Assembly: GCA_014871385.1 (NCBI GenBank)
Contig: CM026426.1
Coordinates: 75,802,934 to 75,866,933, forward strand
Direction of reading: 5' to 3'
Source: Ceratodon purpureus
Lineage: Eukaryota; Streptophyta; Bryopsida; Pseudoditrichales; Ditrichaceae
DNA length: 64,000 bases
The notes beneath the pieces were generated by a model. The model saw only the letters and a list, made by a program, of their open reading frames with translations. It was not told where the DNA came from and did not search any database. Position numbers and translations under genes: made by a program. This document shows positions 1-64,000 of the stretch, piece after piece (the stretch's first letter is position 1; each line of letters begins with the position of its first letter).

Positions 1-337
1 TGTCCCTATCCCTCTGCCCTGTCCCTCTCCCACTCTCCTTCTTCTCCCATACTGGGGCCCTGTCCCTCTCAACCGCTCAAACCCTCTGCCGCGCTCCCTC
101 TCGCAAACTCTGCCTCTCCGACCCTCTCCCACTCTCCCCTCTGCTCCCGCAACTAGGGCTGGGGATCCTTACCTCTCCCTCTCCCATCTCCTTTCTCCCT
201 CACTCCCTGTCCCTCTCCCTCTCCCTGTCCCTCTCCTCCTAGTGGGTACCCCGGCTCTTATGTTTTTTCATTTTTTTTTTAAATCTTAACTCTTGGGTGT
301 CTTTTTGATTCAAGACCTTTCAATGTTTTTTGTTTTT

Positions 338-371
<34 letters not shown>

Positions 372-779
372 TTTTTTTGTTTTATTTTGTAATTTTTCTT
401 CTTTGAGAAGGGGATCTACTTCTCATTTTATTTTAATTTTTAAATTGTTTCCCCTCCACTGTTTGGCGTCTCCTGGCGTATGAGAACTTTGGTGGTAGGG
501 AGGGAGGGGAATTCAGAAATTGGAAAGATAGAAAGTATGGGAAGAATTGGAATTCAAAAATTGGAAGAATGGAATCTAAGGGAGATGGGTTAATGGGATA
601 CCTATGCAACAAGGAATGATACAACATAGGACACTAACCAACATAATCATGACTAATTGGTTCACTAATCATGATTCACATAACCCTCCATTCCTCTTTT
701 ATTTTTAATTTCTTAATTTTTACAACAATACCAAAATTTTAAATTAAGGAAATATTGGTGTCAATAATATAGTTTGGTC
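1..779. repeat. Gene-free flank: CCCTCT-rich low complexity and poly-T
   Basis: The first 240 bases are almost pure pyrimidine on this strand, built from imperfect CCCTCT/CCCTGT units. About 330-390 is a long T run interrupted by G. The remainder up to the end of the ParB-methyltransferase gene is AT-rich with no convincing reading frame. If element 1 has a terminal inverted repeat on this side it should lie here, but I could not identify one. Confidence 0.7.
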
Positions 780-3700
780 TTAATATCGACGGTATGTTTC
801 ATAATAGTCTGAGTCTTCATCACCTAGATCCAATGTATTATCAACAGCAGCCTCCAAATGTAGGTACTCCTTAACTGCCTGGTTATATCTCCGCTTCGTC
901 TTCCGTTTCTTTGGGGAAGGTAATGCAGCCTGGTGTCTTGCTGCCTGCTCAGCGTAAATAGGCATGCGGAAGAACGTAGCTACCGGCGACAAGGGAAGTC
1001 GGGCCACTCTGCATACGAAGGCAGTATCTGAGAAAAGACGATTCTAAGCCTGACTGTTAGAATCACAAAATGTTCAAAATTTCTGTCTAATACAAGACCT
1101 GACGACTACACTCAGTGCCTGCTCTTCGGTCGGATTTCCGGAGGATGGTAAGCCAGATCTTCTTCTCCAAGCAGGATCGGAGGAACCTCGTCATCGTCGT
1201 CGTCGTCGTCATCGTCTTCTTGGTCACTGTGATGGCCCCCGGCAGGTGCACGGGGAACCAAGTCAGATCTCATCGGAGCAAGAAGTTCCTTGAATATGTC
1301 CTCGTCCTCCTCAATAGCGACAATGTGACGGCCACGATTGCGACAGACTTGTATGGAGTCGCCTACAAAAGTCGACAAAGAAGGGAGTTAGTATTAAGGC
1401 AAACTACAATCTGGAAGTACGGGAAAGTCAGTATCATAAGAATGTAAGGCCGTACCTGTTCCCGCCGTGAGGTCAACCACAATGCCTCCAGGGGATGTGC
1501 AAGACAAGACGAGGCAGCCCCAGAAATACTCATCAAGTTCCTTAGGACCACGCCAAGGCCGATCGCCGTTCATCCTTCACAGTCTTGGCGTTAGCCGAGT
1601 TCATAAGGACGTTTCCCTTAACAACGTCAATATCTCCACTGTGGGTTGGCTTCAGAGTGAAGGCAGAGTTCCGAGTGCCGGCGGAGAGAGATGCTGGCCT
1701 GGGATCCGGAGTGCATCTGACATAAAGACCCATCCCTAAAAAGGTTAGTGGTCTCAACCCTAGATGGAACCCGAAGTGGCAGTATGTTGAAGCCGGTCCA
1801 CTCCTTAAACATCTTGAACCCGAGGCTTGGGCAGAAGGACCTGATAGTCTTTCTTGTGGAGTTATCGTCAGTGTAAACAAAGACAAGGGCGCCATCATCG
1901 TGCAAGAAATTATGGGCAAACACGAACGTGTTCTTGAACCAGTCCTTGTGAAGGACATTCCACTTAGGGACATCCGAGGCCGTTCTTGATATGCCTGGTA
2001 CCGGAGAGTTGTCCGGAACCTGGGCTACTACAAGGTCCACCATTCCGTCCTTCATCTGATTCCTCCCATAAACCCGGCAGGTTCTATCATAATTGCACTG
2101 GCTCGCGAACTTGTACACCGCATCGAACTTCGATTTATCGATCATACCATTCATGATCAAATCGAAAGTATCGTACTCCAGCTCCTTCGGTTCGTCAACC
2201 AGTCGAACTCAGGCTGAGACAGAGTAAAATCTGTCCCAGAGGAGTTCCCTGATGGCGAAGGTCCATCCAGTCTACGTCTGGACTTGGGAGATTTAGGGGA
2301 CCTGTTGTCCTCTTCGGTTATCACCGGGTGACCCTGCAACTGAACCAGTGCCACCGTCTTGTGAGGCAGTGGTCCTCTGCGCTACGCGTCTTCCTAGCTG
2401 CGCCTGCGATTTCTTTCTCCTCTGACCAACTTTCGGGTCCTCCGGTGCAGCCTCTTCGACGTCAGGTACTTCCTCCGGAGTGGCGTTAACAACACCTAGT
2501 CGTCTCTCAGATCTTCCTCCTCGGCGGGGCAGAAAGTCTTTGCACACTCGATGTACCAACCGCATTCCTTCAGATGCGCTGACGGAAATGTGATCTTCTG
2601 ATACTCCGTGAAGATGAACGAGTCATGGACCAGGCTCAGTCTGGGTATCCATCCAATCTGGTTCTTCCGTGATCGCCGCCTTTGGCATCAACTCCCTCTT
2701 GTAGTATCTATAAAACAGAGGGAATTGGGTCAGATTTCTTTATCTGCGCAAAGGCCAAACTTAACAAAAGCCGACCAAGGTTTTGATACTCACCGATAGA
2801 TAAACCGGCTGACGATGAGATGGCCCTTAGGCACCTGGTCCCAAGTGTCGTTCCGCTGGAATGCATGTTTCCCACCAAAGACAGCTGGAAAAGCTTTTTG
2901 CCAAACCTTCTTCTTCCAGTAGTTCAGGTACACTTGCCAGGACTTCACTTCCTTAGTCCAGTCTGGAACCGGATCTTCAAGCAGGAATAGGCTCAATCTT
3001 CTCCGTGATCTCGTCCTCCAGCAGCGCATAGAAGCATGCTTTGTGCAGCCAAGCATGAAGTTGAGACTCACTGCACGAAGACCTCGGAAAACTGTTTGCA
3101 GCCCTGGTATTATCAGAGCCGTTCCACATCTTCAGCCAACGCACTTTATACATCCCCTTCACGTTGGTGGTCGCAATAAGCTGCAGTTTGTCTAGCCCCA
3201 TCTCGCACTTCTGATTAGGGCGATGGTTGTAATGGTTCCGAATCTGAAAGGACGTAAACCCAAACAACGTAAGAATCAAAGTCATGCCATAACAAACGCT
3301 CATCAGGCCATTCCACCGTTGCAGCTACACCACATCCTGGAGGCTGTTAAATAACGTCATTGACCAAAACAATCGATCCTTCCAGGAAATCTACAAATTC
3401 AAATGGCTTATCAATGCCGAACATGACGAGCCACCTGTCTTTGCAGCTCCCCTAGAGGGTCAAAATATTTTGGACAGTAACGTTCTACTAGTCATCATTT
3501 GAAATTTAAACACATCCAACCTAAAGTTCTAACTCATCAAGCAACAATCAAGTAGCAATATAACACCCAAAATTGACTAAGTGGCTAGAAACCCGACCGC
3601 GCCTCTGAGGCCCGGAAGGGGCTCTCGGTACCGAGAGACCCTTCCCAGCCTCAAAGGCGCGGTCGGGATTTGGTACCTAGGGACATCATCGGCCCCTTCG

Positions 3701-6700
3701 GGCCGGAAACCCGACCGCGCCTCTGAGGCCCGGAAGGGCTTCTCGGCACCGAGAGCCCCTTCCGGGCCTCAGAAGAGCGGTCGGGTTTTCGGCCCGAAGG
3801 GGCACAATCTGGCCCCCTTTAATTGTAAAAGGGGACGGAATGGCCCATCAGGCATAAAGAACTCCATTATTGGGTTCTTAATTAGCCTGGTGGGCCCTAT
3901 AAGCCCCTTTGGGCTCAAAGGGGCTTGTTAAGGCCCCTTGGGGCCGAAAACCCGACCGCGCCCTTGAGGCCGGGAGGGGCTTCTCGGCAGCGAGAGACCC
4001 CTCCGGGCCTCATGGGCGCGGTCGGGTTTCCGGCCCGATGGGGCCTTAACGGGCCCCTCTCAGCCGAAGAGGGGCCTGTAAAAGCCCCTTGGGGCCGGTT
4101 CCCCGACCGCGCCCTTGAGGCCGGGAGGGGCTTCTCGGCAGCGAGAGACCTCTCCGGGCCTCATGGGCGCGGTCGGGGAACCGGCCCCAAGGGGCCTATA
4201 CAGGCCCCTCTTGGGCTGAGAGGGGCCTGTAAAGGCTCCTTGGGGCCGGTTCCCCGAGCGCGCCCATGAGGCCCGGAGGGGCTTCTCGGCACCAAACCAG
4301 ACCTCAGGCGCGGTCGGGGTAGTAGAAGTAAGGGCCTCAACCGGGCCTCAATAAAGAAAAACAAACTTACTGGCAGAAATCTAAGTAAAGAATGTCAAGA
4401 AACTACATACCTCTACGATAAAATCCTTCCCGTTCTTAGGATTTGCAACGGCTTGGAGCTTGCTAAAAAGCTTGTTAAGGGCTACTTTTTTCTTTAGAAT
4501 CAAATTGAATATAACCTCACGTAAACGCTCCCCTGTTTGCTTATTCAGCGGCGTCGTCTGCTTGTTGTGATTGCATGCTTCCTTGCCTGCACCTGCTATT
4601 TCTTCCTGTCGCATTCAACCAAGAAAGTTAGTTTATTTAATTATTTCGACATACTCTATAAATCAGACAGGAGTGAAAAAGTCTAAAGGATTTACCAAGA
4701 AGAGGTGGTTGACCATTGTCTCCGAAGACAATGGATACCAAGTATTGGTCGACTTGTTCTTCTCCCTCAGGTACTCTTCCTTGCTGAGGATATTCTCAAA
4801 ATACGTTATGGGTAGCAGCCCATACTTGTGCACCATCTCAATCTGGTGCAAGACATTTGTCTTGACATGCGCCTGCTCATTTGACCTGTCACGTCGTATG
4901 ATATTAGATATCACGAACTTCATCTAATGAAATCGACGACTTAGCATTGAGTAAGAACTTGAAGATCTAGTCTCGGAATGGTACTTACTTGTTAACTGAA
5001 TGCATGGCCCTGAGAATACTTGGATACAGATTCTTATGGATCTCAAGGACCAAGCAATCTGGCATACCGTGAAGGCGATGCCAGTCCATGTTGCCCATCT
5101 TAGCTTCATCGATGTAGCGCTTCCAGCCCGTGTAGCGGTGATTGCCATCGTAAATGAAAAACATCTTTCCGCAAAGTGGCTTCAAATCGGGGTCAGAATT
5201 CAATTCTAACTCGAATTCATTATCCAACTGATCCCATGCCGAACTCCATTCCCGTCTGATTTCATCTGTAACCAGCTGCTCCTTCTCTTTCATATCGGTC
5301 AGAGCCACATAGAACACTGCTGACCCTACTCTGTACCCGGATCGGAACTCGCTCTGCAACCGTAAGACCTCAGACTCCAACACTGGCCTGACTTCGGGCA
5401 CACTAACCATGCGGCATAAAGGAATTCTCAACCTCGAGAACTTCTCTATCGGCAGTTTCCGACTCCGGTTGACTGTAACAAAGATGTTGTTCTCGAACTC
5501 CTTGATCATCCGAGCCTCTATCTCCGCTGGTGTCACACCCTCGTCCTTTCTAAGAGGGTTTTCCGGCAATTCCTCCCCCTTCTTAACCCGCGGCCATGTC
5601 AGCTTAGCCGGCGGCATCTCTGCATCGTCCTCCTCTTCCTCTTCTTCATCCACCAAGGGATCTTTCTCTTCCGCCTCCACCTCGGCTGTCTTCGCCCTCT
5701 TCGGTGAAGGTGTACTCTCCAATGTATGCTCCGCACCATCGTTCTGGCCCTCGGCCATCGCCGTCTCCTTGTTGACATCGCCTGCCAGTTCCTCCCGTTC
5801 AGACTGCTTCGTCCCCTGCAGGTCCATGCTCTCGTCCTGCCCCTCCCCTCCTTGCCTCTGCCCAGCAGCCACGACCTGCGTCTCTTCTACAGCCGCCTTC
5901 TGCGTCTCCTCCACAGCCGTCTCCTGCGCCTCCTCCTCTCCTTCTTCCTGCAACAATGTGTCGCAACCTAACTAGTCAGCTGAGTTGAACCCTTTCTAAA
6001 ACCCTAGATACATACAGTGGAACTGGACGCTCTGACGATGCCCTAATACCTTTTCCTGCCCTTACTTCAAGGAGTACTATCTTACCTGCTCTCGCTGGAC
6101 AGCGGACTCCGCAATTCTAACCTTCTTAGACTTCTTGTGCTTTTCTGGACGCTCCTCCCTACTTGGCCGCTTCTTACTTTTCCTTTCACTTTCTGATGAC
6201 CTGTCATCTCCAGCCCTCTTCTTTGTGCCCTTCTTCTCACTTCCTGGTGACTTCTCATTTACGGACGACCTCTCCTCCCCATGGCCCTTCTTAGACCTAC
6301 CCTTCTTCACCTTCCCTCCATACTTAGGGTTAAACATGGCGACAAACTATGTAGACCGACCCGCACCCTACAAACCCTAACGACGTCACCCTAAACCGAA
6401 CCCTGACTGCACTACACTCACACACACAAAAACCGCAACGCAGTGTAAGCCAGGCACAGCAAGGCTGCGAGCTAAGAACACCACGAAGGGGCACAGAGAG
6501 ACTGAGCATGGAGCTTCTCCCCCTTCTTATACCTGGCCTCAAGAGCAAGGGCACACAAACTAATGATGTCTACAATTAACACACGTACCTCTAAGCACTC
6601 AGGTATGGTGAGGGGAAATGATTGCTGGAGCGGCGTCACACACTGCGATGGTGATGTCTCACACAACCCGCCCCCCTTTGCTACTCGAGGTACTGCTATG

Positions 6701-6903
6701 ACGGGAAGTTTTGCGAAGTCCTTACTCAATGCCTTCACGGTCCCGCCAAACCCCTCAACACGTCGCCTCCGTTCCTCAGCCTGTCTCATCCTCGAAGCTG
6801 TCAGCTGCTTCGAATTTGAAAACAGCTTGTCTCTCCCCTTCCTCTTTCTCTTTCTCTCTTTCACAGGAGTGGCGACCACTTCAGTTGAATCATCGACATG
6901 CAT
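780..6903 (-). pseudogene. ParB-like / DNA methyltransferase-like fusion, copy 1 (element 1), frameshifted
   Basis: Multi-exon gene read leftwards. A basic first exon (6903 to about 6589, KERKRKRKGR stretch, ends at a GTACGT donor) is followed by a Lys/Ser-rich exon (6337-6087), then 5947-4996 with an acidic region and the ParB-like domain: IPLCRM box, and GKMFFIYDGNHRYTGW near 5118-5171. Further exons are 4885-4696, 4605-4411 and 3243-2794, then downstream pieces. The methyltransferase-like part has VAQVPDNSPVPGIS (about 1998-2035) in place of the DPPY loop, and VVDLTAGTG split by an intron (about 1456-1483 joined to 1362), followed by GRHIVAIEEDE. The last exon ends at TAA at 780. Frames switch near 2980, 2630, 2490, 2190 and 1585, so the C-terminal half looks dead while the ParB exon is open. 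It lies head-to-head with the transposase at 7316. Exon 1 linkage and exact breakpoints are uncertain. Confidence 0.75.
3589..4323. repeat. GC-rich array of five large hairpins inside an intron
   Basis: Five successive imperfect palindromes of about 80-118 bases lie at 3589-3671, 3691-3803, 3930-4047, 4082-4197 and 4232-4323. Each starts near CCCGACCGCG and returns through CGCGGTCGGG, with an inner arm GGAGGGGCTTCTCGG and a short CGGCACCGAG-like loop. Outer arms GGCCCCTTGGGGCC extend units 2-4. GC content is far above the surroundings. The array fills the intron between the exon ending at 4411 and the exon starting at 3243 of ParB-methyltransferase copy 1. Pro/Arg-rich open frames across it are by-products of composition. 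Confidence 0.85.
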
Positions 6904-7315
6904 CTGTGACACTATCCTGCTCTCTTGTCACACTAAACATCCCGCAGAATGCCGCTCATTGCTTTGATATATCTCTGGTCAGGATGAGTGAAGTTATTTT
7001 TGACGCTTCCAACTCTTTTGGCGCCCTTCCATATAAAGATGTCCTTAATTCAAAATTCCTAGAATTGGCGGCTGAGATCCCTCCCCTTTTTCCCATGTCA
7101 GGGAATTTACTCTGACACGGTGTACCAGCCCTAATTATATTCAGTGGCAATCAAGAGACGGCTGGCCCTTATTATAGAGCCTTGTAGTGGCTGGTGATTT
7201 GTCGCATGATCGTCCTTTCAAGTAAACATAGGGGGCCCCTAAACCCAGTCATCATCCTCTCTTCAACATTCGTCTCTGTTATGACAAGTTGAGATTAGCA
7301 AATTCAAACGTATAA
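6904..7315. promoter_or_regulatory. Divergent intergenic region between the two genes of element 1
   Basis: These 412 bases separate the first ATG of ParB-methyltransferase copy 1 (minus strand) from the first ATG of the transposase (plus strand), so promoters for both directions are expected here. AT-rich TATA-like words occur (CCATATAAAG near 7029, TTATTATAG near 7169, TATAAATG overlapping the transposase ATG), but none can be assigned with confidence. Element 2 has 442 bases in the same position. Confidence 0.5.
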
Positions 7316-10300
7316 ATGCAGTGGAAAATGCTTCAACAACCCTCTCAATTCTGCACTTCGTCGATTGTGTCGCTCTTTCTGAACTCCCTCCGCCATGGCG
7401 CTGCCTGTCCCGGCTCAGTTCCTAGGTTCCGTTTTTCTTTACGCACATGGCGTTGGAATTCCGATACGTTTCGAGTAGATGATGATGGGTACGCTCTTGT
7501 GTCATGTGAGCGTCTTAGTCTTAAGTTCCAGTATCAAGAGGACACCATTAGCGTCGAGGAGGAGATTTGTGATGACCTCACTGGAGAGATCACACATACA
7601 CTAGGCCAGGTCTCATTCGTGGACGAGAGGGATTGTAAGATCTCAAGGCTCATGCCTGGTAGGTATAGAGTCTACGGTCTCACGGATTCCCAAATGGCTG
7701 CGTCCACCGAGATCCTGACCCCCAGACGGTCCTCTACTTGCACCATCCAGACACCAGGAGCGGTGGACGTGAAGTTGAAGACCGACTCTGCCTCAGATAC
7801 GCCTCTCCTTGCCAAAGTAAAAGTCGAGCCGGGCTTAGATACCCCGGTTATCAATCTCTCCTCTGACGATGACAGGAGCCCGCGGACTCGAAAGTCATAC
7901 AGATATATACCCGCCGGAGAACCTGTCCGTCCCGAGGCGGCTGTGGACACTCGCGCTTCGAATCTCATGGTCATGCCCCCTACTTTGGACGAGTCCGTCA
8001 ATATTGTATCGCTGTTGAAGAAGCTTACTTCGCGGCCGGGTAAGAAGAACCTCCTGAAGAAGTTAGACTACGACTCCATCCGACATGAGAGAGTGGAGTA
8101 TCTGCCGGCGGAGTTCAACGGCGACGTCATCTTCGAACTGCCACCTGTCGGATCCTCTGCCTCACAATCAGCCGCCAAGTCCATGGAGGGCATGGATAAG
8201 AGGTACGATGGGCACGTGTGGATGAAGATGATCACCACCAACATCTCCAACAATATGGGCCTCTCTTTTCGGTCGTCTTCATGTGCGGGCCATTTGCGGT
8301 GCGAGAACAAGGACTGCGGGTACCTTGAGCGCGACCATCGCATCTTTGACGTGAATGAGACCGAATTTGACGGATGCACGTTGCAGGCGTTTGTTGTGGG
8401 TGAAGAGGCTCCGAAGGAATCCACTTTGGTCTGCAAGGTATGTAAGGAACCTCCCGTATGCGTTGCCACTTGTAGAGCAAGGATATTTTATGTTTCGGGC
8501 AAAGGCAATAGGACACGGGCGTGCATCCACGTAGGATCCCACAACCACCCTGTCAAGGTGGGAGACTACCGAGACATTAAGGTCGAGATAAGTAGTTTGA
8601 TAGAAAATCAGATCGAGAACACGCCCAAGGCTACGAAGAGCGCCGTTGTACTAGAGGCCAGCAAGGACCTGATTGGTAGTTTTTTATTACAATCGGAGGA
8701 TGATCCACCCAAGACGCTCACTCTTCAAAAGCTTTATCCTGTGCTCGATAGGTGCAAAGATATGGCGTCGCCTAACATTCGGAACAAGGTCGTTACTTTT
8801 AGGTACCTCAGACGGTATGGGGTGATGGACAGCATAACGAAACTGCGGGGACTCAGCACATGGGATTTTGTACATAACAACATGTTCCCTGGCCAAGGGT
8901 CAGAATTTGACAAGGTCTACGTGTTCAAAATGTCGGAGCTGGGGCCCGCCAGTGGTGTCGATCTTGTGAAGAGAATGCAGCCGACGGGGGATCTGGAGCT
9001 TTCGTGGATGATGTTTGACCACGTCAGGCGCATGCAAAATTGGACAACCATGGCATGCCACGTGTATGACTCCACGTACTGCCGGGTCATGACGATTGCC
9101 TGCTGCGACATGCAATCTGAAGACGCCGAAGCCCAGATGGTGTTTTGGAAGAACCTCAATGCAGTCATGAAGAGACACGGCCTGGAAAAGCTGAACTTCA
9201 AGGGCTTCATGGCGGACAGCGCCGAGGCTAATTGGAATGCGGTTCGGGTGGTATACGGCAATGGCAACAAGGAAGATCAAATGGAGGACCGGGAGAGGAC
9301 CTGTCAATATCATTGGACCCAGTCCATGGTGCTTCATACCAAGAAACACGTCGCCAAAGAGTTGTGGGATCAACACAAAAAGATGTGTCAGCAATACAGG
9401 AAGGCAAGATCAATGGCGGAGGCCGATGCTCTTTATCACGGGATAAGGGCTTGGTGGGCATTTGCGTGGGCAGTGTCCGAATTTGCCTTATTGAAACTTG
9501 ACTTATGGCTCTTATTCTGGCATTATCGATATCGCCAATGGGGTGGGTTTATGATCGAGGTAACCACGCCACCCACTATTGTTTTCTCTTTCCCCGTACA
9601 TGCTCATCGTAGTGACTCATTAATCGTTCATCCGTTGTTGGATCTCAAAAATTCTCGGAGGCGGAACTCGCGGAGATGCCGTACTGCAACCTCGCGGAGA
9701 CGGTCCACAACAAGTGGCTTCAAGCATCCGGCAATAATGGCAGTGATCTGTACGTCGCCACCGTGGACGACTTTATCCGTGCTTTTCTACAGGTTGTGAA
9801 TTACTACCAGTACCTAAAGGGCGACGTGGAGGGTACTGGCCCCAGCAAGAAGGAGCTGAGGCTACGATCCGCAGAACGTAGGGCGAAAAAGACGGGCGAT
9901 CCAAAGGTTCTGGAGGACCCCATGCTGGACATGCCTGGCGCCGATGAGTTTTGTACGCGTGTCCCACATCTGCCAGGGGAGGAGGTGTTTGGTTCGCGGA
10001 AACGCAAGCCCGACTTGCCTCTTGGCGCTGAGGAAGAGTCACATAGGCCAGATAAGGTAAACTTTTCGCATCTTCGAGTCAGTACCAGATGTGTCAGAGC
10101 TTGCGTGGCTCCCATGCCGATCATCGTCGAGGAAGGCGACCGCGAGGTTGAAGCAGCTCATCATCCATCGCCACAGATGGATTCCGTCATCGCTTCACTC
10201 TTCAGCGAAGGAGGCGTGCGTCACGTCTCGGCTGTGGAGTAGACCAGAGTGAACGTAAAGCAGTGGCACATTGCTCGACTGCCAAAGACTTCCGCAAAGT

Positions 10301-11151
10301 GCTGTTGGGCGCAGAGGGCCGTCACCAATAAGAAATGCACAAAGAGGATTGTCAGGGGTGCTAAGCCCACCCCTGCCCCGACCTACAACGGTGTATGGCA
10401 CAGCAGAAGGAGGAACCTCAACATATCCAAGGACTTCTTTTTCTGCCCCGACGACATTGAGAGGTGCGTGAAGGGGACAAGGCGCAAATGGGTGAACTGG
10501 TACGATTTATCGAGAAAGGAAGGATTTCCACCCATCCCAACAGTATGGCCTGTGAAACTTGGGACGAACCTGAAAGACTGTGAGATTCTTGCCCTGGAGG
10601 AGGCAGGGTTTCAGCTCCTACAGAAGAAACCAGTCTCGCCTAGGAGGCTCTTCACCTCCGACCCCCCTCCGCGAAACCTAGACTCGGTTCCGGTGCCGGC
10701 AGAGGCTGACTGGTACCCTGGAAAGAGAGACGGGAAGATTGTCAAGCAGACCGTGACTCGACCCAATCCGCAGCAGAGGCTGTCCATGGCCTCCTCCGAC
10801 TCCCTCAAAGCACGACTGCGGTCTATCACCATGATTCCTCATCCCGGCCACGGCTGCATCATCGCGCTAGACTCCGGGGCTCCTCCCAATGTGACAAAAT
10901 ACCGGATCACCATCAGCTCCCTCCCCGGCTGCACATGCCCACCATTCTAGAAAACAATGACGAAGTTCCGTGGGACGGTTCAATTTACATATTGCAAACA
11001 TATGTATTACGTCCTCTTAAAGGTATGCCTGCGTGACCCGGATGTGGAACTTTTCATCCATGCACCGACCTTTAGCTTCAACGAAGTGAAGTTACTCCTC
11101 GAGAGTGGAATCTTGACACACCCCTTGGCGGGGCCCTACGAGACAGTCTAG
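7316..11151 (+). pseudogene. MULE-like transposase, copy 1 (element 1), two in-frame TAG stops
   Basis: Cut-and-paste transposase of the Mutator-like type, read from the ATG at 7316. Visible in order: a variable N-terminus with AASTEILTP; a zinc-cluster region with CAGHLRCENKDCGY (about 8281) and CKVCKEPPVC then ACIHVGSHNHP (to about 8552), resembling WRKY/GCM1-type fingers; a DDE core with CHVYDS (about 9056), FMADSAEANWNAV (about 9207), CQYHW (about 9303) and CNLAETVHN (about 9682); and a C-terminal SWIM finger CTCPPF...YCKH (about 10930-11000). An intron fits 9560-9660 (GT donor after ATCGAG). The frame is otherwise continuous but carries TAG at 10240-10242 and 10948-10950, where copy 2 reads through. 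It is divergent from the ParB-methyltransferase gene. Family assignment rests on motifs, not a search. Confidence 0.8.
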
Positions 11152-11372
11152 AATTTGCCCTTTCTAATTTAGACCCTCACGACGTCGCAGTGATTCTCTA
11201 CTTTTGTTTTTAATCGAGTCTGACTATGACTCAGTAATACATGATTTGATTTGCCATTATTGTTAAAAAAAAGTGCCACCTGGCCGAGTAATTGTCGTCG
11301 CACATCTTGTCCACCATTCAGTTTCCACAAATAATTACTTTATTACCATGCACTTTCTTAAAGAATATTACA
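11152..11372. other. Gap downstream of transposase copy 1
   Basis: AT-rich spacer with no open frame. It should contain the right end of element 1, but I saw no inverted repeat matching the left flank. Confidence 0.4.
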
Positions 11373-11816
11373 TCACATGAATCGGATGCGGTTTGGCCGT
11401 CCTTTTGATATTTCTACATAGCTACTTTTGGTTTCCATCGGACGGACGACGCATTCATCCAGACGTGGACCTGAGGAAGAACCTCGACCAGACCGAGGAA
11501 TTTTAATGACTGGACTGGACCCCACACGTCCACATATTGCGGATCTCGAATAAGTCCCCAGAGGAATTCTGCCAACCGTGGAATAAGCATGGCTTGGAAG
11601 GGACTTGGACTCAACCTCCTTAGTGGGCGATTTGTCGGGCGCCTTTGTAACAGTAGATGGCACCACATCAAGCCCACCGCTATGTCCACCTTCTACCGGT
11701 TTAGGAGGCGATGGTCGTGGCTTCAGCAACAACTCGTCACCCTCATCTTCAAGAAAGGGTTCAAATGGCCCACCCTCATCACCTAGGGATACAACCCCAA
11801 AACCGACTTCCTCCAT
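11373..11816 (-). CDS. Unknown 147-aa protein, divergent to ParB-methyltransferase copy 2
   Basis: A single open frame starts at an ATG in a good context (GCCATGGAG) at 11816 and ends at TGA at 11373. The product is acidic near the N-terminus (LEDEGDELLLKPRPSPP), Pro/Ser/Gly-rich in the middle and basic at the end (SKGRPNRIRFM). I recognise no domain. The upstream DNA contains a telo-box-like CCTAAACCCTAAAC (about 11843-11856). It lies 398 bases head-to-head with the ParB-methyltransferase start at 12215, the slot occupied by a transposase in elements 1 and 2, but shows no similarity to that transposase. It may be a real host gene, or an element gene from another family. Confidence 0.45.
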   Translation of the reverse strand: MEEVGFGVVSLGDEGGPFEPFLEDEGDELLLKPRPSPPKPVEGGHSGGLDVVPSTVTKAPDKSPTKEVESKSLPSHAYSTVGRIPLGTYSRSAICGRVGSSPVIKIPRSGRGSSSGPRLDECVVRPMETKSSYVEISKGRPNRIRFM

Positions 11817-12214
11817 GGCAAAAACGGTATGCACCCCACCCCTAAACCCTAAACATTCCACCAGCTAACAAACGAGAGAGAGAGAGCAAAGGCCCCAGGG
11901 TCATCCATATATTCCAGTGAAATCACAGAAGACCCCGTCATTCACGCCCTGCCGCACAATTTCGAGACCAGTAGTTGGTCGGCAGTCCCAAAAAACCCTT
12001 TAACAAAACCCAGAAAGTATCCCACATTCAAGGAATATTCCTTTGAATATTCAAAAAGATTCTATTTTTCTCATCTTACATTCTATTTTTAGTTAAAAAA
12101 TTCCATTTTTAGAATCTGCTCTCCATTTTCCACTCTAAGAGCAGAAAATCTCTGCTCTCTGCTCACCGCTCACATACAAGCTTCCCTCGGATCAAGCCAT
12201 CGCCGAATTCCCGA
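11817..12214. promoter_or_regulatory. Intergenic region upstream of ParB-methyltransferase copy 2
   Basis: The left part carries the telo-box-like motif, a GAGAGA run near 11873 and the presumed promoter of the minus-strand gene. The right part, 12050-12190, is AT-rich and then turns into TCTGCTCTCTGCTCACCGCTCACATAC-like sequence; the last part, CCGCTCACATAC, recurs near 18352-18366 in front of unrelated DNA. No N-terminal basic exon like those of copies 1 and 3 was found here. Confidence 0.4.
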
Positions 12215-15200
12215 ATGTCGGTGCCCCTGTGCAGGATGATCCCAATGGCAAAGGTTAGACCAGTGGGCGAAGTGTGGGTACAGCATTTGGAGCGGGAGTT
12301 CGTTAAGGGATATAGAGATGGCGACCGCGTCATGTACATCTCTATGTACAACAACGAGGAGCAGACAAGAGATGTTACGGATGAGGTCATGGCTAGTTGG
12401 AGCCCATTATGGAGGGACGCGAATGATGCTTTTGAATTTGAGCTTCAAAGTGACGAGGAGTGGTCGCAGTTCTCGGGGAAGATGTTTTTTGTCTGGGAAG
12501 GTAACCATCGCCTCTCAGCATGGCTTCGTCATATCAACAAGCACCACGCAGACGACCCGTTATGGCACATATCTGTGCACTGCATAGTACTCGACCCCCG
12601 TGGCCATGTTGGCAATCTTCTTCACGCAATGCATGACATCAACTGGTATGCACTTGTTTCATTTTTCCTGTTTTTTCATTTGTTAGCCTATCTCATCTCT
12701 ATCATTCATAATACGTATTTTGGTTTATTTTCAGGTCGACTGAGAATGACCACGTGAAGAGTAATCGTCCTGCAAAACTATTTCGAATACGCTCATTCGG
12801 AATGATGAAGCTGGAGGAATTTAAAGACCTCCTCAGTCCTGAAGAATTTGACGCATGTTTGAAGAACAAGCCACCTAATCCCTCCTGGTTTCCCTTGACA
12901 ACTAAAGTTTTCATCGCATTTTTGTACCGAGTAAGTCCTACCTCCTCTCTCTATTTGCTTCTTATTATTCAATACTCATGAAATTCCCTAAAGCTTAATT
13001 ATCTTTCTACAGCGGGAACTCGCTGTGGCCTCCGATGAAGCAGCCAGGGCCTACTGCAACAAGACACCCGAGGATGAGCAGTCTGCAAGTGCAGTTTGGG
13101 ATGTCATGAATGAGGCATCAGATAGAATGGTCGAAGCCATCAAGAAGAAGGACTTTACCAAGTACTTGGCTGTCGCAAATCCCAAGAATGGTGACGACTT
13201 CCTCAATGAGGTGACTCACTGATCATTGTTCAATTCACTGTTTCGTATGACTTCAATAATTTATGTATTAATCCTTTTTAAAATTTTGGTGCTTCTTGCA
13301 GATCAATCGCCATTTCAGTCTCAACAATAAGCGTGAGATGTCGCTCGAAAAGCTTCAGAGGATTGTTCCACCGGCCGTTGAGGCCAAATACAAGGCTCGT
13401 TGGTTGAAGTGGTGGAACTCATCCCCGAGTGCTCGAATGTCTTACAGATTTCTGCCATCTGAATTCAAAGACACCGAACTCGACCCATGGTTGAACAAAG
13501 CTTCATTCTGGGCTGGGGTAATTTCCATACAAAATCCTTTCCAATTCCTTATTCCTTTATTTTTTTACCGTATTCCTTCTTCGTTGCTACTTATATGAAT
13601 TTTGTATTACAGTTGGAGGAAGCCGTCATCCACGAAGTCGAGGAAATATTCAAAACGGAGAACCTCGACATCAATTGGATGGCATTTCCTGATGTCCAAC
13701 AGCCGGGCGATTTAGTCGAGAGTTCACGTATTCTGTTGTGGGACAAGGCCTTCCCTACGTTCATTGGAAAAAAGGCTGATAAGCACTTCGACAAGAAGTT
13801 TGACTTTGCAAAATTCCCTGGAACCGCTCAAGCTGTCAAGCGGGTTACTTACCGGTACGTGAAGTAACTTAATCGCATTTCCATTTCATAATTTTCATTG
13901 CAATTGTTTCTTATACTTACCTTCTATATGTTTTCCCATAGGTACTTCAAGCGAGAGCTTCTTTTGAAGGGGGCCATCAGCGTTCAGCACCGCGCCAAGT
14001 ACTTCAAGCTTTGGACGCAGACAACCTCGGACTAGTGTATGTACTCTCCCCAGCAGATAAAAAGGTACAAAGCTGCTCACCTGGATGCTGGATGCTGGTA
14101 TCTTGATTGTATTGGTGGTTTCACTATTGACTCGGAGGCGGACGTCAAGATGCTACACGATGGAGGTGAGGTGGTGGTCGAAGCCTCCATGGATGGTGCA
14201 GACGAAGACGAAGGACAGGAGGATCAATCTTCTGCTCCTCCACCGAAGAGAGGAAGAGGAAGGCGACTAAAATCTCTCCGTTCTCAGTCAGAGGCATCAC
14301 AGCAAACCGGTGCGGCGTCTTCCCAGCCAAAACAGAAGGAACCAGAGCCCTCTCTAGGTAATATCGTTACGAAGCCTTCTTCAACTTCTTCGCCGGCTCC
14401 TTCTTCGATCAGTGCTTCCGAGATCACCAGAGGTCTCCTGGAGCAGAGGAAAACCAAGAAATTTCCGCAGAACACCTCTTCCGCTGGAACTCCCAATTGC
14501 TCTCAGGTTTATGTCATCAACTCCTCTGTGAATTCGGTTCTATCCCGACAGAAGGAACTTGAAGACGTTGGTGGTAATCCCGAATGGAACAAGGCTCTAG
14601 ACATCATTCGAATGGTATGATTCGTTGTTTCATGCTTTCCCTTGAATACTTATATTCTGTAAACCTTATATTTTCTAACTCTGATTTCTTGTTTGATCAA
14701 GTTTGGAGGAGGCCGCGAGAACCGAGTTCCTGATAGATGCAAAGAGGAGAATCACTTGGGATTCGACTTGATCATTGCCGACATTCCTGAGAATCTTCCG
14801 GTCCCCACGATATCCAATCCTGCCTACGTCGCTCTGACTTGGAACAAACGCGGTAAGGATTATTTGGAAGACCTCTTCGAATTTGCAAGACATTTCTTGC
14901 AGTTTGATGGTGCTCTCTGCATCATCCACAACAACGACCAACGTTTGGCTTCAAAGATTTCCGAAGTGGCTACTGTTGATGGCTTCGTGCAGCACCGAGA
15001 CTGGTGGGGCTTCAATGCACTAGGCTTGGCTCACCCTACGATGCCCAGCTCCTTGGTATGTACATCATAATCTTTGCTTGTCTTTGCAATCTACTAAGTT
15101 TTCTTTTTAATTACACTCACATATTTTTGTGTCTCGCAGTCTCTTCGATTCTGGGTGCGCGTCTTCATTCGTGGTGGTCACCCCCCATCCAAGTTTTCTT

Positions 15201-16045
15201 TTCAAACGAAGAAATTCGATGTCATTTACAACGACCTCCACATTACTGAGAGTGATGCCATTCTCAACTTCACCGATGCAGACTCGTAGCTCATGAATGG
15301 GGAGGTGCCGTGGAGAGGCCCAAGGGAGAAAGCCCCTGAGATGATGCAGGGCATAATTGAGGAGATGACCAAGCCCGGTGACATAGTCTTCGAGTGGTCG
15401 GCAGGAACAGGTAATTCTCCATTAACAGTTTCTGCATTTCCAAGCCTCTGATTTTCTCCACAGGAACTCACTACTTTTCTGTGCTACGTGTTTTCAGGTG
15501 CCTCCCTCAAGGCTTGCCAGAGTATTGGTCGTCATATTATAGCTTGTGAGGAGGACAAAGCCATATTCAACGCCCTACTCAAACCGTATATGGCTACGTC
15601 ATCTGCCATGGGCCCTTCTAAACATCCTAGGCTGGCAGCAGCAGACGAAGCGCCTCCAAAGAGACCAAGACCTGATAAGTGGTGTAAGTCTTCTATTCTT
15701 TGTTCAAATTCTCCAAGCATTGCTTCTCTTTGCAGCTCTACGTACTCGATCTAACCACAATCGGTTCTCTAATGCAGAGTAGTTTTGGCAACACCGCCAC
15801 GTGGGCCAACAACAGTGTCCACTCCATCGTGGCGTCTTCATTCCAGCCCGATTCAGCCTTTTATACTTCCGGACTACGCAGAGGGCTTAGCACAGGCGTT
15901 TCAATCTGGAGCCCTTACGTATGTTCCTAGTCGGCCAACTACTTTTGATCCTAGGGCCCTTCTATTCGTCGATGACGAGGCGGTAGAAGGAGATTCTGAG
16001 TCATCTAGTTCTCAGAGTGGAAGTAGCGATTGTTGCATGTTGTGA
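12215..16045 (+). CDS. ParB-like / DNA methyltransferase-like fusion, copy 2, no linked transposase
   Basis: Ten exons with GT-AG introns fit: 12215-12645, 12735-12930, 13013-13210, 13302-13517, 13613-13854, 13942-14614, 14702-15055, 15140-15410, 15498-15678 and 15778-16045. The N-terminus has a ParB-like box (VPLCRMIPMAKVRPV) and GKMFFVWEGNHRLSAW, with EGNHR where copies 1 and 3 have DGNHR. A central KWWNSSP/LWDKAFP region is shared by all copies. The methyltransferase-like part has LIIADIPENLPVPTIS (DIPE at about 14780-14791), then PWRGPREK and VFEWSAGTG joined to GRHIIACEEDKAIF, the order of a beta-class N4/N6 enzyme. Two TAG codons interrupt the frame, at 14033-14035 and 15287-15289, so as written it may be a pseudogene. 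The basic N-terminal exons are missing. A nuclear role is inferred only. Confidence 0.75.
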
Positions 16046-16331
16046 GTTTGAAGGAGGCTTCGGTCTTTCATTGTTTTCATCTGAATTGATTTGATTTAAT
16101 TGGAGTTCATTGCGTAATCCTTCGTCTACTCTACTGCAAAGAACCTAAACTTGTTATGACTCTCATTTCCAATTCGTCTCCGCGTATGTAAAGGATGAAA
16201 TGTCACAACTGTAATGCTCAAAATATAATATGAAGAATGAAATGTTACAAAAGAAATGCTCAAAATTTATATTGCGCTGTAATTTATATCTCAATCATTC
16301 AAAATCCCACATTTCCATACCCATAGCTATG
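16046..16331. other. AT-rich 3' flank of copy 2
   Basis: Probable 3' UTR and spacer. It contains a short repeated phrase (GAAATGNTACAA...AATGCTCAAAAT at about 16196-16227 and 16236-16267). No gene seen. Confidence 0.4.
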
Positions 16332-16844
16332 TTACCTATTCTTGGGAGAGATCCAGATACCATCTCTTGGAGAAATTTTCTCTCCTTCCGGCACATCCAA
16401 GACCTCATTCCCATTGGCAGATAGCAATGACCTCAACTGATCTAACTCAACGCAACTAAGTTCTCCAAGGGACGTTGTCTTCAACCTGTCGTTGTTAATT
16501 GGATTTGCAAGTGTCCAAGAATTCCTAAAAACACTCCAGTTGATGTTGAACCGATTAACTTCGTATTCGTCCTTCGGACTCCAATGGCGACCCTTGTACG
16601 AAAAGTAATCCCACCTCGCTAGTGGAAGGCATGCGTATTCAGGACTACTGTCAATCTCACGCTTCCAACTCTTCGACACAGCACGAGCGTTCTCGATGTC
16701 TTCAAACGTGATTACCGTCAGAGGAGTCCAACCCTGCGTGGCACTACTATCTATATGATCCCAGGGGTTAGGCCCATCCGCCATCCGCTTAAGCAAATCC
16801 TGTAAAACCGTTTCACAGGCAATGACCTCAAATGAATCGCCCAT
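16332..16844 (-). CDS. Unknown 170-aa protein, possibly F-box-associated type
   Basis: An open frame runs from the ATG at 16844 to the stop at 16332, and the frame stays open upstream to an AG at about 16887 that could be a splice acceptor. The product contains ITFEDIENARAVSKSWKREI, then SSPEYACLPLARWDYFSYKG, and aromatic-rich segments (WSVFRNSWTLANP). The VSKSWKR...SSPEY pattern recalls the end of an F-box followed by plant F-box-associated sequence, but no full F-box is visible, so the assignment is weak. The neighbour at 17220-17606 on the same strand may be an upstream exon or a separate gene. Confidence 0.45.
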   Translation of the reverse strand: MGDSFEVIACETVLQDLLKRMADGPNPWDHIDSSATQGWTPLTVITFEDIENARAVSKSWKREIDSSPEYACLPLARWDYFSYKGRHWSPKDEYEVNRFNINWSVFRNSWTLANPINNDRLKTTSLGELSCVELDQLRSLLSANGNEVLDVPEGEKISPRDGIWISPKNR

Positions 16845-16977
16845 ACCTTCAAACAACTCCCTAGCAAGTACACGCTTAAGTTCTACAGAAATGATTGAGC
16901 TTATACAACTTCAAGGACGTCTGCTAAGGCTTATATAGATTCTTGCTTGACACTTAAGCTAGGAATGCTCTTATCTA

Positions 16978-17110
16978 AAGACGAAGAATTCTTCGACGAA
17001 GACAAGCAGTCTGACTTGGTGTACATCTTGGTTTCAGGTACTCCATTATTGTACACGAACTCTGAAATATTCCACGAACTTTTAAGACCATTTCTTTTTG
17101 CTGGTTTCGA
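16978..17110. repeat. Diverged direct repeat, copy A
   Basis: The stretch with CTTCGACGAAGACAAGCAGTC and CATCTTGGTTTCAG followed by GAAATATTCCACGAAC matches, at roughly 70-75% by eye, the stretch at about 17858-17990 in the same orientation, 880 bases away. It implies a local duplication that includes the DNA around the two small minus-strand ORFs. Confidence 0.55.
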
Positions 17111-17219
17111 GTTTTCGTATTCCTAGAATTATCTATATTATCTAAAAACATCATGCTGGAATACTCGTATCCAGATCTAATAAGGGACCAAATCTAAAGG
17201 AATGTATTCGAGCACCCCA

Positions 17220-17606
17220 CTAGTCTTCACAGTAATAATCCTTCGAGGGATATACAGTCCAACTCTTGTCGATATCAAACCAGCAAGTTTCGCCATCCGA
17301 TATGATCACTTTGGGCAGCTGAACAACAAGATTCTCATTGACGGTGGATGGCAAGGGATACGGGATTAGGGACAACTCCATAATATGGAGAAGCTCATTG
17401 GTACAAAGCACTGTCCAACGCCATTCACCTTCACCAACATGGAGGCTTCCGATGTGCCTAAACGGTGGCAGGTCCATGCCTCGTTCCCTGGCGCGCTCCA
17501 CCTCCAGCAGCCAGGGTCGCAGCTCCTCATAACTCGCCGGTGCCTTTGGGGGCAAACCTACAGCCGCTCTCGTCCTCCTCGATCTTGCATTACGCACCTT
17601 CGGCAT
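17220..17606 (-). CDS. Unknown 128-aa protein with basic N-terminus
   Basis: An open frame runs from the ATG at 17606 to the stop at 17220. The N-terminus is basic (MPKVRNARSRRTRAAVG), followed by a charged segment, EGEWRWTVLCTNELLHIMELSLIPYPLP, and a C-terminus ending SKDYYCED. No domain is recognised. It lies 376 bases upstream of the minus-strand ORF at 16332-16844 and inside a duplicated interval. It could be a first exon of the same transcription unit. Coding status is supported only by its length and composition. Confidence 0.35.
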   Translation of the reverse strand: MPKVRNARSRRTRAAVGLPPKAPASYEELRPWLLEVERARERGMDLPPFRHIGSLHVGEGEWRWTVLCTNELLHIMELSLIPYPLPSTVNENLVVQLPKVIISDGETCWFDIDKSWTVYPSKDYYCED

Positions 17607-17857
17607 CGCGCAACACACTAAATTGTTGTAGTCTTAAAACGTTCCACACAAGCTTGCAGATTGACCCCCCCGAACTCGTACGCTACCTTCGCATATAGCA
17701 CAGAATGCCAAGGACTGTGTCACTATCCTAATACGCCATCTAGAAACAAGCTCAAGAAACCAAGAATGGCCTCCTTTTGTGGAACCCAGCTTACCAAGTG
17801 TTGTTTCATGATGTGAATCTCTTACTTGTATCACTCAAATGAAGAAGCTTCGCTGCC

Positions 17858-17990
17858 TAGGAAGAGAGAGTAATCTTCGATGAGGACAAGGACTCTAACA
17901 AGGTATATCTTGGTTTCAGCAGTTAAGATATTATACACAAATTTTGAAATATTCCAGGAAGTTTTCAAACCTTGCCTCCTTTATGTTCTG
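17858..17990. repeat. Diverged direct repeat, copy B
   Basis: Partner of the repeat at 16978-17110. Shared words include CTTCGATGAGGACAAG, TATCTTGGTTTCAG and GAAATATTCCAGGAAGTTTT. Confidence 0.55.
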
Positions 17991-18604
17991 TGAAATTTGT
18001 TTTTTTCCTTGTGCATTTACATAATCCTATGAAAGAATTATTTGTTTGATCTAAAACTTAACGCCTGATCATTGTATCTTGCCTAAATCCATGACAAATC
18101 TAACAAAATATATGCATGACGTCATCATGACATCAGCCATAATTTGTATCTTAGAGAACAAACGTAATAAATTCTTACCAGAGATAACCCTGATTTCCAC
18201 GGTAATATACTCTTTTCCTAAAAAAAGTGTCAAAATCAACCCTTAATTTAGTAATTTTCCACGGTTATAGGGTCTACTTTGCTTTTTAAATTTTGGCTAC
18301 TTGTCATTTCTGTGCTCTCCATTCTGTGCTCTCCGCTCTCCGCTCTACGCTCTCCGCTCACATACGAACTTTCCCCACAATTTCAGTCCTCCTTGTTCCT
18401 GTCACAAACACCATTAGTGTACCACCCCCAACACAATAAAAATTCAGAGAACTATAAGCTGGTACTATACATTATATGCCAAAAAATGTGAAATTTCAAC
18501 CTACTAAATTCTACGAAATTGTGAGACACTCTTGGATGAAAGACCAAAAAAAAAGATGTGGCACTAAAAATATGATAGACATAATAAGATGTTGAAGGAT
18601 TTAC
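17991..18604. other. Gene-free spacer with CTCTCCGCTC microsatellite
   Basis: AT-rich DNA with no reading frame of note. About 18313-18360 is a degenerate run of CTCTCCGCTC and related units, ending in CCGCTCACATAC, which also occurs immediately upstream of ParB-methyltransferase copy 2. Confidence 0.5.
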
Positions 18605-20340
18605 GTACCATTAGTCAATAATCTCGGCGGCGCCGTAGGGCTAGGTTGGTTTGCCACCTCTCATAGCATCCATCATTTAAGCACATAAATTTGTCAGCGC
18701 GTTTGTGGCAATAGTAATGTGGATCTTTTACCTCACAAATTACACAACGCCGCCTCAAGATGGAATGTGAAGGAGTATGTTTCACCGGATGCTCTGGCAA
18801 AGGTGGTAAGTCAGCACGTTCACTGGATTTTCTGGGCCAACCTGCTAAAACTCCTCACACAAACGCTGCTTGAACTGGAGATGAGTCATAGGTGTCACTG
18901 GATTTCTGGGATTCAAATTTGACACACAATCTAGGTAGATAATGTACATATTCACCACAATGACATCTAGCAAGAAGAAAAAGATTCAATGCCACCATTT
19001 GTGGCTCCGAACTTGGCAAGAGTATGATGCCTGCAACTGATCAGCTACATCCACTTCACGCATGTGGATGGTGTACTTCTTTAGCACTGGTGATGTCTGA
19101 ATCATCTCCCAAACATCGCCATTGCGCCGAGGCACGCTAACCAGAGGTTGTTCATATGGAGGTTGAATTGGCAAGCTGTGTATAGAAATTAGAAGAAATG
19201 GCTTCTTATCTTTCCACATTACAGTAGAGATGGATCAACTTACATGCATCCTCCAATACGTTGTTCCTTGTGGCTTATTCTTGAAACTGGCTAAGTTCTT
19301 CAGAAAATGAAGTAGTCCAATCCGGTTTTGTCTGATGGTGCCTGTAGCATAGATTTCACGAGCTAGAAGAGAGGTAAATAGTCCTATGCTAGAAAAATAT
19401 TGTCCACTGTGAAGCAATGACCAACATTCCATAGACCATGGCGTAACCTCATAACCACATTGTGGGCTAAGTTAGTTTCACCAACATTAGGTCCAGGTTG
19501 CACAGTCTCACCAATTGAAGGCATAACAATATTATCTTTGCCACAATAGATTTCAAAGCTATAGACATATTTAGAAATTGAGCATGCAAGAGACCATACC
19601 TTCAAGCCCCATTTCTGGGGCTTTTTGGGCATACACTGTCAAATAGGAGAATACGTACCTTTGTATCGGATCATCATTTCATCCACTGTCAGAAACTTGC
19701 CAAGGCACCAAGCACTCTTACATCTATCTCTTATTGCTTCTACAAGCCTTCTAGTCTGTCCAATTTTATTGTATCCTGGGTCTCCCCTTCTAACACCATC
19801 TAAATTGGTTAGATGCAAACACCTCCTTAGCTCTTGAAATCTGTTTCTGCTCATAATACCAGAAATGATAGGACAATGAAAGAAATCGGAGATGCTCCAA
19901 TAAGTATAGTAGTTGGGTTGCACTTTTATGCCCATATATAATGCCATGGCTATGAAAGCTTGCAATTCAAGCACAAGAATGTCTTTCCACCTTGATCCAT
20001 CCTTTATGTCACCATTTGCATTGACCGGTTCATGAGCATACTAGTTTGTTTCCTGGACAGTGGAACTCAGAATAGCAGGTGTTCAAAAAATGGCAATGAG
20101 TGTCCTAAAAGAAGGAATGCCACGATAAGTTGTGGAAGGACCCCTCCTCCTTCCATTGAATGGCATAGGCATTGGTGAATATGTGAAATTGGAGTCACTC
20201 CATGTCTCATCCCTAAAGTCATATCTTAGGCCGGTTCCTGGTTGTGCATTTTCCAGGTCTGGAACCTCTTCATCTCTTTCTATTTCACTCTCAAACTCAG
20301 GAGAAGTTTCACTGTCATCACCACTTTAATTTCTATTGAG
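18605..20340 (-). pseudogene. piggyBac-type transposase relic (DDE_Tnp_1_7)
   Basis: Read leftwards, the blocks line up with piggyBac transposases. First comes an acidic lead-in (ERDEEVPDLENAQPG), then LQAFIAMALYMGIKVQPNY and VDEMMIRYKGTYSP with the first catalytic Asp (about 19660). KKPQKWGLKVWSLACSI and HCFTVDNIF follow with the second Asp (about 19395). IRQNRIGLLHF and REVDVADQLQASYS...SHKWWH carry the third Asp (about 19030). Last is a C-terminal zinc motif CVICEVKDPHYYCHKRADKF near 18700. Several frame switches and a TGA after SFRTLIAIF, plus a TAG near 18861, show it is dead. TTAA-flanked ends were not found. Confidence 0.85.
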
Positions 20341-22383
20341 TTCAGGCAAATCAAATTCCATACCTCTTCTCTGCCCATCGTTCCTTGTGCCACCACCTCC
20401 CCTCTGTAACCGAGGCACCCCCCCTTGTCCATAAGCCCGGGCCCAGGCCCTGACCTCACTTGGGCCGGCCCCGCGAGTGGGTGCCGTGGCCCCTTGGCCA
20501 GGTGGACCACCATGGCAGGCTTCACCACTAGGCCGCGGCTCGGCATCCCCACCCTGACCGTTGGCAGGGCTGCTACCGCCATTGGGCGCCGGCCCGGGCC
20601 AGGCTAGCAGCCGGCCCGGGCCACGCTAGCAGCCCGCCCTCCAGCAGGTCCGTTGCAGGCCCTCCCGACCCGCTCTCCCCCCCTGCCCTTACCCCCTCCC
20701 AGCCGGAAGTCAACCCCCCCCCCCCCCCCCCTCAACGTCGAACCCATCTCCACCAACCTCCGCTCTCCTCTCGACGTCGGCCTGCTCTCCTTGAGCACTA
20801 ATACCTACACCACCCAGCCGTCGCCCCACTTCTCTAGTTTTAAACTTTCTTACATATGTACACTTTCTTTCCTGGATCCGTACGTTCTTGCTTGTAGAAG
20901 CATTTCGGTAGGCCACAACATGTTTTCTATGCCTCCAAGACTGTCTAGATCTAGATCAGATTTGTCTGAGCAAAGTTTTTCCTGCGAACTACCCTCAACT
21001 CCATGCGATTGCTCCTGAACAGATCCGTAGTTTGCATGCAGGTTAGTGTTCCACTCTGAGATTGCAACTAGCTCCACATCCGCCCCAACATCAAGGAAAT
21101 CAATTAGATCAGGAGGCTCCACATGCATGAGATGAGGTGAATCTTCACGTAGAGGACTTGGTTGCATGGGCATTGGTGGCGGTGACTGATGAAGCCACCT
21201 GCTTCTTCTTAGCAGAATTCCATCCCACTCCATTTGTGGAACGAGTAAGTTTCAACGTCATTTTCATAGCACACCATGCATTTTTGAATCTTGGTATTGA
21301 TTGGAAAAATAAATACAGTCCAAATACTCTACCTGCTTCCCTCTTTTGCGAGACCTTCCTATTGGCATATTGTCAATCCTGTCAAACGTCTCTCACAATG
21401 TCTAAAAATTCGGGATCAAACTTCTGCTGCTCTTTCCACCTTAGTATGTATGCAGCCTACCTATAAAAAATGGTATCTGTAGTTCTTAGCTTTTGCTGTC
21501 ACAAGCCACTTTCTCCTCTTCTTCTGAACCGGGAGTTCACGGAAATGCTGTTCATCTAACAGCCTAACTATTCGATCTACTTGGGCTGGTTGCAGGTGTT
21601 GTTGTTGGGCCCAACATCCAAACCGATCTGTGGGGCTTCCATTGTAGTGCCGCCCGTCGCCCCCAGGTGGACCTCCCGCTAAACGCTTCCCCTTCTACGC
21701 TTCACCTTCGGCAGTCTCCTTCGACTCTGAAACGGCGGCACTCTCCTTCAACACTTCTTCGTGGTCCACCTCCGCAGTTCGAATCTCCTCGGTCGCCCTT
21801 CTCCGTTCCAGCTAGGTGTCCCTCTGTTGCACATTCATAGTAGTCCCCGGCCCGAGCCCTCCGACATGCAGAACCTGCTGTCCACGTTGAATCACTTCCG
21901 ACGGTGTCCCTTGCCAAACCACCTCCCTCTCTCTCGAAACAGCGACCTGAAACCGCGCCCCTCCACTGTGCACAGCCGTTGCCCCACCGCTCAACTCCAG
22001 CACGCCTGCCTGCTCTCGGCTGACTGCAACCCCTCTGCCTCCGCCAAAATCCGCAAGTCAATCACCTGCACCGACCCTCGCAGCCCCTCCCGCTGGTCTA
22101 CGCAACTTGTCATGACTTCACATCTCACTGTATGTATTGTGTCGTGTCCTCTCCTTCTCTGCAGGTCTCCTGTCACTAATTCCGCTCCTAACTTTGTAAC
22201 TGCAGTGTGTGAAATCTGTGTGTCCTCGTCTCCCTCATGAGCCTCACATGCAGTGTGTAACAATTTAGTACATGACATCTCCAGTGTGTTTGCAATAGGA
22301 GAATGCTCATGAACATCCAGTTCACAGTGTCCACCATCCATTGTGCTCAGCTGATAGAAAGTAGAACTTGCCCACTGAACTTT
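20341..22383. other. GC-rich unresolved stretch with poly-C tract
   Basis: Many medium open frames exist on both strands, none with a recognisable domain. About 20440-20720 is GC-rich and ends in a 15-C run (about 20716-20730). Minus-strand fragments with protein-like composition occur at about 20850-21233 (acidic, Leu/Asp-rich) and 21812-22003. They could be the lead-in of the piggyBac gene or parts of another decayed element. I cannot assign a gene. Confidence 0.35.
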
Positions 22384-23123
22384 GGGGGGAAGCATGATAA
22401 AGTGTACAACAAAGTGACCGATGTGACCAAATGGAAGTGATTATGAAGTGTGCTGTTTTTCAAAGCTCAAATCTGATTTTGAGCATTTTGGTGTAGTTTT
22501 TGAGCATTTTAGTCACGTTTTTGGATGTCACAATGTATCTTATATACATCTTTAGGAAGAAAAGATCTTCAATTGAAACTTAATTTGACCACTAGTTCTA
22601 AATCATGAAAATGAACTTTTTCAATGTCTTAATTTCTTCATTTGGTGCCCTCTATTGACTTTCGAGGATGTTTTTTCCAATTTAGAAAACAATGTCCAGT
22701 GAAAAAAAGTGACAAAAAGTACCGCGGAAGTGACCCTCCTGAATAACATCCTTGCGGTACTTTTGGGACCCTAAACCAATTGATGAGTATATGAATTGAC
22801 TATTTTAGAATACTTCTTAAACATATAGAGGGCCCCACATCATCAAAAGTGATTTTTAGATAGTTTTTGATTCTTTTATAGCCACTTTTTCAAATTATTG
22901 CATTCACTTTGCTTGGGTTTGAAGCCTTCATACAATAACTTTAAAGTGTCCACTTTGCAAGAAACTTTTCCTGGTTGTACAAAAACAAGTTGAGAATCTA
23001 TATTAGCAAAAAAAATTGACTTCAATTACATCTTTCCATCACTTTTGTGCAGTTTTTGCAAAAGGGCTGAAATTGACAAATAGATAAGCACTTTTCCTGT
23101 ACACTTTATCATGCTTCCCCCCC
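22384..23123. mobile_element. MITE-like element with perfect ends, about 740 bp
   Basis: The left end (G run then GAAGCATGATAAAGTGTACA, 22384-22408) is repeated in inverted orientation at the right end (TGTACACTTTATCATGCTTC then C run, about 23099-23123). The interior is AT-rich with no transposase. The flanks read CTTT on the left and TTTG on the right, compatible with a short TTT target duplication but not decisive. A piece similar to its interior (AAAGTGAATGCAATNATTTGAAAAAGTG) recurs inverted near 37728-37755. Confidence 0.8.
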
Positions 23124-25614
23124 TTTGAATTCAAAACTTCATATTTGCAAATGTCATGAAATGAGAATCCTTTTCCCGTTTGCAATTGACTTCCCTATCG
23201 TTTCCAGGGCCAGCAATGAAGTTGGTAGTTAGCCAACTGCCGCCATCTTCCTCTCAAGAAAAGCTGGGTTACCACTAAATCCAATCTAAAACCGCTCCCT
23301 TCCTCTCATCCGTCTCTTCCGTCTGCCTAACCCACAAAACTGCCCCACTTTTGCACTTAACTCTCATTGGCTATAAACCCTGCCAGGCTGCCCTTCCGAA
23401 GCTCAAAATCAAAAAAATGCAAAATTAGGGTTAAAAAATAGGAATTTTGTTTCAAAGTTTTTACCATAGCCACTCACCGACAAACCCTGCCTCCCCAAAA
23501 ATTTATAGTCCAAAATTCAAATTTTAAGCTATTAAATTACCGTGACCGGAATCGGTAAAAGCCGAATTGGTGGCCGTGGTCGTTTAGGGGTTAAAATCTA
23601 TATTTTGCATAGATGGTGTTGGATATGGAAATATATTCACTTTGGAAAATTTGGAGGAAAATGAATCATATACATTGCTTCACTGTAAGAAATTGAACTT
23701 AATATACAACTTCATAACTTTTGTAAGTATTTATCAAAATATCAGATTTTTTATTAAAATGTTGTCTATTAAAATGTTGTTCATTAAAATGTTTGTTACT
23801 AAAATGTTGCTTATTAAAATGTACATTAGAAAAAATTAATCTCATTATTTATTTTCTGATTATTATGAATTGCACCTTAAAGCAAACAAAGAGCCCCTCA
23901 TGCTTTTAAATTTAAGGTTTTGCTATATAAGATAGCTACATGGGGCATTATAAGTCGATTTCCTTCAATCATCCTATCACTATGACCATCTAAATTCTCA
24001 ATCAACAGTTTTAATTATCTATATCTCATTCAATTTCTTGAAGTTAGTATTTAATTTGAGTCTTATTAGGAAGATCTTGTCAAGCATTACTAGATGAACA
24101 TATTACAAACAAATTTTGAGTAAGTTTTAACCCTTGAAATTCCTTGACTGTAATCTCACAAAAAACCATGAAAAATACAGCATTTGGAAGTTGGAGAAGA
24201 AATAGCATGTTTTTTTAGTTTCTTCATCATTTAATCATAAGATCTAATACCCAACTTGGTTTTTCATGTGAGCACAAAATTTAAGAGCAAGATGACCATT
24301 AGATTTTTAGATTATAAGTATCAAAGGTGGAAAAGAAGATTTTTTGAGGTTCAGTCTAGTGACAAATTTGAACTTTAGAAATTAATATCTTTTTTTTGAA
24401 TGGATTAGAAATTGATTGAATAGCAAGGCCATGTTAACAATTGAGTTAAGTCTTCAAATATAAAACCCTGTAAGAAAAAAACTCATATCAATTTTTTCAT
24501 AAAACAATTACTAGAACTAGGTACAAAATGGAAGGAAATAGAAAATCATTTATAAGTTTGACATGAAATTGTAAAATGTCTTCAAATTGAGTTTCGAAAT
24601 GAGCTTCAAAGCTTTTATTTGCAAACTGCCCAAGAAACATATCTCCTCATAACTTTTATCCCATTGCTCAAAATGGGTAGATTTAAATCTTCAATTGTAG
24701 ATAAAGATCAACCAATCATTAATACAAAAAAAAAAAATTCTGAAAAAAAGTAAAAAAATAAAAAAATTCTTTCTACCTAATCTCGCTTCAAAAAGTTCAA
24801 ATGCTTATAACTTTTGCAATACTTATCGGAATGACGTGAAACAAAGTGCTACATGTAGAGTGTAGTTTTTGGAAACTACACTAAAATTTTCATTGAAAGT
24901 TATAAAATTATGAGGTCCCGGGAGGCTCCCCAAAAAGTGGAACGACCAGAAAATGATTGCTCCAAATCTTAGGGGTCAAACAAGACATGAACAATACATC
25001 ATGTTGATTTTTTAAGAATTTGCATCTCCTTCAATAGTCAAAGTATCAATGTGGTTCTAGGCTTTTTGAAAACAAATGAACAAGGGCTAAAAGTTGCATA
25101 CCTCACTCACAAGAATCAGTATGAAAAGTAAATATAGATTTTTGAGAATTTTAAAATTCAGAAGACACTATCTTCTTCAATATAGTTTTTTGTATTTTAT
25201 AACAACTACATGTTAAGGGCTATAAGATTGATACATTCTTTGATTGGTTTGAGCAAATTTGTGATTAAGTTATAACACTTTCAGTTTTAGGAGTATTACC
25301 ACTAGCAACACTAGAGTGGACTTTAGTAAGATGTAGACCGGTGGTAACCACTAGCCTACATGACCTTATACATAGAAACCCTGGGTTTAATGTCCCAACA
25401 CACAAACTAAACTCCCTATAAGTTCTTATCTGCACTAACTAAAATTACTGAATCACTTGGTACAAGAGACTACGAATTGCAGGACGTCATGCCTCTAGCA
25501 AAAATAGTGATGACTACTATTTCAATGAAGGAACATAATTTAGTTTCTTCAGCTGCGCAGTCTAGCAAAACTTTTAGAAATTATGCAAGTTGATTTTCTA
25601 CTTCGGTTGATGTG
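23124..25614. other. AT-rich gene-free DNA between MITE and LAX gene
   Basis: No credible coding frame on either strand. A short tandem run of AAAATGTTNNTTATT units lies at about 23755-23825. The interval includes the non-autonomous element at 24127-24975. A truncated end of the same family (TTTAGGGGTTAAAA) sits near 23583-23596. Confidence 0.5.
24127..24975. mobile_element. Non-autonomous element, family A, copy 1
   Basis: The left end TTTTAACCCTTGAAATTCC is mirrored at the right end by AAATCTTAGGGGTCAAA. The interior shares AATCATAAGATCT, then AACTTG and a CATTAGATTTTTAGATTATAAG...CAAAG block with the elements at 34119-34979 and 40914-41897. The right flank reads CA where the other two copies have TA. 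No coding capacity. Confidence 0.55.
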
Positions 25615-28121
25615 CTAGCTTGTCTGTGGACACTGATAGCAAGCGGTAAACACACCGAAGTCCCAAATCTGTTTAATAAAAGTGATAATACTTGCCCAGC
25701 CACCAAAGCCAATCCCCACGGCTACCATCCACAAAATCACAAAGATGTTCACCATGTATACGGCCGTCCAGGAAGGCAGAAAGAACGGTGGTTTCTCCAC
25801 AGATGGCTGTCATCACCACCAACAAAACCATGTTATAACAAAATCATTTTATAACTAATCATTTTATTGTAACAAAATCCTTCTATAACTAATTATGCTA
25901 ATTAGGAAGATTGTACTGTAGTTAATCATGTATGAAAATCAATTATAATAAATCATGTCATAACTAATTAGGAAGATCATGATGACTCTGATTGATTAAA
26001 CGGCTGCATCCAAGGAGGGCATGAGAAAATTAGTTCGAGGATGAGATGATTACCGCTCGCATAGATGAGTTGCGGAAGTAAACCATGTGCGCCAGGCAGG
26101 GAATTATGTACACAGTGAAGGTGACAAGCATGCAGCCCACCACGGAGTTGATGGAGCCGAAGAAAGGGAAGGCGATGGCGAGGAACCAGATGAGGAGAAT
26201 GATGGGCAACCGACAGGACGCCCGCAACAGCATGTTGTTCTCCTGGTGCACGCCGAGGATCTTCTCCCACACGAAGTACATCGGCGTCACCGCAAAACCC
26301 ACCGTTATAAACTGCATCACACAGGCCATGTTTGTCAATCCTTTTGCCTCTAGAACCTGGACAGAGGAATACTTGATCAGGGAGCGTTGATGATTTAGAG
26401 TTCCTGATGCTGCTACCTGATGGATGATCATAAGGAGAACGGCGACGTCCCGGGCAGGGGACTTGGGCAGCAACGAAAGTGCATTTGAGTTCTCCAGCAG
26501 AGCATCTCCGGATGACCAGTAGATGGCCATAGACGATGGAATGGTCAATGTGAAGATGTAGAGAGTTGCGAACAAGTAGACGTACTTGAACTTTACGGGT
26601 CTATACATCGCATGCACGATTTCCCTGCAAAAGGAGAACATCCTCGATCAACCTACTTTCAATAAATCCCACCACCACACCAGGTTTAGCTCTGACACGA
26701 TCAAGAATTGTTTACACCTAAAATTGGTAAGATTTTTCTTACACGGTAGCAGCATGGCTCCCGAATGAGTACAGGATGTTGGTGGCGCCAGTGAAGTAGA
26801 GGACCAAAGAATTGGGGCCGTCATGAGTTGCTCCTGGCGCCTACACTTGGGAAAAAAGCATCATCGACAGTCCAGAGTGTGAGATATACTACAAACGCAC
26901 ATCCTAAACTGGCCAAACAGAACCACAAGATCGCTTCATGATAATGGATCACGAAGTTTAAGTCTCAATCAACAGGGATGTGATTAGGGGTGGCTGTGCA
27001 CCTGACCATAAACGAGGGCAGAGACCGTCGTGTACCAGGACGTGTATGTGATCGTAATAACGCCGAAGACTGACCATAGGCGGTAGTTTCGAAACGAGGG
27101 AATCCAGATGGTCACTAAACAACAAGCACCAAAAATGTACGTCCATTCTCGCTTGCTAAGGTCGTCGTTCACCAAATATATGTTGCTGCAAACAAAGAAT
27201 CATGACCATGAGTTGCATTCGCACGTCAGGTCTTTGCCTAACCGTGGTCATACGTAGACTCTAAAGTTCCATGCAAGGCCATGCCATTAATTCTTCAAGA
27301 CATTTACGCATGCCGGGATAGCTTCAAAGTGCATTCAATTGTCACAGACGAGCGATCAAATTGAAATTTGGGATCGCAGTTAGGGCATCCTTACCTTCCA
27401 CAAGCAATGAGCTGGGTGATGGCCGTGAAGAGAAGATAGGCGCAATTGAACGCCAGGCCCACGTGCTTCCATTTCTTCCCTAGTAATCCGTCCAGTACCT
27501 CGAACCACTGCAATGATAACCATGACATGAATTAGCTTGTCAACCTCGAGATAGCGATCAAGAAAAAGACTTGAGTGCCTGCAACGACGTTGCATTATTC
27601 TAGGTTGAGAGTAGACAAACCCCGTACCTGTATGACATAAGTTTTGAAAGTATGCCCCTCTCGCTCCATGCGTGTGCGATGCTCCATGTACAGCCATGAG
27701 ATCATATAACACGCCCAACAGCCCACAATGCCGTAGAACAATTGTAGCGCCACTCCAGACGCGTACCCGAGCTGAGCGAACGACGTCGGCAACGTCAACA
27801 GCACTTGTACTATCTGCACTCACCAGTTCTCTCTGAGATATCATTTTGCACTGTTCTTGCTCCTCGCTCTGCAACAACACGATCATCCTCACATCTAACC
27901 TAATTCGTGACAGTGGCCAATTTCTAGAGGGTTAGCTTTACCTGATTAGAGGTGGCGCTGAACCAGGCATCGTAGATAGAGGGGCCCTGAAACAGCAGGA
28001 TGCTGAGGCGGCCTTTCACAATTGGGTCAGGGATGTTCGTCCGCGCACACTCAAGCCTCTCATGCAACTCCTCCATCTCCCCATAGCTCCCTGACAGCCT
28101 AGCTTCGCTTGCAATCTTCAT
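25615..28121 (-). CDS. LAX: AUX1/LAX-type auxin influx carrier
   Basis: Proton-coupled auxin uptake permease of the plasma membrane, amino acid/auxin permease family. Eight exons with GT-AG borders: 28121-27942, 27813-27628, 27507-27395, 27185-27002, 26840-26743, 26624-26417, 26311-26054 and 25806-25615. They add to 1419 bases, 472 residues, close to the usual 480-490. Family signatures occur throughout: SIYDAWFSATSNQ, QVLLTLPTSFAQLGYASG, TYVIQWFEVLDGLLGK, LIACGSNIYLVND, EWTYIFGACC, LVLYFTGATNIL, VEIVHAMYRPVKFKYVYLFA, FAVTPMYFVWEKILG, FLAIAFPFFGSINS and EKPPFFLPSWTAVYMVN, ending CYQCPQTS. About ten hydrophobic segments are expected. It is divergent at several usually invariant places (ATHDGPNS; VHQENNMLLRASCRLP) and has a short N-terminus, so it is a diverged paralogue or from a distant lineage. 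The start ATG at 28121 is the first in frame. Confidence 0.93.
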
Positions 28122-28846
28122 CCGACTCTCTCAAGGACCACCACTACGGAGGCTAAATTGCAGCCTCTCAAGCGATTAAGGAAACGAACTTGATCAACCT
28201 GAATCACCCTAATTCATATGATCAAAAGCCCAGCCCTAAGAGATTTTCTCTGTACACAATACTTAGATAATCCAGAGGGATCCGAATTCGCTGGTCGAGG
28301 CCTCATGCAAATTGTTCTAATCCTGAAGGTGTTCCTATGATAGGACCAAAATCATACTCGAGGTGATCGGTAATCCCCGGAGTCACGAACTCCAGGCTCG
28401 GAATTCAAACATCACTCATGCTCATCGGCTTCGGAACCATGACATTCACGGTCACCGACAAGAAGTACCATTCCAGGATCATCAGCATTACGAATCTGCA
28501 ACGCGCGTCCTCACATGCACCACGAGCTCCATCTAAAATTGCCCATCCGCACCCTACTCTTCACTAGAAAGAAAACACGCAACGAAACCATCATGATCAA
28601 CGTCCCCCTGCACAGCTTAGATGGTTCTTAAACTCAGACACGCAACAACAACTCAGAATACTGAATCGATTTACCGCAAACACCCCTATGCCGGAGCAGC
28701 TTCCAAAACGAGGTTCCAGTGCCACTACTAGGATTCCCGGCCGTGGCATCGTTCTAGGGTACTGCTTTTCTCGAGGCATTCAAATACAGTGGGAGCCCGG
28801 GCGATAAACCTCACCCTCGCCTTAAGCTGTCTTCCACCTGGCTTTA
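28122..28846. promoter_or_regulatory. 5' flank of the LAX gene
   Basis: Probable 5' UTR and proximal promoter of the LAX gene. No coding frame and no clear TATA box assignable. A MITE sits at its distal end. Confidence 0.4.
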
Positions 28847-29177
28847 AGGTAGAGATGGGTATTCCCGTGAGGCTTCTAATTCCGTGGCCTATCAGTGCAC
28901 CAATATCTGAGCAGACACCACACTCAGCAGATTGTATAACCTATCATGTTCTCCATGCAAGAATATTTGTATTGCATATACCTACTCACGGAAATAGTGG
29001 TCTACAATGTTGCACTTCAAATATTCATGAAAATTTGATAAATTTCAAAAAAAATATTAAAAAATCAGATTTGTGATTTTTGACCTAACTTCTATTTGTA
29101 TAAATTTTATCCCCATAGTTTTCTCAATCCCAAATATGTTGAATGGCTTAAACTGACGGGAATACCCATCTCTACCT
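28847..29177. mobile_element. 331-bp MITE with 22-bp perfect inverted repeats and TA flanks
   Basis: The left end starts AGGTAGAGATGGGTATTCCC (plus GT) at 28847. The right end is its exact reverse complement, finishing at 29177. TA dinucleotides flank both sides (28845-28846 and 29178-29179), the target duplication expected for Tc1/mariner-type transposition. The interior is AT-rich without a reading frame. It lies about 0.7 kb upstream of the LAX start codon. Confidence 0.85.
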
Positions 29178-29443
29178 TATGTACTGGCGGTCCTAAAAAG
29201 ATAATATTGACATTTACAAAATATTGTGTCCCGTTTCACACTTGACGACACCGAGCGGGCTGTACACTGTATCGGATGGTATTAGCTAAGCATATGCCGT
29301 TCACACATACGGATGTTACATCAACTTTACGCCGTAATTGTGAGGATAAGGATCATTACCTGGACGAGCGTTCAGATATGACAGGGGGTGTTTGCAAAAA
29401 TTATTACCTTGTCTTTTCACGGGAACAAGTTGTCTGCTGTCAA

Positions 29444-29734
29444 GGCCTTCTCTCCCCTGTCGCAGCCCTTGTTCTTTTTGAGGGTCCTGTGCAATTGCAT
29501 TGGGAGGGCTCTTGATTCTCATTTTTTCGTGTCAATGTAGAAGTTCTGGTGCGGGCGTTGTGAGAAATCTGAGCGCCTTTGTCGTCACGGCCTATCTTCC
29601 CCTGTCGCAGCCCTTGTTTTTATGAGGGTCCTCTGGAATTGCAGTAGTGAGGGCTCCTGATCGTCATTTCTTCGTCGTCACTGTAGACGTGTTGGTGCGG
29701 CGTTGTGAGAAATCAGTGCGCGTTTGTCCAGGGT
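29444..29734. repeat. Two-copy tandem repeat, 145-bp unit
   Basis: GGCCTTCTCTCCCCTGTCGC at 29444 and GGCCTATCTTCCCCTGTCGC at 29589 begin two units of 145 bases. Both include CAGCCCTTGTT, GAGGGTCCT, GGAGGGCTC-like and GTTGTGAGAAATC segments. It lies just upstream of the Harbinger-like gene, perhaps in its leader or in the subterminal region of that element. Confidence 0.75.
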
Positions 29735-30075
29735 TTCGTTGCGGCCCTCTCGCATTTCTTTGACTGTGCTATTCGTGAGGGGTTGGTCGGGTTGGTCTGG
29801 TGGAAGAGTGGGTTCCACAGATGACGAAGGGTTTTCTACTGTAGTCTCCAATTTCGCTCAATCGTGTGGACTTGAGCAACCTCGTTGCGCTGCTCACAAG
29901 GTGGCTGTTGGCTGAGCCTCGTGAAGTTGTTCAGAAGGTGTTCACTATGCATCCCCAGTAACGCGACGGTGTCTGGTGAGTGATTATCAGCACTTCCCCA
30001 TTCTGTTGCGTTATTTTTTTTTTTCCTTTAATGTCATTTCCTAAATTCGGCTTGTTTGTGGCAGGGGGTTATGGT

Positions 30076-31413
30076 ATGGATCCATTTGCAGAACCAAGAA
30101 CGTCTGTGGCCTTTAGTGCCTGGATCATGCTCCTGTTGCTTAAGATACAACAGAGTATCCAGGTACCAATGCTTCCGGCTGTTGAAGAGGAATCGGATGA
30201 TGGATTGACTGCCATTGTCCGTAATCTTGATGAGTCCTCCTCTCATGCACATGATCTGGTTCGTTCTACCCTACACAGTTATAGGTTGTTCACCAATTTC
30301 AGTTTTTTTGATGATGAATTACGGTATTGGGTGAAATCCAGATCAACGACATGGTTTTCTCGGTTCCTGGTAGAACAATACGATAACACTCGGTGGATTT
30401 CGATGTTTCAAATGACCAAATTGGCTGTCTTTGCTTTATCGGACTTGTTGAGACCGCATGTGGAGAAAGCAAATACAAAATACAGGGTGGCCATTCCGGT
30501 ACTCATTCGGGTTTGTTGCACCTTGTTCAAGCTAACGCATGGAGCCAATTTCACGGTCTGTAGTGAGGTATTTGCAAGAGGCCGTAGTACTGTGTCGACT
30601 GTCTTACGTGGGGTTGTCCATGCCATTAACGACACACAGAGGCATGAAATTCTTGGCCGAATGGTGAGCATTTACGAGAGATGCAAGGTAAATTCCAATC
30701 TCTTTGTGGATTGCCTAGGGGCAATTGATGGCATGCATGTGCATATCTCAAAGCCTCAGTACCTCCTCGCCAATCACTACTATTTTAAATCCGGTGGTTA
30801 CACCATCAATTGCCAAGCGGTAGTTGACAGCGAGAAGCGGTTTATAGACTTGTATTTGGGTATGCTGGGAAGCACTAATGACTCTCGAATGCTGAGGCGT
30901 TCTTCTCTATACAATTTGGCCTCCCATCGGCAGCTGATGGAGGCTGGGCACAGTGTTGATGGATTCATGCCATATATTTTCGGAGACTTCGGGTACCTAC
31001 TATTTCCATGGCTCATGGTACCTCACAAAACGCAAGGACAACTCACTGTGGCCGAGACTCTGTTCAACAAAAAGCTTCGTCGTGGGCGTTGTGTGGGGGA
31101 AAATGCTTTTGGCATACTCAAGCAAACGTTCACGGAAGTGTTGAACAAATCTGAGTTGCATTTGACATTCCTCTCTGATGTCGTTCTTTGTTGTCCTATT
31201 CTCCACAATGTGCTTCACGGGCAGTCTCATGCAGATGTGGAGGAGCTTCTAGAGATTCTCCGAAATGAAGGTCTTGAAGGATGTGTGGACGACGAAGAGG
31301 GAAGGCTTGCAGACGTACCTGCAGTGGATGACGACGATGTCGCACAAGAGGAGGCAAGTGCAAAGAGAACAGCAATCGGTTTACACTTGACAATGCAAAA
31401 GCATGCACAGTGA
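30076..31413 (+). CDS. PIF/Harbinger-type transposase (HARBI1-like, DDE_Tnp_4)
   Basis: An uninterrupted frame from the ATG at 30076 (445 residues) follows a likely splice acceptor TTTGTGGCAG at 30064. The DDE signature of Harbinger transposases is clear: LGAIDGMHVHI (first Asp, about 30727), YLGMLGSTNDSRML (second Asp, about 30880), FGDFGYLLFPWLM, then RRGRCVGENAFGILK (Glu, about 31100) and LHNVLHG. An N-terminal Thr/Ser-rich region with TVCSEVFARGRSTVSTVL is the helix-turn-helix-like segment typical of the group. Length matches the family. The C-terminus is acidic. It is convergent with a Myb/SANT-like gene at 31606-33075, the usual two-gene make-up of PIF/Harbinger elements. Terminal repeats were not found. 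Confidence 0.92.
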   Translation: MDPFAEPRTSVAFSAWIMLLLLKIQQSIQVPMLPAVEEESDDGLTAIVRNLDESSSHAHDLVRSTLHSYRLFTNFSFFDDELRYWVKSRSTTWFSRFLVEQYDNTRWISMFQMTKLAVFALSDLLRPHVEKANTKYRVAIPVLIRVCCTLFKLTHGANFTVCSEVFARGRSTVSTVLRGVVHAINDTQRHEILGRMVSIYERCKVNSNLFVDCLGAIDGMHVHISKPQYLLANHYYFKSGGYTINCQAVVDSEKRFIDLYLGMLGSTNDSRMLRRSSLYNLASHRQLMEAGHSVDGFMPYIFGDFGYLLFPWLMVPHKTQGQLTVAETLFNKKLRRGRCVGENAFGILKQTFTEVLNKSELHLTFLSDVVLCCPILHNVLHGQSHADVEELLEILRNEGLEGCVDDEEGRLADVPAVDDDDVAQEEASAKRTAIGLHLTMQKHAQ

Positions 31414-31605
31414 TTGCAAGAACATCAGGTAAAATGGGTCACTCTACATGCTCACTGATGTTTTTTTTTTTTTTTCATGATAGCCAGACACAAATCATCA
31501 TAAATCATTTCAATTGGTAACACATGGGTCACCGTTTCTCATTTCCCTTCTGCTAAAACATTTTTTTGAACTTGCACTGCAGGCTAAATTCAACGTAGCT
31601 AATGA

Positions 31606-33075
31606 CTACAGCTCATGGGGGTTGTTGTGCCCTGAAGCTGGTTGGCCACTTCCATGGGCCAGGTCAACCCCTGCATTCTGCTCCTTCTCTGCGCTTTGGT
31701 CAGTAATGGCACTCTGTTCCGAGCTGTCTCTCTCAAAACCCCCGCTGTTCATAAAAATTCCTCCAAATCTACTTGAGCGGTTGCTGTGAACATGTGGGAG
31801 CTCCGTTGGCCTGGCAACATACTCTTGTGTAGCAGAAATGATGTTCGTAGTAGCATAGAAGTCAGCAGTTTCTTTACCTTTAGGGTTGTTGGAAGGCTTT
31901 GCAGCTGAAGCCTGTGCTTCTCCCGCAGACATGTTCAGTCCATGCCCAAGCACAGTGGACAACTGTGCGAGGCAGTGGACCATTTCCTCTTGTTTCATAA
32001 TGGCTAAACGAGCATTTTCATTAGCAGCTGTTGCGTGCTCATACATTCTTCTATCCTTTTCACGTTGATACTCCATCTGCTCGGAGAACAATCTCAATTG
32101 TACTTCAATCTTAGACCGCTCAAATTCGCGGCTTGCTTCCGCTATGTTCTGCATTTGAGCGGCCATAACTGCGCCAATTGACTTTGTAGCCTCTCCAATC
32201 ACTGCGTGTCCGCTGACATTCTTCCTACGTACACCGGTATTTCCCGGACGTCTGTTCAGAGCAGAGAGCGAGTTCTCTGAAGAACTTAAAACCTATGGCA
32301 TGATGCCTCCTGGTACACCGTTAAATGGCTTGCAGCTTGGACTACCGGAATTGTCTACTGGCCTGGAACTTGGGCTGCCGGTATTGCCTTGTGAAGCTAC
32401 CCTGCCTGCAGGCATGTAACTCGATCGCAGGGGGGACTGGGACGGTGACGAATCCTCCATGGTATCTGCAGGCTCCTGCTGAGACATCTCAAACGGGTCG
32501 TCAATATCACGTTCAGAGTCTCCATTGTTGTTGTCTTCCGACATTTCCTGTTGTGGAGCAGAGTAGTTCACATCTGTTGGTGATAAGAGATCTCGAACAT
32601 GAGGCGGTTGAATTTGAGGGCGTTGTCTAAACCATTTATGAATGGCGTTGAAGATGTCTTGTGAAAACTGCCGTGGTAGTCCCTCTGCCTTGCGGTCCGC
32701 TGAGTCCAGTTCCCAAAAATCCGTTACGTTCCTCCCTGTGCAACACATATAGTCAGCAATGCGTTTATAATCGGGAATTAATTGATTCCATTTTGTCTTA
32801 TAAGCGGGACCATCTCTCGAACATGGAGAGTAACCAGAACGCATGACATGTTGAGAGACACGGAGCCACTTGCTCGTGTCGGGAGTCATGAGGTCCCGTC
32901 CATCCACACTGTCCAGCTCTTCAAGGAACATGTTTTGCTTTGCTTCGATAAAAAAAAAAATCTCATGGTTCAACCAGTTCGGTCCCTGGTCCTTTCGTGC
33001 TCGCTTTCGTCGAGGACCACCAGTCGGTGTAGTTGGCAACTGTGGTGGCCGGCTCCCAAGAAGTGACCCTCGCAT
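31606..33075 (-). pseudogene. Myb/SANT-like (trihelix) partner of the Harbinger transposase, one TAG
   Basis: DNA-binding accessory protein of a PIF/Harbinger element. From the ATG at 33075 a basic stretch (RRKRARKDQG) leads into a trihelix/Myb-SANT-like domain: NWLNHEIFFFIEAKQN...KWLRVSQHV...TKWNQLIPDYKRIADY...FWELD. A Ser/Pro/Asp-rich linker follows. A TAG at 32293-32295 then interrupts the frame, but the same frame continues open to 31606 through a coiled-coil-like segment (REFERSKIEVQLRLFSEQME). Read through, the product would be about 489 residues. The stop may be a mutation, a sequencing error or an unseen splice. In the family, the Myb-like protein recruits the transposase to the element ends. 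Confidence 0.8.
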
Positions 33076-34118
33076 TCTCGGGGCGATAGGCACCCGATTC
33101 TGTCCTAGCGAGCCGAGAGGGAGCGAACCTACAATGTTGGTGTCATCACTTACTGATTACCTTGATTTCAATTCATCGAGTACTGTCAGCGGTACTTGGA
33201 ACTACAGGACTCTGTTCCTCGGAAATCTATTACAAGGTACATTGTCACAGAACACTCATGTTGGACTCAAGTAAATTGCAATGTATATGTGAAGTAGAGG
33301 CGACTGGAACTATGCAAAAGATTTTCAAATTCTCAGTCTAAACAGTGGAGAGGCAAATCTTACTAGGGGCATGGAGCGGCTTCTGAAGACGAAGGTGTGC
33401 GATTCCAGTGTTCTTTGCATTGCAAGGATATTCATTATCAGTCGATGCTTGCATTGCATGGAGGCCGAGAATTCACTTGGTGACGGCGTTGGAGAGATGG
33501 GCCTGGGAAAAAGCTGCGCTCTTTGAGGCCGATATTTACAGACCGCTCTTTCGTAATGTCCCAGTTGTAGCCATTTTACTTAAAAACGTGTGCTTTGTTC
33601 TAAAATGTTCTAAATCAGAAGATTTTCACTAAGTGCCCACTTATCCTTATCCCGGAGTTCTCTCTGAAGTGAAGTACTATAAAGTTGCTAATACCCGGTA
33701 TTATCCACTGCCACATACGCTGCCAGCTAGGCTCGGCAATTACTAAACCACGCTGGTGGGAACCCCATGGAAATAACAACCCCTAAGACCGTGCTTGAAT
33801 CGGCACCTACCTACAGGTGACAACACACCTTTAGGCCGCTTCAGACTGTGGCCAAACTTCGAGAGGAGAAGCCTCCCAACCAATGAAAATACAGAAAATC
33901 ACAAAGTTTCTCCTCTCCACCTTCACACTAAGGCCAAGGTCAAAAGGAGGTCGCCTCCAAAAAAGTTTGAGTGGGAGTATTTTGGGGAATTATGGCGCCA
34001 AGAGTTTCTCTTCTTGACCAAAGTTTGGGTCAAGCAAAATGCTCAATCCAAACTTTCATCGAGAAGAGAAACTTTTTTCCATAAAAATATGTGCATGAAG
34101 ACAAAGCTCATGGGCTAT
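33076..34118. other. Gene-free spacer right of the Harbinger pair
   Basis: No recognisable gene. A 108-residue open frame at 33795-34121 has a segment (GRFRLWPNFERRSLP) that resembles one encoded in inverted orientation at about 35355-35410, so it is probably debris of a repeat. Confidence 0.35.
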
Positions 34119-34979
34119 TAACCCCTAAAGTTCTGAGGGTATTTTTCTTCAAAACTGCCTCAAAACAGCCCCTCTTCAAAGCAAGGTGGATTCTGCAAAC
34201 TTGGGGTCTTATTTAGTACATCTAATCATAAGATCTTGTAGCTAACTTGTACGTCTACATGTCCACATAATCTCACGCACTCATTCCTCACCATTTGCAA
34301 GATCGTAACATTCAAAGTTGGAAAACATATTTTTTTTCCCTGCGTAAAAAGGGGATAGCAGAGTTTTGAAGGCCCAAAAAACCATTTTTAAAAGTAGATA
34401 TGGGATGAGTCTCTCCATATTCTTCTTCCTAAGTGAGTAAGGTACATCTTCAAAAAATATCATATTCAAAAACGTTGTGGAAGGTTGCTAAAAAAATCAT
34501 TTTCTGCTAGGGGGTATGCTGAAATTCACAAACGAAGGCCGTTTTTTGACAATAAAAATAGCATATGAAAATTTCTTGGATTGAAAATCCAAACAGTGGG
34601 AACATACTTTACTGCCTTCTCTATACATAGAAATTTTTATTTTTGAAAAATATCAAAATCTCAGTTTTTGGTGGAATTTCAAAGTTTCGTCTTTGAGCAG
34701 ATTTTGGCAATTTTGAGCAGTTTGGGGCAGAATTTGTTGCATTCACAGTGGCTGAGAGCTTGCCCAAAGTTTGGCTGAATGCCAGCTTTTGACACTCAAA
34801 ACCCCGTAACTTTTTTTCAATATGTTCAAAAAAAAAAAAAAAAAGTTGTACCCAAACCTCTTCAAAATGTCTACCTACATTAATTTTTTCAAAGATTTAC
34901 GAATAAAATTGGAATTCTAGGAACCTGCCCAAATTTTAAAAAAGCCCATTCCAGGACAATTGTCCTTCAGGGGTTAAAA
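34119..34979. mobile_element. Non-autonomous element, family A, copy 2
   Basis: The left end TTAACCCCTAAAGTTCTGAGG (34119 on) and the right end CTTCAGGGGTTAA (to about 34979) are inverted repeats. TA lies at both borders. The interior shares TCTAATCATAAGATCTTGTAG and CATTTGCAAGATCGTAACATTCAAAG with the copy at 40914. AT-rich, no gene. Confidence 0.65.
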
Positions 34980-37900
34980 GCTAGTCATGCTCCACTAGCC
35001 TTGTCATGTTTTATTTAATGAATTTTTTGACAATCATTGGGTTTAGACCAATGCAGTTAAAAAATAAGCTAAACTTCAATCACTCATAACTTTGTCATAA
35101 CAATGTAGAATTTGCAGAATTTTTTTCCGCACATTCTTCATTAGTTTTTACACCTTCCTCATTTTTTCAGAATTTTTTGATTTTTTTTTCAATTTTCTAT
35201 AAATGTCTGAATACTTGGATCATAGGTCTTGGCCTTTGGCCTACTCCTTTGGGCCTTCACACTATGCCCTGCCAAAGCCTCGAAGTGGATTATTTCAAGA
35301 TTACTTTTTAGCCCAAAGGCTTCTTTCTTGACCAAGTTGGGGACAATGGACTTGAGCTTCTCCTCTCGGTTTTGGCCCAACCTGAAGCGGTTCTTTCTGA
35401 CGAGGCCCGCAATCAGGGCTTCCATTGGAGGGGGCAAAAAGCCCCATGTTTTCTGCTTGTTGATGAATAAAACTATTAATTTTTTTTAAAATTTAAAAAA
35501 TAATTAAACTATCTAAATTTAATGTAGAGGGTTCCCCCATACTAATTTGGGGTTCCTAGTTCCATTAAAAATTCGTAGGCCTTTCAAAAATAGAATCAAA
35601 GGAAGGAGGAGAAAATGGAAGATGATAGGAGGGTCTGCCTTGTCATTAGGACAAGGACGAGGTTTATAGTTAAGGCAGTGGAAGGCCCTCCCACGCAAGC
35701 CTTCCACTACGTAAGGCCCGCCCTACCTGCCGGGAGTTTGTTTTAGATGCCAAAGTTTTTTTCCTAATTGGATTTTTTTGTTTTCCTATAAGATTCCTCA
35801 GGGCACTTTCAAGTCGTGCAGGCCTCCTATGTTGTAAGGAGCTCGCAAAAGCTATGGACGCCTTTATCGTAGGACCTTACGCAGGTTAGAATTTTCGTTC
35901 ACATTCACCGGAATTTTGGATCAAGTACCAATACAATAATATAAGAGCATGGCTACCGTTCACGCCAACGGTCACACGAACAGTCTCGCCAACAAGGTTG
36001 GCAGGGTGGGTCCTGGAAAAGTAGCCATTGAGGTTCTATCAATGCCAAAAATAGTATTGGTCACTCCAAATGTGCGGCCTTGGACGGCAACTTGCAGTGA
36101 GCCATTTTCCGACGGTAAATTTGACTCTTACGAGTCTAATACAAAATTTCAAATTGTCAAAAAAGAAAAGTGGAGGGGAGAAGGGGAAAACATAGGAAAG
36201 AAGGTGAGGAGGAAGAGAGGAGAAATTGTGAGGAATGGGGCTTGTAGAGAGGGCCACCTTTGCCCGCTTGTTTTTTGACAAAGCCTGCTCCTCGCAATGA
36301 GCTTGGGCATTCTAAAGGCATTGATCGTCGATTTATGTTGGCGAAAATTGGTAGCGATGGTCCAAAAACTCATCCATCAATGTTTGCCTTCTTGATCATC
36401 TAGATAGAACGATTTTTTGTTTCCACAAAGAGCATATAAAATCCCATCTGTAATGAACCTCCATTTCAATGTGAAAATCATCTACTGTGCTTATCTTAGC
36501 TTGCTAATATCACAAAAATCTACATCTTGAATTTGATATGGAATCAACGTACACTCTTTATCAATAGCTACATACAACAAATATCATATCAAATCTGTAT
36601 ATTTTTCATATAATATCTGAAAATTCTAGAATTTTGTATTGAATACTTTGCACTAAATATCGGCAACGACAATACCATGTGCAGAATACCCGTGACCTGA
36701 GAATGACCTATATTTCAGCTTGGTTAGTATAAAGGGTACCAATTTTATTTTTGAAAGGATATTAGTATGAAATATTCCATGCAAATAAGGACATCAACCA
36801 AAATTTTCCACAACTGTTGTGGCATTTTTAAGCTAAGTGTTCTATAATGAAATATTACACCAATGTATCCATAAATCCAAATGATGTATAATTATATATA
36901 CGATCATGCGGATCACAATTGTATATGCATACTATGTACATAGGCCAAAGGAGTAACCAATCACACGATTCAATATAATAGATTATATTACTTCTAGAAA
37001 AAAATTTGCACAACTATTTTAACAAGTTTGGAATTCTTGAATCATTTTCAATATAAGTCAATTCAAATAAAGATGATAAGCCCTATGGCTTGGGCATTTT
37101 TGTTTAGAATGATGCTTGAAAAAGGTGGTGGAGGGATTAGATCCTTTGTATATAGATATAAGACACTAGTCATGTCAATTCATAGAAATCTTAATGAAGC
37201 GGCTCAATGAGGATTTCAAGTACAACGTAGTTGCGAATTCTACATTGTTGTGCATATGAATAAGTAATGCGCCCTCCTTATACGGATATGAATAAGTTAT
37301 GTTAATTCAAGCCAAGGAGGAACGTTTGTCTTGAGAGAAGGATTTCGTATAAATGGAGGTAGAGAAGTTGGAAGCATTGGAGAAGTTCAAGGTAAAATTT
37401 GAGCAGATGCGCCTTGGAAAACCAAAGAAATAACAGGCTCTATTAGGGAAGTGGGAGTGATTAAGGGCCTCTAGAAATGTATGGGAAGGTGCCTAGATCC
37501 AAAGGAGGTGTGGGGGCGAAGCACTATAAAGTGAACTAAAAAAGTGCGTAACTATTTGACAATTTGAGCTCATTGTTTAAACACTAGAGAAGGTAGCATC
37601 TAATTTTTCTTGATGAAAAATTAAGTTTGAGATATGGAAAGTAGACTTGATGTACTACAACTTCCCAAATTTGGGGAAGAAGATGTTGAGTTTAGACACC
37701 TCTACAAACACCATAAAGTCAAATAAAGTGAATGCAATCATTTGAAAAAGTGAACATATCACATCATACTTTTGACAAAAACCACTTTTGACTTCCCAGT
37801 GCCGTCCGTTTGTACATTATGCTTGTAGAAATGATCCGGTTGGAGAAGTTTGCAATTTTGGATGGGCGAGAAGTACCGCAGTGACGTTTTCAAGACACCG

Positions 37901-39540
37901 TTTTCTACAAAACTTTTGGACTCCTCTCATGGAATATTGTGATATTGTAATCATTTTTCTTGACCTTTTTTATGTATGCTAGGGCACCAAAACAAAAAGT
38001 GAAAATAAGTAAATTAAATATTTGTCATTTCACTTCAAATTTGGTGGGGAGGAAGTGGCATTGGAATGCAACAGTTGCTCTGATCGAATCACACGTCCTC
38101 CGCGCTAGCTGAACATGTCCATGGGAACCTCATTACCTTATCTTTGCAATGGACTTTATTTCTTCCTTAGGTGCAGCAGGAGAGGCAGCCATGCGACCAT
38201 ACAGTCGCCACTTCTAAACTCAGAAGAGACTGATTCTCTGGAATATGTTCCATTTCAATCTATGCTCTTTGCCCCTGCCATGAAGTGCCTACTTGGATTC
38301 GTCCGGCCTGTAACACTTATTGGAAATTTGAAACCGCCGGATTAATTTGAAACCTGAAGAAATACGTGTCTCCGATTTCAAGACGACGACGAGGCTGCAA
38401 TTCCGAGGGGTGGAGGTATGGACTCATTAAGTAGGGGGGGTTTTATGAAAATTAGGGTTACCAACTATGAATCGACCAGAATTTCAGAGAAGAATTGCAT
38501 ATGATCACGAGGAATTTGAGTAGGAAAACTTGATGCAATATACTGGATGCAATGTACTGGATACCATTACGAACGTCGTGAACTGCAGCGTGGCGACCGG
38601 TTCACGAAGCGATTGCTTATATAACGCATGTGTATGGAGTGCCTCCGTAAAAAACTGTGTGATGCAGCCAATTACATCTGCGACGATTTACGGGAGCCAA
38701 AGAGAAATTGTAGCAGGAAGCAGCACCGTTAGCCGAGGACAACGTCAACATTGACGGTATGAATCGTTATCCACTTTTAGGATTTAGGGTTTGGTGGAGA
38801 CGCTGTAGGAGAAACCTTCACAATAGCTAACTGTCCACTGTCATGTAGGCTGTCTGTACCGCCTTTGTAGAATTGCTATTACTTGTTTTTGAAGATTGGC
38901 AGAGGTGTTGACAAATGTAATGTGATCAGGCGACCTCATAGCAGTGTCGACCTGCTGCAAAGCATTGGGAGATCAACGGAGCACAACGACCTGCAACCTA
39001 CAAAGGCCAGGTATGTAGTCACGACTAACCCAACGTATGTCTTAGAGTTGGTATGTAATGTGCAAAGCTGTGATCAAGATGTGAAACGGGTGTGAGAAAA
39101 CACGTGTGCCCCCTCAGTATGTTGCAGGGGTTCTATTAGTATGCAAAAGTGCTGATTGAGTGTAGCATTACAGAAGTCCTGCTGAGCATCGTAGGATTTC
39201 CTCTATTTTCAGGATGGGCACTAAAAAGAATATGCATGCAAGGGCTGCAATCATCGCGCAGAGAGAATTGCGACTGGAGGGGAGCCACCGACGACAACTG
39301 GAAATTATAGTGCAGAACGAGTAAGAATGTGTGCGAGCGTTCAGGTGACTCTTCCATAGATACAAAGGAGTTTGGCTGCAATGTTAGTTATAGGGTTTGT
39401 CTATAGCATATGCGGTATCTGTGAATATTTCTTCATTTGTGTACTTGCAATGTCGCACTTGCAAGCATCCCATTGTGCAAAAAACAATTGACCAGAACCT
39501 ATTGTGTTTCCTACTTGTACCCCCCGCAGGGCTGCGCAGA
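34980..39540. other. Long AT-rich gene-poor stretch
   Basis: About 4.5 kb with no credible gene. An 82-residue minus-strand frame at 35189-35437 (VRKNRFRLGQNREEKLKS) resembles in part the inverted sequence near 33830 and may be repeat debris. Around 37700-38030 is a fragment related to the interior of the MITE at 22384-23123. Other open frames are short and compositionally biased. Confidence 0.45.
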
Positions 39541-40454
39541 AGCGCGAGCATCATAGAAGATGGAGGACTTGCGCGCCCAAAACACAAGCGGTGAAGGATC
39601 CTCAGAACCATTTTTTGGAGAGGAGCCTAACATAAATCTGAACGACATTGAGGATCCATGAGGGCAGGAGTAGGACGTGGAACTGGTAGGTGGCGGGAAC
39701 CAAACTGTAGAGTCCTTTAAGGAAAATTCAGAGGGCCTCACTCAGGCCACGAACTCCGCACCAGATGATTGCGACGACATAGAGTGCCCCACATTGACTC
39801 CTAGGAATTGGAAGTGTTGCTCTGCGGCCTCAAAGGGTGTCAATCAAATTATGCAGCTCTTGGATGCAGGTTTCACCCACAAAGAAAAGAAGATGGTCTT
39901 GCATCGTTACTTTGCTGATGATCGTATCCGTGCCCTCGACCTAGAGCTATGCACGACTGTTTTGAAGTTGGCCACCACAACGGTGCACAGTCAAAGAGGG
40001 GTGCTGCAAAGTATCCGATCTACGTGCATACAAGGGAAAATGAAGGTAAGGAATATTGTACTCACGGCTACCGTCTCTACGGGCAATTCCCAACACATGA
40101 TTTGCAAGGCATTAGGCGCATCAAGGTATCTTGTTCGTAAGGCTTTCCAACAGCGTGCTGAGGTTGATGAAACTAGGGAAAATCAATGGGTTGGGGGGGA
40201 CAGAAAATGAGGAGCGACCCACTTAGTGCCGAGGACCATGCTTCTGCACCTGGTGGAAAACAGAGAAAATTGTTTCTCCAAACAAAAGGGACGTGAAGAG
40301 ACGTCGAATTGGTTTGAAAGGGCATGAGACCTATGCAACCCACTATCTGTAGGTATCCGAGGTATGTTGTTCTACCGCAAGCCTGAACCCGCTTATTGTC
40401 ATGCCTTTCAACTCTTCACATCGATGTCAGGCTGTGGTGGAGGAAAATCCGCAC

Positions 40455-40912
40455 AGGACTTTGGCACCATGACCATGTGCATTCTGTTTTCAGTAGATGT
40501 GTCGACACAGAGGTTGAAGAGGAGCACGTCTCTTTTACGCAGCTGCTGTCTGATTTCGGTTCATATTCCGCTGTTGCCTTGGTTGAGGGACACAACTTTT
40601 TGGCACCATGATCAAGTGCACTGTGTTTTGAGTATTTGTGTCGACATAGAAGATGGTGAGTAATTAGTCTCACTTAGATAGTTGTTATCTGCTTCTGGTT
40701 CATACTCTCATCGGCCATCTTGGTTGAGGGACACAACTCTATCTGACCATGACCATGTGCATTCTGTTTGAAGTATATGTGTCAACATATAGGCTGATGA
40801 GTAGCAAGTCTCTCTTATCCAGCTGTTGTCTGATTTCGGTTCATATTCCGCTGTAGCCTTCATTGAAGGACACAGCTCTTAATTGGCACCATGACCATGT
40901 CCACTTTGTTTT
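40455..40912. repeat. Three-copy tandem repeat, about 145-bp unit
   Basis: Units start near CATTCTGTTTTCAGTAGATGTGTC and contain CTGTCTGATTTCGGTTCATA and GGTTGAGGGACACAACTC. Three imperfect copies run to 40912. A fourth resumes at about 41898, beyond the inserted family A element. Confidence 0.75.
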
Positions 40913-40913
40913 A

Positions 40914-41611
40914 ATCCCTAAAGGTTCAAGCCGTTTTTGGACCTCCAAAACCAAAAATTATGATTTTGACGACCTTGTAGAAGTTGAAGTATGATTCTTA
41001 ATTTTTTAATTTTTTGATACATCCAACCGTAAGATCTTAAACCTAACTACTTGTACTAATACCATGTCAAATTTCAATGGTTGGATCTTACCATTTGTGA
41101 GATTATAACGTTCAAAGTTTATTGTTTTTTTTTTTTTTTTTTTTGGCTTTGCGCGAAAGGCATACTCTAAATGGTGCCAAAGAAGACTTGATTATTGTTA
41201 CCTGAACCATTTTGCTCATATTTTTTTACAATATAGGTAATTAAGTTGAGCACCTCCATGCAAAATTTTAGACTCTTACTACACATTTTTTGGCCTTCAT
41301 GCAAATTATTTTCCACAAGAAGGTACAAAAACCACAATATGGTGAAACTTAAATGAAGTTAAATGTTTTCGGTTTTTTAAAAAAGTGAATGGTTAAAAAA
41401 TACGTCCATGAGTTTTTCAATTCTTGGAAAAAACAAATTTGAAAAATTCCTAAATCTCCAAATTTTGAAAGAAAAAATTGTATGATTACCAAAAATTGTG
41501 AAGGTTGTTTCTATGATTTTTGGAGGCTGCCCTTGTAAAATTGGTAAGCTTTTTGACATAGGCCACTTTGGATTTTGAGTAGTGAATTGGTTGTGAATAA
41601 ATTTCCAACAA

Positions 41612-41679
<68 letters not shown>

Positions 41680-41897
41680 AAACTAATTTTAAATTGCCCG
41701 TTTTGGACTTGAAACCTAAAATTTCTAAATGAAGGTTCTGAAAGTGAAATTTGGCTTCAAAATTTTTACCACATACACTTTGCCGTATAAGGAGCATCCA
41801 GTAAAATTATTAGGCAAAAATATTACTTTTAACTCCTTCATCTAGGCTGCCCGAAACAACCGAGAGCCATTTTGGATTTCTAGAATCTTTAGGGGTT
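40914..41897. mobile_element. Non-autonomous element, family A, copy 3, inserted in a tandem repeat
   Basis: The ends ATCCCTAAAGGTTC (left) and GAATCTTTAGGGGT (right) are inverted repeats, and TA stands at both borders. The flanking DNA is a tandem repeat whose intact units show the empty site (GTTTTCAGTAGATG versus GTTTTA / TAAGTAGATG), so the insertion boundaries are well supported. The interior contains a 55-A homopolymer (about 41613-41667) and a T run near 41120. Confidence 0.8.
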
Positions 41898-44399
41898 AAG
41901 TAGATGTACTCATTGTAGAGGTTGATGAGTAGCAAGTCTCTACTCGCAGCTGTTGCCTGATTCTGGTTTATATTTGTGGCTGGCGGTTGGAGTTCCATGC
42001 CCGCTTTAGAGAATCCAATGACCAAAGTCAGGTGGGGCTGCGGGCCTTTGAGCTTCTGAAACCCTTCTATGTCAGAAGACTAAAGGAGCCGAACACCTTC
42101 GCATGCCGATATCTTGGCAAAATGGCTGAATTACAAACCGGATGGAATAACATGAGAACCGCCTCCAGAGGAATTCATCGTAGACACTCTGACTGCATGT
42201 GCGGTGTCTATAAGTATCCGCCTAGTTCTGCTGGAGTGGTTGTCGAAATACCAAGCATATGCCATGCAAATCTAAGCCATTTCAGAGGATTGACTAATAT
42301 GTGGCATAGCGTACTCTGTTCGGTAGAGGGAGTTGGTTAGCATGCAAAGAAGTGCATTAAAGGTGCTTGCAATCTATGTGTGGTGGACATGGTGTAGCTA
42401 TGTCCGAGAGAAGTGGACCACACCCTTGATTTGATGGTCTAGTGGCACAATTTCCAAATGGTAGTTCATGGTGGGACCCGGGATTGTAAAGAGAACAAGG
42501 TTCTTCGCATGATGTATCAGGCTACTGTAGCAGCAGTCTTCTCGGAGTACCTGACCCAGAAGCTACGGCCATTCATTATACACAATTATATTGCAAAGTG
42601 ACAAGCGGAGCAATTCAAGGAGTCCATTGATACCTTCCCCCTTGACTCAATCTTGTTCGATGTGGATTTTGTTGAAAATTATACGTTTTAGCCGTACCAA
42701 GAGCAACAGCCGATGCATTGGTTACAGCATCAGGTCAAAATTCTTGTGCATGTCTGCTATCGTTAGAATCCGATATTACTTCTAGACCCAACATGAAATG
42801 CACCGAAGTTCCCCACAGAGTATTACTACTATATTAGATATGCCTCTGAGCATGACACACTCTTCATGTAGCATTGCTTTGCATTACATTGGAAACACAT
42901 TACGGAGAGAGACATCAAACTCAATGAGCATATCGTATGGTCTGATGGGTGCGCATCTCAGCTCAAGTAAAGAAGGTGTTGGTATCATGTCTCCAAGTAT
43001 TCCCAATAAAACATTTTCCATTCTTCTCTATATTTTTTGAAAATGTAGCTGCAGTGTCTTTGAGAAATTTTGGCCAAATGTTCAATAAATTTGCCCCTGT
43101 AAGTATCCCTTTACGAGTATCATGCCGAAGTTACCCAATGGTTGTTGAATGATTTGGTCTTATTTTGGGAGTGGTCACGGCAAGAGTTGCATGACGGGGC
43201 AGGGGCTATGCTCAAGTGTGCAATTCAAAGCGAGGAGATGAATTTCGAGTCCCGCAGGAAGCTTTAGAACGCAGTTGATGTTGTTGGCTTCTGTAATCGC
43301 AAGGAGCAAGAAGAGCATCGGGCATATGGAAGAGCGCGGGGAAGTCTGATCAGATACTTTCATCTCATAGAGCCCACAACAGTGGATAGGTGGCGCAACT
43401 TAGAGTGCCGAGCTATACCCGGCACTAGATCAATTCATTCTGTCTCTTCCGTGTCACCTACCAACGTCACGTACCTGCATATTAGACAACTAGCGTGTTT
43501 TTGTCCAAAGTGTATGGATGATAACTCAATGTTGTGTGCGCAGCAGGGTCATGTGCGGCACTAGGCCCTAAAAGTTTTGCAACCTTTGACACCAATTCCT
43601 ACGAGTTCTTCCTTCTTTCTCTCTCTAGTTAATTTGAGCTCATTCGCTTGGAATTATTGGATACTTGTGCAGAGGAATAGTATGTGCATCGACGTGCTTG
43701 GAGTTAGTGGTCTAAGTCACAGCCATGGCGTGGTATATGGGGGCCATTTCAACATAGCAGCATTCATTTCCTTAAGTGTGCTATTTTTTATTTGTGGTTT
43801 TTCAAAAATACATTACGTAGAGGACACTGTCCAAAGTGATCAGGTACACTTGGGCCATTTGATCATGTTATATTCTTTACATGACTTTGGTTTTCTCCTC
43901 TTCTCTTTTTTATTTGAAAAAAACACACAAGAACCTTCGATTGTCTGGCCTTCAAAGCTGCTGTTTTTGGGATGAATATCCTTGTCATGTTCATGTTTAA
44001 AAGTTGCACTTTGGCTACTTCTTTGTGTAGGCTCATGCTGTGGAGAAGTAGGATGCATAGAGGAGCATGTTTTGTGAGTGATACACCATGCCTTTGGTGG
44101 TGTGGACGGTGGACTATTCCACTGTAGGATTTCTTATCCAGAGGGTTTGTTGTTGTAAGGATTTTGTTCACATTTCACTCAATGTCGAGAATGATACACT
44201 TTGCATGAGTTTTTTCCCTGTTCTAGACCATGTTCATTTTATTTTTTTTGAGATATAGGATCGCTAAGTAGAGCTATTTTGGTACCTAAAGGCCAGCGGG
44301 TGCGATTACATTCTTGCACACCATGATTGTCGAAGCATTATTTTCAGCTCCGTTATTTTTAATTTTGCGCTTTTAATTTAAACACATCCACAATGTTGT

Positions 44400-44421
44400 G
44401 GGGGGGGGGGGGGGGGGGGGG
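44400..44421. repeat. Poly-G tract
   Basis: Twenty-two consecutive G bases inside the decayed transposase region. Such tracts can form quadruplexes and are also error-prone in assembly. Confidence 0.9.
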
Positions 44422-44955
44422 GACCATTTGGAAATATGGCCTTGCTAATCTTCCATGTCTTTGGTTCTCCAGAGCATAGACACCAAGACGCGGCTCCAAC
44501 GAGCGAATGAGCAGTCAGGTGAAACCTTGGACTTGGTCCGCGCCGTTCCACACGACAGTGATGCACAGCCAAGCAGTGATAATGACTTGGGGTTTAGAGT
44601 CGACTATGACTGAGAGCAACTGGCGGCACATTTTGAGGACGAACTCATGGACAAGGGTGAGGATGACGGTGATTTAGACTCCGAGGCACAACGAGTAGAG
44701 ACAAGGGATACCCATGTTGTCTTCACCAATAAACTAAAACACGGGGACTGTTTTTTTCTGGTTCTCTGTGACATGCCTGTCTATAATAACATCGCCACAT
44801 TTACTGATGGATGGGGCTGTTCATGGCCCATGGATACGATGCTCATAAGTGGAACATACTACCGCCAAATTTGCAGTGTGAGCCAAGACACAGCCTCTTA
44901 CCGGTATGAGCTCTTAGAGGCTGAGCTTCCATTTGATTTTGTATCCACTTACTAA

Positions 44956-46058
44956 CACCATATTCATTGATTTGAGACAAAATGGCCACTTTGAGATTTA
45001 AAAGCCTAGTTTTTTGGTTGCCTTAACCATGAGCTAAATCCACATCCAAGTCAAGGGTGAGAGTACACTACACCGGGTACACTTTGGGCAGATTTTAGAA
45101 GTACTTTTTCAGTACATTTCTGCTAGTAAGTATCTCTAGTACTTCTCTGGATAATCGTAGCCGTCGATATTACCACCGCGATCCACCTGCGCCCATGCTC
45201 AGATCGACCAATAGCGTTGGACTTGACCAGTGGTCTCAGGTAACCGGATTGGGTCTCACCTATTGTAGCCGGTAGTCTTCGTCTCGCACCTCCAGATTTC
45301 TCCAGTCTCGTTGGTGTTGGTGGTGTTGGTCTAGTCTCGGTTGTGTTTTGTTGTTTCGCAATTTGCTTAAAAGTTTTGAGTTTTGAAGAGGAGGGTCTTT
45401 TGTTATGATGTTGTTCGTTGTGTTGTTAGTTCAGATGGAGGGTTAGGGGGTTTTGTGAGGGATAGAGGGATCGACTGTTAGAGGGTTTGAAGGTTAGAGG
45501 TTGCTGGTAGAGATAGAGGGATTGAGAGTTAGAGTTTTTGTGAGTTTCGTTTGTTTTGCTTAGGGTTTGTTTTAGCAATGTGCTTATGAGTTGAGAGTTT
45601 TGGAGAGGAGGTATAGCTGTTTTGTTTGTTTATTGTTGTGTTGTTAGTTCAGATGGAGGGTTGGTGGTTTTGTGAGGGATAGAGGGATTGTGGGTTTCAG
45701 GGTTTGAGGGATAGAGCTTTCTGTAAGGAGAGAGTGATTGAGAGTTACAGTTTTGTGAGATGCGTTTGTTGTGTTGAGGGTTTGGTCTGGGGTTTGATTT
45801 CAGTTGTTTGTGTGTCATTGTTTAGGGGTTCTGTTTGTTTGAGAGGTGTTTTGTTCTTGGGTGCGGTACATGAGATGGGTATTCAGAGTTAGAGGATTTA
45901 GGGTTATATTCTTTTGTCGAAGTTAAGGTTTTTTTTCCATTCAGTTTTTGCGATTAGGGTCAGCTGGTCGTGTTGGGTAAGAGTTGGATTATTTGTTTAG
46001 TGTTTTAGGGTTTAGGGTAGTGGTAGGGCGCAGATCTTGTCGTCGCGGTTGTTTACCA
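44956..46058. promoter_or_regulatory. Upstream region of the RING-like gene, with 218-bp direct repeat
   Basis: GT-rich sequence. A block beginning GTTAGTTCAGATGGAGGGTT occurs at 45425 and again at 45643, with TTTTGTGAGGGATAGAGGGAT in both copies, giving a two-unit tandem duplication with a 218-base period. A telo-box-like TTTTAGGGTTTAGGG lies at about 46001-46015, 40-60 bases before the proposed ATG. Five GTAC words occur within 45060-45150. Confidence 0.55.
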
Positions 46059-49000
46059 ATGTCAAGGAAGTCCAAGTCCGGGGGTTTAGAGGGAGTAATA
46101 TCGACTTCGAGGGATGGGAAGATTAAGTCTAAAGGGAGTGCGGGATCTGGGATGGGAGTGCAGGTTGGTAAGACTAAGTCTGGGGGCAGTGAACAGCTAG
46201 GGATGTCCGTGAAGGAGGAGGAGCGCTTTCTCGACATTGACGAGTTGCAGGAGTTGATAGACGGCCTGAAGTCTCCTCCAGATGTGCTAACATGGGAGGA
46301 CTTCCGGGACAGGTACGATCTGGAGTGCGGCTCGAACTCCATCAACCCCCATCGTTGTCGAAAGGATAAGGATATTAGCGACAAGACGATGCTGGAGTTC
46401 GGTTTGAAGCCGGAGGGGATTAAGGAGCGTGGTGGATATTCGTGGTCTGATTGCAAGGTGCGGGAGATAGTGAACCGCATAAAGTATTTACATCCAATCG
46501 TGTATCAACACGGACCTGAAGAGATACCAAGATGCGTGACGAAACAGTTCGCATCTGGGTAGTCTTGGAGTACCAGAAGAACTTGGTCAACTGGGCGTTG
46601 TATGGCCAAGAGACGAATAATCGCCAGCGGCGAAAGTACGAAGAGGATCTCTCGAAGCTCCAATTTGCCATCAACACGGGAGCGAAAGTGACGAAGCGGA
46701 CTTGGAGGAGTCTAAAGGTTGATGTTGTGGTGAAGGTGAAGTTGGAGCCGAACGTTGGAATGGAGGCTGCAACGCCCACTAAGGTATGTGCACTAAACTG
46801 TATTCTGTTTTCCTATTATGTCAGTTGTTGATGCAATGCAATTTGCTTAGGGTGTGTGATATCAGTTTATGTTATAGAAGACATTGCAATGATAATGGAT
46901 TCATTTCAATTTCTAGTTTAGGAAGTTACTGAAAATTAGAACTCTGGATCTGACGAGTCAGTGTTATAGTATTCTGAGTAGGTCTATGCTTCGCATTGCA
47001 TTAGTCAGATGAATTGAAATGAATTGCAGTGTAATATAAGTCTGTTCTGATTAAGGTTATTTTCTCCGGTTTTAGTTTGTGTCTGAATGCGACATGTATT
47101 CTAAAAGCATATTTTCTGACTATTAACTGTTTGTTTCTTTTTATTGTTGTTGTTGTTGTAGAGGAGGGCTATCCCGCCACCTGGCAATGTGACGACCAGT
47201 AGAAGGGTGGGGACGAAATCTGAATTCGCTAACTCCACAGTGAAGGTGGAGGATCGGGGGATAGCCTCGATGTCAAAATTGGAGTACTTCCAGACAATGC
47301 ACACAGTTTTACTAATGGAGATAGAGGGGTTGAAGTTGGATGAGGAGTTGGCGAAGAAAGCTAAAGATGGAGCTGCTCAGGACCAGCGGCTGGCGCTCTT
47401 GATGGTCGAGTCCTACGAGGCTAATTTGGCCTCTCTTCAAAATGCGGACGTGGCACATCCGGGAAATGAAGCGAAACGGAGTTTACTAGGTGAGCTGTTG
47501 GAGGAACAGAAGCAATGTCTAGGAAGGAAGGAGGCGGAGGCGCTACAGAGGGATTTAGCCGCAGAAGAATGTCGCACGTTGCGGGAGCAGAAGACGCGGA
47601 TGTGTGGAGGGGTGAAGGTGGAGATTGATCGCATCAAATATGGGAGGCAATCTGCGAGCCTCAACCCTGTACCACTTGTATACCCTGATTCCGCGTTTGG
47701 CGAAGACGAGTCTCCCGAGCGCAGGTTCTTGAAGATCACCATGTGTGCCCTTTGCGGTTTCAACTTCCCCAAGAGTGATATTATAATAGCGAGCTGTAAG
47801 CACATGTACCACCCTTTCTGCGCAAAGGTGACCTACGAGAATGGGTACAAGTGTGCCGCAGCTAACTGTAGTGATAAACTGGTAGACCCGGATTGGCACC
47901 GTAGTTTCGGGTGGGGAGGTCCAGGTACTCTCGTTGTCGAAGATGTTGCTGCCCAAATTACCATGTGTGACGAGGAGGTGGCGCGGTTGCTTGCTGAACG
48001 AGCTGAACGAGCTAGGCTACGATGTCCAAACACAGGTCAGTACTATGGTGGTTTTTATTTCAAATGCCATCCTACCTTGCTGTTCTGAGGTACTGCCTTA
48101 AGGTTTCTTGTTTCTACGAGACGTATACCTTTATAGTACTGATCCTCCTTTTAGTATTAGAAATAGTACTAAAGATGTACTAAGTAGCATTTTTTTGTTT
48201 TCCGTTTAAACGTAGAGTCACTAATCACAAGTACTTGTCTTGCAGAGGCTCAAGGAAGATTACATTCCCCTGCTCAGTTTTTACTTTCTGTACTTGCATG
48301 CATTATTTGTTTTTTTGTTTTCACTACATATTGTATTATTTTAGTACTTTCATGTACATATTGCTTATTTCACAGAGTTTCTGTACATTGAATACTTTTG
48401 GTAAATACAAATGTTGACGCAGTAGTTGTGTGTGTTGTACATGATGTATTCATTTTCAATTTATAGAGTACTTCAGCGTAGTACTCTTTGTATGAGTGAG
48501 AATCTATCTGTAATCCAAAGCTTACTTACTAGTACTTGTTTCAGTTATACTAGTACTTAGGTGGCATAAAAGTACTACGTTGGTCCAGAATAGTACATTA
48601 TTCTGGGATGTACTAGCAAAGTATCGAGGAAGATGAGGCGCAGAAGTACTAATAGTAGTTTCTGCTATAGTAGATGTACTTATAGTATATTGTTGTACTT
48701 TTGATGGATTTGTTAATTCAGAATGTTTGTTTTGATGGCAGATTCGTCATTGAAGCCGATGTCCTGCCTTTCTCACGGGCTTGCTAGTGGTGGAGAGCAA
48801 AGTCAGGCCGTCTCTACGCGTTTCAGAGACTCAGCTGGTGGAGAGACGTTTACTAGCAGCCTACAGGTGGTCCGAGAGCATGATGGAGGTAAGATGGTGG
48901 TGGACAGTCCCGTGAAATTTAATCTGGAAACCACAAGGTCTGGAACTTCAATCGGGAGATCTGAGGGACGGAAGTCGTGAGCACGAGCTCAACTACCTCC

Positions 49001-50269
49001 GGAGAAGGTTTTCGAGTGCCTAGAGAAGGATTCACGCGGGAAATCGAAGGTGACGGAGCCCGAGTTCATTGAAGAATCGGAAGAGGAAGACTCTGAACCC
49101 GAAGGTATGCCATTCTAACTCCACTTATGAGGTATTATATTATATAGTTCACATTGTAATTCAGTTGTAATATGAACCGAATGAATGGAAAGTGTGTGAT
49201 TTGTCCACAAGGTTTAAGTTCTAACTGTTCATGTGGGGTTGTCTCAGAGAAATGTCCTGATCTACCGTCCAACTCGGAGACTACAATAAGTGGTAGCAAT
49301 AGTGAGAGCGAAGAGAGCGACGATGAAGACGATGAGGGAGAAAGTGGCCACAGTCCCCAGGTTCAGCAGGTACAAGAAGAGAAGCCAAAAGAAGATAAAG
49401 CAACGATGTTGGACATCGAGAAGAAGTTCAGGGATGAGGGACTCATTCAGAGTACAGCGGTTCAGATGGTGCTCACACAAGACATAGAAGCCGTGGAACG
49501 CCCACGTGAAGAAGACCCGAGGAGTGACGCTGGTGAGGGAGGTGTGCCAAGACGTAACATAGGCTTAGGGTCCGGGGAGGTTAAGAGAGATAGTGACATG
49601 GAGTTGGACAGTGAAATAGAAGGAGGAGGGGAGACTAAGGGTAAGGTAGGGGGGGATGTTCATGTACTGAAGGTGATAGGAGAGGAGGGGTTAGACGAGG
49701 GGCAAGAGGAGGTGCTGGAACAGGATAGCCTAGAAATTCGGGGCAGACCTTGGACCTCCTTGGTTCAGTCGAATATGGCTTTGGATGTGCCCACCAACCA
49801 GGATAAGGAGTGTGAAGAAGGAGAGAACCCGAAGGGCATGGAGCAAAGTATCGAGGGAGATGAGGCCGCCCAAGGTGTTCAGAACGAGGCCAAGGAGAAA
49901 CAGGTGAAGGAGAAACAGGTGAAGGGGAAGAGAAAGTCCTTAGAAGGGAGGAGGCTTCAGGAGGAGTTGGAAGAACACGGTGTGATTGGAATATCAGGTG
50001 GCGGAGAACACGGGCCAGCTCAGAGGACCCGGGCCAGTAGGAGATCGAGCGAAGGTGATTATCTGGCAACGCAACGGAAGTCTAAGGGTAGAAGGCAAAA
50101 GGACTGTGCGGTGGAAAAGGGTGGGCAGAAGAAATCTAGCAAGAGAAAGTCAAAGGAGACCCCTTCTCTTCGTAACTGCCCCAATGTTGGTAGTCCCGGA
50201 TGCAGCCCAAGCCCAAGCGGGAAAAAACTCAGCGATGCTACTGTGGCAGCGGCGAGCAGTGAGCAGTGA
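46059..50269 (+). pseudogene. RING-like zinc protein with coiled coil and acidic tail; one frameshift, one TGA
   Basis: Exons fit 46059-46783 (with a +1 shift near 46530), 47162-48034, 48733-49111 and 49248-50269. The N-terminal part is basic, then has RFLDIDELQELIDGLKSPPDVLTWEDFRDRY. After the shift comes WVVLEYQKNLVNWALYGQETNNRQRRKYEEDL. The second exon gives a long charged helix (LLMEIEGLKLDEELAKKAKD...) and a RING-H2-like cluster CALCG...SCKHMYHPFC...KCAAANC (about 47740-47870). The last exon is very acidic, then basic (KGKRKSLEGRR). A TGA at 48978-48980 interrupts an otherwise open third exon. A ubiquitin-ligase role is possible from the zinc spacing but unproven. The two lesions may be real decay or sequence errors. 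No transposase domain seen. Confidence 0.6.
48035..48732 (+). promoter_or_regulatory. Intron with a dense cluster of GTAC (AGTACT) motifs
   Basis: About 20 GTAC words, mostly within AGTACT/AGTACTT, lie in under 700 bases, where about three would be expected by chance. GTAC is the core bound by plant SBP/SPL factors and the core of copper-response elements. Function here is unknown. Confidence 0.55.
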
Positions 50270-51003
50270 GCGGTGAGCAGCCAAAAATCGCACCGGGGGT
50301 CAAAAGTGAGCAGACAAAAAACGCACCGGGGCCAATATTTTCGTGTGCAAAAAACGCACCGGGGACAGCGTTCGACCTATGACCGTGGAAATTTGTCGAG
50401 CATGTGTGGCATATCACCGTGGAAATTGCGAGGTACCGCCCCCGAATACTCGCAGCGGAAAGACTATAAAATCCGACAGACGCTCTTGGGCGACCATAGA
50501 ATGTTGAGGTACCTCAGATGTGCGCAAGTGATTAGCGGCATGGGGATGGTGAAAGAGGACTGTGAAGTTTGGGTTCCGAGTGCGGAAGAGTGCGAAGTAA
50601 TTGATATCCTCTCAAACCTAGGTGACTATTCGATTCAGTCTGGAAGGGAAGTGGCTGTGATCGACAAAGCGGAAAACATGGAGAACTTGATTCCTCCAAG
50701 AGCAGGCCCATATTCTCAGCTTCGCGGTTCGAGGAACATTCCAAGGATCGCAAGTCCGTGTTGGAAGCCAAAGATGATGAGACCGATCGTGACAAGGACG
50801 TTGAGATGCGCGGCCAATCCATATGCTGGTGCCGTTGGGGACGGAAAGATGTACGTATTGCAATTGCCCAAGCATTTAGAGAGACCAACAACGCCAACCA
50901 TATCGGCGAGTGATACTGGAATCAATCTTGAAGAACACCAAGGATGGGAGAGGCTAGACTTTTCTGTTGATGGAGAAGATAGTATTGCCGTTGAGCAGTA
51001 GTA
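50270..51003 (+). CDS. Unknown open frame downstream of the RING-like gene
   Basis: One frame is open for 242 codons to 51001. It opens with three repeats (KSHRGSKVSRQ, KTHRGQYFRVQ, KTHRGQRST) that come from a DNA repeat CGCACCGGGG at 50290, 50321 and 50352, followed by MCGISPWKLRGTAPEYSQRKDYKIRQ. From about 50670 an alternative forward frame (ASRFEEHSKDRKSVLEAKDD) looks equally protein-like, so the correct frame is unclear. No domain recognised. The start overlaps the end of the preceding gene. Confidence 0.3.
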
Positions 51004-51794
51004 AGGCTAACAAAATATTTAAGTGTAAACTGCATTAGTGGTTGCAGCCGTAGCATCGTCCGAGCCTAGGAAATCTAAATGTCGTTATCATGTATCTTAA
51101 CCAACCTGGGTACAATAAAGAATGACATGGGGGGCGAGAAAATATTTCAATTTTGGCATTTCAATTTTACTCGATCTAATGTGATGTTTCACCTCCATTC
51201 TGGGTACAATTAAGATCCGTAACAAGGACGTAGTGCAAAGGGCGGCCGGCGTTATGAACTTTTATATTAATTATGAAATCTTAAGTTACCGTGACGTAAT
51301 TCTACAATTCCAATGGTAGTTCTGAACGGGTGGGCACCCTCGATATTGTTAGCAAGACTAAACCCACTGAAGAATCCGTCAGCCACATACAGGGGAATGG
51401 TTGGGGTGCGGTACTAGGGTAGTAGGGTGAAGGGAAGGAAGACCGAGTGTCATGGGACTCCGACAGCCGGGCTACTGCATCATCTGGAGCGGGTGGTACC
51501 TGGCTTATAGTGAGATAGGAAATGAAAATAGTTTGTGGGACAGTTTAGTGACAAAGAACTCAACATACACAGACACTTGGTTTGTGAAACGGGGCTTGAT
51601 GATGCACAGTTTGCTGTCAATTTGGTTCAAGAATTAAAGTGTAGTGGTTCAAACAATGTGCAAATGTAAGCTTGGCAAAGATAGACTGATATCAAAGTGA
51701 TTACATATGTATTAAAGGAGCAAGTTAAAAGCAGTACAACGACTATACCCTGTTACAAAACAGCGACTATATCACGATGCTCTCAACATAGATG
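51004..51794. other. Gene-free spacer
   Basis: No credible coding frame, RNA gene or repeat noticed. Confidence 0.4.
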
Positions 51795-52469
51795 TCAAAC
51801 GGGAACTTCCTTCGCCACCTCCGATACAGACTGCAGACTTGGACCTATCACAGAACTATCACAAATCCATCTTTCGCCATTTCGTTTCCATAGAGAAATC
51901 ATGCGCAGCGTAGGGCACTGCGTGGAAGGGTTGTCAACAACGTTAAGAACCTGCAGCCCCGAATACGCTTCCTGGCGGTACGTGTCCCTCCAGAAATCGA
52001 CTCTGAGAAACGTGACTGGGTCGGGTGGGGAGGGCTGCGCAAAACACAACGTCACGCTGTTGCCGTCCGGGAAGAACCCCACCTGACTCAGTCGATGAAA
52101 GGTTGTGGACTCACTCGGAGGAATATGAGGTGTCATGATTCCTCCGGAAGGTGCTTCCTGAAAGCCTTGGCCAGGTACCCAGACAAAAAGCATGATGCAC
52201 CTCATCATCTTTGGAGCGTCAACGGAATGGAGAAATTGATCATCAAAGACCACACTGCAGGTAAACACTTTCAAAAGCCACGTCTTAAAATTCTGAGACC
52301 AATTCTCAGCGCACTGGTAGAGTGAGAATTCAATCTTGGCCTGGGCGGAGGGTTTGCGAAATACAATATCCCCGATCTGCGGATCCATCATGGAGCTGGT
52401 GTCTAACATAATTCGCGATTTCTCACCTAGGCTAAAATAGATTGGTTTCATCGCGAGGTCCATTGGCAT
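51795..52469 (-). CDS. Unknown 224-aa protein
   Basis: A single uninterrupted frame runs from the ATG at 52469 to TGA at 51795. The composition is that of a folded globular protein: IYFSLGEKSRIMLDTSSMMDPQIGDIVFRKP, then VFTCSVVFDDQFLHSVDAPKMMRCIMLFVWVPGQGF, then VTFLRVDFWRDTYRQEAYSGLQVLNVVDN. I recognise no family, signal peptide or membrane segment. It lies about 1 kb beyond the 3' end of transposase copy 2, so it could be a host gene or cargo next to element 2. Confidence 0.5.
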   Translation of the reverse strand: MPMDLAMKPIYFSLGEKSRIMLDTSSMMDPQIGDIVFRKPSAQAKIEFSLYQCAENWSQNFKTWLLKVFTCSVVFDDQFLHSVDAPKMMRCIMLFVWVPGQGFQEAPSGGIMTPHIPPSESTTFHRLSQVGFFPDGNSVTLCFAQPSPPDPVTFLRVDFWRDTYRQEAYSGLQVLNVVDNPSTQCPTLRMISLWKRNGERWICDSSVIGPSLQSVSEVAKEVPV

Positions 52470-53512
52470 GAGGCTTCAGCTCATAATGATTATGCGATCT
52501 CCACCAACCTCATATATAGAGATCATCCCACAAGCAATCACAGAGCGCCGGAATCAGCAATGAAACATTGGTAATTGAATACAGCTTTATCGATTGAGGT
52601 GTATCGTACTCTCACAAATTCGGCGGCAGTCTGGCAGGATTCAGGTGAGTTAGCCGAGATTTTTTGAACTTTGGTTATGAACAAAGCGTGCATTTCGATG
52701 ACCTCCAAAACATTATCTAATCATCATTTAGAATACAATACATATATCTCTCTTAATGGAGCAAACGGGATGATTATATAACGGGATATATACCTGCCAA
52801 AAAATCCGGCAGTAGGATCCCTGCAATATTGTGTCATCCGGGAGATCAACATGAATTTTACCGGACTTAAATTACTGAGATGTCATTTTGTTACCCGTAG
52901 GGTAGTTCTCTGAAGTGGTGGAAGGGCGCCACCCGTGGTTTTGGTTGGGACCTAGAACGTAGTGCCGGATCCGTCAGATGATTTCGGGGACGGACTTGTG
53001 GCAAGGTACCGTGGCGCGGGAGGGGAACGAAATGGACTCAAAAAAACCGTCAGCCGGGTTTGGGATGGGGCCGTGATGAGGGGGACCCGGCCCAGTATCA
53101 GAATTCTTCATTATGCCATGACGACTACGTTTTTCGGGATGAGAATTGCGACGGCGTTTGGATGGATGCAACGGTCAGATAGCAAAGAAGTGAGAGCATA
53201 TGCATTCTATGTCTTCGGTGTGATTGGGTACCATTGATGATAAGAAATTTTACAATCGTTGGCGCATAAAGTAGATCAATTTCTGAAAAAACTTAGAATA
53301 TTGATGGAAATAAATACAAATATACAAAAATGTCTGGATCGAACCGTATACTAAACGATGCTCATGCCAACACATGATCTGAATATCTGACATGAATACG
53401 AGCAGTTTTGCCACCGCTTTGATCTGTGACGTAATAGAAATAAAAATGTCACCTAGTTCGTACCGAGCGCCCTAGGATGAAGGTAGGGGAAAAAGACACA
53501 TCAGAAGCAAAC
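52470..53512. other. Spacer at the 3' side of transposase copy 2
   Basis: No gene supported; a 91-residue forward frame (52962-53237) has no homology I recognise. The outer end of element 2 should fall here, but no inverted repeat was identified. Confidence 0.4.
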
Positions 53513-56500
53513 CTAGACATTGATAAGCGAAAGAAGGCCACTCTGGAAAATAGCCTTGACCTCGTTAAAGCTGAGGCTTGGAGCATGGATGTAGGAGTCC
53601 TGGTAAATATCAAGGTTGCATATAGCATTGAAGATGTAATAGAGATGCTTGCAAGGCACCCAGGGAGGTCGTTTTCCCAGCGACTTGATGGACATTTCCT
53701 TGAAGTTGGGGCAGGTGCAGGCGGGCTCCGGGCCAATTGTTATTTTATAGACGTTAGACTCCGATACGGTCTCGGAGACAACGCTGATGATGCACCCGAA
53801 ACCTGGGTTAGGTATGAGTGCGACTGATTGGATTCGAATGGTGAGTAGAGTAGATGAGGCCCAGTTGTTCTCGTGCTCTGTTCGTGGCACCCGGTTACAG
53901 CGCCGAATCTTGAATCTTCCTCGCACCGTGGGATATATTCCTGGAGCTGGGGGTACACTCCACTGCAAGAGGTCAAACCGTGGCCGCTGTGGGAGAGATG
54001 CACCGTCGTGGAAAACTTCGTGAGCGGGTAATTCTTGGCGTTGAGGGAGTCTGAAACCGGCTGCCTTGAGGTCAAGTATCTCCCTCTTTGAAAGGCGAGA
54101 GCCACGCTTGACAGGCCAGATAAGCGGGGGAGGGGGCATGCTGGAGACCCAGTTCCGCTTAGTACCCATGACGCATCTCTGGATGTCGTCGTTACAGAAG
54201 CAGAACTGCATCCATTTTTGCTAATCCTTCCTGACGTCGGTGAAGATGCCCCAGTAGCATGGCACAATTGTAGCCTTCTTTCCCTGTATGAGCCTTGCCG
54301 TGCACTTCTTATTAGTCCTCGCCTATTGAGCAAAACACGCCTTCGCCGATCCCTTTGGAAGCCTGACAAGGTGCCACATACTCTCGTCCACATCCGTCTC
54401 CTCCACAGCGGTTACATGATGACGACTCCTGTTCTCGTCCGGGCTTGAGACTGGCGATGGGGGTGCCGCTTGGACCCTCGATGGAGGTGAATCCTCTGGT
54501 TCAGGATCAGGCTCCTTGCGTGCTCGCGTATTCCTAGTGCTCAGACGAGGTTGAGAAAAATTTACCTTGTCCGGCCTGTGGGAGTCATATTCGGATCCGA
54601 TGGGTTGATTCAGCTTCCGTTTTGTGGACCCAAAGAGCTCCTCGCCTTCGCGATGTGGCTCACGGGAGAGCAATTGTGGAGCGTCATGGAAGTGTTCAGT
54701 GGCATCGGCAAGGCGCTTGGGAATCCCTGATTTTTGAGCTCGCCGTAAATAGAGTTCGGCTTTGCAAGGTCTCTTACCCGGGGTCTCACCTCGCAGGTAG
54801 GCGCTATAGTTAGTGCATTGCATGAAGCCCCTGACATAATCGTCCACCGTGGCAAAGTAGATGTTGTCGCCACGATTGCCCGACATCTGAAGCCATATAT
54901 TGTGCACAGTCTCCGAGAGGTTGCAAGAGGGCATCTCGTCCTTCTCGGCGTCCGTAAGGTCCTGGAATCAAAGAAATTGCTGATTCAATCAATTCTTGGT
55001 CAAATAAGTGTATTAAGTGACTGGATAAAAGAAGAGATGTTGTACTCACCAATTGCATGAAGCCTCCCCACTGCCGATATCTAAAGTGCCAAAATACGAG
55101 CCAAAGTTCGAGGTCACGAAGACCGGAGGCAGTAGTAGCGCCTGAGGAGGTCCACCATGCTCGGATCGCGTGGAAACGAATGTCGGCTTCTTCCATGTTC
55201 TTTGCATCACGATACTGCTTGCAAAGCACGTAATGCTGCCTCTGCAAATCTGATCCGATGATGTGAGCCTCAGTGTGCTTCCTAAGTGAGGTTGCCCAAT
55301 GAAATTGGCACGTACGCTCACGGTCTGGCATTGGAACCGTCGCGTCGCCACTTCCATAGATCTTCCGCACACAGTTCCAGTTGGCCTGGGCGCTGTCCGC
55401 CATGAAGCCCTTGAAGTTGACTTTGTCATAGCCATGTTTTGCCATAATTCCGTTCAGGAATTGCCACATCACGGTCTGGGCCCTCAAGTCTTCTGACTGC
55501 ATATCACAAATGGCGATAATCATGACCCGGCAATACTGAGAGTCATAGACATGACATGCCATGGTTGTCCAACCCTTTGTGCGCTTGACGTGATCAAACA
55601 TAATCTAGGAATCCTGGAGATCCCCGCCAGGTTGCATTCGCTTTACAAAGTCCACTCCCGACCCGGGCCCTTTCTCGGACATCTTAAAGATAAAAACCTT
55701 GTCCCCTTCAGAACCCTGCCCGGGAAATTTATTGTCATGAATAAACTCCCACTTGCTGCAGCCCCGCAAGGCAGCGATGCCGTCGATAATGCCCAGGTTA
55801 CCGATCCCCCTGAAGGTCGTCACGGCGTTCTTAAGCCCGGGCTTGCTGAGTGTATAATACTTCTTGAACACCTCATCCAACTCTTCGTCGGAAAGAATGG
55901 TCCGCTTCTCCCCCGGTGCTGTTAAGAGGTACTCACTCAGAAAATCCTTACTCGCCTCTAGAGCTAGGGCCGATGTCTTGGCGAACGGATTGTTCTGCAT
56001 ATGCAACTCGAGTAGGTCGAGAACCTTCTGCTTGGTCTCCCTGCACTCAACGTATCCAACAGGGTGGTTATGTGTACCGATATGGATACACGCACGTGAC
56101 ATCGCAGGATTCCCGAGCACGTCGTACATCCTTGCAGGGCACGTGGCGATGCATTCCGGGGGATATCTGCAGATTTTGCATACAAGTGTGGACTTCGGAG
56201 GAGGATCACAACCAACGACAAACGGGGTAAGCGTGACACCGTCCCACTCAGACTCGTTCACCTCCATCTTGCGTTTGTCTCCTCGAAGCAAGAAGTCGCA
56301 CTTCTCGTTCTGGCATTTCAGATGACCTGCACATACAGAATATCTGAAAGTCAGTCCTTGGTCGTTTGTGATGTTGGTCGTCATGGTCTTGCACCATGGA
56401 TGTGCGTCGTACTTCTTATCCATCCCTGCCATTGACTTTGCGCTCGCTGCAGTGCCGCGATCAGGGATTGGTGGAAGCTCGAAGAGCACGTCCCCGTTAA

Positions 56501-57074
56501 ACTCGGTCGGTAGAAATGGCACCCGATCCCTCTGAAGTGCTCTAAAGTCCAACCTCGACAAAGCATTCCTCGCTCCGGGTCTGGAAAAAAGACGCATAAG
56601 GCCGGGGATGACACTGAAGCTACCCGATACTGGTTTCTGCGAAGAACTAGGCTGAGCTTGGGACGGCGTTACGAAATCAGCCTTATCTAACTCACTTAGG
56701 ACATGAATGCGTTGAGCTACGGGTTGTTTCACAGGAGGATTTGGCTCGGTTCCAACATCGACAGTCGATGTCATGGATCGGCCCGGTGTTAATATCTCAG
56801 TGGATGCAGCCCAACGATCCGCAGTGAGTCCCCTCACGACATATCTTCTGGCCTCAAGAAGCCACTCCCTACCATCCTTAGCTCTAATCGGCATCTGATA
56901 TACAGTTTGAATCAATTCGCCATCGTCGTTGACAATTTCTTCCTGAAGATGGACGGACTCAAGAACAAGGTTGTATCTCACGCTCAACAAGCTAGCGATA
57001 ATCGACCCTACACCCTCCGAATTACATGGGACACAGAATGGAACATCGTGACCTTCAGCACGTATACGAGCCAT
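53513..57074 (-). pseudogene. MULE-like transposase, copy 2 (element 2), three in-frame TAG stops
   Basis: Homologue of the gene at 7316-11151 with the same order of parts. The ATG is at 57074 (frame open slightly further upstream). AASTEILTPGRS is at about 56790; then come the zinc cluster VCAGHLKCQNEKCDF and CKICRYPPEC...ACIHIGTHNHP (about 56330-56060), and the DDE core CHVYDSQYC, FMADSAQANWNCV, CQFHW and CNLSETVHN (about 54925). The C-terminal SWIM finger is CTCPNF...PCKHLYY (about 53720-53640). An intron at about 54963-55045 (GTGAGT...TTCCAG) joins GGFMQL to DLTDAEKDEMPSC. TAG codons at 55605-55607 (Trp in copy 1), 54323-54325 and 54221-54223 break a frame that is otherwise continuous. 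It is divergent from ParB-methyltransferase copy 3. Confidence 0.82.
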
Positions 57075-57516
57075 CTCTACGGGTATGATGTGCACAGAGT
57101 GGAAGAGCCGAAGTGAAGCAGGAAGGCTGTTGCATTGGGTGGTTTAAGAGTTTTGTAACCAAGTAGGTGATAGTTCACCATTGCAGCGTGGTTCAAGACC
57201 AGTATCATGTCCCAGAATATAGTTGAACAGCTTTTATTTTGGGCACACAATCAGCATTAATGACTGACAGATTCAAAAATAAATCGTCTATGAGAAGAAA
57301 CCGTCATGGCAAAGCCTATCACGCCCTATGGAACCTCAATTAATAGGCGAACTCAGAGCCCGGTGGGGGACATTTAGCCTTAATGCATCACACATTGGCC
57401 TTAGTCATTTTCAACGTAGCACGGTAGAGGTTCATTTCTCTCTCAATGTATCGAGGATCTGATAAGACTATGAGCTGGTTTTGTCTTCGAAGTGAGTTTT
57501 TCGTTCACCGTCACAA
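57075..57516. promoter_or_regulatory. Divergent intergenic region of element 2
   Basis: These 442 bases separate the start codons of transposase copy 2 and ParB-methyltransferase copy 3, the counterpart of the 412-base gap in element 1. By eye I see no strong sequence conservation between the two gaps and no assignable TATA box. Confidence 0.5.
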
Positions 57517-60500
57517 ATGCCCAAGTCACATCGGAGTGGGGGGTTAGGCTCCCCCAGTGAAGAAACCCAGGAGAGATCAGGGAAGAAGCGCAGAAAGAGT
57601 AAGACGGGGTTGCGCTTGACGGACAGGAAGTATCAGAGTCAGAGCAAGAGTCAAAGCAAGGTTGTTCGTTCAGTAAGCTCGATTCTCAGAGACTCGAGAT
57701 CCAAGATTGAAGGGTGTCCGAGCGTCAACACTGGAGGATCGGCCACGAAAGTTAGCAGCAATCACTTCGTCGACGGGCAAATGACGGTGGCCGTCTCAAC
57801 GAGGGTGTTCAGCGATCTACACGCCAGTTCCATTCTTCAGCCGCGACATTCTGATGTAAGCTTGCCAGCACGATGTCTTGGTACGTTCTAGACGCAGCTG
57901 TAGCATCATGATTGATCAGCGAGATTTTCGCTAGCCAGTGCCAGGTCGGGATCAAGTACTCGTAGGACTGGTTTGCGGCTTCAGAATAGTGAGTGGTGTG
58001 ATCGTCATGATAAATGTTTATGGTTTAATAGTTTGCCGTCGCAATTTTCATGGTACGCTGGGCGTAGAGGACGGACTGGTTGTAGTCATCATCCAACCGG
58101 GTTGAAGCCGGTCGCGGTGTGTACTAATGGCTTATGAGGGTTTTAAAAGTTTGTAGGTTCTTGGCATGCATCACAGTCATTGTCATACTTATCTTTGAGT
58201 AGGAAGTTGGTGCGGTCATCATTGTAGTTAGCTGTAGGAATTGATGGTTGTCGCGTTTAGGGTAGAGTGGGGGCCGCCGCGAGCAGGAAGTGTGGCTTAG
58301 AAGCTAATCGTGGAAAGGGTGTGAGCAAGAAGTGTGACTTAGAAGCCTCTCGAGGCAAGGGAGTGAGCACGCATAAATTGACAGACGGGAAGCCTTGCTC
58401 TTCAGTTTCCTGAGGGTTGCGGTGTTGGAGGTCAGAGATGCATGGAGGGGGTTTGGAGTGAGGTTCTTTGGTAGGTTAAGGGTATGCTGAAATGGTGTAA
58501 GTATAGGTTTTGAGAGGGTCTGACAGGGGCGGCTTCAGAGCACATCTCCATTTGGTTTGCCGTTGCAAGGTTTAGGTGGATAGTGCGAGGTCTGAATTAT
58601 TGTGGCCGAGAAGGGTTTCTGGGTGTCAAGAGCGGCGTTTTTTCAAGGCTTTAATCATTGGGAGTGCACAACAACTAGTGACGGATTGACGGATTTCAGA
58701 GTACATCTGTAAGTGTTGCTTAGGGTTTTTGTGACTTTTTAGGATATATGATGTTATGCTTCGCATTTGGGTGTATTTGTTGTGCTCTGAAATGCGGCCT
58801 TCTATTGACTTGCATGTAACGTGCCTCTACCTTGCAGGGCGCAATGAGCACTTCCCACGATATGGTGGACGCGGCCACAGAGGCAGTGAAGAGCGTGATA
58901 GACGATATTCCGAGAGGTCAGTTCATGGACGAGGATATGGGTAGTTCGCAACCTCCCATCCGTAATGGCAGGGCCCCTCCAAAAGTAAACTTTATGGGCT
59001 CCTTGCTCGAAGGAGATGATGAAGTGGGCAAGGCGGGGTTCTCGAGCGAGCAGCAGGAGGAGGGCTCGCGTGAAGAGCAGGAGGACGGCTCGCGTGAGCA
59101 GCAGGAGGATGGCTCGCGTGAGCAGCCGGAGGAGGACTGGTTTCAGCAAGAACCTAGCAAGGACAAGGATAGCAAGGAGGATGACGATCAGACCGAGGAT
59201 CAGACCCAAGTTGGTGATGGCGAAGCCGACGCTGATACTTTATTGAGCCTTGGTGGGCAGGTGCAAGAGATTGAACCTCCTCGAAAGCCTGTGAATGTTC
59301 GGCAAGCATTCCGTCAATTCAGGGAGGAGTTGAAACCGGACCCATATGCTGCATTACTCAAGATGCGCCGCTGACCTCACCAATATTCAATGTTCAAGAT
59401 TCCCTTATGCCGGTTAATCCCATGTGATTTCGTGCGTCCAGCAATGCAGAGTGATGTACAGAAGTTGCAAGCTGAGTTCTTCAACGGCATAAGACCCGGG
59501 TCTGGGGCATTTTATGTTGCAGATACATCGCACATGGGGGACGTCGCAAGTGTCACCGAGGAGATGAAGTCAAAATGGTGTAACGCTTGGAAGGTGTTGA
59601 ACGCTGCGTTCGAGGATGAGATCAGGCAGCACATGGAGACAAAGGATCTTACAGGAAAGATGTTTTATGTCTTTGATGGTAACCACCGCACAAGGGCATG
59701 GCGGGAGTTCATCGAAGTGGAATACCCAGATGATCTTGAATGGGCTAAAGCAAACGGAAGGCCGGACTGTATTCTCCTCGATGTGAAGGGAAGCCGTGAA
59801 GCTCTAGTGACAGCAATGCATGCCATCAACAAGTGAGTCTTAAACTGTGCAAGAGTATTGTCTTTTCTCCGGATGTTGATGTTGGATATAATGACATAGA
59901 AATTTAGAATCTTTGATATTAAAGAAGTGTGTGTTGTATTCAACACAGGGCCAATGAGGATGCTTACGTCAACGAAAGGCTGCCGCACACTCTACACAAG
60001 ATACAGACGTACGGGCAAATGTCTGTGGAGGAGCTGGAAAGGAGTGGAATTCTAACCCCGGATCTTCTGGCGCGAACGAAGAGTTCAACTAAGAAGTCCT
60101 GGCACTCGATGCCTCAAGAAGTATTTGTGACGTTTTTACACAGCGTAAGTGTTATAAGAAATCAGTGCTGTCAATTCGTAATTGGATGATTCAAGTCCCG
60201 AGATGTTAATGGCACGTGGACTGAAACAGGCAACATTGGCCCAAGTCGCAGAGGAGGCTTCTCAAATTTGGATCAACGAGCACCCTGGTGATGATTCAGG
60301 GCACGAGATGAGGGCAGCTGTGGACAAGGCCGTGAAGGAAGCCAAGGATAGGCTGCAAACAAAGTTCAACAGAGAGCAGGCCGTTGCAAATCCAATCCAT
60401 AGCAAGGGATTTCAAAACGAGGTAAATACTTTGGAGTTGATCAATTGGGTTATTCTTTGAATAAAGGACGTTGAAATTCGAGGTGATGAGCGGAAATTCA

Positions 60501-63500
60501 TCTCAAAAATGGTCTGTCGGATTTTTCTTTAAATCTTAGGACGTTCAGATTCCAAGGGGATGTGCCCATGGAGCTCGCAAAAATGATCTGTCGGATTCTT
60601 ATGGTAAATTTCGGACGTTCATTTTCCGAGGGGATGTGCCCATTGAGCTCGCGAAAATGATCTGTCGGATTATTGTAAGAAAATTTCGGACGATCATTTT
60701 CCGAGGGGATGTGCCCATTGAGCTCGCAGAAATGATCTGTCGGATTTTTATGAGAAATTTCGGACGATCATATTGCGAGGGGATGTGCCCAGTGAGCTCG
60801 CATAAATGAACTGTCGGATTTTTATGGTAAATTTCGGACGATCATATTGCGAGGGGATGTGCCCATTAAGTTCGTAGAAATGATCTGTCGGATTTTTATG
60901 AGAAATTTTGGATGTTCAATTTCCGAGGGGATGTGCCCATTAAGTTCGTAGAAATGAACTGTCGAATTTTTATGAGAAATTTTGGATGTTCAATTTCCGA
61001 GGGGATGTGCCCATTAAGTTCGTAGAAATGATCTGTTGAATTTTTATGAAAAATTTTGGATGTTCAATTTCCGAGGGGATGTGCCCATTAAGTTCGTAGA
61101 AATGAACTGTCGGATTTTTATGAGAAATTTTGGATGTTCAATTTCCGAGGGGATGTGCCCATTGAGCTCGCGGAAATTTGCTAAAAAATCCGAGAGAATG
61201 ATTTATAACACTCATGGTAGGAAGGTACCACAGAGATTTTGCATACATTTTGATGATTTGGATCAAACATTTGCTCTTTGATGTGTTATTTAATTAATTT
61301 AAAGGAAAATGTGCCTCAAAATGCGAAAAATACCTAAGTACCCTGGAATGTTTGAGTCGAGAAATCATCTTTAGAATCCGACAGATTGTTTTTCTTTGTC
61401 CATTTACCTAGGTACTCTTGGAAATAGTCACAAGTAATTATCTCTGGAATCCAACAGATGATTTTCGTGTGTCAATCATCTCAAGGTACCTTGTCAAGTT
61501 GGTGATAGCAAACCAGTCTAGAAATCCGACAGATGATTTTATTGTGTTTATTCACCTGGGTACTCTGGAATGTTTGTCCGAAGAAATAATCTCTAAAATG
61601 CGTCAGATGATTTTAATGTGTCGATTACCGCAGGATACTCTGTCAAGTTGGAGAATTTAGATTAGCTCTGAAATCCGAGAGATGGTTTTGATTGTGTCAA
61701 ATTACCTTGGTACTGTGGAAAGTAGGACAGTAGAAATAATCTCTGAAATTAGACAGTTGATTTCAATGTGACCAATTCCTCAAGGTACGTCGGGAAATTA
61801 GATATTGTAAACAATCTAAAATCTATGGCAGATGGTTTATTTGTGTCAATCTACCTAGATACCTTGGAAACTTAGACACATGAAATAATCTCAGAAATCC
61901 GACAGACGATTTTGATGTGTTGATTTCCGCAAGGTACCTTGTCATGTTGGAGATCTAAAATCATCTCTAAAATCCGACAGAGAATTATTTTGTGTTCTCC
62001 TACCTAGGTATTGTGGACTATAAGACACAAGAAATATTCTCTGAAATCCGAGAGATGATTTCTATGTGTCGATTACCCCAAAGTACCTCGAGAACTTGGC
62101 ATTGAGAAATCATCCGTCATATCCGATAGATGAAATCTATACCGTAATCTTTACATGGTACTGTGTGCATTCGTATGACAGTTCTACTGTTGGATTCTTT
62201 AGCGGTTTTCTAACACACTTTTTTTGGAAGAAAATGATGATTTTACATAGATAGTTAATGCACTTTTATGAGGAAATATGGTATTCGATGCAATGATGTC
62301 TCTCGGATTCTAATCTTCACTACTCTGATTACTTGAGATGCTGTTGATTTTCAGATCAATAGACATTATGATCGGCACCAAACCAAGGTTGAGATGACCA
62401 TCGATAAGCTCCAGGCAATTGCAACAGCTGAGGTGTCGGCCAAAACGAAAGCGAAATGGCTGAGGTGGTGGAATGGGTCGGTGAGTTCAAGGAAAACATT
62501 GAAGTTTCCACCATCACCTTGCTCAATTGAAGTGCTCAACCCCTGGATTACAAAAGCTGCATTTTGGGCAAACGTAAGTGTATTTCATTATCTCTAGAAC
62601 TCTGGGTTGTTACACTGTTTCGAGGTTATAGCCGATGGCGTCCTTTTTAGATATTTTTGTCTCACTCTTAAGTTGATGGTTTTGTATCAGTTGGAAGAAG
62701 AAGTAGAGAAAGAGTGCCTCAACTGGTTGGCAACCAGTTCCGATTCAGAGGAAGACGTCAACTCGAAGCGCACTCCTATGGCCGAGTACATCGAGAAGTG
62801 GCGTGTGCTCCTATGGGAGAAGGCATATTTGTCGTTCTTCACGGGAGCTAATGTGTATTCGAAGTCGCAACCATTCAATTCCCAACCAGGGACTGACATG
62901 GCTTGGAAGCGATGTCTGCATCGGTACTTTAAGCGGGAGCTCATCCCAGCTGGTGTAGTAAAGAGTATACCACCTCCGTGGTTCAGCTGGACGGAGACAT
63001 CGAATTCGGAGTTCATCTTCACAACCAACCAGCGGAAGATGTTCAATTTGAACCATCTCATTGAGTGCTACTGGTATATCGAGTGCCCAAAGTCATTTGT
63101 AACTGCTGAGGAGAAGGCTGTAAGGGAGATGTTCACCAAGAGGAGAGATGGGGATGACGACACCCATGATATTTCAGACGAAGCACTTCCTGCTCAGGAT
63201 GCTGAGCCAGAACATGATACACAGGTCGTTTCGACATCCACTGGTGCCGGGGACGCGAACACGAAGAAACGGAAGAGGGGGGCGAAGTCGGCATCGAAGG
63301 AGTCCCACCAGGAACCAGTGAAGAAGAGGAGTAGAGGGAAGAAGTCGGACCCCGCGACTGTTGAGCCGAATGGTGCGGAGAACGGGACATTCTCTCCCAG
63401 GATTGGACATGCTGAGAAGCCAGACGTCAGCGCACCTCAACCAAGATGCCCAATTCATGAGTTGATTCTGAATGAATCAATAACTGAGTGGCAAAAGGCA

Positions 63501-64000
63501 AATCCTAGAATGAGGTTGAAAAGCATGCCAAAGGCATTCAACGATATGGTCCAGTGGATTCGAAGCGTCACCCCGCAACGGGTCCGGATGAAGGACGGGA
63601 AGAGTGTTCGGGGGGGTGGATTGGCAGATCTCATTATCATTGATATTCCGGAGGGTCTATCGGTCCCTGGTATATCCAATGAGGACGAGATTCCAGATTG
63701 GAACAGTAGGAGCGACAATTACCTTGCAGCCGTCTTTGGCTTTGTAAAACTCGTCCTCCAAGACCAAAGGTGTGTGATCATTATCCATCCGGATGACAAT
63801 GGCGAAATTGACGAAGAGATTCGTGATTTTCATCAAGTGGTTGAATTGAAGAGTGAGAGGTCGTGGACAGGCATCAATAGATTGCTCCTTGGCTGCGCAA
63901 AAATAAGCGGCATGACAACATGCTTTTTTAAGGTGCAACTTCTCACATTATCCTCGAATAACAGCTTTGAATTCAGACCAACACCGGAGGATTACAAGAA
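57517..64000 (+). CDS. ParB-like / DNA methyltransferase-like fusion, copy 3 (element 2), 3' end outside window
   Basis: Exons with GT-AG borders: 57517-57855 (basic, KKRRKSKTG), 58838-59832, 59949-60144, about 60203-60421, 62355-62573, and 62691 running open past the window end. Exon 2 starts with an acidic Gln/Glu repeat (four SREQQEDG-type units), then the ParB-like domain: IPLCRLIPCDFVRP and GKMFYVFDGNHRTRAW (DGNHR about 59675-59689). The last exon carries KWRVLLWEKAY, HRYFKREL, WYIECPKSF and a Lys-rich linker with several nuclear-localisation-like runs. The methyltransferase-like start follows: DLIIIDIPEGLSVPGIS (DIPE 63642-63653) and VIIIHPDDNGE. The AGTG motif must lie beyond 64000. 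One TGA at 59372-59374 precedes the ParB box; translation could alternatively start at the ATG at 59390. It is the best-preserved C-terminal copy. Confidence 0.78.
60498..61171. repeat. Nine-copy minisatellite, 74-bp unit, in an intron
   Basis: Units of 74 bases built around AAATGATCTGTCGGATTTTT, a TCGGACGATCATTTTCCGAG-like block and GGGGATGTGCCCATTGAGCTCGC. The first unit is the most diverged and a little longer; the last five are nearly identical. It lies in the intron 60422-62354 of ParB-methyltransferase copy 3. Confidence 0.9.
61330..62135. repeat. Second tandem array, about 75-80-bp unit, in the same intron
   Basis: Roughly ten diverged units with AAATCCGACAGATGATTTT, then TGTGTC, ACCTAGGTAC and a GGAAA...AGAAATAATCTCT block. 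Alternate units differ (CTCAAGGTACCTTGTCAAGTTGG versus ACCTAGGTACTNTGGAA), suggesting a higher-order repeat of about 155 bases. Confidence 0.75.

Follow-up and report, generated by a model that had tools for sequence, protein, structure and literature searches.

Background

The MuDR and VANDAL MULEs carry the accessory genes mudrB and VANC and, like the predicted Mutator-type elements described below, combine a transposase with a second gene, but their accessory proteins are unrelated to those of the moss and the elements are smaller. A similar gene content is found in Sola1-1_Ec32 of Ectocarpus, a giant transposon of 21.5 kb which encodes, on the strand opposite to its transposase, a 1104-aa protein with ParB-like and N4/N6-methyltransferase parts (Dinatale et al. 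2025, PMC12477816). There the accessory protein is described from a single family, with methylation as its predicted activity, and similar transposon proteins are cited from green and red algae, including Petroll 2025 on Bostrychia, with giant EnSpm elements mentioned for the red alga (PMC12477816). Minisatellites inside the element together with 8-11 bp target duplications characterize Rehavkus and the aphid Phantom elements (Dupeyron 2019, PMC6446971).

Here we analyze 64,000 nt of the moss Ceratodon purpureus (GCA_014871385.1, contig CM026426.1:75,802,934-75,866,933, forward strand), the whole of which is called the window. Its transposons resemble Sola1-1_Ec32 in placing a methyltransferase-domain gene opposite the transposase of a giant element, the ParB part being recognized in the moss by motif only. 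Compared by description, they differ from this single brown algal family with its Sola-1 transposase in having a MULE-like transposase, 10-bp duplications, at least four families and an altered motif IV; the green and red algal cases concern similar proteins, according to the citing paper, but algal hosts. With Rehavkus and Phantom they share the internal minisatellite and the length of the duplication, but in those elements the array is placed elsewhere, and their published description, as far as it treats these features, mentions no ParB-methyltransferase gene. A preliminary description of the window regarded such an accessory factor as new. That it is unprecedented in transposons is not supported in view of Sola1-1_Ec32, and since a ParB-methyltransferase gene has been published for that element, the moss helper is not a wholly new kind of accessory gene.

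Results and discussion

Two divergent gene pairs in the window

The window contains two pairs of a transposase gene and a gene encoding a ParB-like segment fused to a methyltransferase domain (ParB-MT), each pair divergently transcribed and the two units lying in opposite orientation. The features are as follows:

1229-5500, minus strand: unit 1 (family C) ParB-MT gene, homologous blocks from 5500 down to 1229, with the ParB-like exon within ORF 4985-5956
3588-4293, unstranded: unit 1 tandem array
7478-9553 and 9652-11118, plus strand: homologous blocks of the transposase of unit 1 (family C), which carries a SWIM-like motif close to its end
12160-12189, plus strand: family C element terminus on the transposase side (..CATACAAGCTTCCCTCG), common to a copy on C8
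12189-16269, plus strand: family D ParB-MT fragment abutting the family C terminus, with no family D transposase alongside
50220-50229, unstranded: target-site duplication (10 bp) flanking unit 2 on its transposase side
50230-64000, minus strand: part within the window of the family A element holding unit 2, with its right terminus inside the window; the whole element runs from 50230 to about 69055 (position 5055 of locus L029), 18.8 kb
53513-57074, minus strand: unit 2 (family A) transposase gene, exons 57074-55050 and 54961-53513
58844-64000, plus strand: unit 2 ParB-MT gene, exons 1-5 at 58844-59832, 59949-60144, 60203-60421, 62355-62573 and 62691 to beyond 64000
59390-59833, plus strand: unit 2 ParB-like segment with the motif DGNHRTRAW, labeled from a motif, with no profile match
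60452-61177, unstranded: unit 2 tandem array, lying within the large ParB-MT intron, coordinates from alignment blocks

The homologous blocks and exons of both units bear out the head-to-head pairs in opposite orientation that had been noticed earlier. The intergenic gaps of 412 and 442 bases given with them depend on the gene models then used: in unit 2 the gap was counted from the transposase start codon (57074), and the first ParB-MT ATG in our model lies 1.77 kb off at 58844, with an upstream exon being possible. The unit 2 ParB-MT model has 7 exons, the last of which lie beyond the window, and intact copies encode 1192 aa; intact family A transposases have 1157 aa, and the unit 2 pair is damaged, with three stops in the projected transposase and one in ParB-MT. 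Units 1 and 2 represent two families, their transposases being 44-47% identical and their ParB segments 36% identical. The transposase identity rules out a recent duplication of one unit inside the window, so that the earlier view of a pair moved or duplicated as a unit holds for the two genes, which move together, and not for the two units as recent copies. The family D fragment is 92% identical to two full D elements and stands without its transposase, and hence the ParB-like genes of the window are not all paired.

Element termini enclose both genes

Terminal inverted repeats enclose the transposase, their outermost 13 bp being unlike between the two ends, and the terminal-repeat pattern occurs at 219 sites against one for a reversed control pattern. 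The element holding unit 2 is delimited by the pair C6:75853176/75871947, and its 10-bp duplication, AGTTTTTTCC, was found together with the left terminus. Among 36 adjacent family A terminal-repeat pairs, 28 enclose both genes, four ParB-MT only (the transposase being absent among the matches listed), two the transposase only and two neither; a duplication of about 10 bp is present at 18 of 20 sampled family A pairs as well as at the window copy. Of those enclosing both genes, 21 span 18.8-32 kb and the other seven are longer. Two family D elements of about 15-16 kb likewise show duplications around both genes, one of 10 bp (GCATGGAGAG) and the other matching at 9 of 10 bp. Ends were mapped on both sides in families A and D and on the transposase side in family C, family B being covered by pairing; for the window's family C copy no target duplication was found in the 6 kb to its left. 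In families A and D we therefore reject element ends falling between the two genes, as the terminal repeats and the duplications of about 10 bp enclose both of them.

Pairing across the genome

A divergent ParB-MT partner is present for 148 of the 180 transposase copies listed for families A-D (57/66 in A, 17/20 in B, 49/56 in C and 25/38 in D), so that the loss of the partner from most copies, raised earlier as a way in which the pairing might fail, is not seen in these families. A chance neighborhood is rejected, given that about 0.005 divergent partners would be expected per transposase within 25 kb (150 ParB matches). The spacing is mostly near-fixed in families A, B and C, with modal transposase-ParB distances of 2298, 2178-2179 and 2692-2719, respectively, and mostly 5-8 kb in family D.

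The pairing does not extend to a further transposase group (79-86% identical to family D), in which 60 of 62 copies are without a ParB partner among the matches listed. Similarly, no listed transposase in divergent orientation lies within 25 kb of 123 of the 150 listed ParB-D matches or of 147 of the 150 listed ParB-E matches, and 15 of 76 family A ParB matches of 89% or more have no listed transposase; most exons of the listed solo ParB-D and ParB-E matches are free of stops. These solo counts hold among the matches listed and may be over-counted. All 150 listed ParB-D matches entered the family D counts, whereas 126 of 150 entered from a second list (the remainder being family C) and 76 from a third (the remaining listed ones being family A or B). 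The unpaired ParB-MT genes and the partnerless transposases suggest that the accessory protein could be dispensable in cis.

The ParB-MT protein

In family A the ratio of mean nonsynonymous to mean synonymous distances (dN/dS) is 0.17 for ParB-MT (9 copies, two partly covered) and 0.21 for the transposase (9 copies). Both genes are under purifying selection, and values of about 0.2 for both imply that both proteins are maintained. Several ParB-MT copies keep intact frames and some are broken. The C-terminal domain matches PF01555 (N6_N4_Mtase) with 29.8 bits against a cut-off of 26.7 (E 7.4e-7) and is also matched by phage methylases (44% identity, E 2e-8), on which grounds it is a true N4/N6-methyltransferase fold. 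Two such phage beta-class DNA methylases (among them Gordonia phage Hollow gp43, MT835494) are 44% and 41% identical over 59-61 residues around motif I; unlike the moss protein they are short and unfused (238 and 255 aa) and have DPPF and DPPY as motif IV. The catalytic [DNS]PP[YFW] is found in none of the 15 ParB-MT copies read, being replaced by DIPE in eight family A and three family D copies, by DVPE in one family B copy and by QVPD in three family C copies, among them unit 1. This assignment of motif IV rests on spacing and on the preceding hydrophobic strand, because the Pfam match begins after the motif (profile position 32) and the MAFFT alignment left DIPE off the DPPF/DPPY columns. 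Motif I is retained as DIGAGTG in family A and has drifted to DVTAATG in B and EWSAGTG in D.

The ParB-like segment was named for a putative GxxR-type motif after a hydrophobic strand, and GNHR is invariant in 9/9 segments; those of other families are 36-41% identical to family C. The name depends on the motif: PF02195 (ParB_N) gave no match at E<=10 in a search of the whole genome, ParB models matched 0/9 segments, the PDB yielded no credible relative (best E 0.015), and one scan of viral contigs confirmed no viral relative.

Affinities of the transposase

The label MULE, also taken from the preliminary description, agrees with the 10-bp duplications, the terminal repeats and the C-terminus, where a CxCx(n)CxH pattern, which we take to be a SWIM-like zinc finger, was read by eye in families A, B, C and D. 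The SWIM zinc finger is frequent, though not universal, in the Mutator superfamily. D..D and CxxH motifs, read as a candidate DDE catalytic core, are conserved in families A-D with a spacing resembling that of MULEs. The MULE profile itself does not recognize these proteins: PF10551 matched neither the 7 scanned proteins nor the full transposase, and none of the 93 matches listed for the genome lies inside the window. Profile-profile comparison with seven MULE loci, an eighth of 131 aa being set aside, gave a probability below 1% with a transposase profile that is shallow (Neff about 1.5), and the best PDB match was not credible (E 3.2). These misses, and the same kind of accessory gene in a Sola-1 element (PMC12477816), would fit a transposase from another DDE group outside the Mutator superfamily that likewise combines a SWIM-like zinc motif with duplications of 10 bp. 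We regard this as possible but doubtful in view of the duplication length, which falls within the 8-11 bp of MULEs (PMC6446971), the other MULE-like features and the shallowness of the profile.

Tandem arrays

One locus was scanned for each family, and each has a tandem array in or beside the ParB-MT gene; the counterparts of the unit 2 and unit 1 arrays have periods of 149 bp in one relative (L009) and 151 bp in another (L075), respectively. A family D array holds 11 exact copies of a 22-bp palindrome in about 11.3 units, with many variable positions flanking it, and a second family D element has 10 copies of its 18-bp core. No inverted repeat with arms of at least 8 occurs in the arrays of A and B, and such repeats in C barely exceed those of shuffled sequences. 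A shared binding word was rejected, as the 6-mer common to A, B and D is expected by chance (398/500 shuffles). We consider the arrays, with the family D palindrome recurring about once per unit, to be candidate binding sites.

Possible roles of the accessory protein

Based on these observations we propose, as a moderately probable reading, that these are giant cut-and-paste MULE-like transposons whose ParB-MT accessory protein no longer methylates, but binds element DNA and aids end pairing or avoids silencing. The protein, divergently transcribed from the transposase and traveling between the same terminal repeats, would have ceased methylating, as the replacement of motif IV suggests, and would bind element DNA, using the ParB-like domain together with an inert methyltransferase fold, possibly at the arrays in or beside its gene. 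Once bound it might help the transposase to bring together the widely separated ends of so long an element, or alternatively protect the element against silencing. The earlier suggestion of a factor binding the element's DNA, or having modified it at one time, is in keeping with this proposal: the methyltransferase fold stands, while its motif IV is altered in all 15 copies read. A more elaborate form, which we consider quite improbable, is a partition-like transposon system in which the ParB-like/dead-methyltransferase fusion assembles on palindromic arrays lying in or beside its own gene, the resulting nucleoprotein complex brings together the two ends of an element of 15-32 kb or protects it against silencing, and ParB-MT spreads alone in hundreds of transposase-free copies.

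The protein might instead still be catalytically competent and place N4-cytosine or N6-adenine methylation on the DNA of its own element, which is the proposal made for Sola1-1_Ec32 (PMC12477816). The fold scoring above the Pfam cut-off, the phage homologs, the strong purifying selection and the motif I kept in family A would all accord with such activity, but we think it unlikely given the loss of the catalytic motif from every copy read and the drift of motif I in B and D. Purifying selection, the several intact frames and the retention of the gene across families with such divergent ParB segments make it highly improbable that ParB-MT is a captured gene of host or bacterial origin, now dead and without a role, although some copies are broken. 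The abundant solo ParB-D and ParB-E matches, most with stop-free exons, and the four terminal-repeat pairs with ParB-MT and no listed transposase raise a further alternative, that ParB-MT is largely its own selfish passenger, spreading in non-autonomous elements by borrowing transposase in trans and paired in some families only. This is distinctly unlikely, as 123 of the 142 transposases listed for families A, B and C are accompanied by the partner, for the most part at a nearly constant distance, and the solo counts against which this is set may be inflated.

Conclusions

The moss elements provide a well-bounded case, with many near-identical open-frame copies, in which a eukaryotic transposon is served by a DNA-binding/methylase protein of bacterial type. 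That the catalytic motif is altered in all the copies read speaks, in the moss lineage, against the published idea of self-methylation and makes the question directly testable. According to a review, cargo of more than about 6 kb lowers DNA transposition (PMC6431247). The proposed DNA-binding role of ParB-MT would bear on how transposons of 15-32 kb join their ends or escape silencing, with the arrays as candidate binding sites.

Linkage of the transposase and ParB-MT genes

The window corresponds to C6:75802934-75866933 of the Ceratodon purpureus genome (362,488,568 bases in 151 contigs, with contig C6 accounting for 110,524,308 bases, a length that would suit the female sex chromosome). Both transposases of the window had been described as lying head-to-head with a ParB-like and methyltransferase-like gene (ParB-MT). 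Two such pairs were indeed found, namely unit 1, a member of element family C, and unit 2, a damaged member of family A, with 44-47% identity between their transposases. The window further contains:

12189-16269, family D fragment of a third ParB-MT gene, fused exactly to a family C terminus and with no transposase beside it
29980-31413 and 32293-33093, two ORFs which we take to resemble a Harbinger-type transposase and its Myb-like partner
50273-51001 (+) and 51795-52469 (-), two more ORFs, perhaps fragments of captured genes, in the arm on the transposase side of the unit 2 element

On contig C8 as well, the family C terminus is adjoined by ParB-like sequence (4370-4840 of the fetched locus L078). 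As ParB-type sequence abuts this terminus in both of the copies looked at, ParB-MT genes or their vicinity may be insertion sites of family C elements.

Taking family A transposases as those at least 80% identical to the window copy and family D as those at least 89% identical to its reference copy D10, 148 of the 180 transposases of families A-D among the matches listed are accompanied by a divergent ParB-MT gene. The latter lies within 6 kb of 57 of 66 transposases in family A (modal distance 2298), at a distance of 2178-2290 from 17 of 20 in family B, mostly at 2692-2719 from 49 of 56 in family C (two near 7 kb) and within 25 kb of 25 of 38 in family D, where 24 of 26 pair distances are 5.1-9.2 kb. 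Counted from the ParB side, again among the matches listed, a divergent transposase occurs within 25 kb of 61 of 76 family A ParB matches of at least 89% identity and 52 of the 76 matches used from the family C search, and for only 27 of 150 matches to the family D and 3 of 150 to the family E protein. Another group of transposases, with 79-86% identity to D, is represented by 62 copies among the matches listed, none with a divergent family E ParB match and two with any family A-D ParB within 25 kb. These counts from both sides indicate that pairing is the rule for A-D transposases, yet ParB-MT is also present, among the matches listed, in very many copies without a transposase, and one transposase group exists without a known ParB partner. 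In the family A copy c12 (locus L031), the ParB-side arm contains a nested piece of family D ParB-MT that stops at the D terminus.

Element ends and mobility

Long alignments, mostly reaching to both sides of the genes, join nine family A loci to the copy in the window, and these copies share one terminus. The unit 2 element spans 18.8 kb with the target-site duplication AGTTTTTTCC, its second terminus lying outside the window. The family A terminal-repeat pattern occurs 104 and 115 times, as against 1 and 0 for a reversed control, and the 100 sites listed yield 36 adjacent facing pairs within 60 kb. Consistent with the proposed joint mobility of the two genes, both are enclosed by 28 of these 36 pairs (median 28.0 kb) and, by eye, by the terminal repeats and duplications of two family D elements. 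Among the 28, 21 span 18.8-32 kb and 7 are longer, one of the latter holding two copies of each gene; the other pairs enclose ParB only (4), transposase only (2) or neither gene (2). Both ends were taken for 20 of the 36, chosen mainly among known both-gene pairs. A matching duplication was seen at 18 (at least 10 bp long at 17 and 9 bp at one), of which 17 enclose both genes and one the transposase only; none was seen at C1:9915523, which holds only the transposase, or at C7:9804484, which holds both genes. Unlike ordinary inverted repeats, the outermost 13 bp of family A, compared across loci L035-L074, are conserved at each end and consistently different between ends, being CAGCGATGCTACT on the transposase side, with a few one-base variants, and CGGGCATTCTGGT on the ParB side. 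In family C a terminus was found only on the transposase side, and in family B none was found. The ParB-side arm of family A carries a further conserved ORF (L029 2190-2522 and L030 103-585; 45% and 86% between compared copies).

Gene models and selection

Models were built on an open-frame family A copy from C4, with splice sites picked by hand, giving a transposase of 1157 aa in 2 exons and a ParB-MT of 1192 aa in 7 exons. When projected onto other copies, the transposase frame lacks internal stops in 8 of 9 (one of the 8 being off by one base in length) and has 3 internal stops in unit 2; ParB-MT is free of stops and unchanged in length in 6 of 9 (c2 and c9 of these being partly covered), with stops in c3, c10 and the window copy. 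Among the copies listed, by eye, those with stops seem concentrated on C6, and autosome-sized contigs carry mostly stop-free ones. In sets of 9 copies, dN/dS averages 0.17 in ParB-MT and 0.21 in the transposase; the copies being so similar, these ratios record selection that acted on the source elements. Comparison of families A and B yields dN 0.15 and dS 1.67 for the transposase and a saturated dS for ParB-MT.

Affinities of the two proteins

The transposase displays Cys/His-rich N-terminal motifs, a D..D and CxxH arrangement and, towards the C-terminus, a SWIM-like CxC..CxH; its 10-bp duplications fall inside the 8-11 bp MULE range given in the excerpt of PMC6446971. It has no match to the MULE transposase profile PF10551, and profile-profile comparison with MULE frames taken from seven loci in this genome reached a probability of <1%, the transposase profile being shallow. 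Hence, we label it MULE-like rather than MULE. PF10551 MULEs themselves have at least 93 matches genome-wide, none in the window among those listed.

The methyltransferase fold of ParB-MT is established by profile: residues 886-1063 match N6_N4_Mtase above cut-off, there are further matches to methyltransferase families of PHROG (best E 2.4e-8), and a 65-aa piece around motif I retrieves DNA methylases of phages at 44% identity (E 2e-8). At the motif IV site the phage proteins have DPPF and DPPY, and the element copies DIPE (8 A and 3 D), DVPE (1 B) or QVPD (3 C), a placement based on spacing and context because the Pfam match and MAFFT left the motif itself unaligned; [DNS]PP[YFW] occurs in none of the 15 copies examined. 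In the N-terminal segment GNHR is invariant in 9 of 9 sequences and is presumably the ParB/Srx signature, although no profile searched confirms this identity.

The combination had been put forward as not known from MULEs. Dinatale et al. 2025 (PMC12477816) describe in Sola1-1_Ec32 a gene that runs opposite to the transposase and encodes a 1104-aa protein with ParB-like and N4/N6-methyltransferase parts; they cite similar proteins from green and red algae. This was the sole published ParB in a eukaryotic transposon recognised in a full-text search of partial coverage; the excerpt of PMC4469406 has no ParB-type protein. No report of a ParB-type gene in a MULE-like element or a moss was found, which, at this partial literature coverage, is weak evidence of absence.

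Tandem arrays and proposed role

One locus per family was scanned for tandem arrays. The array has a 149 bp period in the large intron of ParB-MT in family A, a 151 bp period at the corresponding place in family C, a 149 bp period on the ParB side in family B and a 211 bp period between the two genes in family D (L079 7187-9000 and L080 1-560). The D array, of ~11.3 units, contains 11 exact copies of the 22-bp palindrome CTACTGTCGTTGACGACAGTAG at ~211-bp steps, with many flanking columns varying across units, and a second D element has 10 copies of the palindrome's 18-bp core. The first D stretch has 10 inverted repeats, 9 of which are CTACTGTCGTTGACGACAGTAG (shuffled mean 0.6, maximum 2); family C arrays have 3 versus 0.3-1.0 in shuffles, and the A and B arrays none with arms of 8. 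The B array has a 14-bp palindrome in 6 copies in ~8.6 units. Words alike across the family arrays do not exceed chance expectation.

We propose that ParB-MT, encoded by a gene linked to the transposase, mobile with it and under selection, is most likely a DNA-binding accessory factor which has lost methylation. With its altered motif IV, it would no longer methylate and would bind, in ParB fashion, the arrays or ends of its own element as target sites; so bound, it may serve in end pairing or anti-silencing.
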